Source of the DNA: an uncultured Ruminococcus sp.
GTDB taxonomy: Bacteria; Bacillota; Clostridia; Oscillospirales; Acutalibacteraceae
Length of the DNA: 46,113 nt
Direction of reading: 5' to 3'
Assembly (NCBI GenBank): GCA_902766885.1
Contig: CACXFS010000017.1
Coordinates: forward strand, 1-46,113
The notes below the pieces were generated by a model, which made no database searches, was not told the origin of the DNA, and saw only the letters and a list, made by a program, of their open reading frames with translations. How positions within the stretch are numbered: position 1 is the stretch's first letter; each line of letters starts with the position of its first letter. The position numbers and the translations under genes were made by a program. Below are positions 1 to 46,113 of this stretch, one piece after another.

Positions 1-243
1 AACCTGCGGATTGAGCTTTTCTATTGCCTTTGCCAGACGGATGCCGCCGTGCTTCTCCGTCCACAACTCCAACTCGGTCATCAGCACGTCGCAGCCCTGA
101 GCTTCGGCAAACGCAAGGGCAGGTTTCGGAGCTTGAAAGCTATGCAGCTCCGCCTCAGGGACGATCTGCGAAATATCCTTCTGCATCTCGTTGAGCGCAA
201 ATTTGTTATCATCTACATGGACGATCTTCAAAGCCTTGCGCAT
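1..243 (-). CDS. Response regulator receiver domain, N-terminal fragment (runs off the window)
   Basis: The first 81 residues are visible, starting at the ATG at 243. They read as a CheY-like receiver. A beta strand (LKIVHVDDNK, residues 5-14) carries the acidic pair D11-D12, and the strand CDVLMTELEL (51-60) ends at the phosphoacceptor position. That position is Glu57, where almost all receivers have Asp. A GGIRLAKAIEKLNP helix follows. Small receivers of this type in Clostridia are usually joined to a LytTR or other DNA-binding output domain, but the output domain lies outside the window. The leader contains a terminator-like hairpin (262-301) and a CTTG repeat (341-386), so expression may be conditional. 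The receiver fold is secure; output and partner kinase are unknown. Confidence 0.75.
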   Translation of the reverse strand, partial: MRKALKIVHVDDNKFALNEMQKDISQIVPEAELHSFQAPKPALAFAEAQGCDVLMTELELWTEKHGGIRLAKAIEKLNPQV

Positions 244-261
244 ACCGTCACCTCTGCGGAC

Positions 262-301
262 AACAAAAAGCACAGGGGCAGTGATACACTACTCCTGTGC
301 T
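262..301 (-). terminator. Terminator-like hairpin in the leader of the response regulator
   Basis: Read on the minus strand, AGCACAGG (301-294) pairs with CCTGTGCT (276-269). A second nested stem AGTG/CACT lies inside, and a run of five T follows at 269-265. This is a good intrinsic terminator shape located only about 20 bases before the start codon of the response regulator. It could end upstream read-through or act as an attenuator. No anti-terminator was worked out. Confidence 0.55.
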
Positions 302-340
302 GAATATAACGTATAGTTTGTAAAAAGGGCGCAGTTATGC

Positions 341-386
<46 letters not shown>

Positions 387-556
387 ACGAGCATACCCTG
401 TCCCTCTCTTTCTGTCAAGCTGAATTATAAAAATATTCTTATTAATTATATCATGTTCTACAATTAAAGGCAAGAGCTTGAGATGAATTGATGATGGATT
501 TTTTCTGCTTTTTATGAATCTGTTTTACCTCTTTATCAGTACAACTCCGAAAAGCA

Positions 557-599
557 AAAAAGCAAACGCCGTGCGAATTACACACAGCGTTTGCTTTTT
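557..599. terminator. Bidirectional intrinsic terminator
   Basis: AAAAAGCAAACGC (557-569) pairs perfectly with GCGTTTGCTTTTT (587-599). The A and T runs at the two ends make it work on either strand. On the minus strand it lies 220 bases past the nitroreductase stop and is the first clear terminator for the ArsR-nitroreductase operon. Confidence 0.75.
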
Positions 600-610
600 G
601 GCTCCCAATC

Positions 611-660
611 GGCTAATACACTTATGATTTCAAATCATCCTTATGAGTATCAGCCTTTTG
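611..660 (+). other. Branched inverted repeat of unknown role in a gene-free stretch
   Basis: GGCTAATAC (611-619) pairs with GTATCAGCC (647-655) with one G-U pair. Inside it ATGATTT and AAATCAT form a second short stem, and TTTTG follows on the plus strand. The 474-818 interval has no credible gene. It holds this element, the terminator at 557-599 and otherwise AT-rich sequence. The element may be a second terminator, a REP-like repeat or part of a small RNA. Confidence 0.35.
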
Positions 661-818
661 ATGTCCCTTTTACTTTATAAAAATCAAGGAAAAAACTTGT
701 GTTGTTTCTAATAGGAAAATGTGCATTTTCAGGAACGGCACATGGGTAGTTCCGTTGTAACATATATTTATTCTAACCTTATTAGCTTTATTACTGTTTT
801 TTCATTTTAATTATATCA

Positions 819-1484
819 TTATCCCCAAGTGAAATTTTCCTTGCCTGCGCCGATTTCAAAATGATATTTTACTATACCGAGGTCTATTTTTGTATAAAAG
901 CCTGTTCCTGCTTTTGCTGTTACCTTTCCGTTATCAAGGTTTAGAGTAAACTTCTGCTGATTCATCGCTGTAGGTGCAAGAAGTGCTGATTCAACGCCTG
1001 ACTTAAACCATTCGGGGGAATTGCTGTTTAGGTTGCTTACTGCTTCCGCAGGCTTTGATTTATGCTGTACGCCTTGAGTTTTTCCGTAGCCGAGTGCGAT
1101 AACAACTGTTAATTTCTCACCTTTGTTAATTTGAAAAGCACCGTTTACTTTTTTGTAGCTCATAGCAACCCAGCAGGTATTCAGTCCGAGCTGTTGTGCT
1201 TTCAGCACCAGACGTTCTCCGTAACATCCGCACAATTCATCGAGCCTGTCACCCTTTTTGCCGATAAGTGCGATATAATTTGTAACACCGCTGAACTTTC
1301 CGTAATGCGCCATAAAGCTGTCAAACGCTTTTGGCTCATTTGTGACAAGCTGAATGTGAAGATTTCCCTCTTTATTGCAAGCTTCAATTTCAGTCTGCAA
1401 GGCGTTTAAAATTTCCTTTTCAACAGCTCTTTCTTCGTACTGACGAACGCTGTGGCGGTTTTTGATTGCTTCAATTAAATCCAT
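819..1484 (-). CDS. Nitroreductase family protein
   Basis: This is a 221-residue FMN-dependent nitroreductase-fold protein, cytoplasmic, expected to reduce nitro compounds, quinones or similar substrates with NAD(P)H. The N-terminal motif AIKNRHSVRQYEER (residues 6-19) is the family's FMN phosphate-binding signature. The middle segment ERLVLKAQQLGLNTCWVA (about 90-107) is the usual helix and strand next to the flavin, and VIALGYGK (128-135) is the typical C-terminal strand. It resembles the subgroup often called putative TM nitroreductase, in which two half-domains sit in one chain. A GGAGG ribosome site sits just before the ATG. It begins 15 bases after the stop of the ArsR-type regulator and is surely co-transcribed with it, so that regulator probably controls it. 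The exact substrate cannot be told. Confidence 0.88.
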   Translation of the reverse strand: MDLIEAIKNRHSVRQYEERAVEKEILNALQTEIEACNKEGNLHIQLVTNEPKAFDSFMAHYGKFSGVTNYIALIGKKGDRLDELCGCYGERLVLKAQQLGLNTCWVAMSYKKVNGAFQINKGEKLTVVIALGYGKTQGVQHKSKPAEAVSNLNSNSPEWFKSGVESALLAPTAMNQQKFTLNLDNGKVTAKAGTGFYTKIDLGIVKYHFEIGAGKENFTWG

Positions 1485-1499
1485 AATTTTCCTCCGGTT

Positions 1500-1850
1500 T
1501 CATATATTATCACCGCTTCTGTCGGGCAGAGATTCCATAATTTCTTTTGCGTGGGTGAGCATTTGCAAAAGTCTGTTCATTGCATCAGCATCGGCGTCAA
1601 AATAGTAATAGTTCTTTGTCCCCTCACGACGCATTTTAACAATGCCTGCCTCTCTGAGTATTTTCAGGTGATGTGAAACAGCAGGACGTGACAGATTTGT
1701 CTTTTGAGTTATAGCACCAACACGCACACCGCCGCATTCGCCCATCTGCATCATTTCAAGAATAAGGTGCTGGCGGTTTTCGTCTCCGAGCGCCAAAAGC
1801 GTTTTCTGACACGCCTTGAATTCATCAGCCAAATCAATTATTTTTTTCAA
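1500..1850 (-). CDS. ArsR-family winged-helix repressor
   Basis: This 116-residue DNA-binding protein has the ArsR layout. Helix ALGDENRQHLILEMM (about 20-34) is followed by a recognition helix LSRPAVSHHLKILREAGIV (53-71) and a beta wing RREGTKNYYYFDAD (74-87). No CxC metal-binding motif is seen in the recognition helix. The cysteines present (C13, C39) are not in the classical ArsR positions, so the signal may not be a metal. The start is a TTG at 1850, preceded at normal distance by AGGATG. It is the first gene of a two-gene operon with the nitroreductase and probably represses that operon and itself. Confidence 0.9.
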   Translation of the reverse strand: MKKIIDLADEFKACQKTLLALGDENRQHLILEMMQMGECGGVRVGAITQKTNLSRPAVSHHLKILREAGIVKMRREGTKNYYYFDADADAMNRLLQMLTHAKEIMESLPDRSGDNI

Positions 1851-1940
1851 AATTTCACATCCTATTTGTTTATCTGTTTAAACCATTACACCACATAATC
1901 TTGCAAAAGATACATTCGTAAAGAAAATCAAGACAAATGA

Positions 1941-1976
1941 ATTAAAAATAACAGCGACAAAATTACCTGCCGCTGT
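1941..1976 (-). terminator. Intrinsic terminator of the small membrane protein gene
   Basis: On the minus strand ACAGCG (1976-1971) pairs with CGCTGT (1956-1951) around a 14-base loop and is followed by TATTTTTAAT. It lies 15 bases past the stop codon at 1991. Confidence 0.7.
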
Positions 1977-1990
1977 CATATCATAACAAT

Positions 1991-2323
1991 TCATTCCTTA
2001 TTGTCTTCTGAATTTTTTCTTCCCTTTCTGCCGTGCATTTTCTCGTCGTGGTTTATTCCCTTTACCTTGAACAGAATCAAATAGCCTGCGATAAGTGCAA
2101 GGAAGGTTGTCTGTGTGTAGAAAAGTGCATAGTCCTTGCTGCTGAAATCGGGTGAATCGTAATCCTTGAGCGAGCTGTCGGGTGATACGGTATAGAGCGG
2201 AACGTATTTGTCGTCCTGCGAAGAAATTACCGCCTCATCAACGCTTGATGCAGATACCGTCACCGCAGTGCAGGAAAGCAGCAAAGAAAGGCATATTAAA
2301 ACTACAGATAAAGCTTTTTTCAT
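1991..2323 (-). CDS. Small exported protein with one C-terminal membrane segment
   Basis: This is a 110-residue protein of no family I recognise. It opens with a signal peptide: MKK, then a hydrophobic stretch LSVVLICLSLLLSCTAVTVSA ending near residue 25. The cysteine at 17 follows LLLS but the context is not a clear lipobox. A short acidic, serine-rich extracytoplasmic segment follows. Residues about 66-86 (ALFYTQTTFLALIAGYLILF) form a transmembrane helix, and the tail is strongly charged (KMHGRKGRKNSEDNKE) and presumably cytoplasmic. A GGAGTTG ribosome site precedes the ATG. The gene stands alone with its own terminator. Such single-pass proteins are common in Ruminococcus-like genomes; no function can be assigned. 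Confidence 0.7.
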   Translation of the reverse strand: MKKALSVVLICLSLLLSCTAVTVSASSVDEAVISSQDDKYVPLYTVSPDSSLKDYDSPDFSSKDYALFYTQTTFLALIAGYLILFKVKGINHDEKMHGRKGRKNSEDNKE

Positions 2324-2394
2324 CTATTAACAACTCCGTATAAGTATTTCATTTATTATACCACGGTTTACAACGCCGTTCAACAATATAGCAC

Positions 2395-2431
2395 AAAAAA
2401 TAAGCACAGCATTGCACTGCGCTCATTTTTT
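2395..2431. terminator. Bidirectional intrinsic terminator after the AraC-type gene
   Basis: AGCACAG (2403-2409) pairs with CTGCGCT (2417-2423) with one wobble. An A run lies at 2395-2400 and a T run at 2425-2431. On the minus strand it follows the stop of the AraC-family regulator at 2449. Confidence 0.65.
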
Positions 2432-2448
2432 TGAATTATGAAGAGATG

Positions 2449-3285
2449 TTATTTTTCAGTAATTTTCTGCTTTTTATATTCCATCGGCGTACACCCGTAG
2501 ATTTTCTTGCAAATCTCAATAAACGACTTTACATTCGGAAAACCGTTGTTCATAGCCGCCTTTGTAACAGTCTGCCCTTTATACAGCATTTCATTGAGTG
2601 CGTGTTCAAGCCGAACGCTGTTTAAGTACTGAGTAAAATTTGTGCCTGTAATATTCTTGAAATACTTTGAAAAATATGAAGAAGTAAGTCCTACAAGGTC
2701 TGCCATATCCTTCAGATTTATATTCTCGTTATAATTACAGCCTATGTACTCAATAATAGTTTTTGCGTATGCAAAGTTATCCGGCAGGTTAGTCGGAAGC
2801 AGGTTTTTCTTTTCAACAACACATTCACTCAGAAGCAAGTGATAGATATCCATAAAAACAGCATTGACCTTTAAAAGCTTGTATTCATCATCGCTTTCCA
2901 TAATTGAAACAAGCTTTTTCAACATTTCGCTTATCCTGCCCCTGCTCTCAGCTTTGATTTTGAATTCTATGCGGTCGATTTCTTCACAAAACGACCGCAT
3001 ATATTCCTTGGAGAGAAGAACAACTATATATTTAATGACTTTGTTTTTATCGGGTGCACTTGTGATATGTATTTCTTCACTGTTGCAGAAATAAAATTCA
3101 CCGCTGTTAATTTGTATGTTTTCTCCGCTGATTTTTGCATCAAGCACACCGTCAATCATATAGACTAACTCAAGTTCTTTGTGCCAATGCAAAAAGGTAT
3201 TGCAACGCCAGCCGGGCTTGTCCTGCATAAGCACCTTGCCCGGAAGACTGCCGTCATATTTTACCACTTCATATATATACGTCAT
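2449..3285 (-). CDS. AraC/XylS-family transcriptional regulator
   Basis: This 278-residue regulator has an N-terminal cupin-like ligand domain: HWHKELELVYMIDG at 33-46, with the HxH-E pattern typical of AraC sensor domains, and INSGEFYFCNSEEIH at 59-73. It has a C-terminal AraC DNA-binding domain of two helix-turn-helix units: NINLKDMADLVGLTSSYFSKYFK at about 188-210 and TVTKAAMNNGFPNVKSFIEICKKIYGCTPMEYKK at about 239-272. This class usually responds to a sugar or oligosaccharide. No transporter or glycosidase sits next to it. The neighbouring secreted dockerin phosphoesterase is downstream on the map but transcriptionally upstream. A hairpin occupies its 5' untranslated region. Confidence 0.92.
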   Translation of the reverse strand: MTYIYEVVKYDGSLPGKVLMQDKPGWRCNTFLHWHKELELVYMIDGVLDAKISGENIQINSGEFYFCNSEEIHITSAPDKNKVIKYIVVLLSKEYMRSFCEEIDRIEFKIKAESRGRISEMLKKLVSIMESDDEYKLLKVNAVFMDIYHLLLSECVVEKKNLLPTNLPDNFAYAKTIIEYIGCNYNENINLKDMADLVGLTSSYFSKYFKNITGTNFTQYLNSVRLEHALNEMLYKGQTVTKAAMNNGFPNVKSFIEICKKIYGCTPMEYKKQKITEK

Positions 3286-3297
3286 ATTATCTCCTGC

Positions 3298-3334
3298 CTG
3301 AGCAAAGGAAAGTACAATCTGTCCCTTTGCTCAG
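3298..3334 (-). promoter_or_regulatory. Perfect 11-bp inverted repeat just upstream of the AraC-type ribosome site
   Basis: CTGAGCAAAGG (3334-3324 on the minus strand) and CCTTTGCTCAG (3308-3298) are perfect complements with a 15-base loop. They end only a few bases before AGGAG (3296-3292) of the AraC-type gene. No T run follows, so this is not a normal terminator. It could be an autoregulatory operator or an RNA hairpin that sets access to the ribosome site. Confidence 0.5.
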
Positions 3335-3420
3335 TTCTCACTTATAAATATAAATATTATTTTGATTTAATTATAAACCAAATCAAGCGGAGATTCAACA
3401 GATTAATTAATGCGTTGCAG

Positions 3421-6400
3421 TTAAGCTTCTACAGATTCCGTTTCAGCAGGAACATAGCTTACATTCAGAGTATTTGTTTCGGGATTATATACTAAGCTTA
3501 GCTTCATTCCCTCGCTCAAGCCCTTGATTGTAATGCTCTTTCCTCTTGAGGTGCTTGCTGAAAGTGAATAGGTTTCGGAAGTTTCGGTATCTGCGGTGAT
3601 TGTCAATGATGTGCTTGCGGCAACGCAGTTAAACTCGCTCTTAACCATATCAAACACATTACAGCTTATGTTATTTGACGAGATTGTTGTAAATTCCAGA
3701 GCGTATGTGCCGTTGTCCTGCTCTTCAAAGAATGTATCTCTGGCATCCCAAGCGTGCTCGTCTGTTGCATAATAGCACAGAACGTAGTGCTCGTTATCCT
3801 TTTCCTCGCCTGCGGGGACATAGTTTACATCTACTGTATTTGTGTCAGGGTGATAAACGAAGTTAATCTTCATTCCCTCGGTCAAGCCCTTGATTGTGAT
3901 GCTCTTGCCTCTTGATGCGCTTGCAGAGAGAAAATACGTTTCGGAAACTTCAACATCTCCTGCAATTGTAAGTGATGTGCTTGCGGCAACGCAGTTAAAC
4001 TCGTTGTTTACAAGGTCAAATACGTTACAACTAATGCTCGGAGCACTGTCGGCAACATAAGTGAATGTGTAAGTTCCGTCGTTCTTCTTTGTGAAATAAG
4101 AAGTCTTATCGTCCCAACTGTGCGTTTCTGAGTAATAGCAAAGTGCGTAGTCAGCCTCTGCGGGTTCAATAACGTCTATTGTACCGGGAGCAGGTGTGTA
4201 GTCTACCCATTTCTGAGTTGCGCTGTCATAGAGCATTCCGTTGATTGATTCGCACATAGTTGTGTCGTTTACAGCAACAAACTGAGTCTGCCATGCAGAG
4301 CCGTTGTAAGCCTGGAACTGTAATTTATCAATGTTTTCCGAATAGAATTCCTCTGCTTTGTAGGTGTATCTGAATACGGTAAGACCTCCGAATTTATCGG
4401 TTGTCTGAATCATATTTCTCTGTCCCCATACATTGTCGCCGGCATCAAAGCAGATGTTGGACTTAACAGTATATTTTGATGTCAGCCATTCTTCGGGAGC
4501 GGCAAAGTAAATTACAAGGTCTTTGTCATAGCCCTGTGTTGTTTTGCCTTTGATGTAATCAGCAATATCAGTCAGATTATCCATTGCATCTTTCAGCTCA
4601 AGATAACTCTGATAATTCTCGTCGGTATCCTCAGCAAAATTAATATCCTTATATGCTCTGTAGAGCTTTTTCAGATTCTGATACTGGTCATAGGAGCTGA
4701 AACTGTAGTAGTCAGCAAGCACCTTTTCAACCGCTGAAAGGATATTTTCATCAGCCTTTTCAATCGGGAATCTTGTGAAAAAGTCTGCAAGATATTTCTG
4801 AATGTTAGTAGCGTCAACTGCATTAACAGCTTCGTTTCCGTCAACGTCAGCTGCCTTTATCTGATCATCATCAAAAGCTTCCAATTCTGCAATATACTTC
4901 TGAACTAATGATACGTCTTTGACAGATACAATTCCGTCTTTAGTTACGTCACCATATAAGAAATTTACTGAACTTTCAGATAAATTAATGTTTGAAAGAG
5001 CCGAAATTTCGGAATTGTCTGACGAGTCTGTTATTTCATCGGGTGTGCTTTCACCTTTAACGGTTGAAGGTTCGGTTTCAACAATTTCAGCTGTAGTTTC
5101 TGTTGATTCGGGAGTTGTTTCTTCGGTAGCTGTCGGCTCTGTTGAGTCTGTCGGCTCGGTTGATTCAGACGGCTCTGTAGGAAGTTCTCCTCCGTTAAAC
5201 AGAGAAGCTGTTACGTTGTATTTTCCCGAAGTTGTTGTGCCGTCGGGAGTAAAGCAATTGTTTGTACCGTCAAGCGTAATGTCAACAGTCTGCTTTTTGT
5301 TACCTGCGTTGTTGAAAATAATATACTGGAATGACGCAGGAACTTCGGCACAATAAATATCGTTGCCGTATTCATCTGTTGAATAGTAACTGCATCCGTA
5401 GCCGGGCCATACGCAGGTAGAGGTGTCAGCATCGCTCCAACCGTAGCAGTCAACCGACTCCCACTTTGTTGTATTCACATAGTAGTATGTAACTGTTTCA
5501 ACGCCATCGGGAAGTGTTGAGCCTGTAACGGCTGTTGTTCCTGAAGTAGTTGCCTGCGTTGTTGCGTTGGTTTCTTCAATACTTGAATGTCTGCTGCCCT
5601 GCATAATGTAGGAATAAGCAGGATAGATTTTTTCATCGCAGAGGTTTGCACCGTAATAAATTACATTGCCGTCGTAAACTTCTACATAGTAGCCCTGTGA
5701 AAGACCGTCATAGAAGGTATAATCAAGCGAATGGGAACTTGAGCTCGGGTGAGTCGGTCCTGCAACAGAAGGATTGTGAATCATATTGCAGGCTGTGCCG
5801 TCTTCGTTTGAGTAGTTATATCCCATATTGAAGTCTTCGTGTGTGTGGCCCGACATCCAGATTATGTTGGGATACTTGTCCATGAGCGCCTTGAATCTGA
5901 CGGTTGTAATATTAGAAGTTGACAGATGAGCCTTATAATATGGATTATCCATATCATCGCCTGCGCCATATCCGTTTATAGGTGAGTGCTGAATTAAGTA
6001 AATGTTATATCCTTTGCCGTAATTTTCAGCCAAGAGCTTTGAAACCCATTCAAGCTGTTCTTCGGAAAATTCATCGCAGGAGCTCGGGTCTGAAGAATTT
6101 TCGAGAGCCATAAAGATGAACATATCACCTGTTGTCGGCTCTGTAACGTAATAATACGGCTTGTTAGCATCGTAGTTTTCCTTTGTATTGTCTGTACCCG
6201 ACGCTCTTACGAATTCCTTGTTACCGCTCTGAACGCCCGTTCTCATATCGTGATTTCCGTTTGACTCGTAAACGGGATTGTCGTAATCGGAGTCAGCAAG
6301 AATCTGCTCGTAAATGTCCCATTCCTTTTTCGGGCCTGATGCGTTTGTCACGCTGTCGCCCGAAGTTACGATAAAGTCAGTACCCATATCGCTTGCATAT

Positions 6401-6948
6401 TTCAGAGCAGCTTCCCAGTGCTTGCTTGCGTTAACGTAAAAACCGCCTGCATCAATATGTATGTCGGAATATGAATTAAATGTGTAGAGTGAATCTTCGG
6501 GTGAGTAAGGCAGCTGCTTGTTTTCGGGAACGTCATACACCGAATAAGCGTCTGCTACGCTCGGATACTCGGCAAAATTACCTGTATCGTCTGCCTTGAC
6601 AGCAATAATTTTCTTAGCGTCGGCAGGAATTGCTGTGTGGTAATCAAACTCGAATGTTCCTGTCTCTCCGGCAGCAAGAGTCATTGAGTCGATTTCGTAA
6701 TAACCCTCAAGAGCTTTTTCGTCATCAGCCCAATAAAGGTTGTACTTGCCCTCATCAGCGGGAGTAAACGTGATTGTACCCTCGGCATATCCGGGAGTAT
6801 CAGCGTCAGTACCCGTGAACTGATAAGCGATTGCAGAATTATTTTCTGCTGTGTATGCCGCTGCCGACATAACAGTTGTGCTTGTGAGCAGGCACAAGCA
6901 GAGTAAACTTGATAAAATAGATTTAAGTAAATGCTTCTTTTTAATCAA
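3421..6948 (-). CDS. Secreted calcineurin-like metallophosphoesterase with CBM-like domain, dockerin and two C-terminal repeat modules
   Basis: About 1175 residues. I prefer the TTG at 6948 as start because AAAGGA sits eight bases before it; the ATG at 6957 lies directly against that site. Order of parts: signal peptide (to about 32); beta-rich domain; calcineurin-fold phosphoesterase with SDIHID (D162, H164), GD (197-198), GNHD (231-234), IQH (H321) and GHTH (367-370), a complete two-metal site; a tryptophan-rich domain with YYYVNTTKW and WPGYGCSYYS (about 487-569) like starch-binding CBM26-type modules; a Thr/Pro/Glu-rich linker (589-647); a type I dockerin with both calcium loops (664-725); an alpha-helical segment; then two tandem modules of about 110 residues (about 934-1046 and 1055-1170), each with CNVF and ASRGKSITIKGL-like blocks. 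The dockerin predicts docking to a cohesin scaffold. The substrate is unknown. Confidence 0.9.
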   Translation of the reverse strand: MIKKKHLLKSILSSLLCLCLLTSTTVMSAAAYTAENNSAIAYQFTGTDADTPGYAEGTITFTPADEGKYNLYWADDEKALEGYYEIDSMTLAAGETGTFEFDYHTAIPADAKKIIAVKADDTGNFAEYPSVADAYSVYDVPENKQLPYSPEDSLYTFNSYSDIHIDAGGFYVNASKHWEAALKYASDMGTDFIVTSGDSVTNASGPKKEWDIYEQILADSDYDNPVYESNGNHDMRTGVQSGNKEFVRASGTDNTKENYDANKPYYYVTEPTTGDMFIFMALENSSDPSSCDEFSEEQLEWVSKLLAENYGKGYNIYLIQHSPINGYGAGDDMDNPYYKAHLSTSNITTVRFKALMDKYPNIIWMSGHTHEDFNMGYNYSNEDGTACNMIHNPSVAGPTHPSSSSHSLDYTFYDGLSQGYYVEVYDGNVIYYGANLCDEKIYPAYSYIMQGSRHSSIEETNATTQATTSGTTAVTGSTLPDGVETVTYYYVNTTKWESVDCYGWSDADTSTCVWPGYGCSYYSTDEYGNDIYCAEVPASFQYIIFNNAGNKKQTVDITLDGTNNCFTPDGTTTSGKYNVTASLFNGGELPTEPSESTEPTDSTEPTATEETTPESTETTAEIVETEPSTVKGESTPDEITDSSDNSEISALSNINLSESSVNFLYGDVTKDGIVSVKDVSLVQKYIAELEAFDDDQIKAADVDGNEAVNAVDATNIQKYLADFFTRFPIEKADENILSAVEKVLADYYSFSSYDQYQNLKKLYRAYKDINFAEDTDENYQSYLELKDAMDNLTDIADYIKGKTTQGYDKDLVIYFAAPEEWLTSKYTVKSNICFDAGDNVWGQRNMIQTTDKFGGLTVFRYTYKAEEFYSENIDKLQFQAYNGSAWQTQFVAVNDTTMCESINGMLYDSATQKWVDYTPAPGTIDVIEPAEADYALCYYSETHSWDDKTSYFTKKNDGTYTFTYVADSAPSISCNVFDLVNNEFNCVAASTSLTIAGDVEVSETYFLSASASRGKSITIKGLTEGMKINFVYHPDTNTVDVNYVPAGEEKDNEHYVLCYYATDEHAWDARDTFFEEQDNGTYALEFTTISSNNISCNVFDMVKSEFNCVAASTSLTITADTETSETYSLSASTSRGKSITIKGLSEGMKLSLVYNPETNTLNVSYVPAETESVEA

Positions 6949-7157
6949 GATTATCATCCTTTCTTGTTAAAATAAATAATATTTCCGTTTCCAATTTATA
7001 ATTATTATATATTTTTCCTTTGCAAATTCATAGTCGAAAAGAGTGTAAAAGATTGTTGTTTTTCGTGTTAGCTTTCGCTAATCCACAACGAAAGTCACAA
7101 AACCAGCCGTTAATCATTCATAATACATCTTATACATCATTGTCATTAATTGTTTTA

Positions 7158-7199
7158 CAAGTAAATAACCGCCCACATATCCGAAATATGAGCGGTTAT
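7158..7199 (-). terminator. Terminator of the Rieske/FAD oxidoreductase gene
   Basis: On the minus strand ATAACCGC (7199-7192) pairs with GCGGTTAT (7172-7165), with further pairing CATAT/ATATG inside and TTACTTG after. It lies just past the stop at 7212. The remaining 6949-7157 interval is AT-rich promoter-type sequence for the phosphoesterase and shows no gene. Confidence 0.6.
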
Positions 7200-7211
7200 C
7201 TGTAATATTAA

Positions 7212-8513
7212 TTATTTGAATGTTCCGTTTGCAGGATTATCAAGCACTTTTCCGTTTTCCGAAAAACGTGAGCCATGGCAAGGACAATCCCACGAATTTT
7301 CGGCTCTGTTCCACTTCAGCGCACAGCCGAGATGAGGACACCGGTGTTCGCTAACTGTGAGCAGATTTTTTGTCGTTTCAAAACCATTTAAAAATAGTTG
7401 TGACTTTAAAATACTGCGTGACGGGTTAAACACCTCGGCAAAATCATTTTGCTTTCCGAGCACAAGGTCGCTTAAAATCATAGCAGAAACCATTGCCGAC
7501 GTCATTCCCCATTTATTGAAGCCGCAGGCAACGTAGAAATTCGGAGTACGTTTGGAGTACTGCCCTATATACGGTACTCCGTCAAGACTTATGCAGTCCT
7601 GCGCCGCCCATGAATACTCCTCATGAGCTTTCGGATAAACCGTCTTTGCAAAGGCACGCAGTTCGCACCAGTTGCCGCCCTGTTTTCCGGTTCGGTGTCC
7701 TCCTCCGCCAAGCAATAGCAATTTTCCGTAATTTCGAAACGACATTCCCTTTTTGTTCTCATCAACGTACATTCCGTCAACATTCTGCGCATTTTTAAGC
7801 GCAATAACGTAGGAACGGTGCTGATAGAGCTTGAGAAAATAACTGCCGTGCTTGTTGATAAACGGAAAATGTGTTGCCGCAATCACCTTGTCGGCATAGA
7901 TTTTTCCGCTTTGTGTAACAGCGGTTGTTCCAATCATTTCGCTTATAAAGGTATTTTCAAAAATATTAAGTCCGTCGGAAATTGCAGCGATAAATTTAAG
8001 CGGATTAAACTGCGCCTGATTCGGAAATTTCACTGCACCTACGGTCTTTTTCGGTATGATAACATTCTCGCAGAACTCGGCATCGCTTCTGATTTTTTGC
8101 AGGGCTTTCATTTCTTTTTCAAGAATTTTTCGGTTGTAAACCGAGTAAACGTAATTATCCCTGCGTTCAAAATCACAGTCAATACTCTTGCTAAGCTCAC
8201 AATACTTTTCCAAGGCAAGCTCATTTGCTTTAAGGTACATCTGCGAAAAATAAGCGCCCCTGTCGGCAAGGATTTTATGGTAGACAAGACCATGCTGGGC
8301 GGTTATCTTTGCGGTGGTGTCGTGAGTAATCCCCGAGCATATCCTGCCCTTGTCAACAAGGACGTACTTCACGCCGCTTTGGTGCAGAAAATATGCAGTC
8401 AGAATTCCTGCAATACCTCCGCCGATGATTAAAACATCGGTGTGAATATCGCCGTCAAGCTTTGGAAACTGCGGTAGGCTTGCAGTCTGCTCCCAGACTG
8501 ATTTTTTGTTGGC
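7212..8513 (-). pseudogene. FAD-dependent oxidoreductase with C-terminal Rieske domain, reading frame broken at the start
   Basis: The frame 8513-7212 (about 433 codons) encodes a full DAO-type FAD protein fused to a Rieske [2Fe-2S] domain, like the YhfW family. The Rossmann motif IIGGGIAG lies just after VWEQTASLPQFPKLDG. The middle carries substrate-domain features such as GGGHRTGKQGG. The Rieske ligands are CPHLGC and CPCHGS near the end. No start codon exists in this frame: a TAA at 8514-8516 closes it immediately upstream and no ATG, GTG or TTG precedes the FAD motif. An ATG at 8520 would read MLSQQK and enter the correct frame only if the A6 tract (plus strand 8502-8507) had five A. The first usable in-frame start, GTG at 8372, would lose the FAD-binding motif. 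So it is a frameshifted gene, an assembly error or a slippage-controlled gene. Confidence 0.75.
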
Positions 8514-8545
8514 TTAACATTCGATTTTTTCTGTCATAACCGAAA

Positions 8546-8821
8546 TTACAATTCTTCAAGGTCAGCCGCCGTAACGTCGTTTTCAAGGTTATCCCTTGCA
8601 AGGTCGTTGTCGATTGTGGAATAAATCGGCGAAATCGGCTTTTCCTGCGCAAACGGAGTTGTATGATAAACCTTGAGCGACGGCGCTTTGGTGCCTGCAA
8701 TAATGGGATTTGCTTTTTCGTTGCTGTGCTTTGCTTTTCCCTGAATTTCGGGTACAGCCGCATTTTCGTTTCGTGGCTGAGTATGGGTTCTTTCCATACG
8801 CTTCATACCCTGTTTTGCCAT
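8546..8821 (-). CDS. Small hydrophilic protein of unknown function
   Basis: This is a 91-residue protein starting at the ATG at 8821 (MAKQGMKRMERTHTQPRNE). GAGGTG sits seven bases before it; the upstream GTG/ATG codons overlap that site. It is rich in Lys, Asn, Pro and Glu, has no membrane segment or signal peptide, and ends in an acidic LEEL tail. The middle section with PEIQGKAKHSNEKANPIIAGTK looks constrained rather than random. I recognise no family. It lies immediately upstream of, and on the same strand as, the Rieske/FAD gene (about 25 bases), so the two are likely co-transcribed. Short proteins of this kind may be spore- or stress-related, but nothing in the sequence shows that. Confidence 0.6.
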   Translation of the reverse strand: MAKQGMKRMERTHTQPRNENAAVPEIQGKAKHSNEKANPIIAGTKAPSLKVYHTTPFAQEKPISPIYSTIDNDLARDNLENDVTAADLEEL

Positions 8822-8927
8822 TTTCATCACCTCGAATTTATATTGTGCAATGATGGATATTTTATACCGAAAACCATTAAAACTTACTTAACTTACTTAA
8901 AATTTTTTCAATAATTAAAAAAAGCTC

Positions 8928-8958
8928 TTGACTTAAAGTCAGGTTTAACTTTTATAAT
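8928..8958 (+). promoter_or_regulatory. MerR-type promoter (19-bp spacer) of the aldo/keto reductase operon
   Basis: TTGACT (8928-8933) and TATAAT (8953-8958) are separated by 19 bases, which is too long for a normal sigma-70 promoter and diagnostic of MerR-family activation. A dyad AAAGT (8935-8939) / ACTTT (8948-8952) lies between them, as expected for a MerR operator. Aldo/keto reductase genes in Firmicutes are often controlled this way by an adjacent merR gene, but none is adjacent here. A second TTGACT at 8958-8963 and an AGTCAA at 8979-8984 follow. Confidence 0.6.
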
Positions 8959-8996
8959 TGACTTGTAAATAAATTTTCAGTCAAGTAGGAAAAATA

Positions 8997-9884
8997 ATGA
9001 AATATATCACTTTATCAAACGGTGTGAAAATGCCGATGCTCGGCTACGGCGTTTATCAGGTAACAAAGGACGAATGTGAAAGGTGCGTGCTTGACGCATT
9101 AAACATTGGCTATCGTCTTATTGACACCGCACAAAGCTATTTTAACGAAGAAGAAGTCGGAAATGCTATTGTAAAATCGGGTATTCCACGTGACGAATTT
9201 TTCCTTACCTCAAAGGTATGGATTGACCACTACGGATATGAGGAGTGTAAAAAATCGGTTGAAATCTCAATGCAAAAGCTTAAAACCGACTACATTGATT
9301 TAATGCTTTTGCATCAGCCGTTCGGTGATTATTACGGTGCATGGAGAGCACTTGAAGAACTCTACGAATCAGGAAAACTGCGTGCAATAGGAATCTCTAA
9401 CTTCTATCCTGACCGAATGGTGGATATTGCGTCATTTTCAAGAATTTGCCCGATGGTAAATCAAATTGAAATACACCCGCACCTCCAGCAGATTGAGGCT
9501 AAAAAGTGGAATGAAAAATACAAACTACAGCTTGAAGCATGGGCACCGTTCGGCGAAGGCAGAGGAGGTATTTTTGAATTACCCGAGCTTAAGAAAATTG
9601 CAGAAAAGCACAACAGAACTACTGCGCAGATTATCCTGCGCTGGCACTTGCAAAGGGGTATTGTAGTTATCCCGAAATCCACTCACGCTGAGCGAATGAA
9701 AGAAAACTTTGATGTATTTGACTTTGAGCTCACGAAAGAAGAAATGAGCACTATTGCTTTGCTTGATAAAGACGAAAGCGCATTTTTCTCTCACTATGAT
9801 CCGAAGATTGCAGAGTGGTTTGTAAGCATGATTGCAGAACGCAGAAAACAGCAGGACTGCACTAAAGAGAAAAAGAACTGGTAA
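8997..9884 (+). CDS. Aldo/keto reductase
   Basis: This is a 295-residue cytoplasmic NADPH-dependent reductase of the aldo/keto reductase superfamily (AKR5-like, related to 2,5-diketo-D-gluconate reductase and glyoxal reductase). The catalytic tetrad is complete: Asp43 and Tyr48 in RLIDTAQSYFNEE, Lys73 in LTSKVW and His106 in LLHQPFG. The cofactor motif VIPKSTHAERMKEN (about 225-238) is present near the C-terminus. The tail is lysine-rich. It is the first gene of a two-gene unit; the flavodoxin-fold reductase follows after 13 bases. The upstream promoter has MerR-family spacing, which suggests induction by an electrophile, aldehyde or disulphide stress. Length and motifs are normal; the true substrate is not determinable. 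Confidence 0.93.
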   Translation: MKYITLSNGVKMPMLGYGVYQVTKDECERCVLDALNIGYRLIDTAQSYFNEEEVGNAIVKSGIPRDEFFLTSKVWIDHYGYEECKKSVEISMQKLKTDYIDLMLLHQPFGDYYGAWRALEELYESGKLRAIGISNFYPDRMVDIASFSRICPMVNQIEIHPHLQQIEAKKWNEKYKLQLEAWAPFGEGRGGIFELPELKKIAEKHNRTTAQIILRWHLQRGIVVIPKSTHAERMKENFDVFDFELTKEEMSTIALLDKDESAFFSHYDPKIAEWFVSMIAERRKQQDCTKEKKNW

Positions 9885-9897
9885 AGGAGAATTTTAA

Positions 9898-10434
9898 ATG
9901 AGCAAAAAGGTTTTGATTTTATCGGGAAGTCCCCGCAAAGGCGGAAACTCGGACATTCTTTGCGACGAATTTATGAAAGGCGCAGAGGAAAGCGGAAATA
10001 CAGTTGAAAAAATCAGAGTGGCAGAAAAGAAAATTGGATATTGCCGTGGCTGTTATGCCTGCAAGGGAACTGGAATCTGTGCAATCAAAGACGATATGGC
10101 AGAGATTTTGCAAAAAATGATTGACGCTGACGTTATTGTTCTTGCAAGTCCTGTGTACTTTTATTCTATTGACGCACAGCTTAAGGCTGTTATTGACAGA
10201 ACTGTTGCACGTTGGCTTGAGGTTAAGAATAAAGAATTTTACTACATAATGACTGCCGCCGACGGAGAAAAAGAGTCACTTGAAACAACGCTTGCCTGTT
10301 TCAGAGGCTATGCCGACTGTGTAGAAGGTGCAAAAGAAATTGGCGTTATCTACGGAACGGGCGTATACGAAAAAGGCGAGGTAAAAGCAACAAAAGCTAT
10401 GAAAGAAGCCTATGAAATGGGACTTAAAGTTTAA
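9898..10434 (+). CDS. Flavodoxin-fold NAD(P)H-dependent FMN oxidoreductase
   Basis: This is a 178-residue member of the NADPH-dependent FMN reductase / flavodoxin-like fold family. The phosphate-binding loop LSGSPRKGGNSD (8-19) and the segment ASPVYFYSIDAQLKAVIDR (about 84-102) are the standard FMN-binding elements. A cysteine-containing stretch CRGCYACKGTGIC (49-61) follows the second strand. It is common in anaerobe members and may be redox active or bind a cluster. AAAGGAGA precedes the ATG, and the gene is coupled to the aldo/keto reductase. The pairing suggests joint detoxification of quinones or reactive carbonyls (inference). A strong terminator follows. Confidence 0.92.
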   Translation: MSKKVLILSGSPRKGGNSDILCDEFMKGAEESGNTVEKIRVAEKKIGYCRGCYACKGTGICAIKDDMAEILQKMIDADVIVLASPVYFYSIDAQLKAVIDRTVARWLEVKNKEFYYIMTAADGEKESLETTLACFRGYADCVEGAKEIGVIYGTGVYEKGEVKATKAMKEAYEMGLKV

Positions 10435-10464
10435 TTTGCATCACTTTTAAAAAGTACAAAAATT

Positions 10465-10505
10465 AAAGGTTTCGGAAGAATACTCATTCTTTCCGAAACC
10501 TTTTT
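10465..10505. terminator. Bidirectional intrinsic terminator
   Basis: AAAGGTTTCGGAA (10465-10477) pairs with TTCCGAAACCTTT (10491-10503), and T continues to 10505. On the minus strand the stem is followed by AATTTTTG. It separates the flavodoxin reductase gene from the convergent beta-helix protein gene. Confidence 0.85.
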
Positions 10506-10529
10506 ACTATGCCTAATATTAAATTAAAA

Positions 10530-11210
10530 TCAGATTTTGTCTGCAACTTCGCCGAGGCGTTTATAGATGCTGTTTTCGGGAACGTATCCCCTTACAAACG
10601 AAAGCGGATAAACGTTTGTGTTTCTGCCGACAACCGAGCCGGGATTCAACACGCTGTTACAGCCGACCTCAACATGGTCACCGAGCATTGCACCGAACTT
10701 TTTAACACCTGTTTCAATCTTATCATCGTCGCAGAGCACCGTTACAAGGCTCTTGTCGCTCTTGAGGTTTGAGGTAATCGTTCCTGCACCTGTATGAGCC
10801 TTATAGCCGAGAATACTGTCGCCGATGTAGTTATAGTGCGGCACCTGTACCCCGTCAAAGAGGATTGAATTCTTAAGCTCTGTTGAGTTGCCTACAACTG
10901 CGCCTTTGCCCACGATTGCGCTTCCTCTGATAAAAGCGCAGTGGCGCACCTCTGCGTCCTCGCAAATGATGAGCGGACCTCCTAGATATGCCGACGGAAA
11001 AACAGTTGCACTCTTTGCAACCCAGATGTTTTCTCCCCTCTGCTCGTAGATTTCAGGGTCGAGTGTTTTGCCGATTTCGATAATGAAATCCTTGATTTTC
11101 GGCAGAGCCTCCCAAGGATAATCCACGCTTTCAAGCAGAGGCTTTGCTATTGTTTTGCTGTAATCAAAAAGATTATTTGCAAGCAGATTTTTATTACACA
11201 TTTTTAACAT
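10530..11210 (-). CDS. Left-handed beta-helix (hexapeptide repeat) protein, GlmU-C-terminal-like
   Basis: This 226-residue protein consists mainly of hexapeptide repeats: AKSATVFPSAYLGGPLIICEDAEVRHCAFIRGSAIVGKGAVVGNSTELKNSILF and NYIGDSILGYKAHTGAGTITSNLK show the [LIV]-G-x4 periodicity of a left-handed beta-helix. The latter part is similar to the acetyltransferase half of bifunctional GlmU, but the nucleotidyltransferase half is absent and a short helical N-terminus replaces it. Close relatives are often annotated as UDP-N-acetylglucosamine pyrophosphorylase-related. It may be a sugar-nucleotide acyltransferase or a regulatory protein. GGGAG stands a few bases before the ATG at 11210. The neighbours on the same strand (small ORF, PAP2 phosphatase) give weak support for an envelope role. 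Confidence 0.85.
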   Translation of the reverse strand: MLKMCNKNLLANNLFDYSKTIAKPLLESVDYPWEALPKIKDFIIEIGKTLDPEIYEQRGENIWVAKSATVFPSAYLGGPLIICEDAEVRHCAFIRGSAIVGKGAVVGNSTELKNSILFDGVQVPHYNYIGDSILGYKAHTGAGTITSNLKSDKSLVTVLCDDDKIETGVKKFGAMLGDHVEVGCNSVLNPGSVVGRNTNVYPLSFVRGYVPENSIYKRLGEVADKI

Positions 11211-11231
11211 ACTTCTCCCATTATAATAAAT

Positions 11232-11456
11232 TTATACCTCAACAAAGAACAGCCAGTAGCCGTTTGCGTCCTTACCTGCAACAAATTCCACACCGCAGCT
11301 TTCGTATTTTGAAAACACATATGTTCTGCCGTTTTGCGGATTTGTAACAGAGGCACAGCCGCCTGCGTGTTTCCACTTTTCAGAAAACACGTTAAAACCC
11401 TTAATCAGAAAGCTGTCCTTTGAGGTTTTGCCGACAAACCTATAATTTTTCTGCAT
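11232..11456 (-). CDS. Small protein of unknown function overlapping the PAP2 gene
   Basis: This is a 74-residue protein starting at the ATG at 11456 (MQKNYRFVGK), nine bases after AAGG inside the end of the PAP2 gene; the two frames overlap by 17 bases. Aromatic and glycine-rich strands (GGCASVTNPQNGRTYVFSK, GVEFVAGKDANGYWLFFVE) suggest a small all-beta fold. No membrane segment is present. I recognise no family. Translational coupling to the PAP2 phosphatase makes it more likely real than a chance frame. Confidence 0.6.
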   Translation of the reverse strand: MQKNYRFVGKTSKDSFLIKGFNVFSEKWKHAGGCASVTNPQNGRTYVFSKYESCGVEFVAGKDANGYWLFFVEV

Positions 11457-12036
11457 TATCATCAACCTTCTTGTATTTTAAGTCGCCCGACAGCTTTTTG
11501 TCAAATCCTGCTTTTCTGAAAATCACAAATGTTACTATTGCGCAAAGCACACCGAGCAAAATTCCGCAAAGCACATCGGACGGAAAATGAACATAATTAT
11601 AAAGCCTTGAAAATGCAATAAAAACGGCGACTGCAAAGGCAGGAATTCCAAACCTTTTGTCACGCATCAAAAGCACCGTTGCCGCCGCAAACGACGAACA
11701 GCTGTGTCCCGACGGAAAGCTGTAGCCGCTCGGAGCCTTGATAAACGGCACAACTGACGGATTTACAACAAACGGTCTTTCACGTGCGATAAGGTGTTTG
11801 AGTCCTATTTCGCCGATTAAAAATCCGACAACAACTGCACACAACACCATAACGCCCGTTGCCCTTGTTTTGCGAAAACACATCATAATCACCGACGCAA
11901 TAATCCATATGCCGCCTGCTTCGCCGATATAACTGAAAAAAGCCAGCACATAATCAAGGAAAACACATTTAAAAGTATTCTGAATAAAATCAAGAATCGA
12001 AAAATCTATTGACTGAATTATCTCAAATAAATTCAA
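11440..12036 (-). CDS. PAP2-family membrane phosphatase
   Basis: This is a 198-residue polytopic membrane protein with the full type-2 phosphatidic acid phosphatase signature: KHLIARERP (K80-x6-R87-P88), PSGH (108-111) and SRLYNYVHFPSD (S143, R144, H150, D154). About five hydrophobic helices surround these. Family members remove phosphate from phosphatidic acid, undecaprenyl pyrophosphate or phosphatidylglycerol phosphate on the outer face of the membrane. Undecaprenyl-pyrophosphate recycling is a plausible role but cannot be told from the sequence. It is followed, with overlap, by the 74-residue small ORF. Confidence 0.93.
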   Translation of the reverse strand: MNLFEIIQSIDFSILDFIQNTFKCVFLDYVLAFFSYIGEAGGIWIIASVIMMCFRKTRATGVMVLCAVVVGFLIGEIGLKHLIARERPFVVNPSVVPFIKAPSGYSFPSGHSCSSFAAATVLLMRDKRFGIPAFAVAVFIAFSRLYNYVHFPSDVLCGILLGVLCAIVTFVIFRKAGFDKKLSGDLKYKKVDDNAEKL

Positions 12037-12112
12037 CTATAACCCTTCTTTTTAAATTATATCAAATTCGTTTAACATTTTCAACACAATTTTAAACATT
12101 AACTTGATTTTT

Positions 12113-13366
12113 TTATCGATTTATTTCAAATTGTTTTAGCTTTGAGTAAAGCATTTCATCGACAACCGCCTCAATTTCCAAGCCCTCGGAAACGTATTCC
12201 TCGCAGATAAGCGTACCCTTAGTACGGATATCGTTTGCAAGTCCTGCGCTCGCAAAGGGAATGAGCAGTTTAACTCGCTTCATTCTGACGGGAAGATTAT
12301 CGTCAATTGCCTGCAAAAGCTTGTTTATGCCCGTGCCGTTCTTTGCGCTTATGCGGATATACGAGCAAAAGTCCTGTGCAAGAACGTCGTCCTTTACCAA
12401 ATCGCATTTATTTAAAACGGTGATAATCGGTCTGTCACCGCAGCCGAGGGATTCAAGCAAATCGGTTGTTACCTTCATATGCGTTCTCGCTTCTTCGCTT
12501 GAAGCGTCGCATACATTCAAAATAATGTCCGACTGCGCCGCCTCTTCAAGCGTTGAGCGGAAAGCCTCAACAAGGTGGTGCGGAAGTCTGCGCACAAGAC
12601 CGACTGTGTCAATCAGCATTACAGTAACGCCGCTCGGAAGTTTAAGCGCACGTGAGGTCGGGTCAAGCGTTGCAAAAAGCTTGTCCTGTGCAAGCACACC
12701 TGCGTCTGTTAAGTAATTCATAAGCGTTGACTTTCCTGCGTTTGTATAGCCGACGATTGCAACGGTGATTACACCGTCCTTTTGTCGCCTTTTTCTAAGC
12801 ATACTGCGGTGTTTTTCAAGGTCAGCAAGCTCCTCTTTCAGCGTTTCCATTCTTCGCCTGATGTGACGTCGGTCGGTTTCAAGCTTTGTTTCACCCGGAC
12901 CTCTTGTGCCGATACCTGCACCGAGCCTTGACATAGCAATTCCCTTTCCCGTAAGTCGGGGGAGCATATACTTCAGCTGTGCAAGCTCAACCTGTAATTT
13001 ACCCTCTTTTGAACGTGCTCTCTGAGCAAAAATGTCGAGAATAAGCGTTGTGCGGTCAATTACTCTTACGTCGGTTTCGGCTTCGATATTTTTAATCTGA
13101 GTAGGCGAAAGCTCGCTGTCAACTACGATTAAATCAATCTCCTGCGCTTTGCAGATTTCTGTGATTTCGGCAAGCTTTCCCGTTCCGACATACGTTGCAC
13201 TTTCAACCTTATTTAAGTTCTGCGTTACCGAAAAAACAGGGTCAGCACCTGCGCTTTTTACAAGCTCAGACAGCTCCTCAAGAGAAGCCTGAGCGTCATA
13301 TTCTCCCGTATCAACGCTGACAAGCAGTGCACGGGTGATTTTTTCTTCATTACTTTTAAGTTCCAT
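12113..13366 (-). CDS. hflX: Ribosome-associated GTPase HflX
   Basis: This 417-residue GTPase rescues or splits stalled 70S ribosomes, as known for HflX. The N-terminal HflX domain (about 10-190) includes ELSPTQIKNIEAETDVRVID and the glycine-rich GIGTRGPGETKLETDRR (151-167), followed by a coiled-coil. The G domain has G1 GYTNAGKS (206-213), G3 DTVG (253-256) and G4 NKCD (319-322). The C-terminal domain is about 60 residues. AAAGGA precedes the ATG. It is divergent from nadB and stands alone on its strand. All hallmark motifs are intact. Confidence 0.97.
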   Translation of the reverse strand: MELKSNEEKITRALLVSVDTGEYDAQASLEELSELVKSAGADPVFSVTQNLNKVESATYVGTGKLAEITEICKAQEIDLIVVDSELSPTQIKNIEAETDVRVIDRTTLILDIFAQRARSKEGKLQVELAQLKYMLPRLTGKGIAMSRLGAGIGTRGPGETKLETDRRHIRRRMETLKEELADLEKHRSMLRKRRQKDGVITVAIVGYTNAGKSTLMNYLTDAGVLAQDKLFATLDPTSRALKLPSGVTVMLIDTVGLVRRLPHHLVEAFRSTLEEAAQSDIILNVCDASSEEARTHMKVTTDLLESLGCGDRPIITVLNKCDLVKDDVLAQDFCSYIRISAKNGTGINKLLQAIDDNLPVRMKRVKLLIPFASAGLANDIRTKGTLICEEYVSEGLEIEAVVDEMLYSKLKQFEINR

Positions 13367-13446
13367 AGTATGTCCTTTATTATATAATTTTGTTTATTAA
13401 ATTTAATTACAAATTCCGAATTACGAATTCCGAATTAAATAATGGC

Positions 13447-13475
13447 TTTACTATTTTTCCAATTAGTAGTATAAT
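13447..13475 (+). promoter_or_regulatory. Sigma-70-type promoter for nadBC
   Basis: TTTACT (13447-13452) and TATAAT (13470-13475) have a 17-base spacer about 70 bases upstream of nadB. The 13367-13446 interval, shared with the hflX leader, also holds a short tandem AT-rich repeat with CGAATT units (about 13411-13437) of unknown role. I could not match a NiaR or NrtR operator. Confidence 0.5.
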
Positions 13476-13541
13476 ATATCAGTATTCATTTGTAAATGAC
13501 AGACTTTACAATTTATCAAATATTTTTCCGAGGTCTTATAT

Positions 13542-15011
13542 ATGGATAAAAAATATGACGTCATTATCGTCGGAACAGGTGCGGCAGGCTTATATGCGGC
13601 GCTGAATTTTCCAAAGGACATCAGCGTTCTGCTCGTTTCAAAGCGTGATTTGCCGCTTTCTAACAGCTCGCTTGCACAGGGCGGTGTTGCTTGCGTGCTT
13701 GACACCGTTCACGATAACTACAAGCTTCACATCAACGACACGCTGATTGCAGGCAAGTACAAAAACAACCTCTCAGCCGTTGAAAAGCTCGTTTACGAAG
13801 GTCCAGCCGATGTAATGAGAATTAAGGAGCTGGGTGTTGATTTCGACCTCAATCCCGACGGCACAATGTGCAAAACCCTTGAGGCTGGTCACAGCCGCCA
13901 CAGAATTGTTCATCACAAGGACTCAACCGGCAAGGCTATTGTTGACGGACTGATTGACGTTGTGCGCACTCTGCCTAATGTTACTATTTGCGACAATGCG
14001 CTTGTATATTCAATCGACAAGGCTCTGCACGGCTTTTACATAAGCATTTTAAAGGACGGCAAAAGCTATCATTACGGTTGCAGCTACTGTCTGCTTGCAA
14101 CGGGCGGAATAGGCAGAGTTTATAAATACACGACTAATTCCGCAATTGCAACGGGTGACGGAATTGCATTTGCTTATTTGCTCGGTGCAAAGATAAGTCA
14201 CCTTTCACGTGTGCAGTTCCACCCTACGGCATTTGCCGCCGATAAGGACAGAGAGCGTTTTCTGATAAGCGAGGCGGTACGTGGCGAGGGCGCTGTTCTT
14301 CTCAACTGCAACGGAGAACGCTTTGCTTTTGACTACGACAGCCGAGGCGAGCTTGCTCCGAGGGATGTTGTGTCAAACGCAATTATCAGGGAGTCGATTA
14401 AGACAAAGAGCGAGAAGTTCTACCTTGACATAACGGACAAGCCTGCCGAGTTTCTTAAAGAGAGATTTCCGATGATTTATTCGAGATGTCTTGAAGAAGG
14501 CGTTGACATTACCAAAGACAGGATTCCCGTCTTTCCGTGCCAGCACTACCTTATGGGCGGAATCAACGTTGACCTTGACGCAAAAACCTCGATTGACGGA
14601 CTCTACGCCGCAGGAGAATGTGCTCACACAGGCGTTCACGGTGCAAACCGTCTTGCAAGTAACTCACTTCTTGAGGCGCTTGTATTTTCACGCTCTGCGG
14701 CTCAGGACATTACACGCAGAATTGAAAAATACGGCAGAAAGCCGCTCGGGAACGAGCCTGCTTACAAACTGATTGAAGGAAAGCCTATTCCTCACGGTTA
14801 TCGCTCACAGATAAGAGAAATTCTGCAGGACACTTACTTTGTAATTCCGAAACCCGAGAAGTACGACGAAAGCTATGAAAAAGTTGAAAAAATCGTTGAC
14901 GCACTTTTCAGCGAGGATTACGAAATCACATCTGACCTTGTTGAAGCCAGAAGCATTGCAATTGTTGCAAGCATAATTCTTGAAGAAGTACGGGAGGGTA
15001 TTAACCTATGA
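13542..15011 (+). CDS. nadB: L-aspartate oxidase
   Basis: This is a 489-residue FAD enzyme that oxidises L-aspartate to iminoaspartate, the first step of de novo NAD synthesis. The N-terminal dinucleotide fold is VIIVGTGAAGLYAA (7-20). SNSSLAQGGVACV (40-52), RVQFHPTAF and PCQHYLMGGINVD carry the histidines of the active site, and GLYAAGECAHTGVHGANRLASNSLLEA is the family's C-terminal FAD signature. The chain is about 30-50 residues shorter than the Escherichia coli enzyme at the C-terminal helical domain, which is usual in Clostridia. In anaerobes fumarate rather than oxygen is probably the electron acceptor. The last four bases overlap nadC. The partner quinolinate synthase gene nadA is not in the window. 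Confidence 0.95.
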   Translation: MDKKYDVIIVGTGAAGLYAALNFPKDISVLLVSKRDLPLSNSSLAQGGVACVLDTVHDNYKLHINDTLIAGKYKNNLSAVEKLVYEGPADVMRIKELGVDFDLNPDGTMCKTLEAGHSRHRIVHHKDSTGKAIVDGLIDVVRTLPNVTICDNALVYSIDKALHGFYISILKDGKSYHYGCSYCLLATGGIGRVYKYTTNSAIATGDGIAFAYLLGAKISHLSRVQFHPTAFAADKDRERFLISEAVRGEGAVLLNCNGERFAFDYDSRGELAPRDVVSNAIIRESIKTKSEKFYLDITDKPAEFLKERFPMIYSRCLEEGVDITKDRIPVFPCQHYLMGGINVDLDAKTSIDGLYAAGECAHTGVHGANRLASNSLLEALVFSRSAAQDITRRIEKYGRKPLGNEPAYKLIEGKPIPHGYRSQIREILQDTYFVIPKPEKYDESYEKVEKIVDALFSEDYEITSDLVEARSIAIVASIILEEVREGINL

Positions 15012-15850
15012 TTTTAAACAGCATTTATGTAGACAACCTCATCAAAACAGCACTGCTTGAGGACATTAACTACCTTGACACAACAACAGATTATCTGATT
15101 GACGAGGAGCAGGAAAACACAGCAAAATTCCTTGCAAAAAGCGACGGTGTGCTCTGCGGTCTTGAAGTTGCACTGAGAGTTTTTGAGATTTTACAGCCGA
15201 CAGGTTTTGAGGTAAAAACCTATAAAAAAGACGGTGACAAGCTTACAAAAGGCGACATCATCGCAGAAATCCACGGCAAGACAAGAACGATTTTAAAGGG
15301 CGAGCGTACTGCTCTTAACCTTATTCAGCATATGAGCGGAGTTGCAACGGCAACAAGCAAGGCTGTTGAGCTTGTAAAGGGCACTAATGCATCAATTGCC
15401 GACACAAGAAAGACTCTCCCCGGATTAAGACCTCTGCAAAAATATGCAGTAACTGTCGGCGGCGGCAGAAATCACCGCTACAATCTTTCCGACGCCGCAA
15501 TGCTGAAGGACAACCACGTTGACGCAGGCGGCGGAATTGCAAACGCTGTTGCAAAGCTAAAGACAAAGCTCGGTCATATGACAAAAATTGAGCTTGAAGT
15601 AAGAAATCTTGACGAGTTACAGCAGGCTCTTGACGCTAAAGTTGACGTAATTATGCTCGACAATATGAGCACAGAGATGATGAAAAAGGCTGTTGAAATC
15701 ACCGACGGCAGAGCTCTGCTTGAGGCAAGCGGCGGAATCACAGACGAAAGACTGCGTGAAATTGCAGAAACAGGAGTTGACATTATCTCAATGGGCGCAC
15801 TCACTCACTCTGTAAAAGCGTTTGACATTTCTCTTAAAATTGCAGACTGA
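15008..15850 (+). CDS. nadC: Nicotinate-nucleotide pyrophosphorylase (carboxylating)
   Basis: This is a 280-residue quinolinate phosphoribosyltransferase that makes nicotinate mononucleotide from quinolinate and PRPP. Conserved segments are all present: ERTALNLIQHMSGVAT (99-114), DTRKTLPGLR (132-141, substrate-binding arginines and lysine), GGGRNHR (151-157), KDNH (167-170), EVRNLDEL, IMLDNM and LEASGGI near the end. The ATG overlaps the nadB stop (ATGA), so the two are translationally coupled. A weak hairpin follows the stop. Confidence 0.96.
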   Translation: MILNSIYVDNLIKTALLEDINYLDTTTDYLIDEEQENTAKFLAKSDGVLCGLEVALRVFEILQPTGFEVKTYKKDGDKLTKGDIIAEIHGKTRTILKGERTALNLIQHMSGVATATSKAVELVKGTNASIADTRKTLPGLRPLQKYAVTVGGGRNHRYNLSDAAMLKDNHVDAGGGIANAVAKLKTKLGHMTKIELEVRNLDELQQALDAKVDVIMLDNMSTEMMKKAVEITDGRALLEASGGITDERLREIAETGVDIISMGALTHSVKAFDISLKIAD

Positions 15851-15857
15851 TAAAATA

Positions 15858-15881
15858 TGGGAACAGCACACGTTGTTCCCA
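15858..15881 (+). terminator. Hairpin between nadC and thiT, weak terminator or processing site
   Basis: TGGGAACA (15858-15865) pairs exactly with TGTTCCCA (15874-15881), but only ACATTATTATAAAA follows, not a proper T run. Some transcripts may therefore read through into thiT. Confidence 0.4.
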
Positions 15882-15912
15882 ACATTATTATAAAATTAAA
15901 AGGGGTATTTTT

Positions 15913-16491
15913 ATGAACAAAAAAGTTATTATGCTGTGCGAAAGCGCAGTTATGATTGCACTTGCGACTGTTCTTAGTTTGCTTAAAATTGAATGGCCGT
16001 TCGGCGGAAGTATTACCATCTGTTCAATGCTGCCTATCCTCATTATCGGCTACCGCTACAACCTTTTGTGGGGCAGCTTTACGGGCGTTGTCTACGGTCT
16101 TATTCAGCTTTTGCTTGGTATGTCGAACTTTGCGTATGCAACATCGGGACTTGCCGTTGTGATGATTGCGCTTTTTGACTACATTATCGCCTTCGGTGTT
16201 GCAGGTCTGGGCGGAATATTCAGAGGAATTAAAAATCAGGCTGTCGGCTTGGGACTCGGTGCTCTGCTTACGGGAGTTCTCCGCTTTATCTGTCATTTCA
16301 TCAGCGGAGTTACAGTCTGGGGCGGCTTTGCCGAGGATATGCCTGCGTGGCTTTATTCTCTTACATACAATAGTGCATATATGCTGCCCGAAACAGTTAT
16401 TCTTATTGTCGGTGCTGTTCTTATCGGTCTGATTATTGATTTCAGAAGTCCTAAACTTAAAGGCGTAAAACGAAACAATCATTCAAATTAA
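15913..16491 (+). CDS. thiT: ECF-type thiamine transporter substrate-binding subunit ThiT
   Basis: This is a 192-residue, six-helix membrane protein of the ThiT family, the S component that captures thiamine for an energy-coupling-factor transporter. The N-terminus CESAVMIALATVLSLLK with FGGSITICSMLPILIIGYRYNLLWGSFTGVVYGLIQLL is the characteristic ThiT region. The loop HFISGVTVWGGFAEDMPAWLYSLTYNSAYMLPE carries the aromatic residues that line the thiamine pocket (W, Y and N positions). The shared EcfAA'T module is elsewhere. No TPP riboswitch is visible in the 62-base leader, which is unusual for thiamine genes. AAAAGGGG precedes the ATG. Confidence 0.92.
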   Translation: MNKKVIMLCESAVMIALATVLSLLKIEWPFGGSITICSMLPILIIGYRYNLLWGSFTGVVYGLIQLLLGMSNFAYATSGLAVVMIALFDYIIAFGVAGLGGIFRGIKNQAVGLGLGALLTGVLRFICHFISGVTVWGGFAEDMPAWLYSLTYNSAYMLPETVILIVGAVLIGLIIDFRSPKLKGVKRNNHSN

Positions 16492-16511
16492 TGCTTTTTT
16501 ATGACTGAATC

Positions 16512-16564
16512 TGCTTTGTTTTGGATAAAACGACAAATACAGACAATAACAAAGCAATTTTTTT
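16512..16564 (+). terminator. Intrinsic terminator after thiT
   Basis: TGCTTTGTT (16512-16520) pairs with AACAAAGCA (16548-16556), with a long loop and a run of seven T (16558-16564). Confidence 0.65.
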
Positions 16565-16565
16565 G

Positions 16566-16594
16566 TTGAACTGTAGGGTAAAACATGTTAAAAT
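16566..16594 (+). promoter_or_regulatory. Extended -10 promoter for the debranching enzyme gene
   Basis: TTGAAC (16566-16571), a 17-base spacer and TAAAAT (16589-16594) with an upstream TG form a strong sigma-70 promoter. It lies directly after the thiT terminator and about 50 bases before the start codon. Confidence 0.65.
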
Positions 16595-16644
16595 TTACAT
16601 AATGTTTTTGTCGTTTCGGCGACGATTCCGGGGAGGAATATGGA

Positions 16645-18732
16645 ATGTTGAGGGATTTAAAACCAACGGACAGGGTTTGCGGTTTTGATATACGTCCGGG
16701 TCACTATCTTGTAAACGGTGCAACACCCGTTCGAGGAGGAGTTAATTTTACGATAACTTCTTTTTCGGCGACTTCATGCACACTCCTGCTATTTAAACCT
16801 CTGGAAAAGGAGCCTTATGCAAGGATTCCGTTTCCCGAGTCCTACAAAATCGGCAAAACTTACTCAATGATTGTTTTCGGTCTTGAAATTAATGAATTCG
16901 AGTATGCCTACTCTCTTGACGGTCCGTATGACGAAAGCAAAGGTCTGCTTTTTGATAAAAACAGATATGTCCTTGACCCTTATGCAAAGGCTGTAACCGG
17001 TCAGAGCGGCTGGGGCAACAAACAGGAAAGTGAATGTACCTACAAGGCTCGTGTTGTTTCAAACGACTACGACTGGGGTAATTTTAAAAAGAAAAATCTT
17101 CCTCTTGAAGAACTTATTATATATGAAATGCACGTCAGAGGCTTTACTCAGGACAAGTCTTCAGGCGTAAAGCATAACGGTACTTTTGCCGGAATAAGGG
17201 AGAAAATCCCCTATCTTAAAGAGCTTGGCATTAACGCTGTTGAGCTTATGCCGATTTTTGAATTTGACGAAATGGGAGCTTCACGCACCTTTAACGGTGA
17301 AAAGCTCTACGACTACTGGGGCTACAACACAGTTTGTTTCTTTGCTCCGAACACAAGCTACGAATCCGACCACGAGCATCATCGTGAGGGCAGAGAGCTT
17401 AAAAGCCTTATCCGTGAATTGCAGGAAAACGGAATCGAAGTTATTCTGGACGTTGTTTTCAATCACACGGCTGAGGGCAACGAATTAGGTCCTCACTTCT
17501 CATTCAAGGGGCTTGACAACAACATTTACTATATGCTCACTCCCGACGGCAAATATTACAATTTCAGCGGCTGCGGAAATGTGCTTAACTGCAATCACCC
17601 TATGGTTCAGCAGTTTATTCTGAACTGTCTGCATTACTGGGTTGCACAGTACAGGGTTGACGGTTTCCGTTTTGACCTTGCGTCAATCCTCGGACGAAAC
17701 GAAGACGGCTCACCTATGGACAAGCCTCCCCTGCTTAAGAGCCTTGCGTTTGACCCGATTTTAAGCAATGTAAAGCTTATTGCCGAGGCGTGGGATGCAG
17801 GCGGACTTTATCAGGTCGGAAGTTTCCCATCGTGGAACAGATGGGCAGAATGGAACGGCAAATACCGTGACGATATGCGCAGATTCTTAAAGGGTGACGA
17901 CAATCTTGCGTGGGCGGCGGCTCACAGGCTGACAGGCTCAAAGGACCTCTATGACCCTGCCTACAGGGGCAACAATGCGTCTGTAAACTTCATCACCTGT
18001 CACGACGGTTTTACCCTTTATGATATGTACTCCTACAACGAAAAGCACAACTACAAAAATGGCTGGAACAACACAGACGGCGCAAACGACAACAACAGCT
18101 GGAACTGCGGTGCCGAGGGCGAAACAGACGACAAAAGCGTTGACGAGCTTCGCCGCAAGATGTGCAAAAACGCTTTTGCAACGCTTATGTGCAGTCGTGG
18201 TGCGGCGTTGTTCCTTGCAGGTGATGAATTCTGCAACACGCAGTTCGGCAACAACAACGCCTACTGTCAGGATAACATAACTTCGTGGCTTGACTGGAGC
18301 AGAAAAGAAAAGTACGAAGATGTTTTTGAATTTTTCAAATATATGATTTCATTCCGCAAGCGTTTCCACGTTATTACGGCAAACAGAAGGGAAGCAACCT
18401 GTAGTCTGCCTCCCGAAAGCATACATTCCTGTATCCCGTGGAACACGGAGTTTGACTCAAACACAAGAATGATTGGCGTAATGTACGCAGGGGCTGACAG
18501 CAAAAATCCTGCGCTTGACGAAATTGTATATTTCGGAATAAATGCATATTGGAACGACGTTAATGTTGAGCTGCCTGCACTCCCGACAGGCTATGTGTGG
18601 AAACTCTACGTTGATACGGGCAGAAACAGAAATGACGTAATTACAGAAGATAAAAACATTATTCTTTATAACCGCAGAATTACAATGCACGGCAGAACAG
18701 TTATAGCCGCCGTTGCACAAAAACAGTATTAA
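16645..18732 (+). CDS. glgX: GH13 isoamylase-type glycogen debranching enzyme
   Basis: This is a 695-residue intracellular alpha-1,6-glucosidase of family GH13, subfamily 11 type (GlgX/isoamylase/TreX). An N-terminal CBM48-like beta-domain (about 10-130) begins with GFDIRPGHYLVNGATPVRGG. The TIM barrel has the four classical regions: DVVFNHT (269-275), GFRFDLAS (340-347; nucleophile D344), LIAEAWD (378-384; acid/base E381) and FITCHDG (449-455; H453, D454). A C-terminal beta-domain follows. No signal peptide is seen, so it acts on cytoplasmic glycogen or imported maltodextrins. GGGGAGG precedes the ATG and the gene has its own promoter. The symbol is a family-level assignment; trimming specificity for short or long branches cannot be told. 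Confidence 0.92.
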   Translation: MLRDLKPTDRVCGFDIRPGHYLVNGATPVRGGVNFTITSFSATSCTLLLFKPLEKEPYARIPFPESYKIGKTYSMIVFGLEINEFEYAYSLDGPYDESKGLLFDKNRYVLDPYAKAVTGQSGWGNKQESECTYKARVVSNDYDWGNFKKKNLPLEELIIYEMHVRGFTQDKSSGVKHNGTFAGIREKIPYLKELGINAVELMPIFEFDEMGASRTFNGEKLYDYWGYNTVCFFAPNTSYESDHEHHREGRELKSLIRELQENGIEVILDVVFNHTAEGNELGPHFSFKGLDNNIYYMLTPDGKYYNFSGCGNVLNCNHPMVQQFILNCLHYWVAQYRVDGFRFDLASILGRNEDGSPMDKPPLLKSLAFDPILSNVKLIAEAWDAGGLYQVGSFPSWNRWAEWNGKYRDDMRRFLKGDDNLAWAAAHRLTGSKDLYDPAYRGNNASVNFITCHDGFTLYDMYSYNEKHNYKNGWNNTDGANDNNSWNCGAEGETDDKSVDELRRKMCKNAFATLMCSRGAALFLAGDEFCNTQFGNNNAYCQDNITSWLDWSRKEKYEDVFEFFKYMISFRKRFHVITANRREATCSLPPESIHSCIPWNTEFDSNTRMIGVMYAGADSKNPALDEIVYFGINAYWNDVNVELPALPTGYVWKLYVDTGRNRNDVITEDKNIILYNRRITMHGRTVIAAVAQKQY

Positions 18733-18750
18733 TAATTTCAGCGTAAACAC

Positions 18751-18783
18751 AAAGCAGGCATCGAAATTTCGACGCCTGCTTTT
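18751..18783. terminator. Bidirectional terminator between glgX and the LRR protease
   Basis: AAAGCAGGC (18751-18759) pairs with GCCTGCTTT (18774-18782), with a perfect TCGAAATTTCGA palindrome filling the loop and T-rich sequence after it. It serves both convergent genes. Confidence 0.8.
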
Positions 18784-18793
18784 AAGTTTTTTA

Positions 18794-21700
18794 TCAACCT
18801 GCCGCAGAACCGCCAAGCGAATCTATAAGTCCTGCAATGTATCTCTGAATTTCGGTTGCACTGTTAATATTTATTTTATCAAATGTTTGACCGACAATTG
18901 CGTTACAGCGCTGAACCTGAGAAAGCTCTGCATCACCGACAAGCCATTTTTCGACGAGCGTAACATCCAAAATGCTTACCGTTCCGTCAAGGTTTACGTC
19001 ACCTTTAATAAACACACCGTAGTCAAAAAGCTCGCCCGTTGCAACTCTTTCCTGCTTTTCCAAATCGACAAATTCAAGACCGTATTTGTCGGCATAGCTC
19101 TTTGCCGCAGTGTCCGAGTAGCCGTTAATTACAAAGTCGGGAACCCTAACCGATTTGTAGTCAAGCTCGCTCATTCCCGTATATGCAAAGGCATTTTCTC
19201 CGATTTCTTCAATATTCCTGCCCAGCGTCACGCTCTTGAAACCGCAGTGCGAAAAAGCTCCGATACTGATTTTCTTAACGCTGTCGGGCAGGATAAGGTC
19301 ACATAAACTCACACAATTGTAAAATGCCCTTTCTCCGATTTCGCAAAGCGAGTTTCCGAATTCAATATTTTTAAGCTTTGTGCAGTTTCCGAAAGCGTAG
19401 CCGCCGATTGATTCAAGGCTGTCGGGTAACTTTACGTCCGTAAGCTCATAACACTCGCTGAATGCACCGCCCTCAAGCTTTTCAACGCCTTCTTCAACAA
19501 CAACCTTTTTAAGCGCAGGCATTCCCGTAAATGTACCCTCGGAAATGCTTTTGATATCGCCCGGAATTGTTATTGAGGTTATTTTGTCGGAATACGTTAT
19601 ATTTGAGCTGAAATACTCGGAAAAACCTGATAATTTTTTGCCGAAAAATTCGGCAGGAATTATCATTTCCGGTGAATCGCCGTTGTAACTGAGCAGGTAC
19701 AATTCGCCTGTTTCAAGGTCGCCCGTAACGCCGTAATCTCCGCAGTCGGACATATCACAGACTATATCAAGATAAACATCTCCGCTTGTGTCATCAACAA
19801 CATACACATTTCCGTCATCTGACAACTGCTTTCCGTTAGCCTTGGCAGAGGTGATTATACCGATAAAGCTTTCTACCGTACATTTGCCGTCTGCTAATTT
19901 AATTCTCGGCATTGAGCCCTCGCTTGATGACAACAGAGAAACTGTCATATTTCCGTCATAAACCATATTTTCGGAATAAAGCTCAACACCTTTTGCAGTG
20001 CAGTTTTCGGTTGTAGTTTCAAAGCCGCTTAAAAAGTACAGTCCTGCTGAATAAGCTCCGTAAACCTTTGAATTCGTAATACATAAGTTTGTCAAATCAC
20101 ATTCCGAGAGATATTCTCCTATAATTGCGGCTGAGTTTGCATTTACCTTACAGTTTGTCACATCGCAGTTTTTAATCACTGAGTCAGTACAGTAATTTGA
20201 AATAAGCGTTGCGCAATCTTCGGCAACCACCGAACAATTTTCAAAAATAATATTCTGAACCGTTGCTTTGTAAAGTCCGCCAAACAAGCCTGAATTATAG
20301 GTACCCTTTGAATTAATCACAAAATTGCTCATTTTGTGACCGTTGCCGTCAAATATTCCGCTGAACTGATTTTTGGTAAAAATCGTCTGAATTTCTTTTC
20401 CGCCAAAGTCCAAATCAGCATTGAGGACAATTTTATTAATACTGCTGTCGCTGTTGTTTTCGACTTTATCTATGAGTCTGTAGTAATCGTCAACACTGTT
20501 AACAGTTAAGGTAAAATTCTTCACCTTGTCAACACTGCATTTCAGCAGGCAATATTCGTTGTCAATGCTGTTTTGTGTAGCATTTTCGTCATTGAGAAGT
20601 TCTTTTGCAGAATTAAGACTTGCATTAAGTTCTTCAAGAATTTCTGCGCTGACATCTTTGTCGGGAGTAAGCTCCTCGCCTGTCTTTACAAGCTCTTCAA
20701 GCTCTGTTTTGTTAACTTCTCCGTCATTTGAGGTGTATGCCTTTATTGCGGCATAACCGTATTCCCATTTATCGGCAACATCTGCCCAGCTTCCTCCGTT
20801 TGCAATGCAATAGCTTCTGCCGGAAACCTCGTTATCGCTGTTAACTTTGAAATTAAGAAAAAGTTCTGACTTGCTGATAACTACAACCGAGAACGTATCT
20901 CCTGCGCTGAGTCTGATGTTTTCTGGACAGTCAACAGTGTGTATTCCCTTAAAGTCAAACGAAGCGTCAAAGCTTGCCAACAGTTCTCCGTCCTGAGGAG
21001 ATGTAAAGCCGCTGTTAAGCTTGTGAATCTCGATTTTCACGTCAGCGGCACCACCCATCTGCAAGCAAACCTGTTTGAGCACCTCGTCGGACTTTGCTGT
21101 AAAAACATTGGCGGCTGAATCAACATCAAAACCTGCATATGACGTAATCTGATGCTGATAGATATTGTCAAATTCATCAACGCTCTGCATTTCGTAGCTT
21201 GCGACGCAGCTTAAAGGCGTTTCATAGGACATCCAGAAATAGCCTTTATATCCGTCAGCAGTACTGCAATTTTCTTCGCCCCAGCTGTTTTTGCAAAGCC
21301 ATGCACCGTCACTTTCAGGCTGCATTTCGGGATTAAAATTCTCTCTGCTGTAGCTGTCATCCCATCCTACAGCAACGACAAGATGTCCCTGACCGATAAC
21401 ACCGTCAATCGGAGTACCGTTGTCGTAATAAGCCTGCATTCCGTCTACCATATATGTGTTTGCAGAAAAGCAGCTGTAATTAAGCGCTACTGCGCCCTTT
21501 TCCATAATCGTTTTCTTGATGAGCGCATTGTCATTATTAAGCTCATTGTAATCTTTCAGACGATAGTCAGAATAAAACCGAAGTCCCTCGGGACAGCCCA
21601 AGCTTAATTGCTCATAGGGCAAAAGGCTTTCGGGATATGCACCGTAGCCTGCACAAAGTCCCTCTGCTACCATTTCTGCACTGCCGCCGCTGCTTCCCTT

Positions 21701-22171
21701 TGTGGGGTCCTGCATATAGTCGCCGTAAAGCGGTGAGCTTTCGTCGTCAAAGTCGGTATGAATATACCACGTGTGTCCTCGCTCTGAAAGGTCAAGCGTT
21801 TTAAAAGGATTGTCACCCTCTTTTGATGAAAGCTCGCTCTGGGATAGAATACTTGACTCCATTGACGCAGTGGCGGCAAAATCCCAGCACAAGCCCTCGC
21901 TGCCTTGATTCTTAACAGAGGTAACCCTGTTGTAATCACGCAAATCATATTCTGAGGGCAGAGAGCTTTCATTGACATCAACGTCATTGTTGAGTGATTC
22001 AACGTCAACCTCATCACCGTTTTCGTTATAATATGATAAGAGATTGTTGTCAGTAACAGAACGTATGTATTGCGTTTCCTGCTTATTTTCAGCCGCATTT
22101 ACCGAAAACAAAGATGTACTGCCGCCTGCAATGAGCGTACATAAAAACAACGAGATTACTTTCTTTTTCAT
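18794..22171 (-). CDS. Secreted papain-fold cysteine protease with beta-helix, BspA-type LRRs and C-terminal dockerin
   Basis: This is a 1125-residue exported protein. A signal peptide (1-26) and short pro-region are followed by a C1A-like peptidase domain (about 72-330) with the oxyanion Gln89 and nucleophile Cys95 in VKNQGSEGLCWDFAA, His263 in GQGHLVVAVGW and Asn295 in CKNSWGEE, so the catalytic set is complete. Next come a beta-sandwich region (about 340-480), a helical spacer (487-550), a GLUG-like beta-helix region (about 575-710, GIFDGNGHKMSNF and repeats), five or six BspA-type LRR_5 repeats (about 865-1000, IPGDIKSISEGTF, LPDSLESIGGYAF, LPDSVKKISIGAF) and a dockerin (about 1055-1117). 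The first dockerin loop DVNLDGTVSILD is canonical, while the second (GQTFDKININSATE) has lost the usual Asp pattern. GGGAGG precedes the ATG. It probably attaches to a cohesin scaffold or the cell surface and degrades protein. Confidence 0.92.
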   Translation of the reverse strand: MKKKVISLFLCTLIAGGSTSLFSVNAAENKQETQYIRSVTDNNLLSYYNENGDEVDVESLNNDVDVNESSLPSEYDLRDYNRVTSVKNQGSEGLCWDFAATASMESSILSQSELSSKEGDNPFKTLDLSERGHTWYIHTDFDDESSPLYGDYMQDPTKGSSGGSAEMVAEGLCAGYGAYPESLLPYEQLSLGCPEGLRFYSDYRLKDYNELNNDNALIKKTIMEKGAVALNYSCFSANTYMVDGMQAYYDNGTPIDGVIGQGHLVVAVGWDDSYSRENFNPEMQPESDGAWLCKNSWGEENCSTADGYKGYFWMSYETPLSCVASYEMQSVDEFDNIYQHQITSYAGFDVDSAANVFTAKSDEVLKQVCLQMGGAADVKIEIHKLNSGFTSPQDGELLASFDASFDFKGIHTVDCPENIRLSAGDTFSVVVISKSELFLNFKVNSDNEVSGRSYCIANGGSWADVADKWEYGYAAIKAYTSNDGEVNKTELEELVKTGEELTPDKDVSAEILEELNASLNSAKELLNDENATQNSIDNEYCLLKCSVDKVKNFTLTVNSVDDYYRLIDKVENNSDSSINKIVLNADLDFGGKEIQTIFTKNQFSGIFDGNGHKMSNFVINSKGTYNSGLFGGLYKATVQNIIFENCSVVAEDCATLISNYCTDSVIKNCDVTNCKVNANSAAIIGEYLSECDLTNLCITNSKVYGAYSAGLYFLSGFETTTENCTAKGVELYSENMVYDGNMTVSLLSSSEGSMPRIKLADGKCTVESFIGIITSAKANGKQLSDDGNVYVVDDTSGDVYLDIVCDMSDCGDYGVTGDLETGELYLLSYNGDSPEMIIPAEFFGKKLSGFSEYFSSNITYSDKITSITIPGDIKSISEGTFTGMPALKKVVVEEGVEKLEGGAFSECYELTDVKLPDSLESIGGYAFGNCTKLKNIEFGNSLCEIGERAFYNCVSLCDLILPDSVKKISIGAFSHCGFKSVTLGRNIEEIGENAFAYTGMSELDYKSVRVPDFVINGYSDTAAKSYADKYGLEFVDLEKQERVATGELFDYGVFIKGDVNLDGTVSILDVTLVEKWLVGDAELSQVQRCNAIVGQTFDKININSATEIQRYIAGLIDSLGGSAAG

Positions 22172-22317
22172 AGTATTCCTCCCGACTTATTTTTTGTTAA
22201 TGCCTTTGTCTGTATTATAATTTAAAAAAGTCAGATTGTCCATAATTTTCCTGATTCACTTGAAAAATAAATTCAGAATGCTTATAAAATTTTCATAAAC
22301 CTGTCAAGGAGGTTAGT

Positions 22318-22866
22318 ATGGAAGTAAAAGCACTCAGCGTAAACGGGAAAGAATATGAAATAATAAAACTGCTCGGAAAGGGCAAGGGCAGATATTCCTA
22401 TCTTGCAACTGACGGAACGCAAAATTATACCTTAAAGCAGATTCACCACGAGCCCTACTCTTATTATCAGTTCGGGGATAAAATTCAATCAGAAATAAAC
22501 GACTGCAAAAGGCTGAAAAATATTCGTATAGCTATGCCTGAAATGCTTGAAGTTGACGTTGAAAACGAACGCATTTTAAAGGAATACATTGAGGGTGAAA
22601 CAATCTTTGACCTCGTTTTGCAGGACAGAATGAAAGAGGATTATTTTGAACAGGTCAAAGCTATGTGTGCTCTGCTCTACCCTCAGAACACAAACATTGA
22701 CTACTTCCCCACTAACTTTATCGTGCAGAACGGCAAAATGTATTACATAGACTACGAGTGCAACGACTATATGGAAGAATGGAATTTTGAAAACCAGGGT
22801 GTAAAGTACTGGATCAAAACGACAGAATTTCTGGAATATGTAAGCAAAAACAAAATCAATTCTTGA
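22318..22866 (+). CDS. Minimal protein-kinase-like protein
   Basis: This 182-residue protein carries a reduced kinase fold. It has a glycine loop LGKGKGRYSYL (19-29), a candidate ATP lysine K40 in YTLKQI, a helix-C glutamate E59, a hinge-like segment LKEYIEGETIFD (87-98), a catalytic-loop analogue DYFPTN (D128 to N133) and a metal-binding DFG equivalent YIDYE with D145. The large C-terminal lobe of normal Ser/Thr kinases is missing. It resembles RIO/Bud32- or aminoglycoside-kinase-like small kinases often called serine/threonine protein kinase in Clostridia. It has its own strong AAGGAGG ribosome site. The ilvD gene follows after a gap with a hairpin. The substrate is unknown. Confidence 0.75.
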   Translation: MEVKALSVNGKEYEIIKLLGKGKGRYSYLATDGTQNYTLKQIHHEPYSYYQFGDKIQSEINDCKRLKNIRIAMPEMLEVDVENERILKEYIEGETIFDLVLQDRMKEDYFEQVKAMCALLYPQNTNIDYFPTNFIVQNGKMYYIDYECNDYMEEWNFENQGVKYWIKTTEFLEYVSKNKINS

Positions 22867-22909
22867 TTTTATAATGCAGTTATGGTAGAATGGAATGGTA
22901 TATAAGGGA

Positions 22910-22934
22910 CGTCTGGGAAGCCGTCCCCTACGAT
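22910..22934. repeat. GC-rich hairpin in front of ilvD
   Basis: GGGACG (about 22911-22916) pairs with CGTCCC (about 22928-22933) in an otherwise AT-rich spacer. No T run follows. It looks like a small palindromic intergenic repeat rather than a T-box leader, which would not fit in this 90-base gap. Confidence 0.35.
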
Positions 22935-22962
22935 TACAAATAAACCGAAAGGATTGATTATA

Positions 22963-24621
22963 ATGAAAAGTTCAGTTTTAAAGGACGGCGTTAATGCCGC
23001 TCCCCAGCGTACGCTTCTTCACGCTTTAGGTCTTACAGATGAAGAAATCAAAAAGCCTTTAATCGGTATCGTAAGCTCAAAGAACGATATCGTGCCCGGT
23101 CATATGAATATTGACAAGGTTGTTGAGGCTGTAAAAATGGGCGTTGCTCTTGCAGGCGGCGTTCCGATAGTTTTCCCTGCAATTGCTGTCTGCGACGGTA
23201 TTGCAATGGGTCACGAGGGTATGAAATATTCTCTCGTTACTCGTGAGCTTATTGCCGACTCAACCGAGGCTATGGCTAAGGCACACGCTTTTGACGGTCT
23301 TGTTATGGTTCCAAACTGCGACAAGAATGTTCCCGGACTTCTTATGGCGGCGGCAAGACTTAACATTCCCTCAATCTTTGTCAGCGGCGGTCCTATGCTT
23401 GCAGGCAGAGTTGACGGAAAGAAAATCAGCTACTCTACTGTTTCCGAGGCTGTTTCACGCTTTAAGGTAGGCGAAATTGACGAGGAAAAGCTCAGCGAAT
23501 ATGAAAACAACGCCTGTCCGACCTGCGGCTCCTGCTCGGGTATGTTCACTGCTAACTCAATGAACTGCCTTACCGAGGTTATCGGTATGGGACTTAAGGG
23601 CAACGGAACTGTTCCTGCTGTTTACTCACAGCGCTTACAGCTTGCAAAGCATGCAGGTATGCAGATTATGGAGCTTGTAAAGAACAACATCCGTCCCCGT
23701 GACATTATGACAGAGGAAGCATTCAAGAACGCTCTTACAGTTGATATGGCTCTCGGCTGTTCAACTAACACAATGCTCCACCTCCCCGCTATCGCTCACG
23801 AGTGCGGAATTGATTTGCACCTTGACATTGCAAATGAAATTTCTGCAAAGACTCCCAACCTCTGCCACCTTGCACCCGCAGGCGAGCACTTTATTGAGGA
23901 GCTCAACGAAGCAGGCGGAATTTACGCAGTAATGCACGAGCTGACAAAGCTCGGACTTCTCAACACCTCACTTCTCACCTGCACAGGCAAGACAGTCGGT
24001 GAGAACATTGAGGGCTGTGAAATCAGAAACACAGAAATCATCAGAACAGTTGAAAACCCCTACAGCAAAACAGGCGGCATTGCAGTATTAAAGGGCAACC
24101 TTGCTCCCGACGGCTGTGTTGTAAAGAGAAGCGCAGTTGCAGAAGAAATGATGCACCACAAGGGCTTTGCAAGAGTGTTTGACTGCGAGGAAGACGCTCT
24201 CAACGCAATTTACGACGGCAAAATCAACGAAGGTGACGTTGTTGTTATCCGCTACGAAGGACCAAAGGGCGGCCCCGGAATGAGAGAAATGCTCAACCCG
24301 ACATCTGCAATTATGGGAAGCGGTCTTGGTAACTGCGTTGCACTTATCACAGACGGACGTTTCTCGGGCGCTACAAGAGGTGCCGCAATCGGTCACGTTT
24401 CCCCCGAAGCCGCAGTAGGCGGTCCTATCGCACTCATTGAAGAAGGCGACACAATCGAAATCGACATTCCTGCAAACACAATCAACGTGCTTGTTTCCGA
24501 CGAGGAGCTTGCAAAGCGCAAGGCTGCGTGGACTCCCAGACAGCCGAGAATTACCTCAGGTTACCTCTCACGTTATGCAAAGCTTGTTTCTTCGGGTGCA
24601 CAGGGCGCAGTTCTTGAATAA
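22963..24621 (+). CDS. ilvD: Dihydroxy-acid dehydratase
   Basis: This is a 552-residue iron-sulphur enzyme that dehydrates dihydroxy acids to the 2-keto acids of valine, leucine and isoleucine synthesis. The cluster cysteines lie in [26 protein letters not shown] and GCSTNTMLH. The C-terminal signature [12 protein letters not shown] and [11 protein letters not shown] is intact. The start is the ATG at 22963 ([10 protein letters not shown]), nine bases after AAAGGA; an upstream in-frame TTG is less well placed. No other ilv or leu gene is in the window, so it is a monocistronic copy with its own terminator. Confidence 0.97.
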
Positions 24622-24699
24622 ACCGTAAATTTGCACAAAACAAAATACATAAATTTATGCTATTTACAGCAATAAATCTTTAAAAAAAGCAATATGCAC

Positions 24700-24740
24700 A
24701 ATTCACCCTCTGCTCTATTGGGCAAAGGGTGAATTTTTTT
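24700..24740 (+). terminator. Intrinsic terminator after ilvD
   Basis: AATTCACCCT (24700-24709) pairs with AGGGTGAATT (24726-24735), followed by a seven-T run ending at 24740. Confidence 0.85.
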
Positions 24741-24757
24741 ATTTTGCTCAATTTTGG

Positions 24758-24786
24758 TTGTTTATTTTATACAAATATGATATAAT
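24758..24786 (+). promoter_or_regulatory. Extended -10 promoter of the EF-G-like gene
   Basis: TTGTTT (24758-24763), a 17-base spacer, TG at 24778-24779 and TATAAT (24781-24786) are well arranged. About 85 bases of leader separate it from the start codon. Confidence 0.6.
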
Positions 24787-24872
24787 AATTTAGACTTAAT
24801 TCATACAATTGTTGAAATTGATAATATAACGTCGATTTTTAAATATTGTAACAACGAAAGGAGTTTTCATTT

Positions 24873-26945
24873 TTGAAACAATATGACGCTAAAAAAATAT
24901 TAAATATTGCACTTGTAGGACACAGCGGCTGCGGTAAAACCTCGGTTGCCGAGTCAATCCTCTATCTTTCAAAGGTCAGCGACCGTCTGGGAAAAATTGC
25001 AGACGGCAACACAATGCTCGACTTTGATGCAGAAGAAATCAAACGTCAGGCATCAATTATGACGGCTGTTGCTCCCATAGAGTGGAAAAACACAAAGATT
25101 AACCTAATCGACACTCCCGGTCTTTTTGACTTTGCAGGCGGCGTTGCAGAGGGTATGCGTGCCGCTGACACTGCTCTGATTGTAGTATCGGGCAAGGACG
25201 GCGTTAATGTCGGAACGGAAAAGGCTGTTGAAGCCGCTACAAAGGCAGGTCTTACAAAGGTGTTCTTTGTAAACGGCCTTTGCGACGAGGACGCTCGTTT
25301 CTACCGTGTATTTGAAAATCTCAAGGCTACGTTCGGTCCGTCTGTCTGCCCCGTTGTAGTACCCTATATCGTTGACGGTCAGGCTAATACATACGTTAAC
25401 CTGTTTGACTACAAGGCTTATGAATATGCTGCCGACGGCTCTGTAAAGCTTACTGCACTTCCCGATATGGGCAACAGACTTGAAGGTCTTCGTGAGGCTA
25501 TCAAGGAAGCCGTTGCCGAAACAAGCGAGGAACTGCTTGACAAGTTCATTATGGGCGAGGAATTTACCCCCGAAGAAATTATTCTCGGTGTAAGTCAGGG
25601 CGTTAAGGACGGCACAATCTGCCCCGTATTCTGCGGCGACGCTCACAACACCTTTGCTATTGACCAGCTTTTGAACAGTCTTACTTGGCTTGCTCCGTCA
25701 GCCGCTGACAAGGGCGACGAAATCGGCGTTGACGTAAACGGTGAGCCTGTTGAGGTTTCCGTAAACGAAAACGGTGCCGCCGCTGCTATTGTTTTCAAGA
25801 CTGTTGCCGACCCGTTTATCGGCAGACTTTCATACATCAAGGTAGTTTCGGGCAAGGTTGCTCCCGACACACCTCTTATCAATATGCGCACAGGTTCACA
25901 GGAGAGAATCACAAAGGTTCTTGCAATGTGCGGTAAAAAACAGATTGACGTTGATTACATCGGTGCAGGCGACATCGGTGCAATTCCGAAGCTTGCATCT
26001 ACAAAGACAGGCGACACACTATGCTCACCGCTTCGCAAGGTTGTGCTTGACGGAATCGACTATCCTGTTTCTTCCTACACAATGGCTATTTATCCTGCTA
26101 AGAAGGGCGACGAGGATAAGGTTGCTCAGGCGCTTGCTAAGCTTTGTGACGAGGACCCGACAATCAAGTTCGTTACAAACCACGAAACACACGAAATGCT
26201 TATTTCGGGACTCGGCGAACAGCACCTTGACGTTGTAATTTCAAGACTTAAATCAAAGTACAATGTTGACGCTTCACTCCAGAAGCAGAAGATTGCATAC
26301 AGAGAAACAATTCGCAAGAAGGTTTCTGCACAGGGCAGATATAAGAAGCAGTCGGGCGGTCACGGACAGTTCGGCGACGTATGGATTGAATTTGAGCCGT
26401 TTGACACCGACGACCTCGTATTTGACGAGCGTGTAGTCGGCGGCGCTGTTCCGAAGAACTTCTTCCCTGCTGTTGAAAAGGGACTTCGTGAGTCAATCAA
26501 GAAGGGCGTACTTGCAGGCTACCCGACAGTAGGAATCAAGGCTACGCTTTACGACGGCTCATATCACCCCGTTGACTCCTCTGAAATGTCATTCAAGACT
26601 GCGGCAAGCCTTGCATACAAAAACGGTATTCCCAACGCTTCTCCGACCTTGTTAGAGCCTATCGGAAGCCTTAAGGCTTATGTTCCCGACGCAAATATGG
26701 GCGACGTAATGGGCGAAGTTAACAAGCGCAGAGGCAGAGTGCTCGGTATGTCACCTGCCGAAAACGGAATGCAGGTTGTTGAGGCTGAAGTGCCGATGGC
26801 TGAAATGAGTGACTTTTCAACGTTTATCAGACAGATTACCCAGGGCAGAGGCTCGTTTGAGCTGACATTTGCACGCTATGAGGACGCACCTGCAAACGTA
26901 GCACAGAAGATTATCGAAAAAGCAAAGGCTGAAATGTCGGAATAA
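24873..26945 (+). CDS. Elongation factor G paralogue (EF-G-like GTPase)
   Basis: This is a 690-residue translational GTPase with EF-G domain order: G domain (1-about 275), domain II (about 290-375), then III, IV and V. G1 is GHSGCGKT (16-23) and G3 is DTPG (80-83). In place of the G4 motif NKxD it has NGLCDED (134-140), as in the divergent EF-G-like paralogues of Clostridia rather than the housekeeping fusA. Domain IV (KQSGGHGQFGDVWIEFEP) and domain V (EPIGSLKAYVPDANMGDVMGEVNKRRGRVLGM) are well kept. The start is a TTG at 24873 with AAAGGAG about ten bases before it. It stands alone, not in a str operon, which also argues for a paralogue. Its role may be recycling, translocation under stress or fusidic-acid-type tolerance; none is shown. 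Confidence 0.9.
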   Translation: MKQYDAKKILNIALVGHSGCGKTSVAESILYLSKVSDRLGKIADGNTMLDFDAEEIKRQASIMTAVAPIEWKNTKINLIDTPGLFDFAGGVAEGMRAADTALIVVSGKDGVNVGTEKAVEAATKAGLTKVFFVNGLCDEDARFYRVFENLKATFGPSVCPVVVPYIVDGQANTYVNLFDYKAYEYAADGSVKLTALPDMGNRLEGLREAIKEAVAETSEELLDKFIMGEEFTPEEIILGVSQGVKDGTICPVFCGDAHNTFAIDQLLNSLTWLAPSAADKGDEIGVDVNGEPVEVSVNENGAAAAIVFKTVADPFIGRLSYIKVVSGKVAPDTPLINMRTGSQERITKVLAMCGKKQIDVDYIGAGDIGAIPKLASTKTGDTLCSPLRKVVLDGIDYPVSSYTMAIYPAKKGDEDKVAQALAKLCDEDPTIKFVTNHETHEMLISGLGEQHLDVVISRLKSKYNVDASLQKQKIAYRETIRKKVSAQGRYKKQSGGHGQFGDVWIEFEPFDTDDLVFDERVVGGAVPKNFFPAVEKGLRESIKKGVLAGYPTVGIKATLYDGSYHPVDSSEMSFKTAASLAYKNGIPNASPTLLEPIGSLKAYVPDANMGDVMGEVNKRRGRVLGMSPAENGMQVVEAEVPMAEMSDFSTFIRQITQGRGSFELTFARYEDAPANVAQKIIEKAKAEMSE

Positions 26946-26973
26946 TTGATTAATTCAAAGTTATAAAAAATTT

Positions 26974-27004
26974 ACGGACGGATTTAAAAATCCGTCCGTG
27001 TTTT
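26974..27004 (+). terminator. Intrinsic terminator after the EF-G-like gene
   Basis: ACGGACGGATTT (26974-26985) pairs perfectly with AAATCCGTCCGT (26988-26999), with a two-base centre and GTTTTG after. Confidence 0.85.
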
Positions 27005-27025
27005 GTTGCGGTTTTATAGATATTA

Positions 27026-27655
27026 TCATTTCAAAAGCGTTATCTTACGCTTATCGGTTAAAATAATATTTTCCTCGTTGAGCTTTTTGATTTCCCTCAT
27101 CATCGCACTTCGGTCAACTCCGAGATAATCCGCAAGGTCGGAAAACGGCAGGGGAATCGTAAAGCTTCTGCTTTTCTCTTCCGACTCAATATATTCAAAG
27201 AACGACATCAGTTTACTGCGCAGTGTTCGCTGACATAGAATATCAACGTGGACAAGTGATTTTCTCGCCGTTGTCATCATAATATGGTCAATCAGGACAA
27301 CGTGCTTTGCACAGTTTTTTTCACAGCAGGTAATCAGCTTTTTGTATTTTACAAAATCAACGGTGCATTTTGTCTTTGCGTAAACATAAAATAATTTTTC
27401 CTCGGTATCGGGAAGAAAATGCTTGCCGAACGCATTGCCCCGCATATAATAATCAATTATTCTTCTCTGCTCCTCAGAATTTATTGTCGAAAGATATGCA
27501 ATTCCTCTTTTAATTATTCCAATTGTGTCATTTTCAGGTGAACAAATTGTAATAATTTCGCCCCTTTCGTACACCCTTTCGACGGGGGCAAAACACTCCT
27601 TTAACCCGATTAATTCTGCATTTGTGAGCCTTGAATCAATTAAAAAATCATTCAT
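27026..27655 (-). CDS. Crp/Fnr-family transcriptional regulator
   Basis: This is a 209-residue regulator with an N-terminal cyclic-nucleotide-binding-like beta-roll (about 1-110; YERGEIITICSPENDTIGIIKRGIAYL) and a C-terminal Crp-type winged helix (about 150-209; PLPFSDLADYLGVDRSAMMREIKKLNEENII). The beta-roll has no canonical cAMP site. The cysteines C118, C126 and C130 in KKLITCCEKNCAKH are near the dimer helix and could sense redox, but this is a guess. I place the start at the ATG at 27655 (MNDFLIDS) because GGAG lies eight bases before it; a longer frame upstream is only AT-rich leader. It is divergent from nrdDG and could control that operon or itself. Confidence 0.9.
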   Translation of the reverse strand: MNDFLIDSRLTNAELIGLKECFAPVERVYERGEIITICSPENDTIGIIKRGIAYLSTINSEEQRRIIDYYMRGNAFGKHFLPDTEEKLFYVYAKTKCTVDFVKYKKLITCCEKNCAKHVVLIDHIMMTTARKSLVHVDILCQRTLRSKLMSFFEYIESEEKSRSFTIPLPFSDLADYLGVDRSAMMREIKKLNEENIILTDKRKITLLK

Positions 27656-27692
27656 TACAACCACTCCATAATGTGTGTTATTTTTTATCCTA

Positions 27693-27708
27693 ACACTATA
27701 TATTGTTA
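27693..27708 (+). promoter_or_regulatory. NrdR box upstream of nrdDG
   Basis: ACACTATATATTGTTA matches the 16-base NrdR-box palindrome (acaCwAtATaTwGtgt) at 14 of 16 positions. A weaker core, CAGTATATTA at 27737-27746, lies 41 bases further on and would overlap the -35 region of the likely nrdD promoter, whose TATAAT is at 27760-27765. Paired boxes are the rule for NrdR, which represses ribonucleotide reductase genes when dATP is high. Confidence 0.7.
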
Positions 27709-27806
27709 TTATAAACCATTTTTGTTGTTTGTGCAACAGTATATTAAAAGTTTTTGCTGTATAATTAATCCTGCAATGAAAAATTTATTGAAAAGGAAGG
27801 GAAATT

Positions 27807-29978
27807 ATGAAAATTATTAAGCGAAACGGTTCCGAAGAAGATTTCAATATTGAAAAGATTATCAATGCAATTAAAAAAGCAAACAACTCCTCCGAAACAC
27901 GTTTCCTGACTGATGAGCAGATTACCGACATTGCAGAATACGTTGAATATAAATGCAACAAAATCAAAAGAGCGGTTTCCGTAGAGGAAATTCAGGATAT
28001 GGTCGAGGACCAGCTTATGGCTAAGGGTGCGTTCGAGCTTGCACGCCGTTATGTAAGATACCGCTACAACCGTTCTCTTGTTCGTAAGGCTAATACAACC
28101 GACAACAGAATCCTCTCTCTCATTGAGTGCAACAACGAAGAAGTCAAGCAGGAAAACTCCAACAAGAATCCTACCGTGAACAGCGTTCAGCGTGACTATA
28201 TGGCAGGAGAAGTCAGCCGTGACCTTACAAGAAGAATGTTGCTTCCTCCTGACATTGTCGAGGCAGACAAGCAGGGAATCATTCATTTTCACGATGCTGA
28301 CTACTTCGCACAGCATATGCACAACTGCGACCTCGTAAACCTCGAGGATATGCTCCAGAACGGAACGGTTATCAGCGATACACTCATTGAAAAGCCTCAT
28401 AGCTTTTCAACAGCCTGCAACATCGCAACTCAGATTATAGCACAGGTTGCAAGCAACCAGTACGGCGGTCAGAGCATAAGCCTTGCTCATCTTGCGCCCT
28501 TTGTTCAGACTTCAAGAGAGAAAATCCGCAGGGAAACTATTGCCGAAATAGAAGAACTCGGCTGTGAAGTGAGCGAAGAAAAGCTCAACGAAATTGTTGA
28601 AAAGCGTCTGCGCAAGGAAGTAAACAGAGGCGTTCAGACTATTCAGTATCAGGTTGTAACCCTGCTCACCACAAACGGTCAGGCTCCGTTTGTAACGGTG
28701 TTTATGTACCTTAACGAGGCTAAAAATGAGCAGGAAAAGCAGGACCTTGCTCTTATCATAGAAGAAACCCTCAGACAGCGTCATCAGGGCGTTAAGAATG
28801 AGGACGGCGTTTGGATTACTCCTGCATTTCCAAAGCTTATCTACGTTCTTGAAGAGGACAACGTAACCGAGGACAGCAAGTACTGGTACTTAACCGAGCT
28901 TGCGGCTAAATGTACCGCAAAGAGAATGGTGCCCGACTACATTTCCGAAAAGGTTATGTTACAGAATAAAATTGACAAAAACGGTGAAGGTCACTGCTAC
29001 ACCTGCATGGGCTGCCGCAGCTTCCTCACTCCCTACGTTGACGAAAACGGCAATCCTAAGTATTACGGTCGATTCAATCAGGGCGTTGTAACGGTTAATC
29101 TTGTTGACATCGGATTAAGCGCTAACAGAGATATGGACAAATTCTGGAAGATTTTTGACGAGCGTATGGAGCTTTGCCACCGTGCTCTGCAGTGCCGTCA
29201 CGAAAGACTGACAGGCACACTCTCCGACGCCGCACCTATTCTCTGGCAGTACGGCGCACTTGCAAGACTTAAAAAGGGCGAAACAATCGACAAACTTCTC
29301 CACGGCGGTTACTCAACGCTCTCACTCGGTTATGCAGGTCTTTGGGAATGTGTTTACAGTCTCAACGGCAAAAAGCTGACCGAAAAAGAGGGCAAGGAGC
29401 TTGGTCTTCTGATTATGCAGAAGCTCAACGACTACTGCGCAAAGTGGAAAAAGGAAGAAAACATTGACTACAGCCTTTACGGTACTCCGCTTGAAAGCAC
29501 AACCTACAAGTTTGCAAAGTGCCTGCAAAAGCGTTTCGGTGTAATCAAGGGCGTTACCGACAGAAACTACATCACAAACAGCTATCACGTTCACGTTTCC
29601 GAGGAAATAAACGCATTTGACAAGCTCAAGCTTGAATCGGAATTTCAGGCTCTCTCCCCCGGCGGCGCAATCAGCTACGTTGAGGTACCGAATATGCAGG
29701 ACAACATTCCCGCTGTTTTACAGGTTATCAAGTTCATCTACGACAACATTATGTACGCTGAGCTGAACACAAAGAGCGACTACTGTCAGGTTTGCGGCTA
29801 CGACGGCGAAATCGGCATTGTTGAGGAGGACGGAAAGCTCCTCTGGGAGTGCCCGAAGTGCCACAACCGTGACCAGGACAAGATGAATGTTGCAAGAAGA
29901 ACCTGCGGCTATATCGGCACGCAGTTCTGGAATCAGGGCAGAACGCAGGAAATCAAGGAAAGGGTGCTCCACCTCTGA
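27807..29978 (+). CDS. nrdD: Anaerobic (class III) ribonucleoside-triphosphate reductase
   Basis: This 723-residue glycyl-radical enzyme reduces ribonucleoside triphosphates to dNTPs without oxygen. An N-terminal ATP-cone (about 1-90, MKIIKRNGSEEDFNIEKIINAIKKA) gives allosteric dATP/ATP control. The barrel carries the active-site cysteines. The C-terminal zinc site is C660, C663, C682 and C685, and the radical glycine is G701 in RRTCGYIG. AAAAGGAAGG precedes the ATG. The last bases overlap the nrdG start. With the NrdR box upstream this is a fully regulated, intact anaerobic dNTP operon. Confidence 0.98.
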   Translation: MKIIKRNGSEEDFNIEKIINAIKKANNSSETRFLTDEQITDIAEYVEYKCNKIKRAVSVEEIQDMVEDQLMAKGAFELARRYVRYRYNRSLVRKANTTDNRILSLIECNNEEVKQENSNKNPTVNSVQRDYMAGEVSRDLTRRMLLPPDIVEADKQGIIHFHDADYFAQHMHNCDLVNLEDMLQNGTVISDTLIEKPHSFSTACNIATQIIAQVASNQYGGQSISLAHLAPFVQTSREKIRRETIAEIEELGCEVSEEKLNEIVEKRLRKEVNRGVQTIQYQVVTLLTTNGQAPFVTVFMYLNEAKNEQEKQDLALIIEETLRQRHQGVKNEDGVWITPAFPKLIYVLEEDNVTEDSKYWYLTELAAKCTAKRMVPDYISEKVMLQNKIDKNGEGHCYTCMGCRSFLTPYVDENGNPKYYGRFNQGVVTVNLVDIGLSANRDMDKFWKIFDERMELCHRALQCRHERLTGTLSDAAPILWQYGALARLKKGETIDKLLHGGYSTLSLGYAGLWECVYSLNGKKLTEKEGKELGLLIMQKLNDYCAKWKKEENIDYSLYGTPLESTTYKFAKCLQKRFGVIKGVTDRNYITNSYHVHVSEEINAFDKLKLESEFQALSPGGAISYVEVPNMQDNIPAVLQVIKFIYDNIMYAELNTKSDYCQVCGYDGEIGIVEEDGKLLWECPKCHNRDQDKMNVARRTCGYIGTQFWNQGRTQEIKERVLHL

Positions 29979-30514
29979 TGAATTACGGTGAAATCAAGAA
30001 TTACGACATCGCAAACGGCGAGGGCGTAAGAGTTTCTCTGTTCGTTTCGGGCTGTACCCACCACTGCAAAAACTGCTTCAACCCCGAAACGTGGAGCTTT
30101 GAATACGGCAAGCCTTTCACAAAGGAAACTGAGGACTATATAATTGAGTGTCTTTCCCCCGACTATATCGACGGACTTTCACTCCTCGGCGGTGAGCCGT
30201 TTGAACCTCAGAATCAACAAGCATTGTTGCCGTTTCTGCGCAGAGTAAAAAGCGAGCTCCCGGACAAAACAATCTGGTGCTACACGGGTTATCTCTTTGA
30301 CAAAGAGCTTTTGAGCGAGAGCCGTGCAAGGTGCGAATTCACCGACGAAATGCTGTCGCTGATTGACGTGCTCGTTGACGGCGAGTTTGTTCAGGACTTA
30401 TATGACATAAGCCTTGCTTTCAGAGGCTCGTCAAATCAGAGAATAATCGACGTGCAGAAATCGCTCGAATCAGGCGAAATTAAGCTTCACAACCTTATGA
30501 GCAGAAATATGTAA
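29978..30514 (+). CDS. nrdG: Anaerobic ribonucleotide reductase-activating protein
   Basis: This 178-residue radical-SAM enzyme installs the glycyl radical on NrdD. The [4Fe-4S] motif CTHHCKNCF (C-x3-C-x2-C) lies near residues 26-34, preceded by GVRVSLFVSG. LSLLGGEPFEPQN is the SAM-binding GGE region. Its ATG overlaps the nrdD stop (TGATG), so the two are coupled. Two terminators follow the gene. Confidence 0.97.
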   Translation: MNYGEIKNYDIANGEGVRVSLFVSGCTHHCKNCFNPETWSFEYGKPFTKETEDYIIECLSPDYIDGLSLLGGEPFEPQNQQALLPFLRRVKSELPDKTIWCYTGYLFDKELLSESRARCEFTDEMLSLIDVLVDGEFVQDLYDISLAFRGSSNQRIIDVQKSLESGEIKLHNLMSRNM

Positions 30515-30528
30515 TTAATTTTAAATTT

Positions 30529-30560
30529 ACAGGGATTATCAATTTGATAGTCCCTGTTTA
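30529..30560 (+). terminator. First terminator after nrdG
   Basis: ACAGGGA (30529-30535) pairs with TCCCTGT (30551-30557), with TATCAA/TTGATA continuing the stem after a mismatch. The T tract after it is short and broken. Confidence 0.55.
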
Positions 30561-30575
30561 CTTTATATAAATTAT

Positions 30576-30605
30576 GGGCAGTTCGCAATTGAACTGCCCG
30601 TTTTT
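30576..30605 (+). terminator. Second, stronger terminator after nrdG
   Basis: GGGCAGTTC (30576-30584) pairs perfectly with GAACTGCCC (30591-30599), then G and five T. It backs up the first hairpin before the convergent DUF2871-like gene. Confidence 0.85.
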
Positions 30606-30618
30606 GTTTGAACAAAAT

Positions 30619-31032
30619 TTATTTTTTGACAGCCTTTCTCAGCGAAAGCAAAAGCAGAATTATGCCGACGCCCGTCAGTATGTGTCCTATTCCTGCAATT
30701 CCCGAAATTGCCGAGTCCATTGCGGAAGTGAGCGAAATATTCAGCACCTGAGCAATTCCTCTTATCAAAAGCATTACAGCCGTCAGCGGTACACCTATAT
30801 TATAAACGCACATAAATGCTTTGAATGATTTGCGATTCTTTAGGTCGCAGTGCTTTGCAAACAATGCAACGAGCAGGAACACAATCATACCCAGCAGAAA
30901 CAAATGTGGGTGCACTTTACCAAGACTTGTATTGCCGGTAAAGCCGTTCCACTTTGTAAATTCTTGGTAGAAAACTCCGCCTGCCATAGCGCTGATTGCG
31001 TAAATCAAAGAAATATTTATGTATTTTTTCAT
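30619..31032 (-). CDS. DUF2871-like four-helix membrane protein
   Basis: This 137-residue integral membrane protein has four hydrophobic helices (about 4-24, 42-60, 73-93 and 109-130). Conserved-looking polar residues sit in the first half: YQEFTKWNGFTGNTSLGKVHPHLFLLG, with paired histidines and the tryptophan. The size, four-helix layout and the VHPHLF motif fit DUF2871, a family of unknown function found in gut Firmicutes. The paired histidines in a membrane helix could bind haem or metal, but that is only a thought. GGGGAGG precedes the ATG. Confidence 0.75.
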   Translation of the reverse strand: MKKYINISLIYAISAMAGGVFYQEFTKWNGFTGNTSLGKVHPHLFLLGMIVFLLVALFAKHCDLKNRKSFKAFMCVYNIGVPLTAVMLLIRGIAQVLNISLTSAMDSAISGIAGIGHILTGVGIILLLLSLRKAVKK

Positions 31033-31134
31033 TGTAAATCCTCCCCTTTTTATAATGCAAATAATTATAAATGAATTCCGTTAACATCAAATCGCTTTTG
31101 TCAGCTTTCTAATCATTTTAGAATCTAATATGAA

Positions 31135-31614
31135 TTACTCACGAGTTATAATGTGTTCAATTTCGTTTCCGATACAGTTGATTTTATCCTTTAAAAACGT
31201 CGGAAAGGCTTTGTACTCGCCGAGCTTGTCAACGGGAATCCAATGCAGTTTTTCTCTTTCTCCCGTCTGCGTAACGCTGTTACAGGATAAATTCCAAGTT
31301 CCGTTCGGCTTCATCAGAAAGTAAATTGAAATCTCGTGGCAATCAAATCCGTCAAGGCTTTCACTGCCCTTAAAGAAATTTTCGTGGATAAATGCAATTC
31401 GGTCAATCTCATAATGAGCACCCGTTTCCTCAAAAACCTCTCTTTTTACGGCGTCCTCGGCTGACTCTCCGATATGCACTGCACCACCGACAGAGTAGAG
31501 ATAATTGTCACGCTCGTTGCCGATGAAAAGCACATATCCGTCCTCAATAATTATCGCACCTGCTCTGTAGCGAAACCACCTGTTTTCTTTGACAAATCCG
31601 CAGTCAAATTCCAT
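31135..31614 (-). CDS. Nudix hydrolase
   Basis: This 159-residue protein has a perfect Nudix box, GGAVHIGESAEDAVKREVFEETGA (with the G-x5-E-x7-REVxEExGA pattern at about 43-66 of the chosen start), so it should hydrolyse a nucleoside diphosphate linked to another group with Mg2+. The N-terminal strand FRYRAGAIIIEDGYVLFIG and C-terminal WIPVDKLGEYKAFPTFLKD are typical of the MutT-like subgroup annotated as NUDIX hydrolase with DNA-mismatch-repair-like names. I choose the ATG at 31614 (MEFDCGF) because GGGGGTGAG stands directly before it. The substrate is not predictable. Confidence 0.93.
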   Translation of the reverse strand: MEFDCGFVKENRWFRYRAGAIIIEDGYVLFIGNERDNYLYSVGGAVHIGESAEDAVKREVFEETGAHYEIDRIAFIHENFFKGSESLDGFDCHEISIYFLMKPNGTWNLSCNSVTQTGEREKLHWIPVDKLGEYKAFPTFLKDKINCIGNEIEHIITRE

Positions 31615-31720
31615 ACTCTCACCCCCAAACAATCTACCATTATATTATCATAACAAAGAGACAAAATCAATCAAATTCACAACAGGTATCATATAAAAAA
31701 TCATGAAATATATAAAACAA

Positions 31721-31757
31721 ACAGGTGTACAAATTCTTTTCAAACCTGTACACCTGT
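31721..31757 (-). terminator. Terminator of the sigma/anti-sigma operon
   Basis: ACAGGTGTACA (31757-31747 on the minus strand) and TGTACACCTGT (31731-31721) are perfect complements, followed by TTGTTTTATA. It lies just past the stop at 31766. Confidence 0.8.
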
Positions 31758-31765
31758 TCTAAAAT

Positions 31766-33124
31766 TTATTTGCTGTAAACCGTATCTCCGTTAATCATAA
31801 CGGTTTTTACTTCTCTTGTGTCTATTACGTTTATTTCCGGCAGTATAGGCGAGCCGACTACGGTTGAAAAAGCCAATGGAATTTTTTCCTCGTAGTAATC
31901 TGCGTTTTCGTCTCCTCCAACGCCCGATTTGCCGCCTGCGTCAGGATGGAGATAGTAAACCGTACCGTCATTTAATATAATTTTGGAGGTTTCTCCGCCT
32001 ATATCCTCAAAGCAAAAGTTGTCATAAAAGTTATTATAAGCCACTTCCTTACCTGACCAGCCGGATTCTTTCGCTGACTCTTTATCGCATTGACCGTAAA
32101 GATAAACGGCAAACGGAGTTATTTCCATTTTTACCTTATCGGTGATCGGCTTAATAACATTCGGAGCGTCTTCAATAGTAAGTTCATCACTGATGATGCC
32201 GTCTGATTTGTAGTTTAGGTCAAAACTGATTTCAAAGGGAAGCTCAAAGATTTTTTTATCGCACCAGCAGTACTTCATCTTCTGACCGCTCTCTATGGAC
32301 CGGCAGTCGTCTTCTGTTATGCCGAGCTCCTGCAAACGCCTGTCAATCAGCTCTTCATCAAAAGGCTCGGTATCATCATAATCCGAATAAGTTTTTCCCG
32401 CATAATCCACCTCATAAATAACCTCATGAATATTATAAGCTCCAATGCTCTCGCTTGTAACAGTCGCTCTGCCGCCCTCAAGGTCACTCTCAAATATTCT
32501 GCTGAAAACAAATAGCTTAATACTCTTATTATCTTCACTGAGCGAATATTTTATTGTATTTAATACTTTGTTGTGTGATGAATTACCGTTTTTATCTACA
32601 TATTCGGCTTTGCAGGAGAGGTAGTCGTAAATGGTTTTATCATCAGGCATCGGCGTCGGCGTATCTTTAAGCCAGCAGAATGGTTCTTCGTAATCCTCAT
32701 CAATAACCGCACTGCCGTCTTTTTTGGTAATCTCAATTGCCGAGTAAAGCTTTTCGCCGTCACCCGTTACTCCGAGAAGCTCAACATTGAGGCTGTCGTC
32801 ACAACTGACAATTTCTACATTTCCGCCGTCGTAAAGTCCTGCGGAATTCATACCGCTGTTGTTGAAAAGCTCTTTGAAAATACTCTGAACGCTTCCTGTT
32901 GCAAAGGCTCCGACTGTGCCGGTAATTAATATTACCGCCGCAACAAGTAAGGTAATTAACTTTTTGCTGAATTTCTTTTTGCCGTTTTTATCATCAATAC
33001 GCTTAAGCACTTCAGCCTTGATTTTTTCAACGTCAATATCAATACTTTCACAGGCGTTGAATTCATCAATATTCATAAGTTCGTCGTCGAATTCGTCAAA
33101 AACTTTCTTGAATGTAGTTTTCAT
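31766..33124 (-). CDS. Membrane anti-sigma factor-like protein with DUF4179-type domain
   Basis: This 452-residue protein has an N-terminal cytoplasmic part of about 53 residues, one transmembrane helix (KLITLLVAAVILITGTVGAFA, about 54-75) and a large acidic extracytoplasmic region of beta character. The layout and the position after a sigma factor fit DUF4179 proteins, which act as single-pass anti-sigma factors in Firmicutes. A cytosolic segment holds the sigma factor and the outer part is thought to sense a signal. The ATG overlaps the sigma stop (ATGA) with AGGAG upstream. Signal and release mechanism are unknown. The operon ends with a perfect hairpin at 31721-31757. Confidence 0.82.
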   Translation of the reverse strand: MKTTFKKVFDEFDDELMNIDEFNACESIDIDVEKIKAEVLKRIDDKNGKKKFSKKLITLLVAAVILITGTVGAFATGSVQSIFKELFNNSGMNSAGLYDGGNVEIVSCDDSLNVELLGVTGDGEKLYSAIEITKKDGSAVIDEDYEEPFCWLKDTPTPMPDDKTIYDYLSCKAEYVDKNGNSSHNKVLNTIKYSLSEDNKSIKLFVFSRIFESDLEGGRATVTSESIGAYNIHEVIYEVDYAGKTYSDYDDTEPFDEELIDRRLQELGITEDDCRSIESGQKMKYCWCDKKIFELPFEISFDLNYKSDGIISDELTIEDAPNVIKPITDKVKMEITPFAVYLYGQCDKESAKESGWSGKEVAYNNFYDNFCFEDIGGETSKIILNDGTVYYLHPDAGGKSGVGGDENADYYEEKIPLAFSTVVGSPILPEINVIDTREVKTVMINGDTVYSK

Positions 33125-33663
33125 AGTGTGTAACTCCTTTCAATAAGTTTTGCTTTGATTTTATTGCGGGTTCGCCTGAGCTTGGATTTCACCGTTTCTA
33201 TGTTTATTTCCATAGCCTCGGAAATCTGTGAAACTGTCTGATAATAATAGTAGTACCTAATCAGAATTTCCCTGTCGGGTAACTCTATTTCTTTGATAAT
33301 CTCACGAAGCTCCCTATGTATGTCCTTTTTCTCGGTTTCATCCGCAATAGAAAAATCATCCTCGGGGTCGTAGTCGTCAATATTGAGAACAGCTTTATTT
33401 CTGTTGACTGCTATCTTATTAAGTGTGCGGGTTCGGGCGATACAGCAGATATATCCTTTCAGCCTGCCCTCCTGCACTTTATCTGCATTATTCCAGAGTG
33501 TAACAAACACATCCGCAACAGTTTCCTCAATATCTTCCTTTGTAAGACTGCCTTTTGAGATATTATTTATAACCGTTGCCGCAAGACGTGAATATTGCTC
33601 TATTACAGCTTGTAATGCTTTTTCGTCGTGTTTTTTCAGTTTCAGCAAAAGTTTGTCCTTCAA
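33121..33663 (-). CDS. ECF-type RNA polymerase sigma factor
   Basis: This 180-residue sigma-70-family protein has region 2 (SRLAATVINNISKGSLTKEDIEETVADVFVTLWNNADKV, with the -10-binding helix and LKGYICCIARTRTLNKI) and region 4 (LPDREILIRYYYYYQTVSQISEAMEINIETVKSKLRRTRNKIKAKL). Regions 1 and 3 are absent, as in extracytoplasmic-function sigma factors. I choose the TTG at 33663 (LKDKLLLKLKKHDEK) as start, since AGAGGG lies eight bases upstream and this segment is repeated at 36784-36895. It is coupled to the DUF4179-type anti-sigma gene. Its upstream region is duplicated in front of the CotH-dockerin gene, suggesting that gene is in the sigma regulon. Confidence 0.9.
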   Translation of the reverse strand: MKDKLLLKLKKHDEKALQAVIEQYSRLAATVINNISKGSLTKEDIEETVADVFVTLWNNADKVQEGRLKGYICCIARTRTLNKIAVNRNKAVLNIDDYDPEDDFSIADETEKKDIHRELREIIKEIELPDREILIRYYYYYQTVSQISEAMEINIETVKSKLRRTRNKIKAKLIERSYTL

Positions 33664-33746
33664 TACTCCCACCCTCTCTTTTTTATTGTGAAGCGCTTCT
33701 ATTAATAATAACAACTGATTGTTTGATTTGGGTGCATAATTTTTAG
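33634..33746. repeat. Copy A of a 113-bp duplication: sigma-factor promoter and first codons
   Basis: The first 35 bases (33634-33668), which encode the sigma N-terminus LKDKLLLKLK and its ribosome site, are identical to 36784-36818. The rest (33669-33746) is clearly homologous: TTGATTTGGGTGCAT and GAAGNGCTTC blocks are kept at the same distances. This copy drives the sigma gene itself. Confidence 0.9.
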
Positions 33747-33817
33747 ATATTAAATAAGTTTAAGTTTTAATTCCTTTTCTGTCCTTTATTTATTGTATCA
33801 CACTTATCCGCAAATGC

Positions 33818-33858
33818 AAAAAGTGTGCAAACTGTTTTTTAACTTACACACTTTTTTT
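33818..33858. terminator. Terminator after the CotH-dockerin gene
   Basis: AAAAAGTGTG (33818-33827) pairs with CACACTTTTT (33847-33856), with A and T runs at both ends. A second hairpin, CCTTACC/GGTAAGG at about 33868-33890, lies between it and the stop codon. The rest of 33747-33902 is AT-rich and shows no gene. Confidence 0.7.
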
Positions 33859-33902
33859 ACAATATCCTTACCGAGGAGAAGGTAAGGGGATAGTTTGTTA
33901 AA

Positions 33903-36719
33903 TTATTCGTCGGAAAATGCTGAAATACGAATATGCTCGTCGCTCTCGTTTAATGCAAGCAACTGTTCTTTTGTAGCTACAATAAAGATACAACCCTGAA
34001 AATCATCATAATCATAGCGTGATGTGTTACTAAAATAATTCTTAATAATTCTGTTGCGCTGGGGATCAAAAGAAAAGCTTTCTTTATCAAAATCATATAA
34101 AATAATTACTGCATTGAACTTCTGATTTGGACTTGCATTATTTACGCTATCTGCAAGATAGCCGTCAACAAATCCGTATTCAGATCCACTATTTGATGCG
34201 AAATAGTCAATACAATAGCCATTCGGGTCTTCGTTAAGTGCAACAAGCTGTGCCTTGGTTGCGCACACTTTCAGTTCATTGTATTCACTACTATAAAGAT
34301 ACTTGTCCGGATTACCGAGATATTTATAGAGAAAATCGTTGACATCAATATCATCACTAAAAGTGATACTTACAAGAAATTCATCCGTATCAGAAGCATT
34401 TTCCATATCAGCAAGCAGCTGTTCGCTTACAATTCCCCATTTTGGCTCATATACAGGGTATGATATGTAAACGCTGTCACCGTAACCGTTTGCAATATTC
34501 AGTAATGTTTCCTTTGGTAATGATGTATCAATATATCCTTTTTCAGCGTCATAGGTATAATAAAAATCATCAGACAGATATTTATTGATTATACTGTCAG
34601 CCAATGCGTCATTGTTGTCACTCAGAAGTGAAATTCTGACATGGTAAAAATAGTAATCAATTCCAAAGCGTTCGTCATCCTTGATTTCATTGGCAATTTC
34701 AGATGAAATATTTGATGGAAGTCGGTTTTTAAAATACTCCCCAAGCTTGGAAGATAAGCCTGCAAGGTATTTCTGAATATCTGTTGCATCGTCAATACTG
34801 ATGTTCTTATCTTCTGTAACGTCAGCAGTCTTGAGCTGGGAGCTTTCAAACTGTATGGTGTCCGCAATAAATTTCTGAATCAAGGTTACATCAGTAATAC
34901 TTATTTCACCGTTGAGGTCTGCATCACCCAAAATAAATTCTGCCTGAACATTGTCAGGATAGAACTGCTCACTCAGCCATGCAGTTCTGCCCTGCATCCA
35001 TTCAACTGCATAGTCAAACATTCCGTTAAAGTTATTATTATATGTCTTTTTAGCTGTTGTCATCATCTTGTGAGTATCTGAATCATATTCTGCTGTTGTC
35101 AGCTTTGTATGGTCAGCAATCCAGCTGTTACTTGTTTTTAACGCCCAGCCGCTCTGATAGTTCATTTCCGCACTATCTGCGATAAGGCTGTAATACTGTT
35201 TGTATGACTTCATAATACTGTTATCCGTTTTGCCGAAGAAATCGTTGAGTGCAGGAACAAAATCATCAAACCATATCTGCGGTATTGCATTAAGAATATA
35301 ATCATTCTTTGAAATACAGGCTATTAAATTGTATGAGCCGTCATAACTAAACTTGTATTTACACCACCAGCCGGTATATTCTTCGTAATCGTCAACAAGC
35401 ATAGACTGAAGTTCCTCGCTGACGCCTTTGGCATTACCGAGTGAATTGTAATAATCCCATACAGGCGAGCCAAAGAATTTATACGTACCGTTTTCATCCT
35501 GTTTCCAGGTAAAGAATAGGCTCGAAACGCCTGAATCCCAATTTTTACCGATTTCATTTATAAGATACAGCTTTGCAACAGAATCAACGTCTGCAATCTC
35601 TGAAATATCTTTATAACCGGATACAGCAAAATAAAAATTATTGAATTTTTTCTTTACATATGCCTTAACTTCATTATATCCTATATCGCCTTCATTAAGT
35701 TCAGGTGATTTAATTGTAACTTTTATTGAGTCAGCACAGGTTACATAATAATCCTCACCGTCTGTTGCATTAGGGTCAATTTCGCATACAAATGGAAAAT
35801 CGGTATTCACCGTGCCGTCTTCATTAAGATATGCCTCATCATCAATATCGTTAATCAGGCTGTTTTTGCCAACCTCGATTTTCTCGCACATTTGATAGGA
35901 ACCCCAGTAAAATCCATTGACATAAAAATCAACATAACGTGAATCGGAAGCATATGGCATACCTACAGCATCTGAAAGGTCATAGAGAAATCTGTTTCTT
36001 GAAAGAGAATCATCCTGATAATTTGCAAGGATTGAATATTTTTTGCCCTTACTCATTCCTGCAATGCTTACATTATCACTGTATGTAATATTGTACGACT
36101 TTTTAGGCATTGTCCAGGTTGTATTACCTCTGCCTTTAATCTTTTTGATTGATGTATTGTCAATGCTTCCGTCAGGCTCTACGATTGCTCCTGTTGCCGC
36201 AGCACTTATCGATTTATCCTTGTTAAGATAGGTCATAAGATTTGTGCCGTTGCCGTCTGCATCTGAATTATTGATATATATTCCTGCCTCTGCGTTCGAT
36301 TTCATAAATTTCAGGGTATAGGTTTTGTTGTCGGCAGTAACACTGTAGCTTTTGCCGACTTCATAGTTAATCTGAGCTGTTTCGCCTGCCGCAATTTCCG
36401 TGCCGTTTACAGTTACAGGCTCAGAATAGGCATTGTAAATATCAGCCTTGCTGTTATCAGCTGATACCGGCAAAAAGAAGTATTTTACTGATGAATTGGT
36501 CTCTTTTAAATTTGTAGTATGCTCACTCTGCCACGACTGCCACGCCTCGGTGTCAGCGGAATTAAGAACACCGTGAGCATAAAGAGCCTGTGTGGTGTCA
36601 AACGATATTGTTGTTCCGTCTGATACACTAACAGCATTGTCTTCTATCGCTCCGACTGATACAGCAGCCGTACTCATCATAAGCAAAACAATAAGAATGG
36701 ACGCTAAGATTCTTTTCAT
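33903..36719 (-). CDS. Secreted CotH-kinase-domain protein with internal dockerin
   Basis: This 938-residue exported protein starts at the ATG at 36719 (MKRILAS), nine bases after AAAGGAG. It has a signal peptide to about 24. A region with an Ig-like segment (YAYSEPVTVNGTEI) is followed by a CotH kinase domain (about 130-560) with KGRGNTTW (about 195) and KKSYNITY, CEKIEVG, EIDPN, and the NEIGKNWDSGVSS...SPVWDYYNSLG block that ends the active-site region of CotH proteins. A complete type I dockerin (DADLNGEISITDVTL and DVTEDKNISIDDATD, about 592-655) lies between it and a 260-residue C-terminal domain of unknown type, in which the motif ATKxQLxALNEx occurs twice (about 830 and 915). CotH proteins are found in Ruminococcus cellulosomes. 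It sits behind a copied sigma promoter. Confidence 0.92.
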   Translation of the reverse strand: MKRILASILIVLLMMSTAAVSVGAIEDNAVSVSDGTTISFDTTQALYAHGVLNSADTEAWQSWQSEHTTNLKETNSSVKYFFLPVSADNSKADIYNAYSEPVTVNGTEIAAGETAQINYEVGKSYSVTADNKTYTLKFMKSNAEAGIYINNSDADGNGTNLMTYLNKDKSISAAATGAIVEPDGSIDNTSIKKIKGRGNTTWTMPKKSYNITYSDNVSIAGMSKGKKYSILANYQDDSLSRNRFLYDLSDAVGMPYASDSRYVDFYVNGFYWGSYQMCEKIEVGKNSLINDIDDEAYLNEDGTVNTDFPFVCEIDPNATDGEDYYVTCADSIKVTIKSPELNEGDIGYNEVKAYVKKKFNNFYFAVSGYKDISEIADVDSVAKLYLINEIGKNWDSGVSSLFFTWKQDENGTYKFFGSPVWDYYNSLGNAKGVSEELQSMLVDDYEEYTGWWCKYKFSYDGSYNLIACISKNDYILNAIPQIWFDDFVPALNDFFGKTDNSIMKSYKQYYSLIADSAEMNYQSGWALKTSNSWIADHTKLTTAEYDSDTHKMMTTAKKTYNNNFNGMFDYAVEWMQGRTAWLSEQFYPDNVQAEFILGDADLNGEISITDVTLIQKFIADTIQFESSQLKTADVTEDKNISIDDATDIQKYLAGLSSKLGEYFKNRLPSNISSEIANEIKDDERFGIDYYFYHVRISLLSDNNDALADSIINKYLSDDFYYTYDAEKGYIDTSLPKETLLNIANGYGDSVYISYPVYEPKWGIVSEQLLADMENASDTDEFLVSITFSDDIDVNDFLYKYLGNPDKYLYSSEYNELKVCATKAQLVALNEDPNGYCIDYFASNSGSEYGFVDGYLADSVNNASPNQKFNAVIILYDFDKESFSFDPQRNRIIKNYFSNTSRYDYDDFQGCIFIVATKEQLLALNESDEHIRISAFSDE

Positions 36720-36783
36720 TTTAACCTCTCCTTTAAAAATAGATGTTCGCACATATTTATTTATATATTGAAACATTTATATA

Positions 36784-36895
36784 TTTCAGTTTCAGCAAAA
36801 GTTTGTCCTTCAATACTCTCACACTTTTTTGTGTCCCGAAGCACTTCCATTAATATAAACAATCAATTGCTTGATTTGGGTGCATTATTTTTGAA
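36784..36895. repeat. Copy B of the sigma-promoter duplication, in the leader of the CotH-dockerin gene
   Basis: It repeats the upstream region, ribosome site and first nine or ten codons of the ECF sigma gene on the same strand. After LKDKLLLKLK the frame departs (YINVSIYK) and stops, so only a vestigial peptide remains. It ends about 65 bases before the CotH start, so any promoter it carries would drive the CotH gene. Recent or constrained duplication is suggested by 35 identical bases. Confidence 0.85.
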
Positions 36896-36944
36896 ATTAT
36901 TTGTTTAATGATATAATCGGAAGAGGAAATCTGAATTAACAGCA

Positions 36945-36971
36945 AAAGCGACCATTTTCGGTAGTCGCTTT
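36945..36971 (-). terminator. Terminator of the WYL regulator gene
   Basis: AAAGCGAC (minus strand 36971-36964) pairs with GTCGCTTT (36952-36945), followed by TGCTG and T-rich sequence. It lies about 100 bases past the stop at 37072. The remaining gap 36896-37071 has no gene. Confidence 0.6.
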
Positions 36972-37071
36972 ACTGATTCTATAAGATTCAGAGCTGAGTT
37001 GATGATTACTCAAGCAATAAAAATAATTCTGTCATAAATCCGCTCGTCATTTTCATAAAAACACTTAAAAT

Positions 37072-38271
37072 TTACTTATTCATATATTTTTTGTTAAGAT
37101 TCATAACCTTTTCAATAACCATATTTCTGACCGACTCAGGCTCGATAACCTCTACCCTGTCGCTGTACTGCAACGCCCAGTTCACCATAGCGTACGGACT
37201 GCACTTCACTTCAACTATATCGTCAAAGGGCTCGGTTTCTTCTGTTCTTATGTATTTGAATGTATCGCCGAACCAATCGTACATAAAGGTGTAATCAGCA
37301 CGCAAAGGCTTTGTCGGATTATTATTTTCTTTCGGACTTTTAACTCTTAATTTAATCTTTACAGGATTATCAAATGACATATTCAGGTGAGATAGCTGAA
37401 AATCCTCGCTCCACGACTGAGGAAGATTATCAACCCTCCACTTGCTGACTGACGGAATTCCTTTGATATTATGCTTTTCATCACGTTCGGGAATTTCTAT
37501 TTCTGTCATCAAATCAATGCGCCAGATTGACATATTTCTGATAGTTTTTTCGCTGAATACAAGCTCTTTACACGCAAGCAGATAGTACCTTCCGCCGCTT
37601 GCAACAATATAATACGGACTGACGGTATCTTTCTTATTATGATTAAGCACAAGTTTTTTATCTTTGTCATAGCCGTTAAAAGTAAAGCTGATTTGCACAC
37701 CATCATCAATCGCACGCTGAATCGTCAGCAGATTTTTACGCAGAGTTTCTCTGTCGGCAAGCACGGGCTCTTTTACCCTGCAAATATTCTTTGCGCCTTT
37801 TTTATAGAATTTAGTTGTCAGGTTTTTTTCAATCTTTTCAATTATCCTGTTCGCCGACTCGGTATCTACTGTTTTTGAAAACAAAATGCTTTCAATCATA
37901 CTGTTAATTTCGTCATACGAGAAAGTGTGATTATAATACAGTCCTCTGATTCTCATTGTCTGATTAGCGTCATCATCTTCAGAGTCGCTTTCATCAAGAG
38001 TACTATCGCCGTACTTTTTGATAAAATCTTTAAAAACAAGCTTTCATTCGTCCTCAGGTTTTACGCCGTATTCATCAGAATTCATAGCCATAGCCATTTT
38101 TACAATCGTGTCGTTGTAGGTTTCCTTGTCACCTAAATACGGCTCAATTTCAGGCTCCCTTCGCAGAGCCGCCTGTGTAACGGTATGCTCGCTGTCGGAA
38201 TTTACTTTTAAATATTCCAGTATCTTAAACGCTCTTTCAAGCTTTGAATATCTTTCTTTTTCTTCTTTCAC
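37072..38271 (-). pseudogene. WYL-domain transcriptional regulator interrupted by an in-frame TGA
   Basis: One continuous frame of 400 codons starts at the GTG at 38271 with GGAGG seven bases upstream. It is interrupted only by a TGA at 38046-38044 after codon 75. The first part (KLERAFKILEYLKVNSDSEHTVTQAALRR) is the winged helix-turn-helix DNA-binding domain. After the stop the same frame runs KLVFKDFIKKYGDSTLDESDSEDDD and then the WYL ligand-binding domain with SPYYIVASGGRYYLLA, the FSEKTIRNMSIWRIDLM block and a C-terminal WCX-like domain. Protein-like sequence on both sides, in frame, means a recent nonsense mutation, an assembly error or recoding. The later ATG at 37956 lacks a ribosome site. 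WYL regulators often govern defence systems. It faces the 199-residue protein gene across a palindrome. Confidence 0.8.
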
Positions 38272-38370
38272 GTTCTTTCCTCCGTTTCTGAATTTATTGT
38301 ACCATAAATTTGCTCGGTTTTTTCCTGCTTTTTACAAAATTTCAATCAAAATATTTTTTAAAATTAAAGT

Positions 38371-38392
38371 TTAAGCGGAAATTTCCGCCTAA
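38371..38392. promoter_or_regulatory. 22-bp near-perfect palindrome between WYL regulator and the divergent gene
   Basis: The core GCGGAAATTTCCGC (38375-38388) is a perfect palindrome. It is flanked by TTA and TAA arms with a single mismatched pair. A TATAAT stands at 38401-38406, so the palindrome covers the -35 position of the promoter for the plus-strand gene starting at 38451. This is where a repressor dimer such as the WYL protein would bind. Confidence 0.7.
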
Positions 38393-38400
38393 CTGATTGA

Positions 38401-38406
38401 TATAAT
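38401..38406 (+). promoter_or_regulatory. -10 element of the 199-residue protein gene
   Basis: TATAAT is 45 bases before the start codon, and its -35 region is covered by the palindrome at 38371-38392. No good TTGACA-like hexamer is seen 17 bases upstream. Confidence 0.5.
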
Positions 38407-38450
38407 AATCAATGTCAGCTGAACAAACGATATTTAAAAGGAGAATTGCT

Positions 38451-39050
38451 ATGGAAAGAAGAACTATTACAACATCAGACACGTCAAATCAATTCAACAA
38501 AATTATGCAGACCAGATGTAATGAAATGATTATCAATGATATACTGAACCCGCTGCTCAGGATAATATATTCGCTTAGAGAAAGCGATAATTTCAATAAC
38601 ATTCCCGGCACCGACGTCGGTGAAGGAACCGCTTGGGAATATTACAGAAGCGAATTCGATAATATTTACCGAGCTATCAACAGCAACATATTCCTTTCTG
38701 AATATGAATACAGGGAAATTTACAAAACAGTACAGGGTATTCATTCATTTACAAGAAAATTTTCAGGAGCTGACGGCTTGCAGGACTTTTTCTTTGAAGC
38801 AAACGAGAATCTGCATTACTACACATTTGCATTCAGCGAGGAAGGAAAACGCTGTAAGAATTATTTAAAAATCCGTCAGGATAATGCACCGACTGCCGAA
38901 GAATACAAAGCGTCTGATGTTTACCGGGCAAAAAAAGCTGTGAGAAATGCTGAATTAAATCTACGATTTGAAGAGGAGGATTTTTTTGTTGAAGAGCTTG
39001 CTTATGCCGTCAGAGTAATATTTATAAACATTATCAGTAAAAATTATTAA
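38451..39050 (+). CDS. 199-residue protein of unknown function under the palindrome promoter
   Basis: A well-formed gene: ATG at 38451 (MERRTITTSDTSNQF) with AAAAGGAG at normal distance. The product is soluble, mainly helical, rich in Glu, Asn, Tyr and Phe, with no signal peptide or membrane helix. Recognisable tracts are LRESDNFNNIPGTDVGEGTAWEYYRSEFDN, a middle helical segment EYREIYKTVQGIHSFTRKFSG and an acidic end NLRFEEEDFFVEELAYAVRVIF. I know no family for it. It is divergent from the WYL regulator and convergent with the helicase operon (130 bases apart, terminator between). It may be an effector or accessory of that island, or an independent gene controlled by WYL. Nothing in the sequence proves either. 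Confidence 0.75.
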   Translation: MERRTITTSDTSNQFNKIMQTRCNEMIINDILNPLLRIIYSLRESDNFNNIPGTDVGEGTAWEYYRSEFDNIYRAINSNIFLSEYEYREIYKTVQGIHSFTRKFSGADGLQDFFFEANENLHYYTFAFSEEGKRCKNYLKIRQDNAPTAEEYKASDVYRAKKAVRNAELNLRFEEEDFFVEELAYAVRVIFINIISKNY

Positions 39051-39074
39051 CAGCCTGATAAGACGGATATATAA

Positions 39075-39107
39075 CAAAAACGGCACAGGGATTTTCCTTG
39101 TGCCGTT
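39075..39107 (-). terminator. Terminator of the DUF6361-PLD-helicase operon
   Basis: AACGGCACA (39107-39099 on the minus strand) pairs with TGTGCCGTT (39087-39079), followed by a T run of about five and GTTATA. It lies about 75 bases past the helicase stop. The plus-strand T run is weak, so it mainly serves the helicase operon. Confidence 0.7.
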
Positions 39108-39180
39108 CCTGCTTTGTGATACGTCTTAATAATTTATTGCAAATCAGCATAAGCTTAATTTACGCAAATATAGATTGTTG

Positions 39181-42100
39181 TTACTCTGTTTTTGATTTAT
39201 AGTACGGACTCAGATTGATAAACAGCTTTTTCAAATCCTCTGTATCATCGCAGTTTTGGAAAATATATTCCAACAGTTCCTCCTGTCTTGCCTGTCCCAG
39301 CGTCAAACGATACAAAGATAGGATTTTTATAAGCCGTTCATAAAACAACTCGTCACGGCTGAACGGATACATAGGAACAATTCGCTCTATCTTTACCATA
39401 TCCTCGCTCTTTGTCAGTCCCCAAAACGGAGTCAGGTCGGAGCCTTTTCCGCCGTTTTCCTCTTTTGATGCCTCAATAAACATTTCCTTCCATACGTTTG
39501 ACTTAAAGGTAATGTTTCCATACCGTTTTGCCACATTCTGACGTATAGCAAGACACTCAAATCTGTTGATTCGACCTTCTCTCTGCTCCAAATCTATCGG
39601 ATTTGATGGGAGGTTCCAATGTACAATCCTGCGGCAGTAGTAGTGAAAATCCAAGCCTTCCTGCCCAATAGAAGTAGAAGCAAGCACAAACGGTCTGAAC
39701 GGTGAATTAAACGCATTTCTTATACTCTTTTTTCTGTCTGCATCTTTTTCTTTACCGTCGCCTTTCGTAAATGCCACGGCAAAATGAGAGCGGAGCGGAG
39801 TTGCAAGCTCTTTGCCGTTTGACACCCTTGCCTTGAAGCCGTTAAATGTATCTACAGAATAAATCGTAGTTCGCACATCCATTGAGCTGATTATTGTGTA
39901 ATGAAGATTTCCTATCAGATTGCTGTCAGAATCCAGTCCGTTAGTTATCAAATGAGCATACTCATCAAACATTGCCTGAATATTTCCATGCTTACAGTAT
40001 GTGAGCACATTTCTCCAGTGTGCATCGTCGGATTTTTTGCCGCAGGCCAACTCAACTGTTGCAGTTGATTCCGGTGTATTCATACGATTTATAAAAATCT
40101 TTGCAACCTGACTCGGATAATAACTCGGATAACAGCTCGGACCGTAAGTTCTTTTTTTACTGTACATACGATATGTTCTGTTGATTACAACTGCGGGAGA
40201 AGATATTGCCATATCCGTTAAAACGTCAAGTAAATCGTCAGGCTTCTTACCCAAGTTTTGTGCTCTGCTGTTCTTAGTGTCTGTGTACAGCTCCTTAAGG
40301 CAATTAAGATGAGTCCGAAAGCCCTTTTGTCGTTTGGTTGATTCAGTCTCATCAGGAAATGAAGCCAACGCCTCATCACTGTTAAGCCACTTTTCCACAT
40401 ATGCTGTACTGTCTAACAGCAGAGGTGCTATGTAATACCAACGCTTGTCCTGTGCACCTGAAGATACCATTTCAAATCCTGTCAGTTTTTCGGAAATTTT
40501 AGCTTTTATCTCCTTTTCAATTTCCTTTAGTGTCAGCCCTCTGTTCAGGCAATCAATCGGGTTATAGCACTTTGTAAGAAACAGGGACGGATACATCAGA
40601 CAAAACAGCGTCATACCGCCCGGAATTCCGCCTCTCACCGAGAAATTCAGTCTGGATGAAGGATACCTTTTTTCTCCCGCATAGAAATAGTGGGCTTGCT
40701 TATCTTCGTTTGATTTTGCGAGTTTTCCGACTGTTCTGCGTTCAGTTTCGTATGAAAGCAGACCTGCCAGCATACGGGGAACCATTTCCCACGATGAAAA
40801 AACTAAGGTTTTTGTAAAATCTCCTGAGTTTTTATATACTCCCTGCGGCTGATAATAAGGTTTTGACGGAGGAATCCAAAGCAGTAATTCTGCATTATCC
40901 TTAAATACGTGTGACATTACACGCTCAAGCCGTGCGTTATTGTTTGGAATTTTTTCATATCTGTCCAAAGTTCTTCTTTTTAGCCACAGGCAATCCTTAT
41001 TTATCTTATTTATCTCATCAGGATGTCCTTTAAAATGTCTTTCAATATACCGTTTAACACGATAATTTCGCATAAATGACATAAGATACGGAGAGGATTT
41101 GACATAATCAACGGGCATATTAAACGGAGCGCCAATATCCTCTAGTAACTTTTGAGCCTGAAGATACGATTTAATATCACGGTCGGAAACCTCTAAAGGC
41201 TTGTAAACATCCGTATCATCAATTATATCCGCACTTTCCGCTGCCGAAATTCTCTCTGTTCTGCAAACGTGCTTATACATAGCGTCTTCCGCTGTGTTTT
41301 TGGCTGAAATTACAGTGGTATCTCCGCTTGTAAGCTCCTTAAGCTTAACCGAATAATTGCTCCATACCGTTTTAAATTCTCTATTCTCCTCGTCCGAAAT
41401 ATTCAAAAAATCCATTACAGCAAAGAATTCGTGATAATGATCATATTCCGGCATTTCATCTATTTCCTCGAGGGTAGAATACATTTTATAGGGAGTTGCA
41501 GACAAAAGCAGCATACGCACCCTGTCTGAATTAAAAAACTTATTCGTAAGCATACCTGTTTCCGATTCCGGATCGGCGTTAATCAGGTACTTAAAACGCT
41601 GAAACTCGTCCATAATAACAAGGTCAGGCTCGAGCTTTTCCAAGCTGATTTTAGCAAAAATCGTCCTCAGCTTTCCTATTATTGAATTATTATTTTGCTT
41701 TTCAAATCCTCCGTGTTTTATGTATTTGCACATAGATATAACCGTTTCCATAACCGTACTTTCTTCATCACACGGACGGTTAAGCTCATCATTCACCGTT
41801 TCGAGCATATAGGCAAGGTATTTTCCGCTGGAAATTCTGTCACATTCCGAAACCTTTTGTTCATAATAATCCTTCTCCCTGCCCCAAGCGCTGATTGCAT
41901 TGCCTTTCATTACTTCTTCAAGTTCGTCAATATAATTTTCAAGTTGCGGAATACGCCGCAGTACAGCAAACATCAACGCTCTTTCGGAAACAATTCCTGC
42001 ACCTGACGTCATTCTGAATGAGGTTTCGGGGGTTAACGGAATGAGCTGAATGTATCTGCTTAATAAATCAGCGTCATTTTCCTGTAAGAAAATATTTAAG

Positions 42101-42444
42101 TGCTGCATAGAAAGACGGGAAGAATTTGTGCTTTCCGTCTTTAAATCATTTGAAATTTTCAGCTTTTTCAGGTTCTGTTCTGCAATAGCGGCATTTGAGC
42201 AGATATAAACGACTTTTACAAGTTCGTCATCGTTCTCCTTCTGTATTTTTGCAAGTTTAGCGATAGTACCTCGGGCAATTAGTGTTTTCCCCAGTCCCAC
42301 CTCGTCTGAAACCAATACTCTCATTTGTCCTGCACGATACAGTTGGTCAATACGATTAACTGTTGCCCTTTGAAAGTCTTTCAGTCCTGACATTATTGTC
42401 TTTTCAATTTTATCCAGTTGATTGGCAACATTTACCTCTGCCAT
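39181..42444 (-). CDS. SF2/SNF2-like helicase of a PLD-DUF6361 operon
   Basis: This is a 1087-residue helicase-like ATPase. Motif I is DEVGLGKT (47-54), as in SNF2 and DISARM-type helicases. Motif II is DEFQ (279-282). Motif III is SATPYK (315-320). The C-terminal RecA domain has LVFSSWE (about 565), then LASTSIGQEGLDFHYYCRRIVHWNLPSNPIDLEQREGRINRF (about 945-985), which holds motifs V and VI with the arginine finger QREGRINR. A 220-residue insertion lies between motifs I and II and another large insertion lies between motif III and the C-terminal RecA domain, so it is not a simple remodeller. No nuclease or methylase motif is seen. It shares one base with the PLD gene stop and is the last gene of the operon. 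It probably moves along DNA or RNA to help the PLD protein act. Likely a defence helicase; family unnamed to me. Confidence 0.85.
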   Translation of the reverse strand: MAEVNVANQLDKIEKTIMSGLKDFQRATVNRIDQLYRAGQMRVLVSDEVGLGKTLIARGTIAKLAKIQKENDDELVKVVYICSNAAIAEQNLKKLKISNDLKTESTNSSRLSMQHLNIFLQENDADLLSRYIQLIPLTPETSFRMTSGAGIVSERALMFAVLRRIPQLENYIDELEEVMKGNAISAWGREKDYYEQKVSECDRISSGKYLAYMLETVNDELNRPCDEESTVMETVISMCKYIKHGGFEKQNNNSIIGKLRTIFAKISLEKLEPDLVIMDEFQRFKYLINADPESETGMLTNKFFNSDRVRMLLLSATPYKMYSTLEEIDEMPEYDHYHEFFAVMDFLNISDEENREFKTVWSNYSVKLKELTSGDTTVISAKNTAEDAMYKHVCRTERISAAESADIIDDTDVYKPLEVSDRDIKSYLQAQKLLEDIGAPFNMPVDYVKSSPYLMSFMRNYRVKRYIERHFKGHPDEINKINKDCLWLKRRTLDRYEKIPNNNARLERVMSHVFKDNAELLLWIPPSKPYYQPQGVYKNSGDFTKTLVFSSWEMVPRMLAGLLSYETERRTVGKLAKSNEDKQAHYFYAGEKRYPSSRLNFSVRGGIPGGMTLFCLMYPSLFLTKCYNPIDCLNRGLTLKEIEKEIKAKISEKLTGFEMVSSGAQDKRWYYIAPLLLDSTAYVEKWLNSDEALASFPDETESTKRQKGFRTHLNCLKELYTDTKNSRAQNLGKKPDDLLDVLTDMAISSPAVVINRTYRMYSKKRTYGPSCYPSYYPSQVAKIFINRMNTPESTATVELACGKKSDDAHWRNVLTYCKHGNIQAMFDEYAHLITNGLDSDSNLIGNLHYTIISSMDVRTTIYSVDTFNGFKARVSNGKELATPLRSHFAVAFTKGDGKEKDADRKKSIRNAFNSPFRPFVLASTSIGQEGLDFHYYCRRIVHWNLPSNPIDLEQREGRINRFECLAIRQNVAKRYGNITFKSNVWKEMFIEASKEENGGKGSDLTPFWGLTKSEDMVKIERIVPMYPFSRDELFYERLIKILSLYRLTLGQARQEELLEYIFQNCDDTEDLKKLFINLSPYYKSKTE

Positions 42445-44273
42445 TACAGCTTCACCGCTTTCTTAAACGTATTGTACAGCTTTTCAAATTCTTCTGGGAC
42501 GACTCCGTCTGAGGAAACTGCTTTGATAAGATAATCTATTTCCTTAAATCTTTCGGGAGAGGCAGACATAGTTTGCAGCATTTTTTCATACAGCGGAGGG
42601 ATTTGTGCTGATTTATGAGTCTTTGTTTCATTTGTCATTTCATTATGTACGTCATTTTCTAATGCACTGATAATATAATTATCACCAAGTAAAAAAGCAA
42701 TGTACCTGTAAAAGCAGTCCTCATCCTTTACAACGCTTTTAACTACGGCGTTTTCTCTTTCGTCAGGCAGACCTTCCGTAGGAATAATTATTATTCTGCT
42801 TACTGTCCGTTTGCCGTCGGTAACCGAAATCTTATAGAACTGAGATAACTGAGTAAGATTCAGCGACTTAAACAGAACTGTATCTTTGAGCGGTTCTGTT
42901 TTGTTGGACAGCAGAGGTGATATATTCACATCGTAATCACCTTTCTCGAAATATTGAAAGACAACACACAAATCGTAATATTCGCCGTTTGGTACAACTG
43001 CTGCGCTTGGATTCATTCGGTTTAAATCCTTTATATAACCGTCGAGCTGATTTTCCTTTTCGCTTTCCTCGTCCTCGAAAAAATTATCGTTTAGATACAC
43101 CTCCATAAACGGGTTAGCAGGCTCATCCTCCGAACCGTTAAAAAGTGACTCTGATAATTTTGCTGAATTCAGGTATCTGTTTTTGCTCTTGAGCAATATC
43201 ATAAACTCAACATTTCCCGTAATTGCATTATGAGAAGCGTTGAGCGAACCGATATAAAGGTAAGAATCGGAATATTTGCGAACCATAAACATTTTGGCGT
43301 GTATATCCTGCTGTTGTATCTGCGTCTGATTTTCCGAAATTGCGGATTCACCGTCTATAATCTCATCTTTTATTTTAAATATTCTGAAATTTGAACAGTC
43401 GTTTGGCTTTAGTTTTCCCAGCGACATTGCTCTTGTAAACAGCATACAATCAGCTTTACCGATTTTTTTGCTTCTGTCATTAAATTCCTTGATTACCGAA
43501 TTTGAAAGGAACGGTGACATTATCAGTATTTCGTTAAAAGAATCTTTAAACAAAGGCTTAAACGGCTCGTCATTGATAGAATGAAAACCTCCTCTGCTGC
43601 TCTTTATTCCGAGCGGCAAGAACTCAAAATCATAAAATTCCTGCGAATTAAGCTCAAAATGCACATTCGGAAGCTCTCTGACTATTGCACGAATTGCCTT
43701 TTTCTTTGCCTTGCCGTTTTCATCTTGTGTAAGACTTTCCGAAAGATAGTTGATAAAGTCAATTACAGGAGCATTTTTTGTTGTTTTTTCACTGCTAACC
43801 CTTCCGTCCATACAAAATGTCACATCCCAACTTCTGTCAAAGGTGAGATTGCGTGACAATACAACGACACGGTAAAGCGGTGTTTTTTGTGAATCCACAT
43901 ACTTTATTAACCAGAATTTCGGATGAAATGAAGGATACTTAGCTATTCCCCTTCTTTTTGTCGTGCTAACCTGAAACACAATTTTTTCAAGCAGAATGTA
44001 GAGAGGCGTTATCTTCTCAGGACTATGTATCTGACCGCCCTCGCAAAATAAAGCAACTTTGTCACCGGTAGCTCTCAATGCTTCAAGCAGGCATATCGGA
44101 TTTTTCATCAACTCACTGTCCGTATCTTCGGATAATCCCAACGCAATCGAAACTCCTGTTAATGCATCCAAATCCAGAGAATATGTAGTTCCAATTGCAA
44201 ACTCCGGTTTAAATCCTGCCGGAGGAGCAATAACCTGACCGTAATCTAATCTGTCAATATTCGGATTAAGCAT
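42444..44273 (-). CDS. Two-HKD phospholipase-D-fold protein (nuclease-like)
   Basis: This protein has 609 residues from the ATG at 44273 (MLNPNIDRL), nine bases after GGAGG that lies within the previous gene. The alternative GTG 18 bases upstream overlaps that site. It has two HKD half-sites. The first is SFHPKFWLIKY with H117 and K119, then VVLSRNLTF (S140, N142). The second is DIHAKMFMV with H325 and K327, then YIGSLNAS (S343, N345, S347). This bilobal arrangement is that of PLD-family phosphodiesterases such as nucleases, including DISARM DrmC-like proteins. No signal peptide is present, so it acts in the cytoplasm. The first lobe is less canonical (SRN rather than GSxN). The last third (about 390-600) is of unknown type. 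It overlaps DUF6361 by eight bases and touches the helicase start. Confidence 0.85.
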   Translation of the reverse strand: MLNPNIDRLDYGQVIAPPAGFKPEFAIGTTYSLDLDALTGVSIALGLSEDTDSELMKNPICLLEALRATGDKVALFCEGGQIHSPEKITPLYILLEKIVFQVSTTKRRGIAKYPSFHPKFWLIKYVDSQKTPLYRVVVLSRNLTFDRSWDVTFCMDGRVSSEKTTKNAPVIDFINYLSESLTQDENGKAKKKAIRAIVRELPNVHFELNSQEFYDFEFLPLGIKSSRGGFHSINDEPFKPLFKDSFNEILIMSPFLSNSVIKEFNDRSKKIGKADCMLFTRAMSLGKLKPNDCSNFRIFKIKDEIIDGESAISENQTQIQQQDIHAKMFMVRKYSDSYLYIGSLNASHNAITGNVEFMILLKSKNRYLNSAKLSESLFNGSEDEPANPFMEVYLNDNFFEDEESEKENQLDGYIKDLNRMNPSAAVVPNGEYYDLCVVFQYFEKGDYDVNISPLLSNKTEPLKDTVLFKSLNLTQLSQFYKISVTDGKRTVSRIIIIPTEGLPDERENAVVKSVVKDEDCFYRYIAFLLGDNYIISALENDVHNEMTNETKTHKSAQIPPLYEKMLQTMSASPERFKEIDYLIKAVSSDGVVPEEFEKLYNTFKKAVKL

Positions 44274-45474
44274 CGTTTGTATCCTCCGCACTCATAATAT
44301 CATTTACTATTGTCTTTGCTTTTTCAAAACGATAGTCCAGTTCTTCTCCGCCATACCATTTATCGTCTTCCGATTCACCTGGGTGAGTCGTTTTTGCTCT
44401 GTTTGTACCCTTTAACTGCACTTCCCTTGAAATAATGCATTTCTTAAGTCCGTCAATATCTCCTGCAAGCATAAGCTGTTGTGCTTGCTTTAAAAATCTG
44501 CGAAGCAAGGGATTGTTAAATATTTGAAGCCGTTCCATAATAAAGTCGATATCAAGTGCGGCTATTCTTGTATATTCTTGTTTTTGCCTCTCAAATTTTA
44601 CATTTGCAAGCTCATTTTTAGCATCAGATATTATTACATTAAAAACAGTACGAATTGCATAGATAAAATCAGAAAACTGTATCGCAAGAAAATAGAAGTC
44701 TTTGATATTTTCGGGGAACAATCCAATAATTGAATCTAAGTTCTGAAAAGTTTTACAGTCAAGAAATTCCTTTATATTATTTTTTAGTACAAAGCCGAGC
44801 ATACTGTCTTTACAAGTAGCTGCAATCTGTTCTCTCAGGAATGCCGCCTCCTGAGAAGTGAGCGATATGGAAAAATCATCCTTCCAAGTTTTTTCATATG
44901 TAGGCAATTTCCAGAATTGCCTGCTGAACAAATCACCGGCATTCTTGTCGTCACACTCGTTTTCTTCGGCGTTATCATTTCGGTTTCCGAGTTTATTTAA
45001 TGTAGCTTTTCGTGCTTTCATAGAACAAGAAGTCCTTACATATTCTGACAAAGACATATTTCCGCCGGTAAAAATGCCGTATCGCCTTAAGCCCGACCAA
45101 TAAATTTCTGACGGAGTTCTTTTTACCCACTTTCCGTTTTGCAAAGAGCGTTTTCCGATTATGCCGCCCTCGTCGCAGTCTTGCTCTAACAAAATTTCTC
45201 CGCATTCTTTCTCACGCTCATCCAACTGCCTGAATATCTTTACAGGGTTAGTTTCAGGCGACAGCTCTAAATCCTTTAAGACATACGGAACTGCAAAAAA
45301 GTATTTTGCCCTTGTCTGGATAGTAGACGTACCGGGGAAAAATATATTTGAAAATCCATCCCTTATCGGTGCAATACCCAGTTCATCAAGAGTACCTTTT
45401 TCTGACAATAATTCCAGAACATTTAAAACCTTAATTCTTTCCGATTTTGAAAAATCAATCCATCCTAATTGCAT
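44266..45474 (-). CDS. DUF6361-family protein
   Basis: This 402-residue soluble protein starts at the ATG at 45474 (MQLGWIDFSKSERIKVL), six or seven bases after AGGTG. The N-terminal block (GWIDFSKSERIKVLNVLELLSEKGTLDELGIAPIRDGFSNIFFPGTSTIQTRAKYFFAVPYVL) is what I associate with DUF6361, a family of unknown function. A helical middle and C-terminus follow, without membrane segments or recognisable enzyme motifs. It is the promoter-proximal gene and overlaps the PLD gene by eight bases; PLD then touches the helicase. Such overlap means one co-translated complex. A helper or target-recognition role in a defence complex is inferred only from context. I am fairly but not fully sure of the DUF number. 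Confidence 0.75.
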   Translation of the reverse strand: MQLGWIDFSKSERIKVLNVLELLSEKGTLDELGIAPIRDGFSNIFFPGTSTIQTRAKYFFAVPYVLKDLELSPETNPVKIFRQLDEREKECGEILLEQDCDEGGIIGKRSLQNGKWVKRTPSEIYWSGLRRYGIFTGGNMSLSEYVRTSCSMKARKATLNKLGNRNDNAEENECDDKNAGDLFSRQFWKLPTYEKTWKDDFSISLTSQEAAFLREQIAATCKDSMLGFVLKNNIKEFLDCKTFQNLDSIIGLFPENIKDFYFLAIQFSDFIYAIRTVFNVIISDAKNELANVKFERQKQEYTRIAALDIDFIMERLQIFNNPLLRRFLKQAQQLMLAGDIDGLKKCIISREVQLKGTNRAKTTHPGESEDDKWYGGEELDYRFEKAKTIVNDIMSAEDTNDA

Positions 45475-46072
45475 TTTTATCACCTAAATATCCACCTGTT
45501 TAGCGGAGCATTTTCCATTATTCTTCATAAGACAAACATTCCTGTCGGTACATAGGTAAAAGCTTTTTCCTCAATCTCTTTTGTTGTGCTTCAAACTTAT
45601 AACTTGAAAATTTAAGAAAGAACGAGCATACTGCAAAAACAGGCTTATATCATTTGTCGTTTTAAACAAAACAAATCAAAAACATACTGTAATTATCTAT
45701 ATTTTAACATAAATCTACACATTATTCAATTGCTCATCTGTTATATTTCATAAAACTTTACTAAATCTCTAAAAAACAGATAAACAGCATAAATCATAAA
45801 ATCTAAATAAAAACAGGCGAATACAAAAATAACGGACTTTCTCAAAATTGAGAAAGTCCGCATTTTTACTTGCTTTTTAAGTGATTTATTTATCCAGTGA
45901 CTTCATTGTCGGGATTGCGTTGCGGTTATGATATTACTCTCAATAAGTCTTGATACATCGGTGTGAAGCGGTGCATCAAAACTTCCATTTTACGCAAATC
46001 TTCGCAAGTCAAAATAACTCTTGTTACGATTGGCGTAAGAATTGGCGTAAATGACGCAAACTACAATCGGTG
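45475..46072. other. AT-rich intergenic region upstream of the DUF6361 operon
   Basis: No credible gene is seen. It must hold the operon promoter on the minus strand but I could not fix it. A minus-strand frame of about 43 codons without a start (TGA-bounded, ending at the TAA at 45520-45518, tail KLLPMYRQECLSYEE) may be a gene remnant. A second open frame of about 38 codons (EDLRKMEVLMHRFTPMYQDLL) lies near 45950-46060. A direct repeat ATTGGCGTAA occurs at 46029-46038 and 46041-46050. The terminator is listed separately. Confidence 0.4.
45833..45867. terminator. Bidirectional terminator at the outer edge of the defence operon
   Basis: CGGACTTTCTC (45833-45843) pairs with GAGAAAGTCCG (45850-45860). 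CATTTTT follows on the plus strand and TTATTTTTG on the minus strand. It separates the DUF6361 operon from the gene ending at 46073. Confidence 0.8.
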
Positions 46073-46113
46073 TTATTTTGTGGTCTTTAAAATATACTCT
46101 TCAATCGCTTCAA
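46073..46113 (-). CDS. Last 12 codons of a minus-strand gene (runs off the window)
   Basis: In one minus-strand frame the window edge reads EAIEEYILKTTK followed by TAA at 46075-46073. The helical, charged ending is plausible for a real protein end, and a terminator lies about 200 bases beyond it. Too little is present to name it. Confidence 0.35.
   Translation of the reverse strand, partial: EAIEEYILKTTK

Follow-up and report, generated by a model that had tools for sequence, protein, structure and literature searches.

An apparently intact Azaca (ZacA-ZacB-ZacC) operon in an uncultured Ruminococcus sp. and a tentative model of its action

Azaca (ZacABC) is an anti-phage system reportedly described by Millman et al. 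in 2022. ZacA and ZacB are subunits of this system along with ZacC, as the Zac name shared by their models also indicates. An excerpt of PMC12278908 groups Azaca with the non-restriction defence systems and presents ZacC as its SF1/SF2 helicase, a passage of PMC10952713 assigns it a PLD-like domain while citing Millman et al. (2022), and extracts of PMC12926258 and PMC10482375 give its mechanism as unknown. No published mechanism was found for Azaca among the open-access papers listed. Two other systems invite comparison. DISARM, according to an excerpt of PMC9142583, consists of DrmA, DrmB and DrmC together with a methylase. In Hachiman, as outlined in an excerpt of PMC12278908, the helicase senses damaged DNA and frees a nuclease that acts on all DNA.

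The window analysed here, a stretch of 46,113 nucleotides from an uncultured Ruminococcus sp., carries three genes on its minus strand, zacA-zacB-zacC, which span positions 39181-45474 and whose three open reading frames are all free of internal stops. The genes and the signals around them are as follows.

44266..45474, minus strand: zacA, DUF6361 protein, 402 amino acids from its ATG, predicted all-helical (PADLOC ZacA, Pfam DUF6361, AlphaFold2)
42444..44273, minus strand: zacB, PLD-superfamily protein, 609 amino acids, with two HxK...N half-sites in one chain (PADLOC ZacB, Foldseek)
39181..42444, minus strand: zacC, SF2 helicase-like ATPase, 1087 amino acids (PADLOC ZacC, ResIII and Helicase_C domains)
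45481..45485, minus strand: AGGTG, ribosome-binding-like site of zacA, seen in the sequence and preceding the ATG start of the 402-amino acid form
39079..39107, no strand assigned: terminator-like hairpin (inverted repeat) between zacC and the convergent plus-strand gene, a consensus match only

A sequence-only reading of this DNA had proposed three overlapping genes sharing one terminator. Its coordinates are correct, as are the overlaps of 8 bases between zacA and zacB and of 1 base between zacB and zacC, and a single hairpin does lie past zacC. This inverted repeat begins 73 bases beyond the zacC stop and is followed on the minus strand by TTTTTGTTAT; because the pattern scan reported it for the plus strand only, it may also serve the convergent plus-strand gene at 38412-39050. 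The start codons chosen earlier agree with those of the relatives, Met1 of ZacB being invariant in 67 aligned sequences, and ribosome-binding-like sites precede both zacA and zacB (GGAGG before the zacB ATG). The ZacA query used in our searches was a 405-amino acid form starting at the GTG at 45483. Maximal 19-residue hydropathy averages of 1.3, 1.1 and 1.3 for ZacA, ZacB and ZacC are consistent with the earlier label "cytoplasmic". The contig ends at position 46113, 639 bases upstream of zacA, and a further upstream gene is possible.

All three proteins match the PADLOC Zac models nearly end to end: ZacA at 6.9e-90 (profile positions 3-393 of 396), ZacB at 9.5e-150 and 498.2 bits (positions 1-582 of 586), and ZacC at E=0 and 1034.8 bits (positions 6-1017 of 1019). 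The ZacA model matches none of 14 control genomes. The ZacB model by itself matches 5 of these 14 and is therefore not specific alone; all 67 aligned ZacB sequences match it. ZacA also matches Pfam DUF6361 (PF19888, E=1.1e-22), as had been supposed. The trio had further been put forward as an undescribed system, with a match to a named system as the finding that would speak against this; the PADLOC Zac models provide that match, and since the trio is ZacA-ZacB-ZacC the claim of novelty fails. We consider it very probable that the locus is an intact Azaca anti-phage operon, in identity as well as in defence role. It is thus already known in kind, a new Azaca instance in another host.

Two other identities were weighed, and both appear highly improbable. 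The trio could be an undescribed system without kinship to those already named, and its annotation does look blank, with no DUF6361 paper found in the open-access literature searched, no NCBIfam match above cut-offs for ZacA and none whatsoever for ZacB; yet the near-full-profile matches to all three Zac models, and the mention of Azaca in the extracts of several papers, argue against it. Without an existing name, the trio would on this evidence have been a strong new candidate. The operon could also be a DISARM-like or Dpd-like variant with missing parts, given its helicase and PLD nuclease. The non-Zac PADLOC matches of ZacC include PDC-M27C (the best, 7.6e-21), DrmD, DrmA and DpdE, and weak matches to DrmC and to DpdK occur in two ZacB relatives each, out of 67. 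However, these ZacC matches are short, mostly confined to some 60 residues in the second helicase domain, and ZacB reaches 14.8 bits with the DrmC model against 498.2 with the ZacB model. A search at 1e-15 of 27 further window genes, on a contig ending 639 bases upstream of zacA, found neither a DrmB/DUF1998 protein nor the methylase DrmM, and the trio has no match to either (for ZacC and DrmB, among the best 25 of 27 matches). The earlier statement that this is not DISARM consequently holds as far as the contig shows. Mko (Mokosh) models were absent from the matches of ZacA and ZacB and from the best 25 of 27 of ZacC.

To follow the trio across genomes, a 10-sequence ZacA alignment was scanned on the genome contigs of 84,980 species, which yielded 490 stretches, 433 of them confirmed. 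The best 80 were kept, so that the co-occurrence count covers the closer relatives and leaves out the other 353. Among these 80, 63 relatives extend at least 5200 nt past zacA, and 62 of them have the order zacA-zacB-zacC on the same strand; in L086, the exception, zacB has 144 residues and zacC is missing. Where less than 5200 nt follow zacA (17 relatives), zacB is visible in 16 and zacC in 9. The 8-nt overlap of zacA and zacB recurs exactly in 35 of the 62 complete relatives. These counts support a conserved defence unit. A further six records, five of them plasmids and one a "phage" scaffold, contain ZacA and ZacC in 6/6 cases and ZacB in 5/6 by tblastn at 1e-4, the ZacB of the sixth, L016, being found at 1e-3. 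In one locus (L013), zacA is interrupted by two internal stops.

Azaca hosts include Bacteroidota, Proteobacteria, Halobacteria and Methanobrevibacter, and hence both bacteria and archaea. In a plasmid collection, 39 records match ZacA, Cronobacter accounting for 19, and at least 80% of ZacA is covered in 25. Closer to the window, ZacA was detected in a single genome out of 161 from the genus, namely the window's own, and in 8 of 391 genomes of the class including this one (six strong matches, two weak), while ZacB was detected in 1 of 59 kin genomes, again the window's own. Such sparse presence in genus and class is as for an accessory gene. A viral origin was considered and rejected: a pattern scan of IMG/VR gave 15 candidate stretches, none of which is a relative, and the lone "phage" record resembles a mobile element carrying a type I restriction system. 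A tree built on 68 rows of ZacA groups three archaeal copies together (99/91) and nests them in a supported 30-row set (99/95), of which 21 rows are Bacillota and the others mixed; support is weak for the exact branch adjoining the archaeal group. This topology suggests transfer of Azaca between gut bacteria and methanogens, with many rows of the tree being metagenome bins in which contamination is possible.

Of the genes surrounding the relatives, the 113 nearest, hand-picked from 270 (at least 150 amino acids, within 3 kb), were compared with PADLOC at 1e-15. Counted by best single model, the commonest among the matches listed (25 of 155 models) are a type I restriction enzyme in 6 genes, a type IV restriction enzyme in 4, PDC-S02 in 4 and WYL in 3. 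Farther out, 113 of 247 genes gave 9 matches to a type I methyltransferase and 9 to a specificity subunit, among the matches listed (25 of 222 models). Since the farther genes also match restriction models, the association spans about 10 kb; being equally rich in defence genes, this far set measures the extent of the islands and offers no background. The 27 other window genes (at least 120 amino acids) served as background instead, a set that is small and not taxon-matched. Two of them match PADLOC at 1e-15, GlgB as a cross-match and WYL, and apart from the latter no defence system gene was detected in this set.

Individual loci illustrate these surroundings. Plasmid pHALHY01 of Haliscomenobacter has Azaca inserted into a type I system, with the methylase and specificity genes on one side and the R gene on the other; in MT835621, zacA begins 11 nt past an HsdR gene; and in Mesorhizobium, Azaca adjoins AbiE genes. 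The annotations of Cronobacter pESA3, where an integrase precedes Azaca, and of Halomarina, where an HNH endonuclease does, show no restriction operon immediately next to it. In the relatives, restriction genes often lie near Azaca copies. Dependence of Azaca on a type I restriction system was considered and not adopted, as the best single type I restriction-enzyme model accounts for only the 6/113 nearest genes given above; the type I R-subunit family PF11867 was not detected in the window's own genome. Taken with the conserved trio, its patchy presence and the catalogue match, these neighbours lend indirect support to the probable anti-phage role proposed earlier.

In the window itself, the next genes past zacC encode a 212-amino acid plus-strand protein (38412-39050) and a WYL protein (37072 to about 38271). 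This pair recurs in three further genomes among 60 from the genus, and in one of them, G029, it adjoins a tyrosine integrase and a MobL relaxase. The DNA match between G029 and the window ends at the end of the 212-amino acid gene (window position 39034), with the 3' end of zacC 131 bases beyond, which suggests a mobile or variable site, of which only one edge is visible. The WYL gene was also considered as a regulator of Azaca. This was rejected, as an opposite-strand gene separates it from zacC, the gene itself appears interrupted, and its relatives occur in only 2 of 86 Azaca loci searched. The genome of the window also bears dockerin.

ZacC contains ResIII and Helicase_C domains, and all the helicase motifs quoted for it earlier are present in the 1087-residue protein. 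Their conservation was assessed in an alignment of 37 sequences, made up of that of the window, 33 taken from the 54 full-length loci and 3 from plasmids.

42283..42306, minus strand: ZacC motif I (Walker A) DEVGLGKT, residues 47-54, all except L51 invariant in 37/37
41599..41610, minus strand: ZacC motif II DEFQ, residues 279-282, invariant in 37/37
41485..41502, minus strand: ZacC motif III SATPYK, residues 315-320, all except Y319 invariant in 37/37
39562..39585, minus strand: ZacC motif VI QREGRINR, residues 954-961, with Q954, R955, E956, G957, R958 and R961 invariant in 37/37

SF2 motors move on nucleic acid at the expense of ATP. Based on its nearest families (PDC-M27C, DrmD, DpdE, RapA), we infer that ZacC is probably of the SNF2 type. 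About 570 of its residues, from motif III to the second helicase domain, match no family above cut-off; a weak MmeI_TRD match (E=0.018) is under the cut-off.

ZacB was examined in an alignment of 67 sequences (the window and 66 of 68 full-length loci), which reveals the following putative catalytic positions.

43917..43925, minus strand: ZacB first half-site H117-P-K119, H and K invariant in 67/67
43848..43850, minus strand: ZacB first half-site N142, invariant in 67/67
43293..43301, minus strand: ZacB second half-site H325-A-K327, H and K invariant in 67/67
43239..43241, minus strand: ZacB second half-site N345 (in GSxN), invariant in 67/67
43206..43208, minus strand: ZacB E356, invariant in 67/67

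The protein had been credited with two HKD motifs. Two PLD half-sites are indeed present, but the position five residues after either motif lysine is never Asp (0/67), and the motifs are therefore HxK...N rather than HKD, a form shared with the HKN motifs of Tdp1. PLD enzymes cleave phosphodiesters through a phosphohistidine. Pfam places a single PLD domain in ZacB, slightly under cut-off, and against PDB sequences there is one weak match, nuclease NucT (E=0.048). The predicted ZacB model (mean pLDDT 85.8) has 82 Foldseek matches at E<=0.001, headed by Tdp1 (2.2e-08) with PLD3 close behind (1.2e-07) and also including phospholipase D, phosphatidylserine synthase and polyphosphate kinase; TM-scores by query length range from 0.29 to 0.39 among the best 50 of the 82. 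This likeness to two-domain PLD-type proteins supports a predicted single active site built from both half-sites. Scores this modest cannot decide whether ZacB is a DNA nuclease or an enzyme of lipids, polyphosphate or end processing.

The AlphaFold2 model of ZacA (mean pLDDT 85.3) is all-helical, and neither the PDB (best 2.7) nor BFVD (best 0.78) offers a fold match at E<=0.001. In an alignment of the window with 62 of 78 loci, W8 and D10 are invariant, both lying within the first 32 residues, which are modelled at low confidence.

How Azaca might act is harder to settle, and our leading scheme, to which we give somewhat less than an even chance, is that ZacC, a motor that engages DNA, gives the phosphodiesterase ZacB licence to act, and that ZacA serves as adaptor or sensor. 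The three proteins would form one complex, their synthesis being linked by translational coupling. ZacC, as a motor of the SNF2/SF2 type, would load on DNA ends or replication intermediates of the invader, and ZacB, in which the two HxK...N half-sites of one chain would create one active site working by phosphohistidine chemistry and probably independent of metal, would cut the DNA that ZacC has engaged. ZacA may be a helical adaptor bridging motor and nuclease, or the sensor of a trigger. As the unit has no methylase, discrimination would have to depend on the state of the DNA, on its ends or on a phage trigger, and self-protection would likewise come from DNA state or such a trigger and not from modification. 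The roles suggested earlier fare unequally here: a PLD nuclease with a helicase motor is plausible from motifs and fold, whereas recognition or assembly by ZacA is a guess for a predicted fold that matches nothing.

A serious competitor, which we rate a little lower, is that Azaca destroys DNA throughout the cell or otherwise causes abortive infection instead of cutting phage DNA selectively. A helicase and a presumed nuclease without a methylase recall Hachiman as outlined in PMC12278908; this is an analogy only, since in that excerpt HamA is a DUF1837 protein and HamB is Ski2-like, whereas ZacB is PLD-like and ZacC is closer to DrmD, DpdE and RapA by family match. It is unlikely, though conceivable, that ZacB is mainly an end-processing enzyme like Tdp1 and PLD3 and not an endonuclease, the Asp-less HxK...N being its signature. 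The lack of Asp at K+5 in both motifs of all 67 sequences fits this idea, as do the best fold matches, Tdp1 and then PLD3, described as a 5' exonuclease; the failure of the fold scores to separate phospholipase D, phosphatidylserine synthase and polyphosphate kinase weighs against it, and the sole weak PDB sequence match is to a nuclease, NucT. More speculative still is surveillance of DNA ends, in which a Tdp1/PLD3-like HKN ZacB would process or unblock ends presented by ZacC, possibly with protein-capped phage ends among them, and the new all-helical ZacA would be the gate.

With this locus, a sparsely distributed defence system gains one more host. The study of Azaca may also profit from the testable residues (the two HxK...N half-sites and E356 of ZacB, K53 of ZacC), from the lack of an HKD Asp, from a ZacA fold without significant match in the PDB or among viral structures, and from the finding that methanogen copies fall among gut bacterial ones. 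Like DISARM, the Azaca trio combines a helicase and a PLD-family protein in one operon; it differs in that no DUF1998 protein or methylase was found in trio or visible window, and in that ZacB comprises two half-sites in 609 residues, its matches to Drm models being local. With Hachiman (HamAB) it shares a helicase, a presumed-nuclease partner and the lack of a methylase, and the two may work alike, although Azaca has another helicase subfamily, another nuclease and the additional ZacA. ZacB shares the two-domain fold and the HxK...N half-sites in one chain with Tdp1, PLD3 and bacterial PLD enzymes, but has about 200 extra C-terminal residues and sits in a defence operon. Between the trio of the window and catalogued Azaca, whose gene order A-B-C it shares and whose models it matches nearly throughout, no difference of substance was found.

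Apart from the Azaca operon (zacA-zacB-zacC), the window contains the following features:

45833-45860: perfect hairpin of 12 pairs, with T-runs on both sides, upstream of zacA
37072-38271, minus strand: WYL-domain gene, matched end to end with a 400-aa relative
37072-39050: pair formed by this WYL gene and a gene on the opposite strand coding for a 212-aa protein
33903-36776, minus strand: 957-aa protein that combines CotH and dockerin domains
3421-6957: dockerin protein

The exact hairpin sequence occurs once in the genome, and the structure is probably the terminator of an upstream gene lying beyond the visible sequence. The two dockerin-bearing proteins point to a Ruminococcus-like host. 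The WYL gene aligns with its relative over the full length, in one frame, at 87.5% identity, whereas its open frame amounts to 323 aa; judging from this alignment, an in-frame stop appears to interrupt its N-terminal part, and the gene may be decaying. The WYL/212-aa pair is also found at positions 1993-5417 of a comparison locus, L110, and is present in 4 of 60 genomes of the genus, including that of the window. In one genome of the genus, G029, the pair neighbours a tyrosine integrase as well as a MobL relaxase.

Damaged zac genes were encountered in several comparison loci. Internal stops interrupt zacA in L013 (two), L004 and L045 (one each), as well as zacB in L083 (one), while zacB is truncated in L081; these lesions reflect either decay or sequencing error. 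A shorter sequence was found in another locus:

L010, 1498-1701, minus strand: ZacA-like fragment of 67 codons, about 58% identical to ZacA

This fragment is possibly a remnant or the product of a contig edge.

In the ZacA tree, the three archaeal copies (L040, L046 and L069), two of which are from Methanobrevibacter, form one group inside a set consisting mostly of gut Bacillota. This nested position suggests that ZacA was passed between Archaea and Bacteria in a gut or rumen setting.

Azaca was further located on two other records:

L011 (MT835621.1), 1-24343: record labelled Bacteriophage sp.
L012, 7474-21098: Azaca inside a type I restriction operon of Haliscomenobacter plasmid pHALHY01

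Besides Azaca, the former encodes a CHAP/lysozyme-like protein, an ADP-ribosylglycohydrolase, a Y-family polymerase and a type I restriction system, whose subunit genes have an integrase gene in their midst. Overall, this record resembles a mobile element, whether conjugative or of another type, rather than a phage. On pHALHY01, Azaca has the M and S genes of the type I restriction operon on one side and the R gene on the other.
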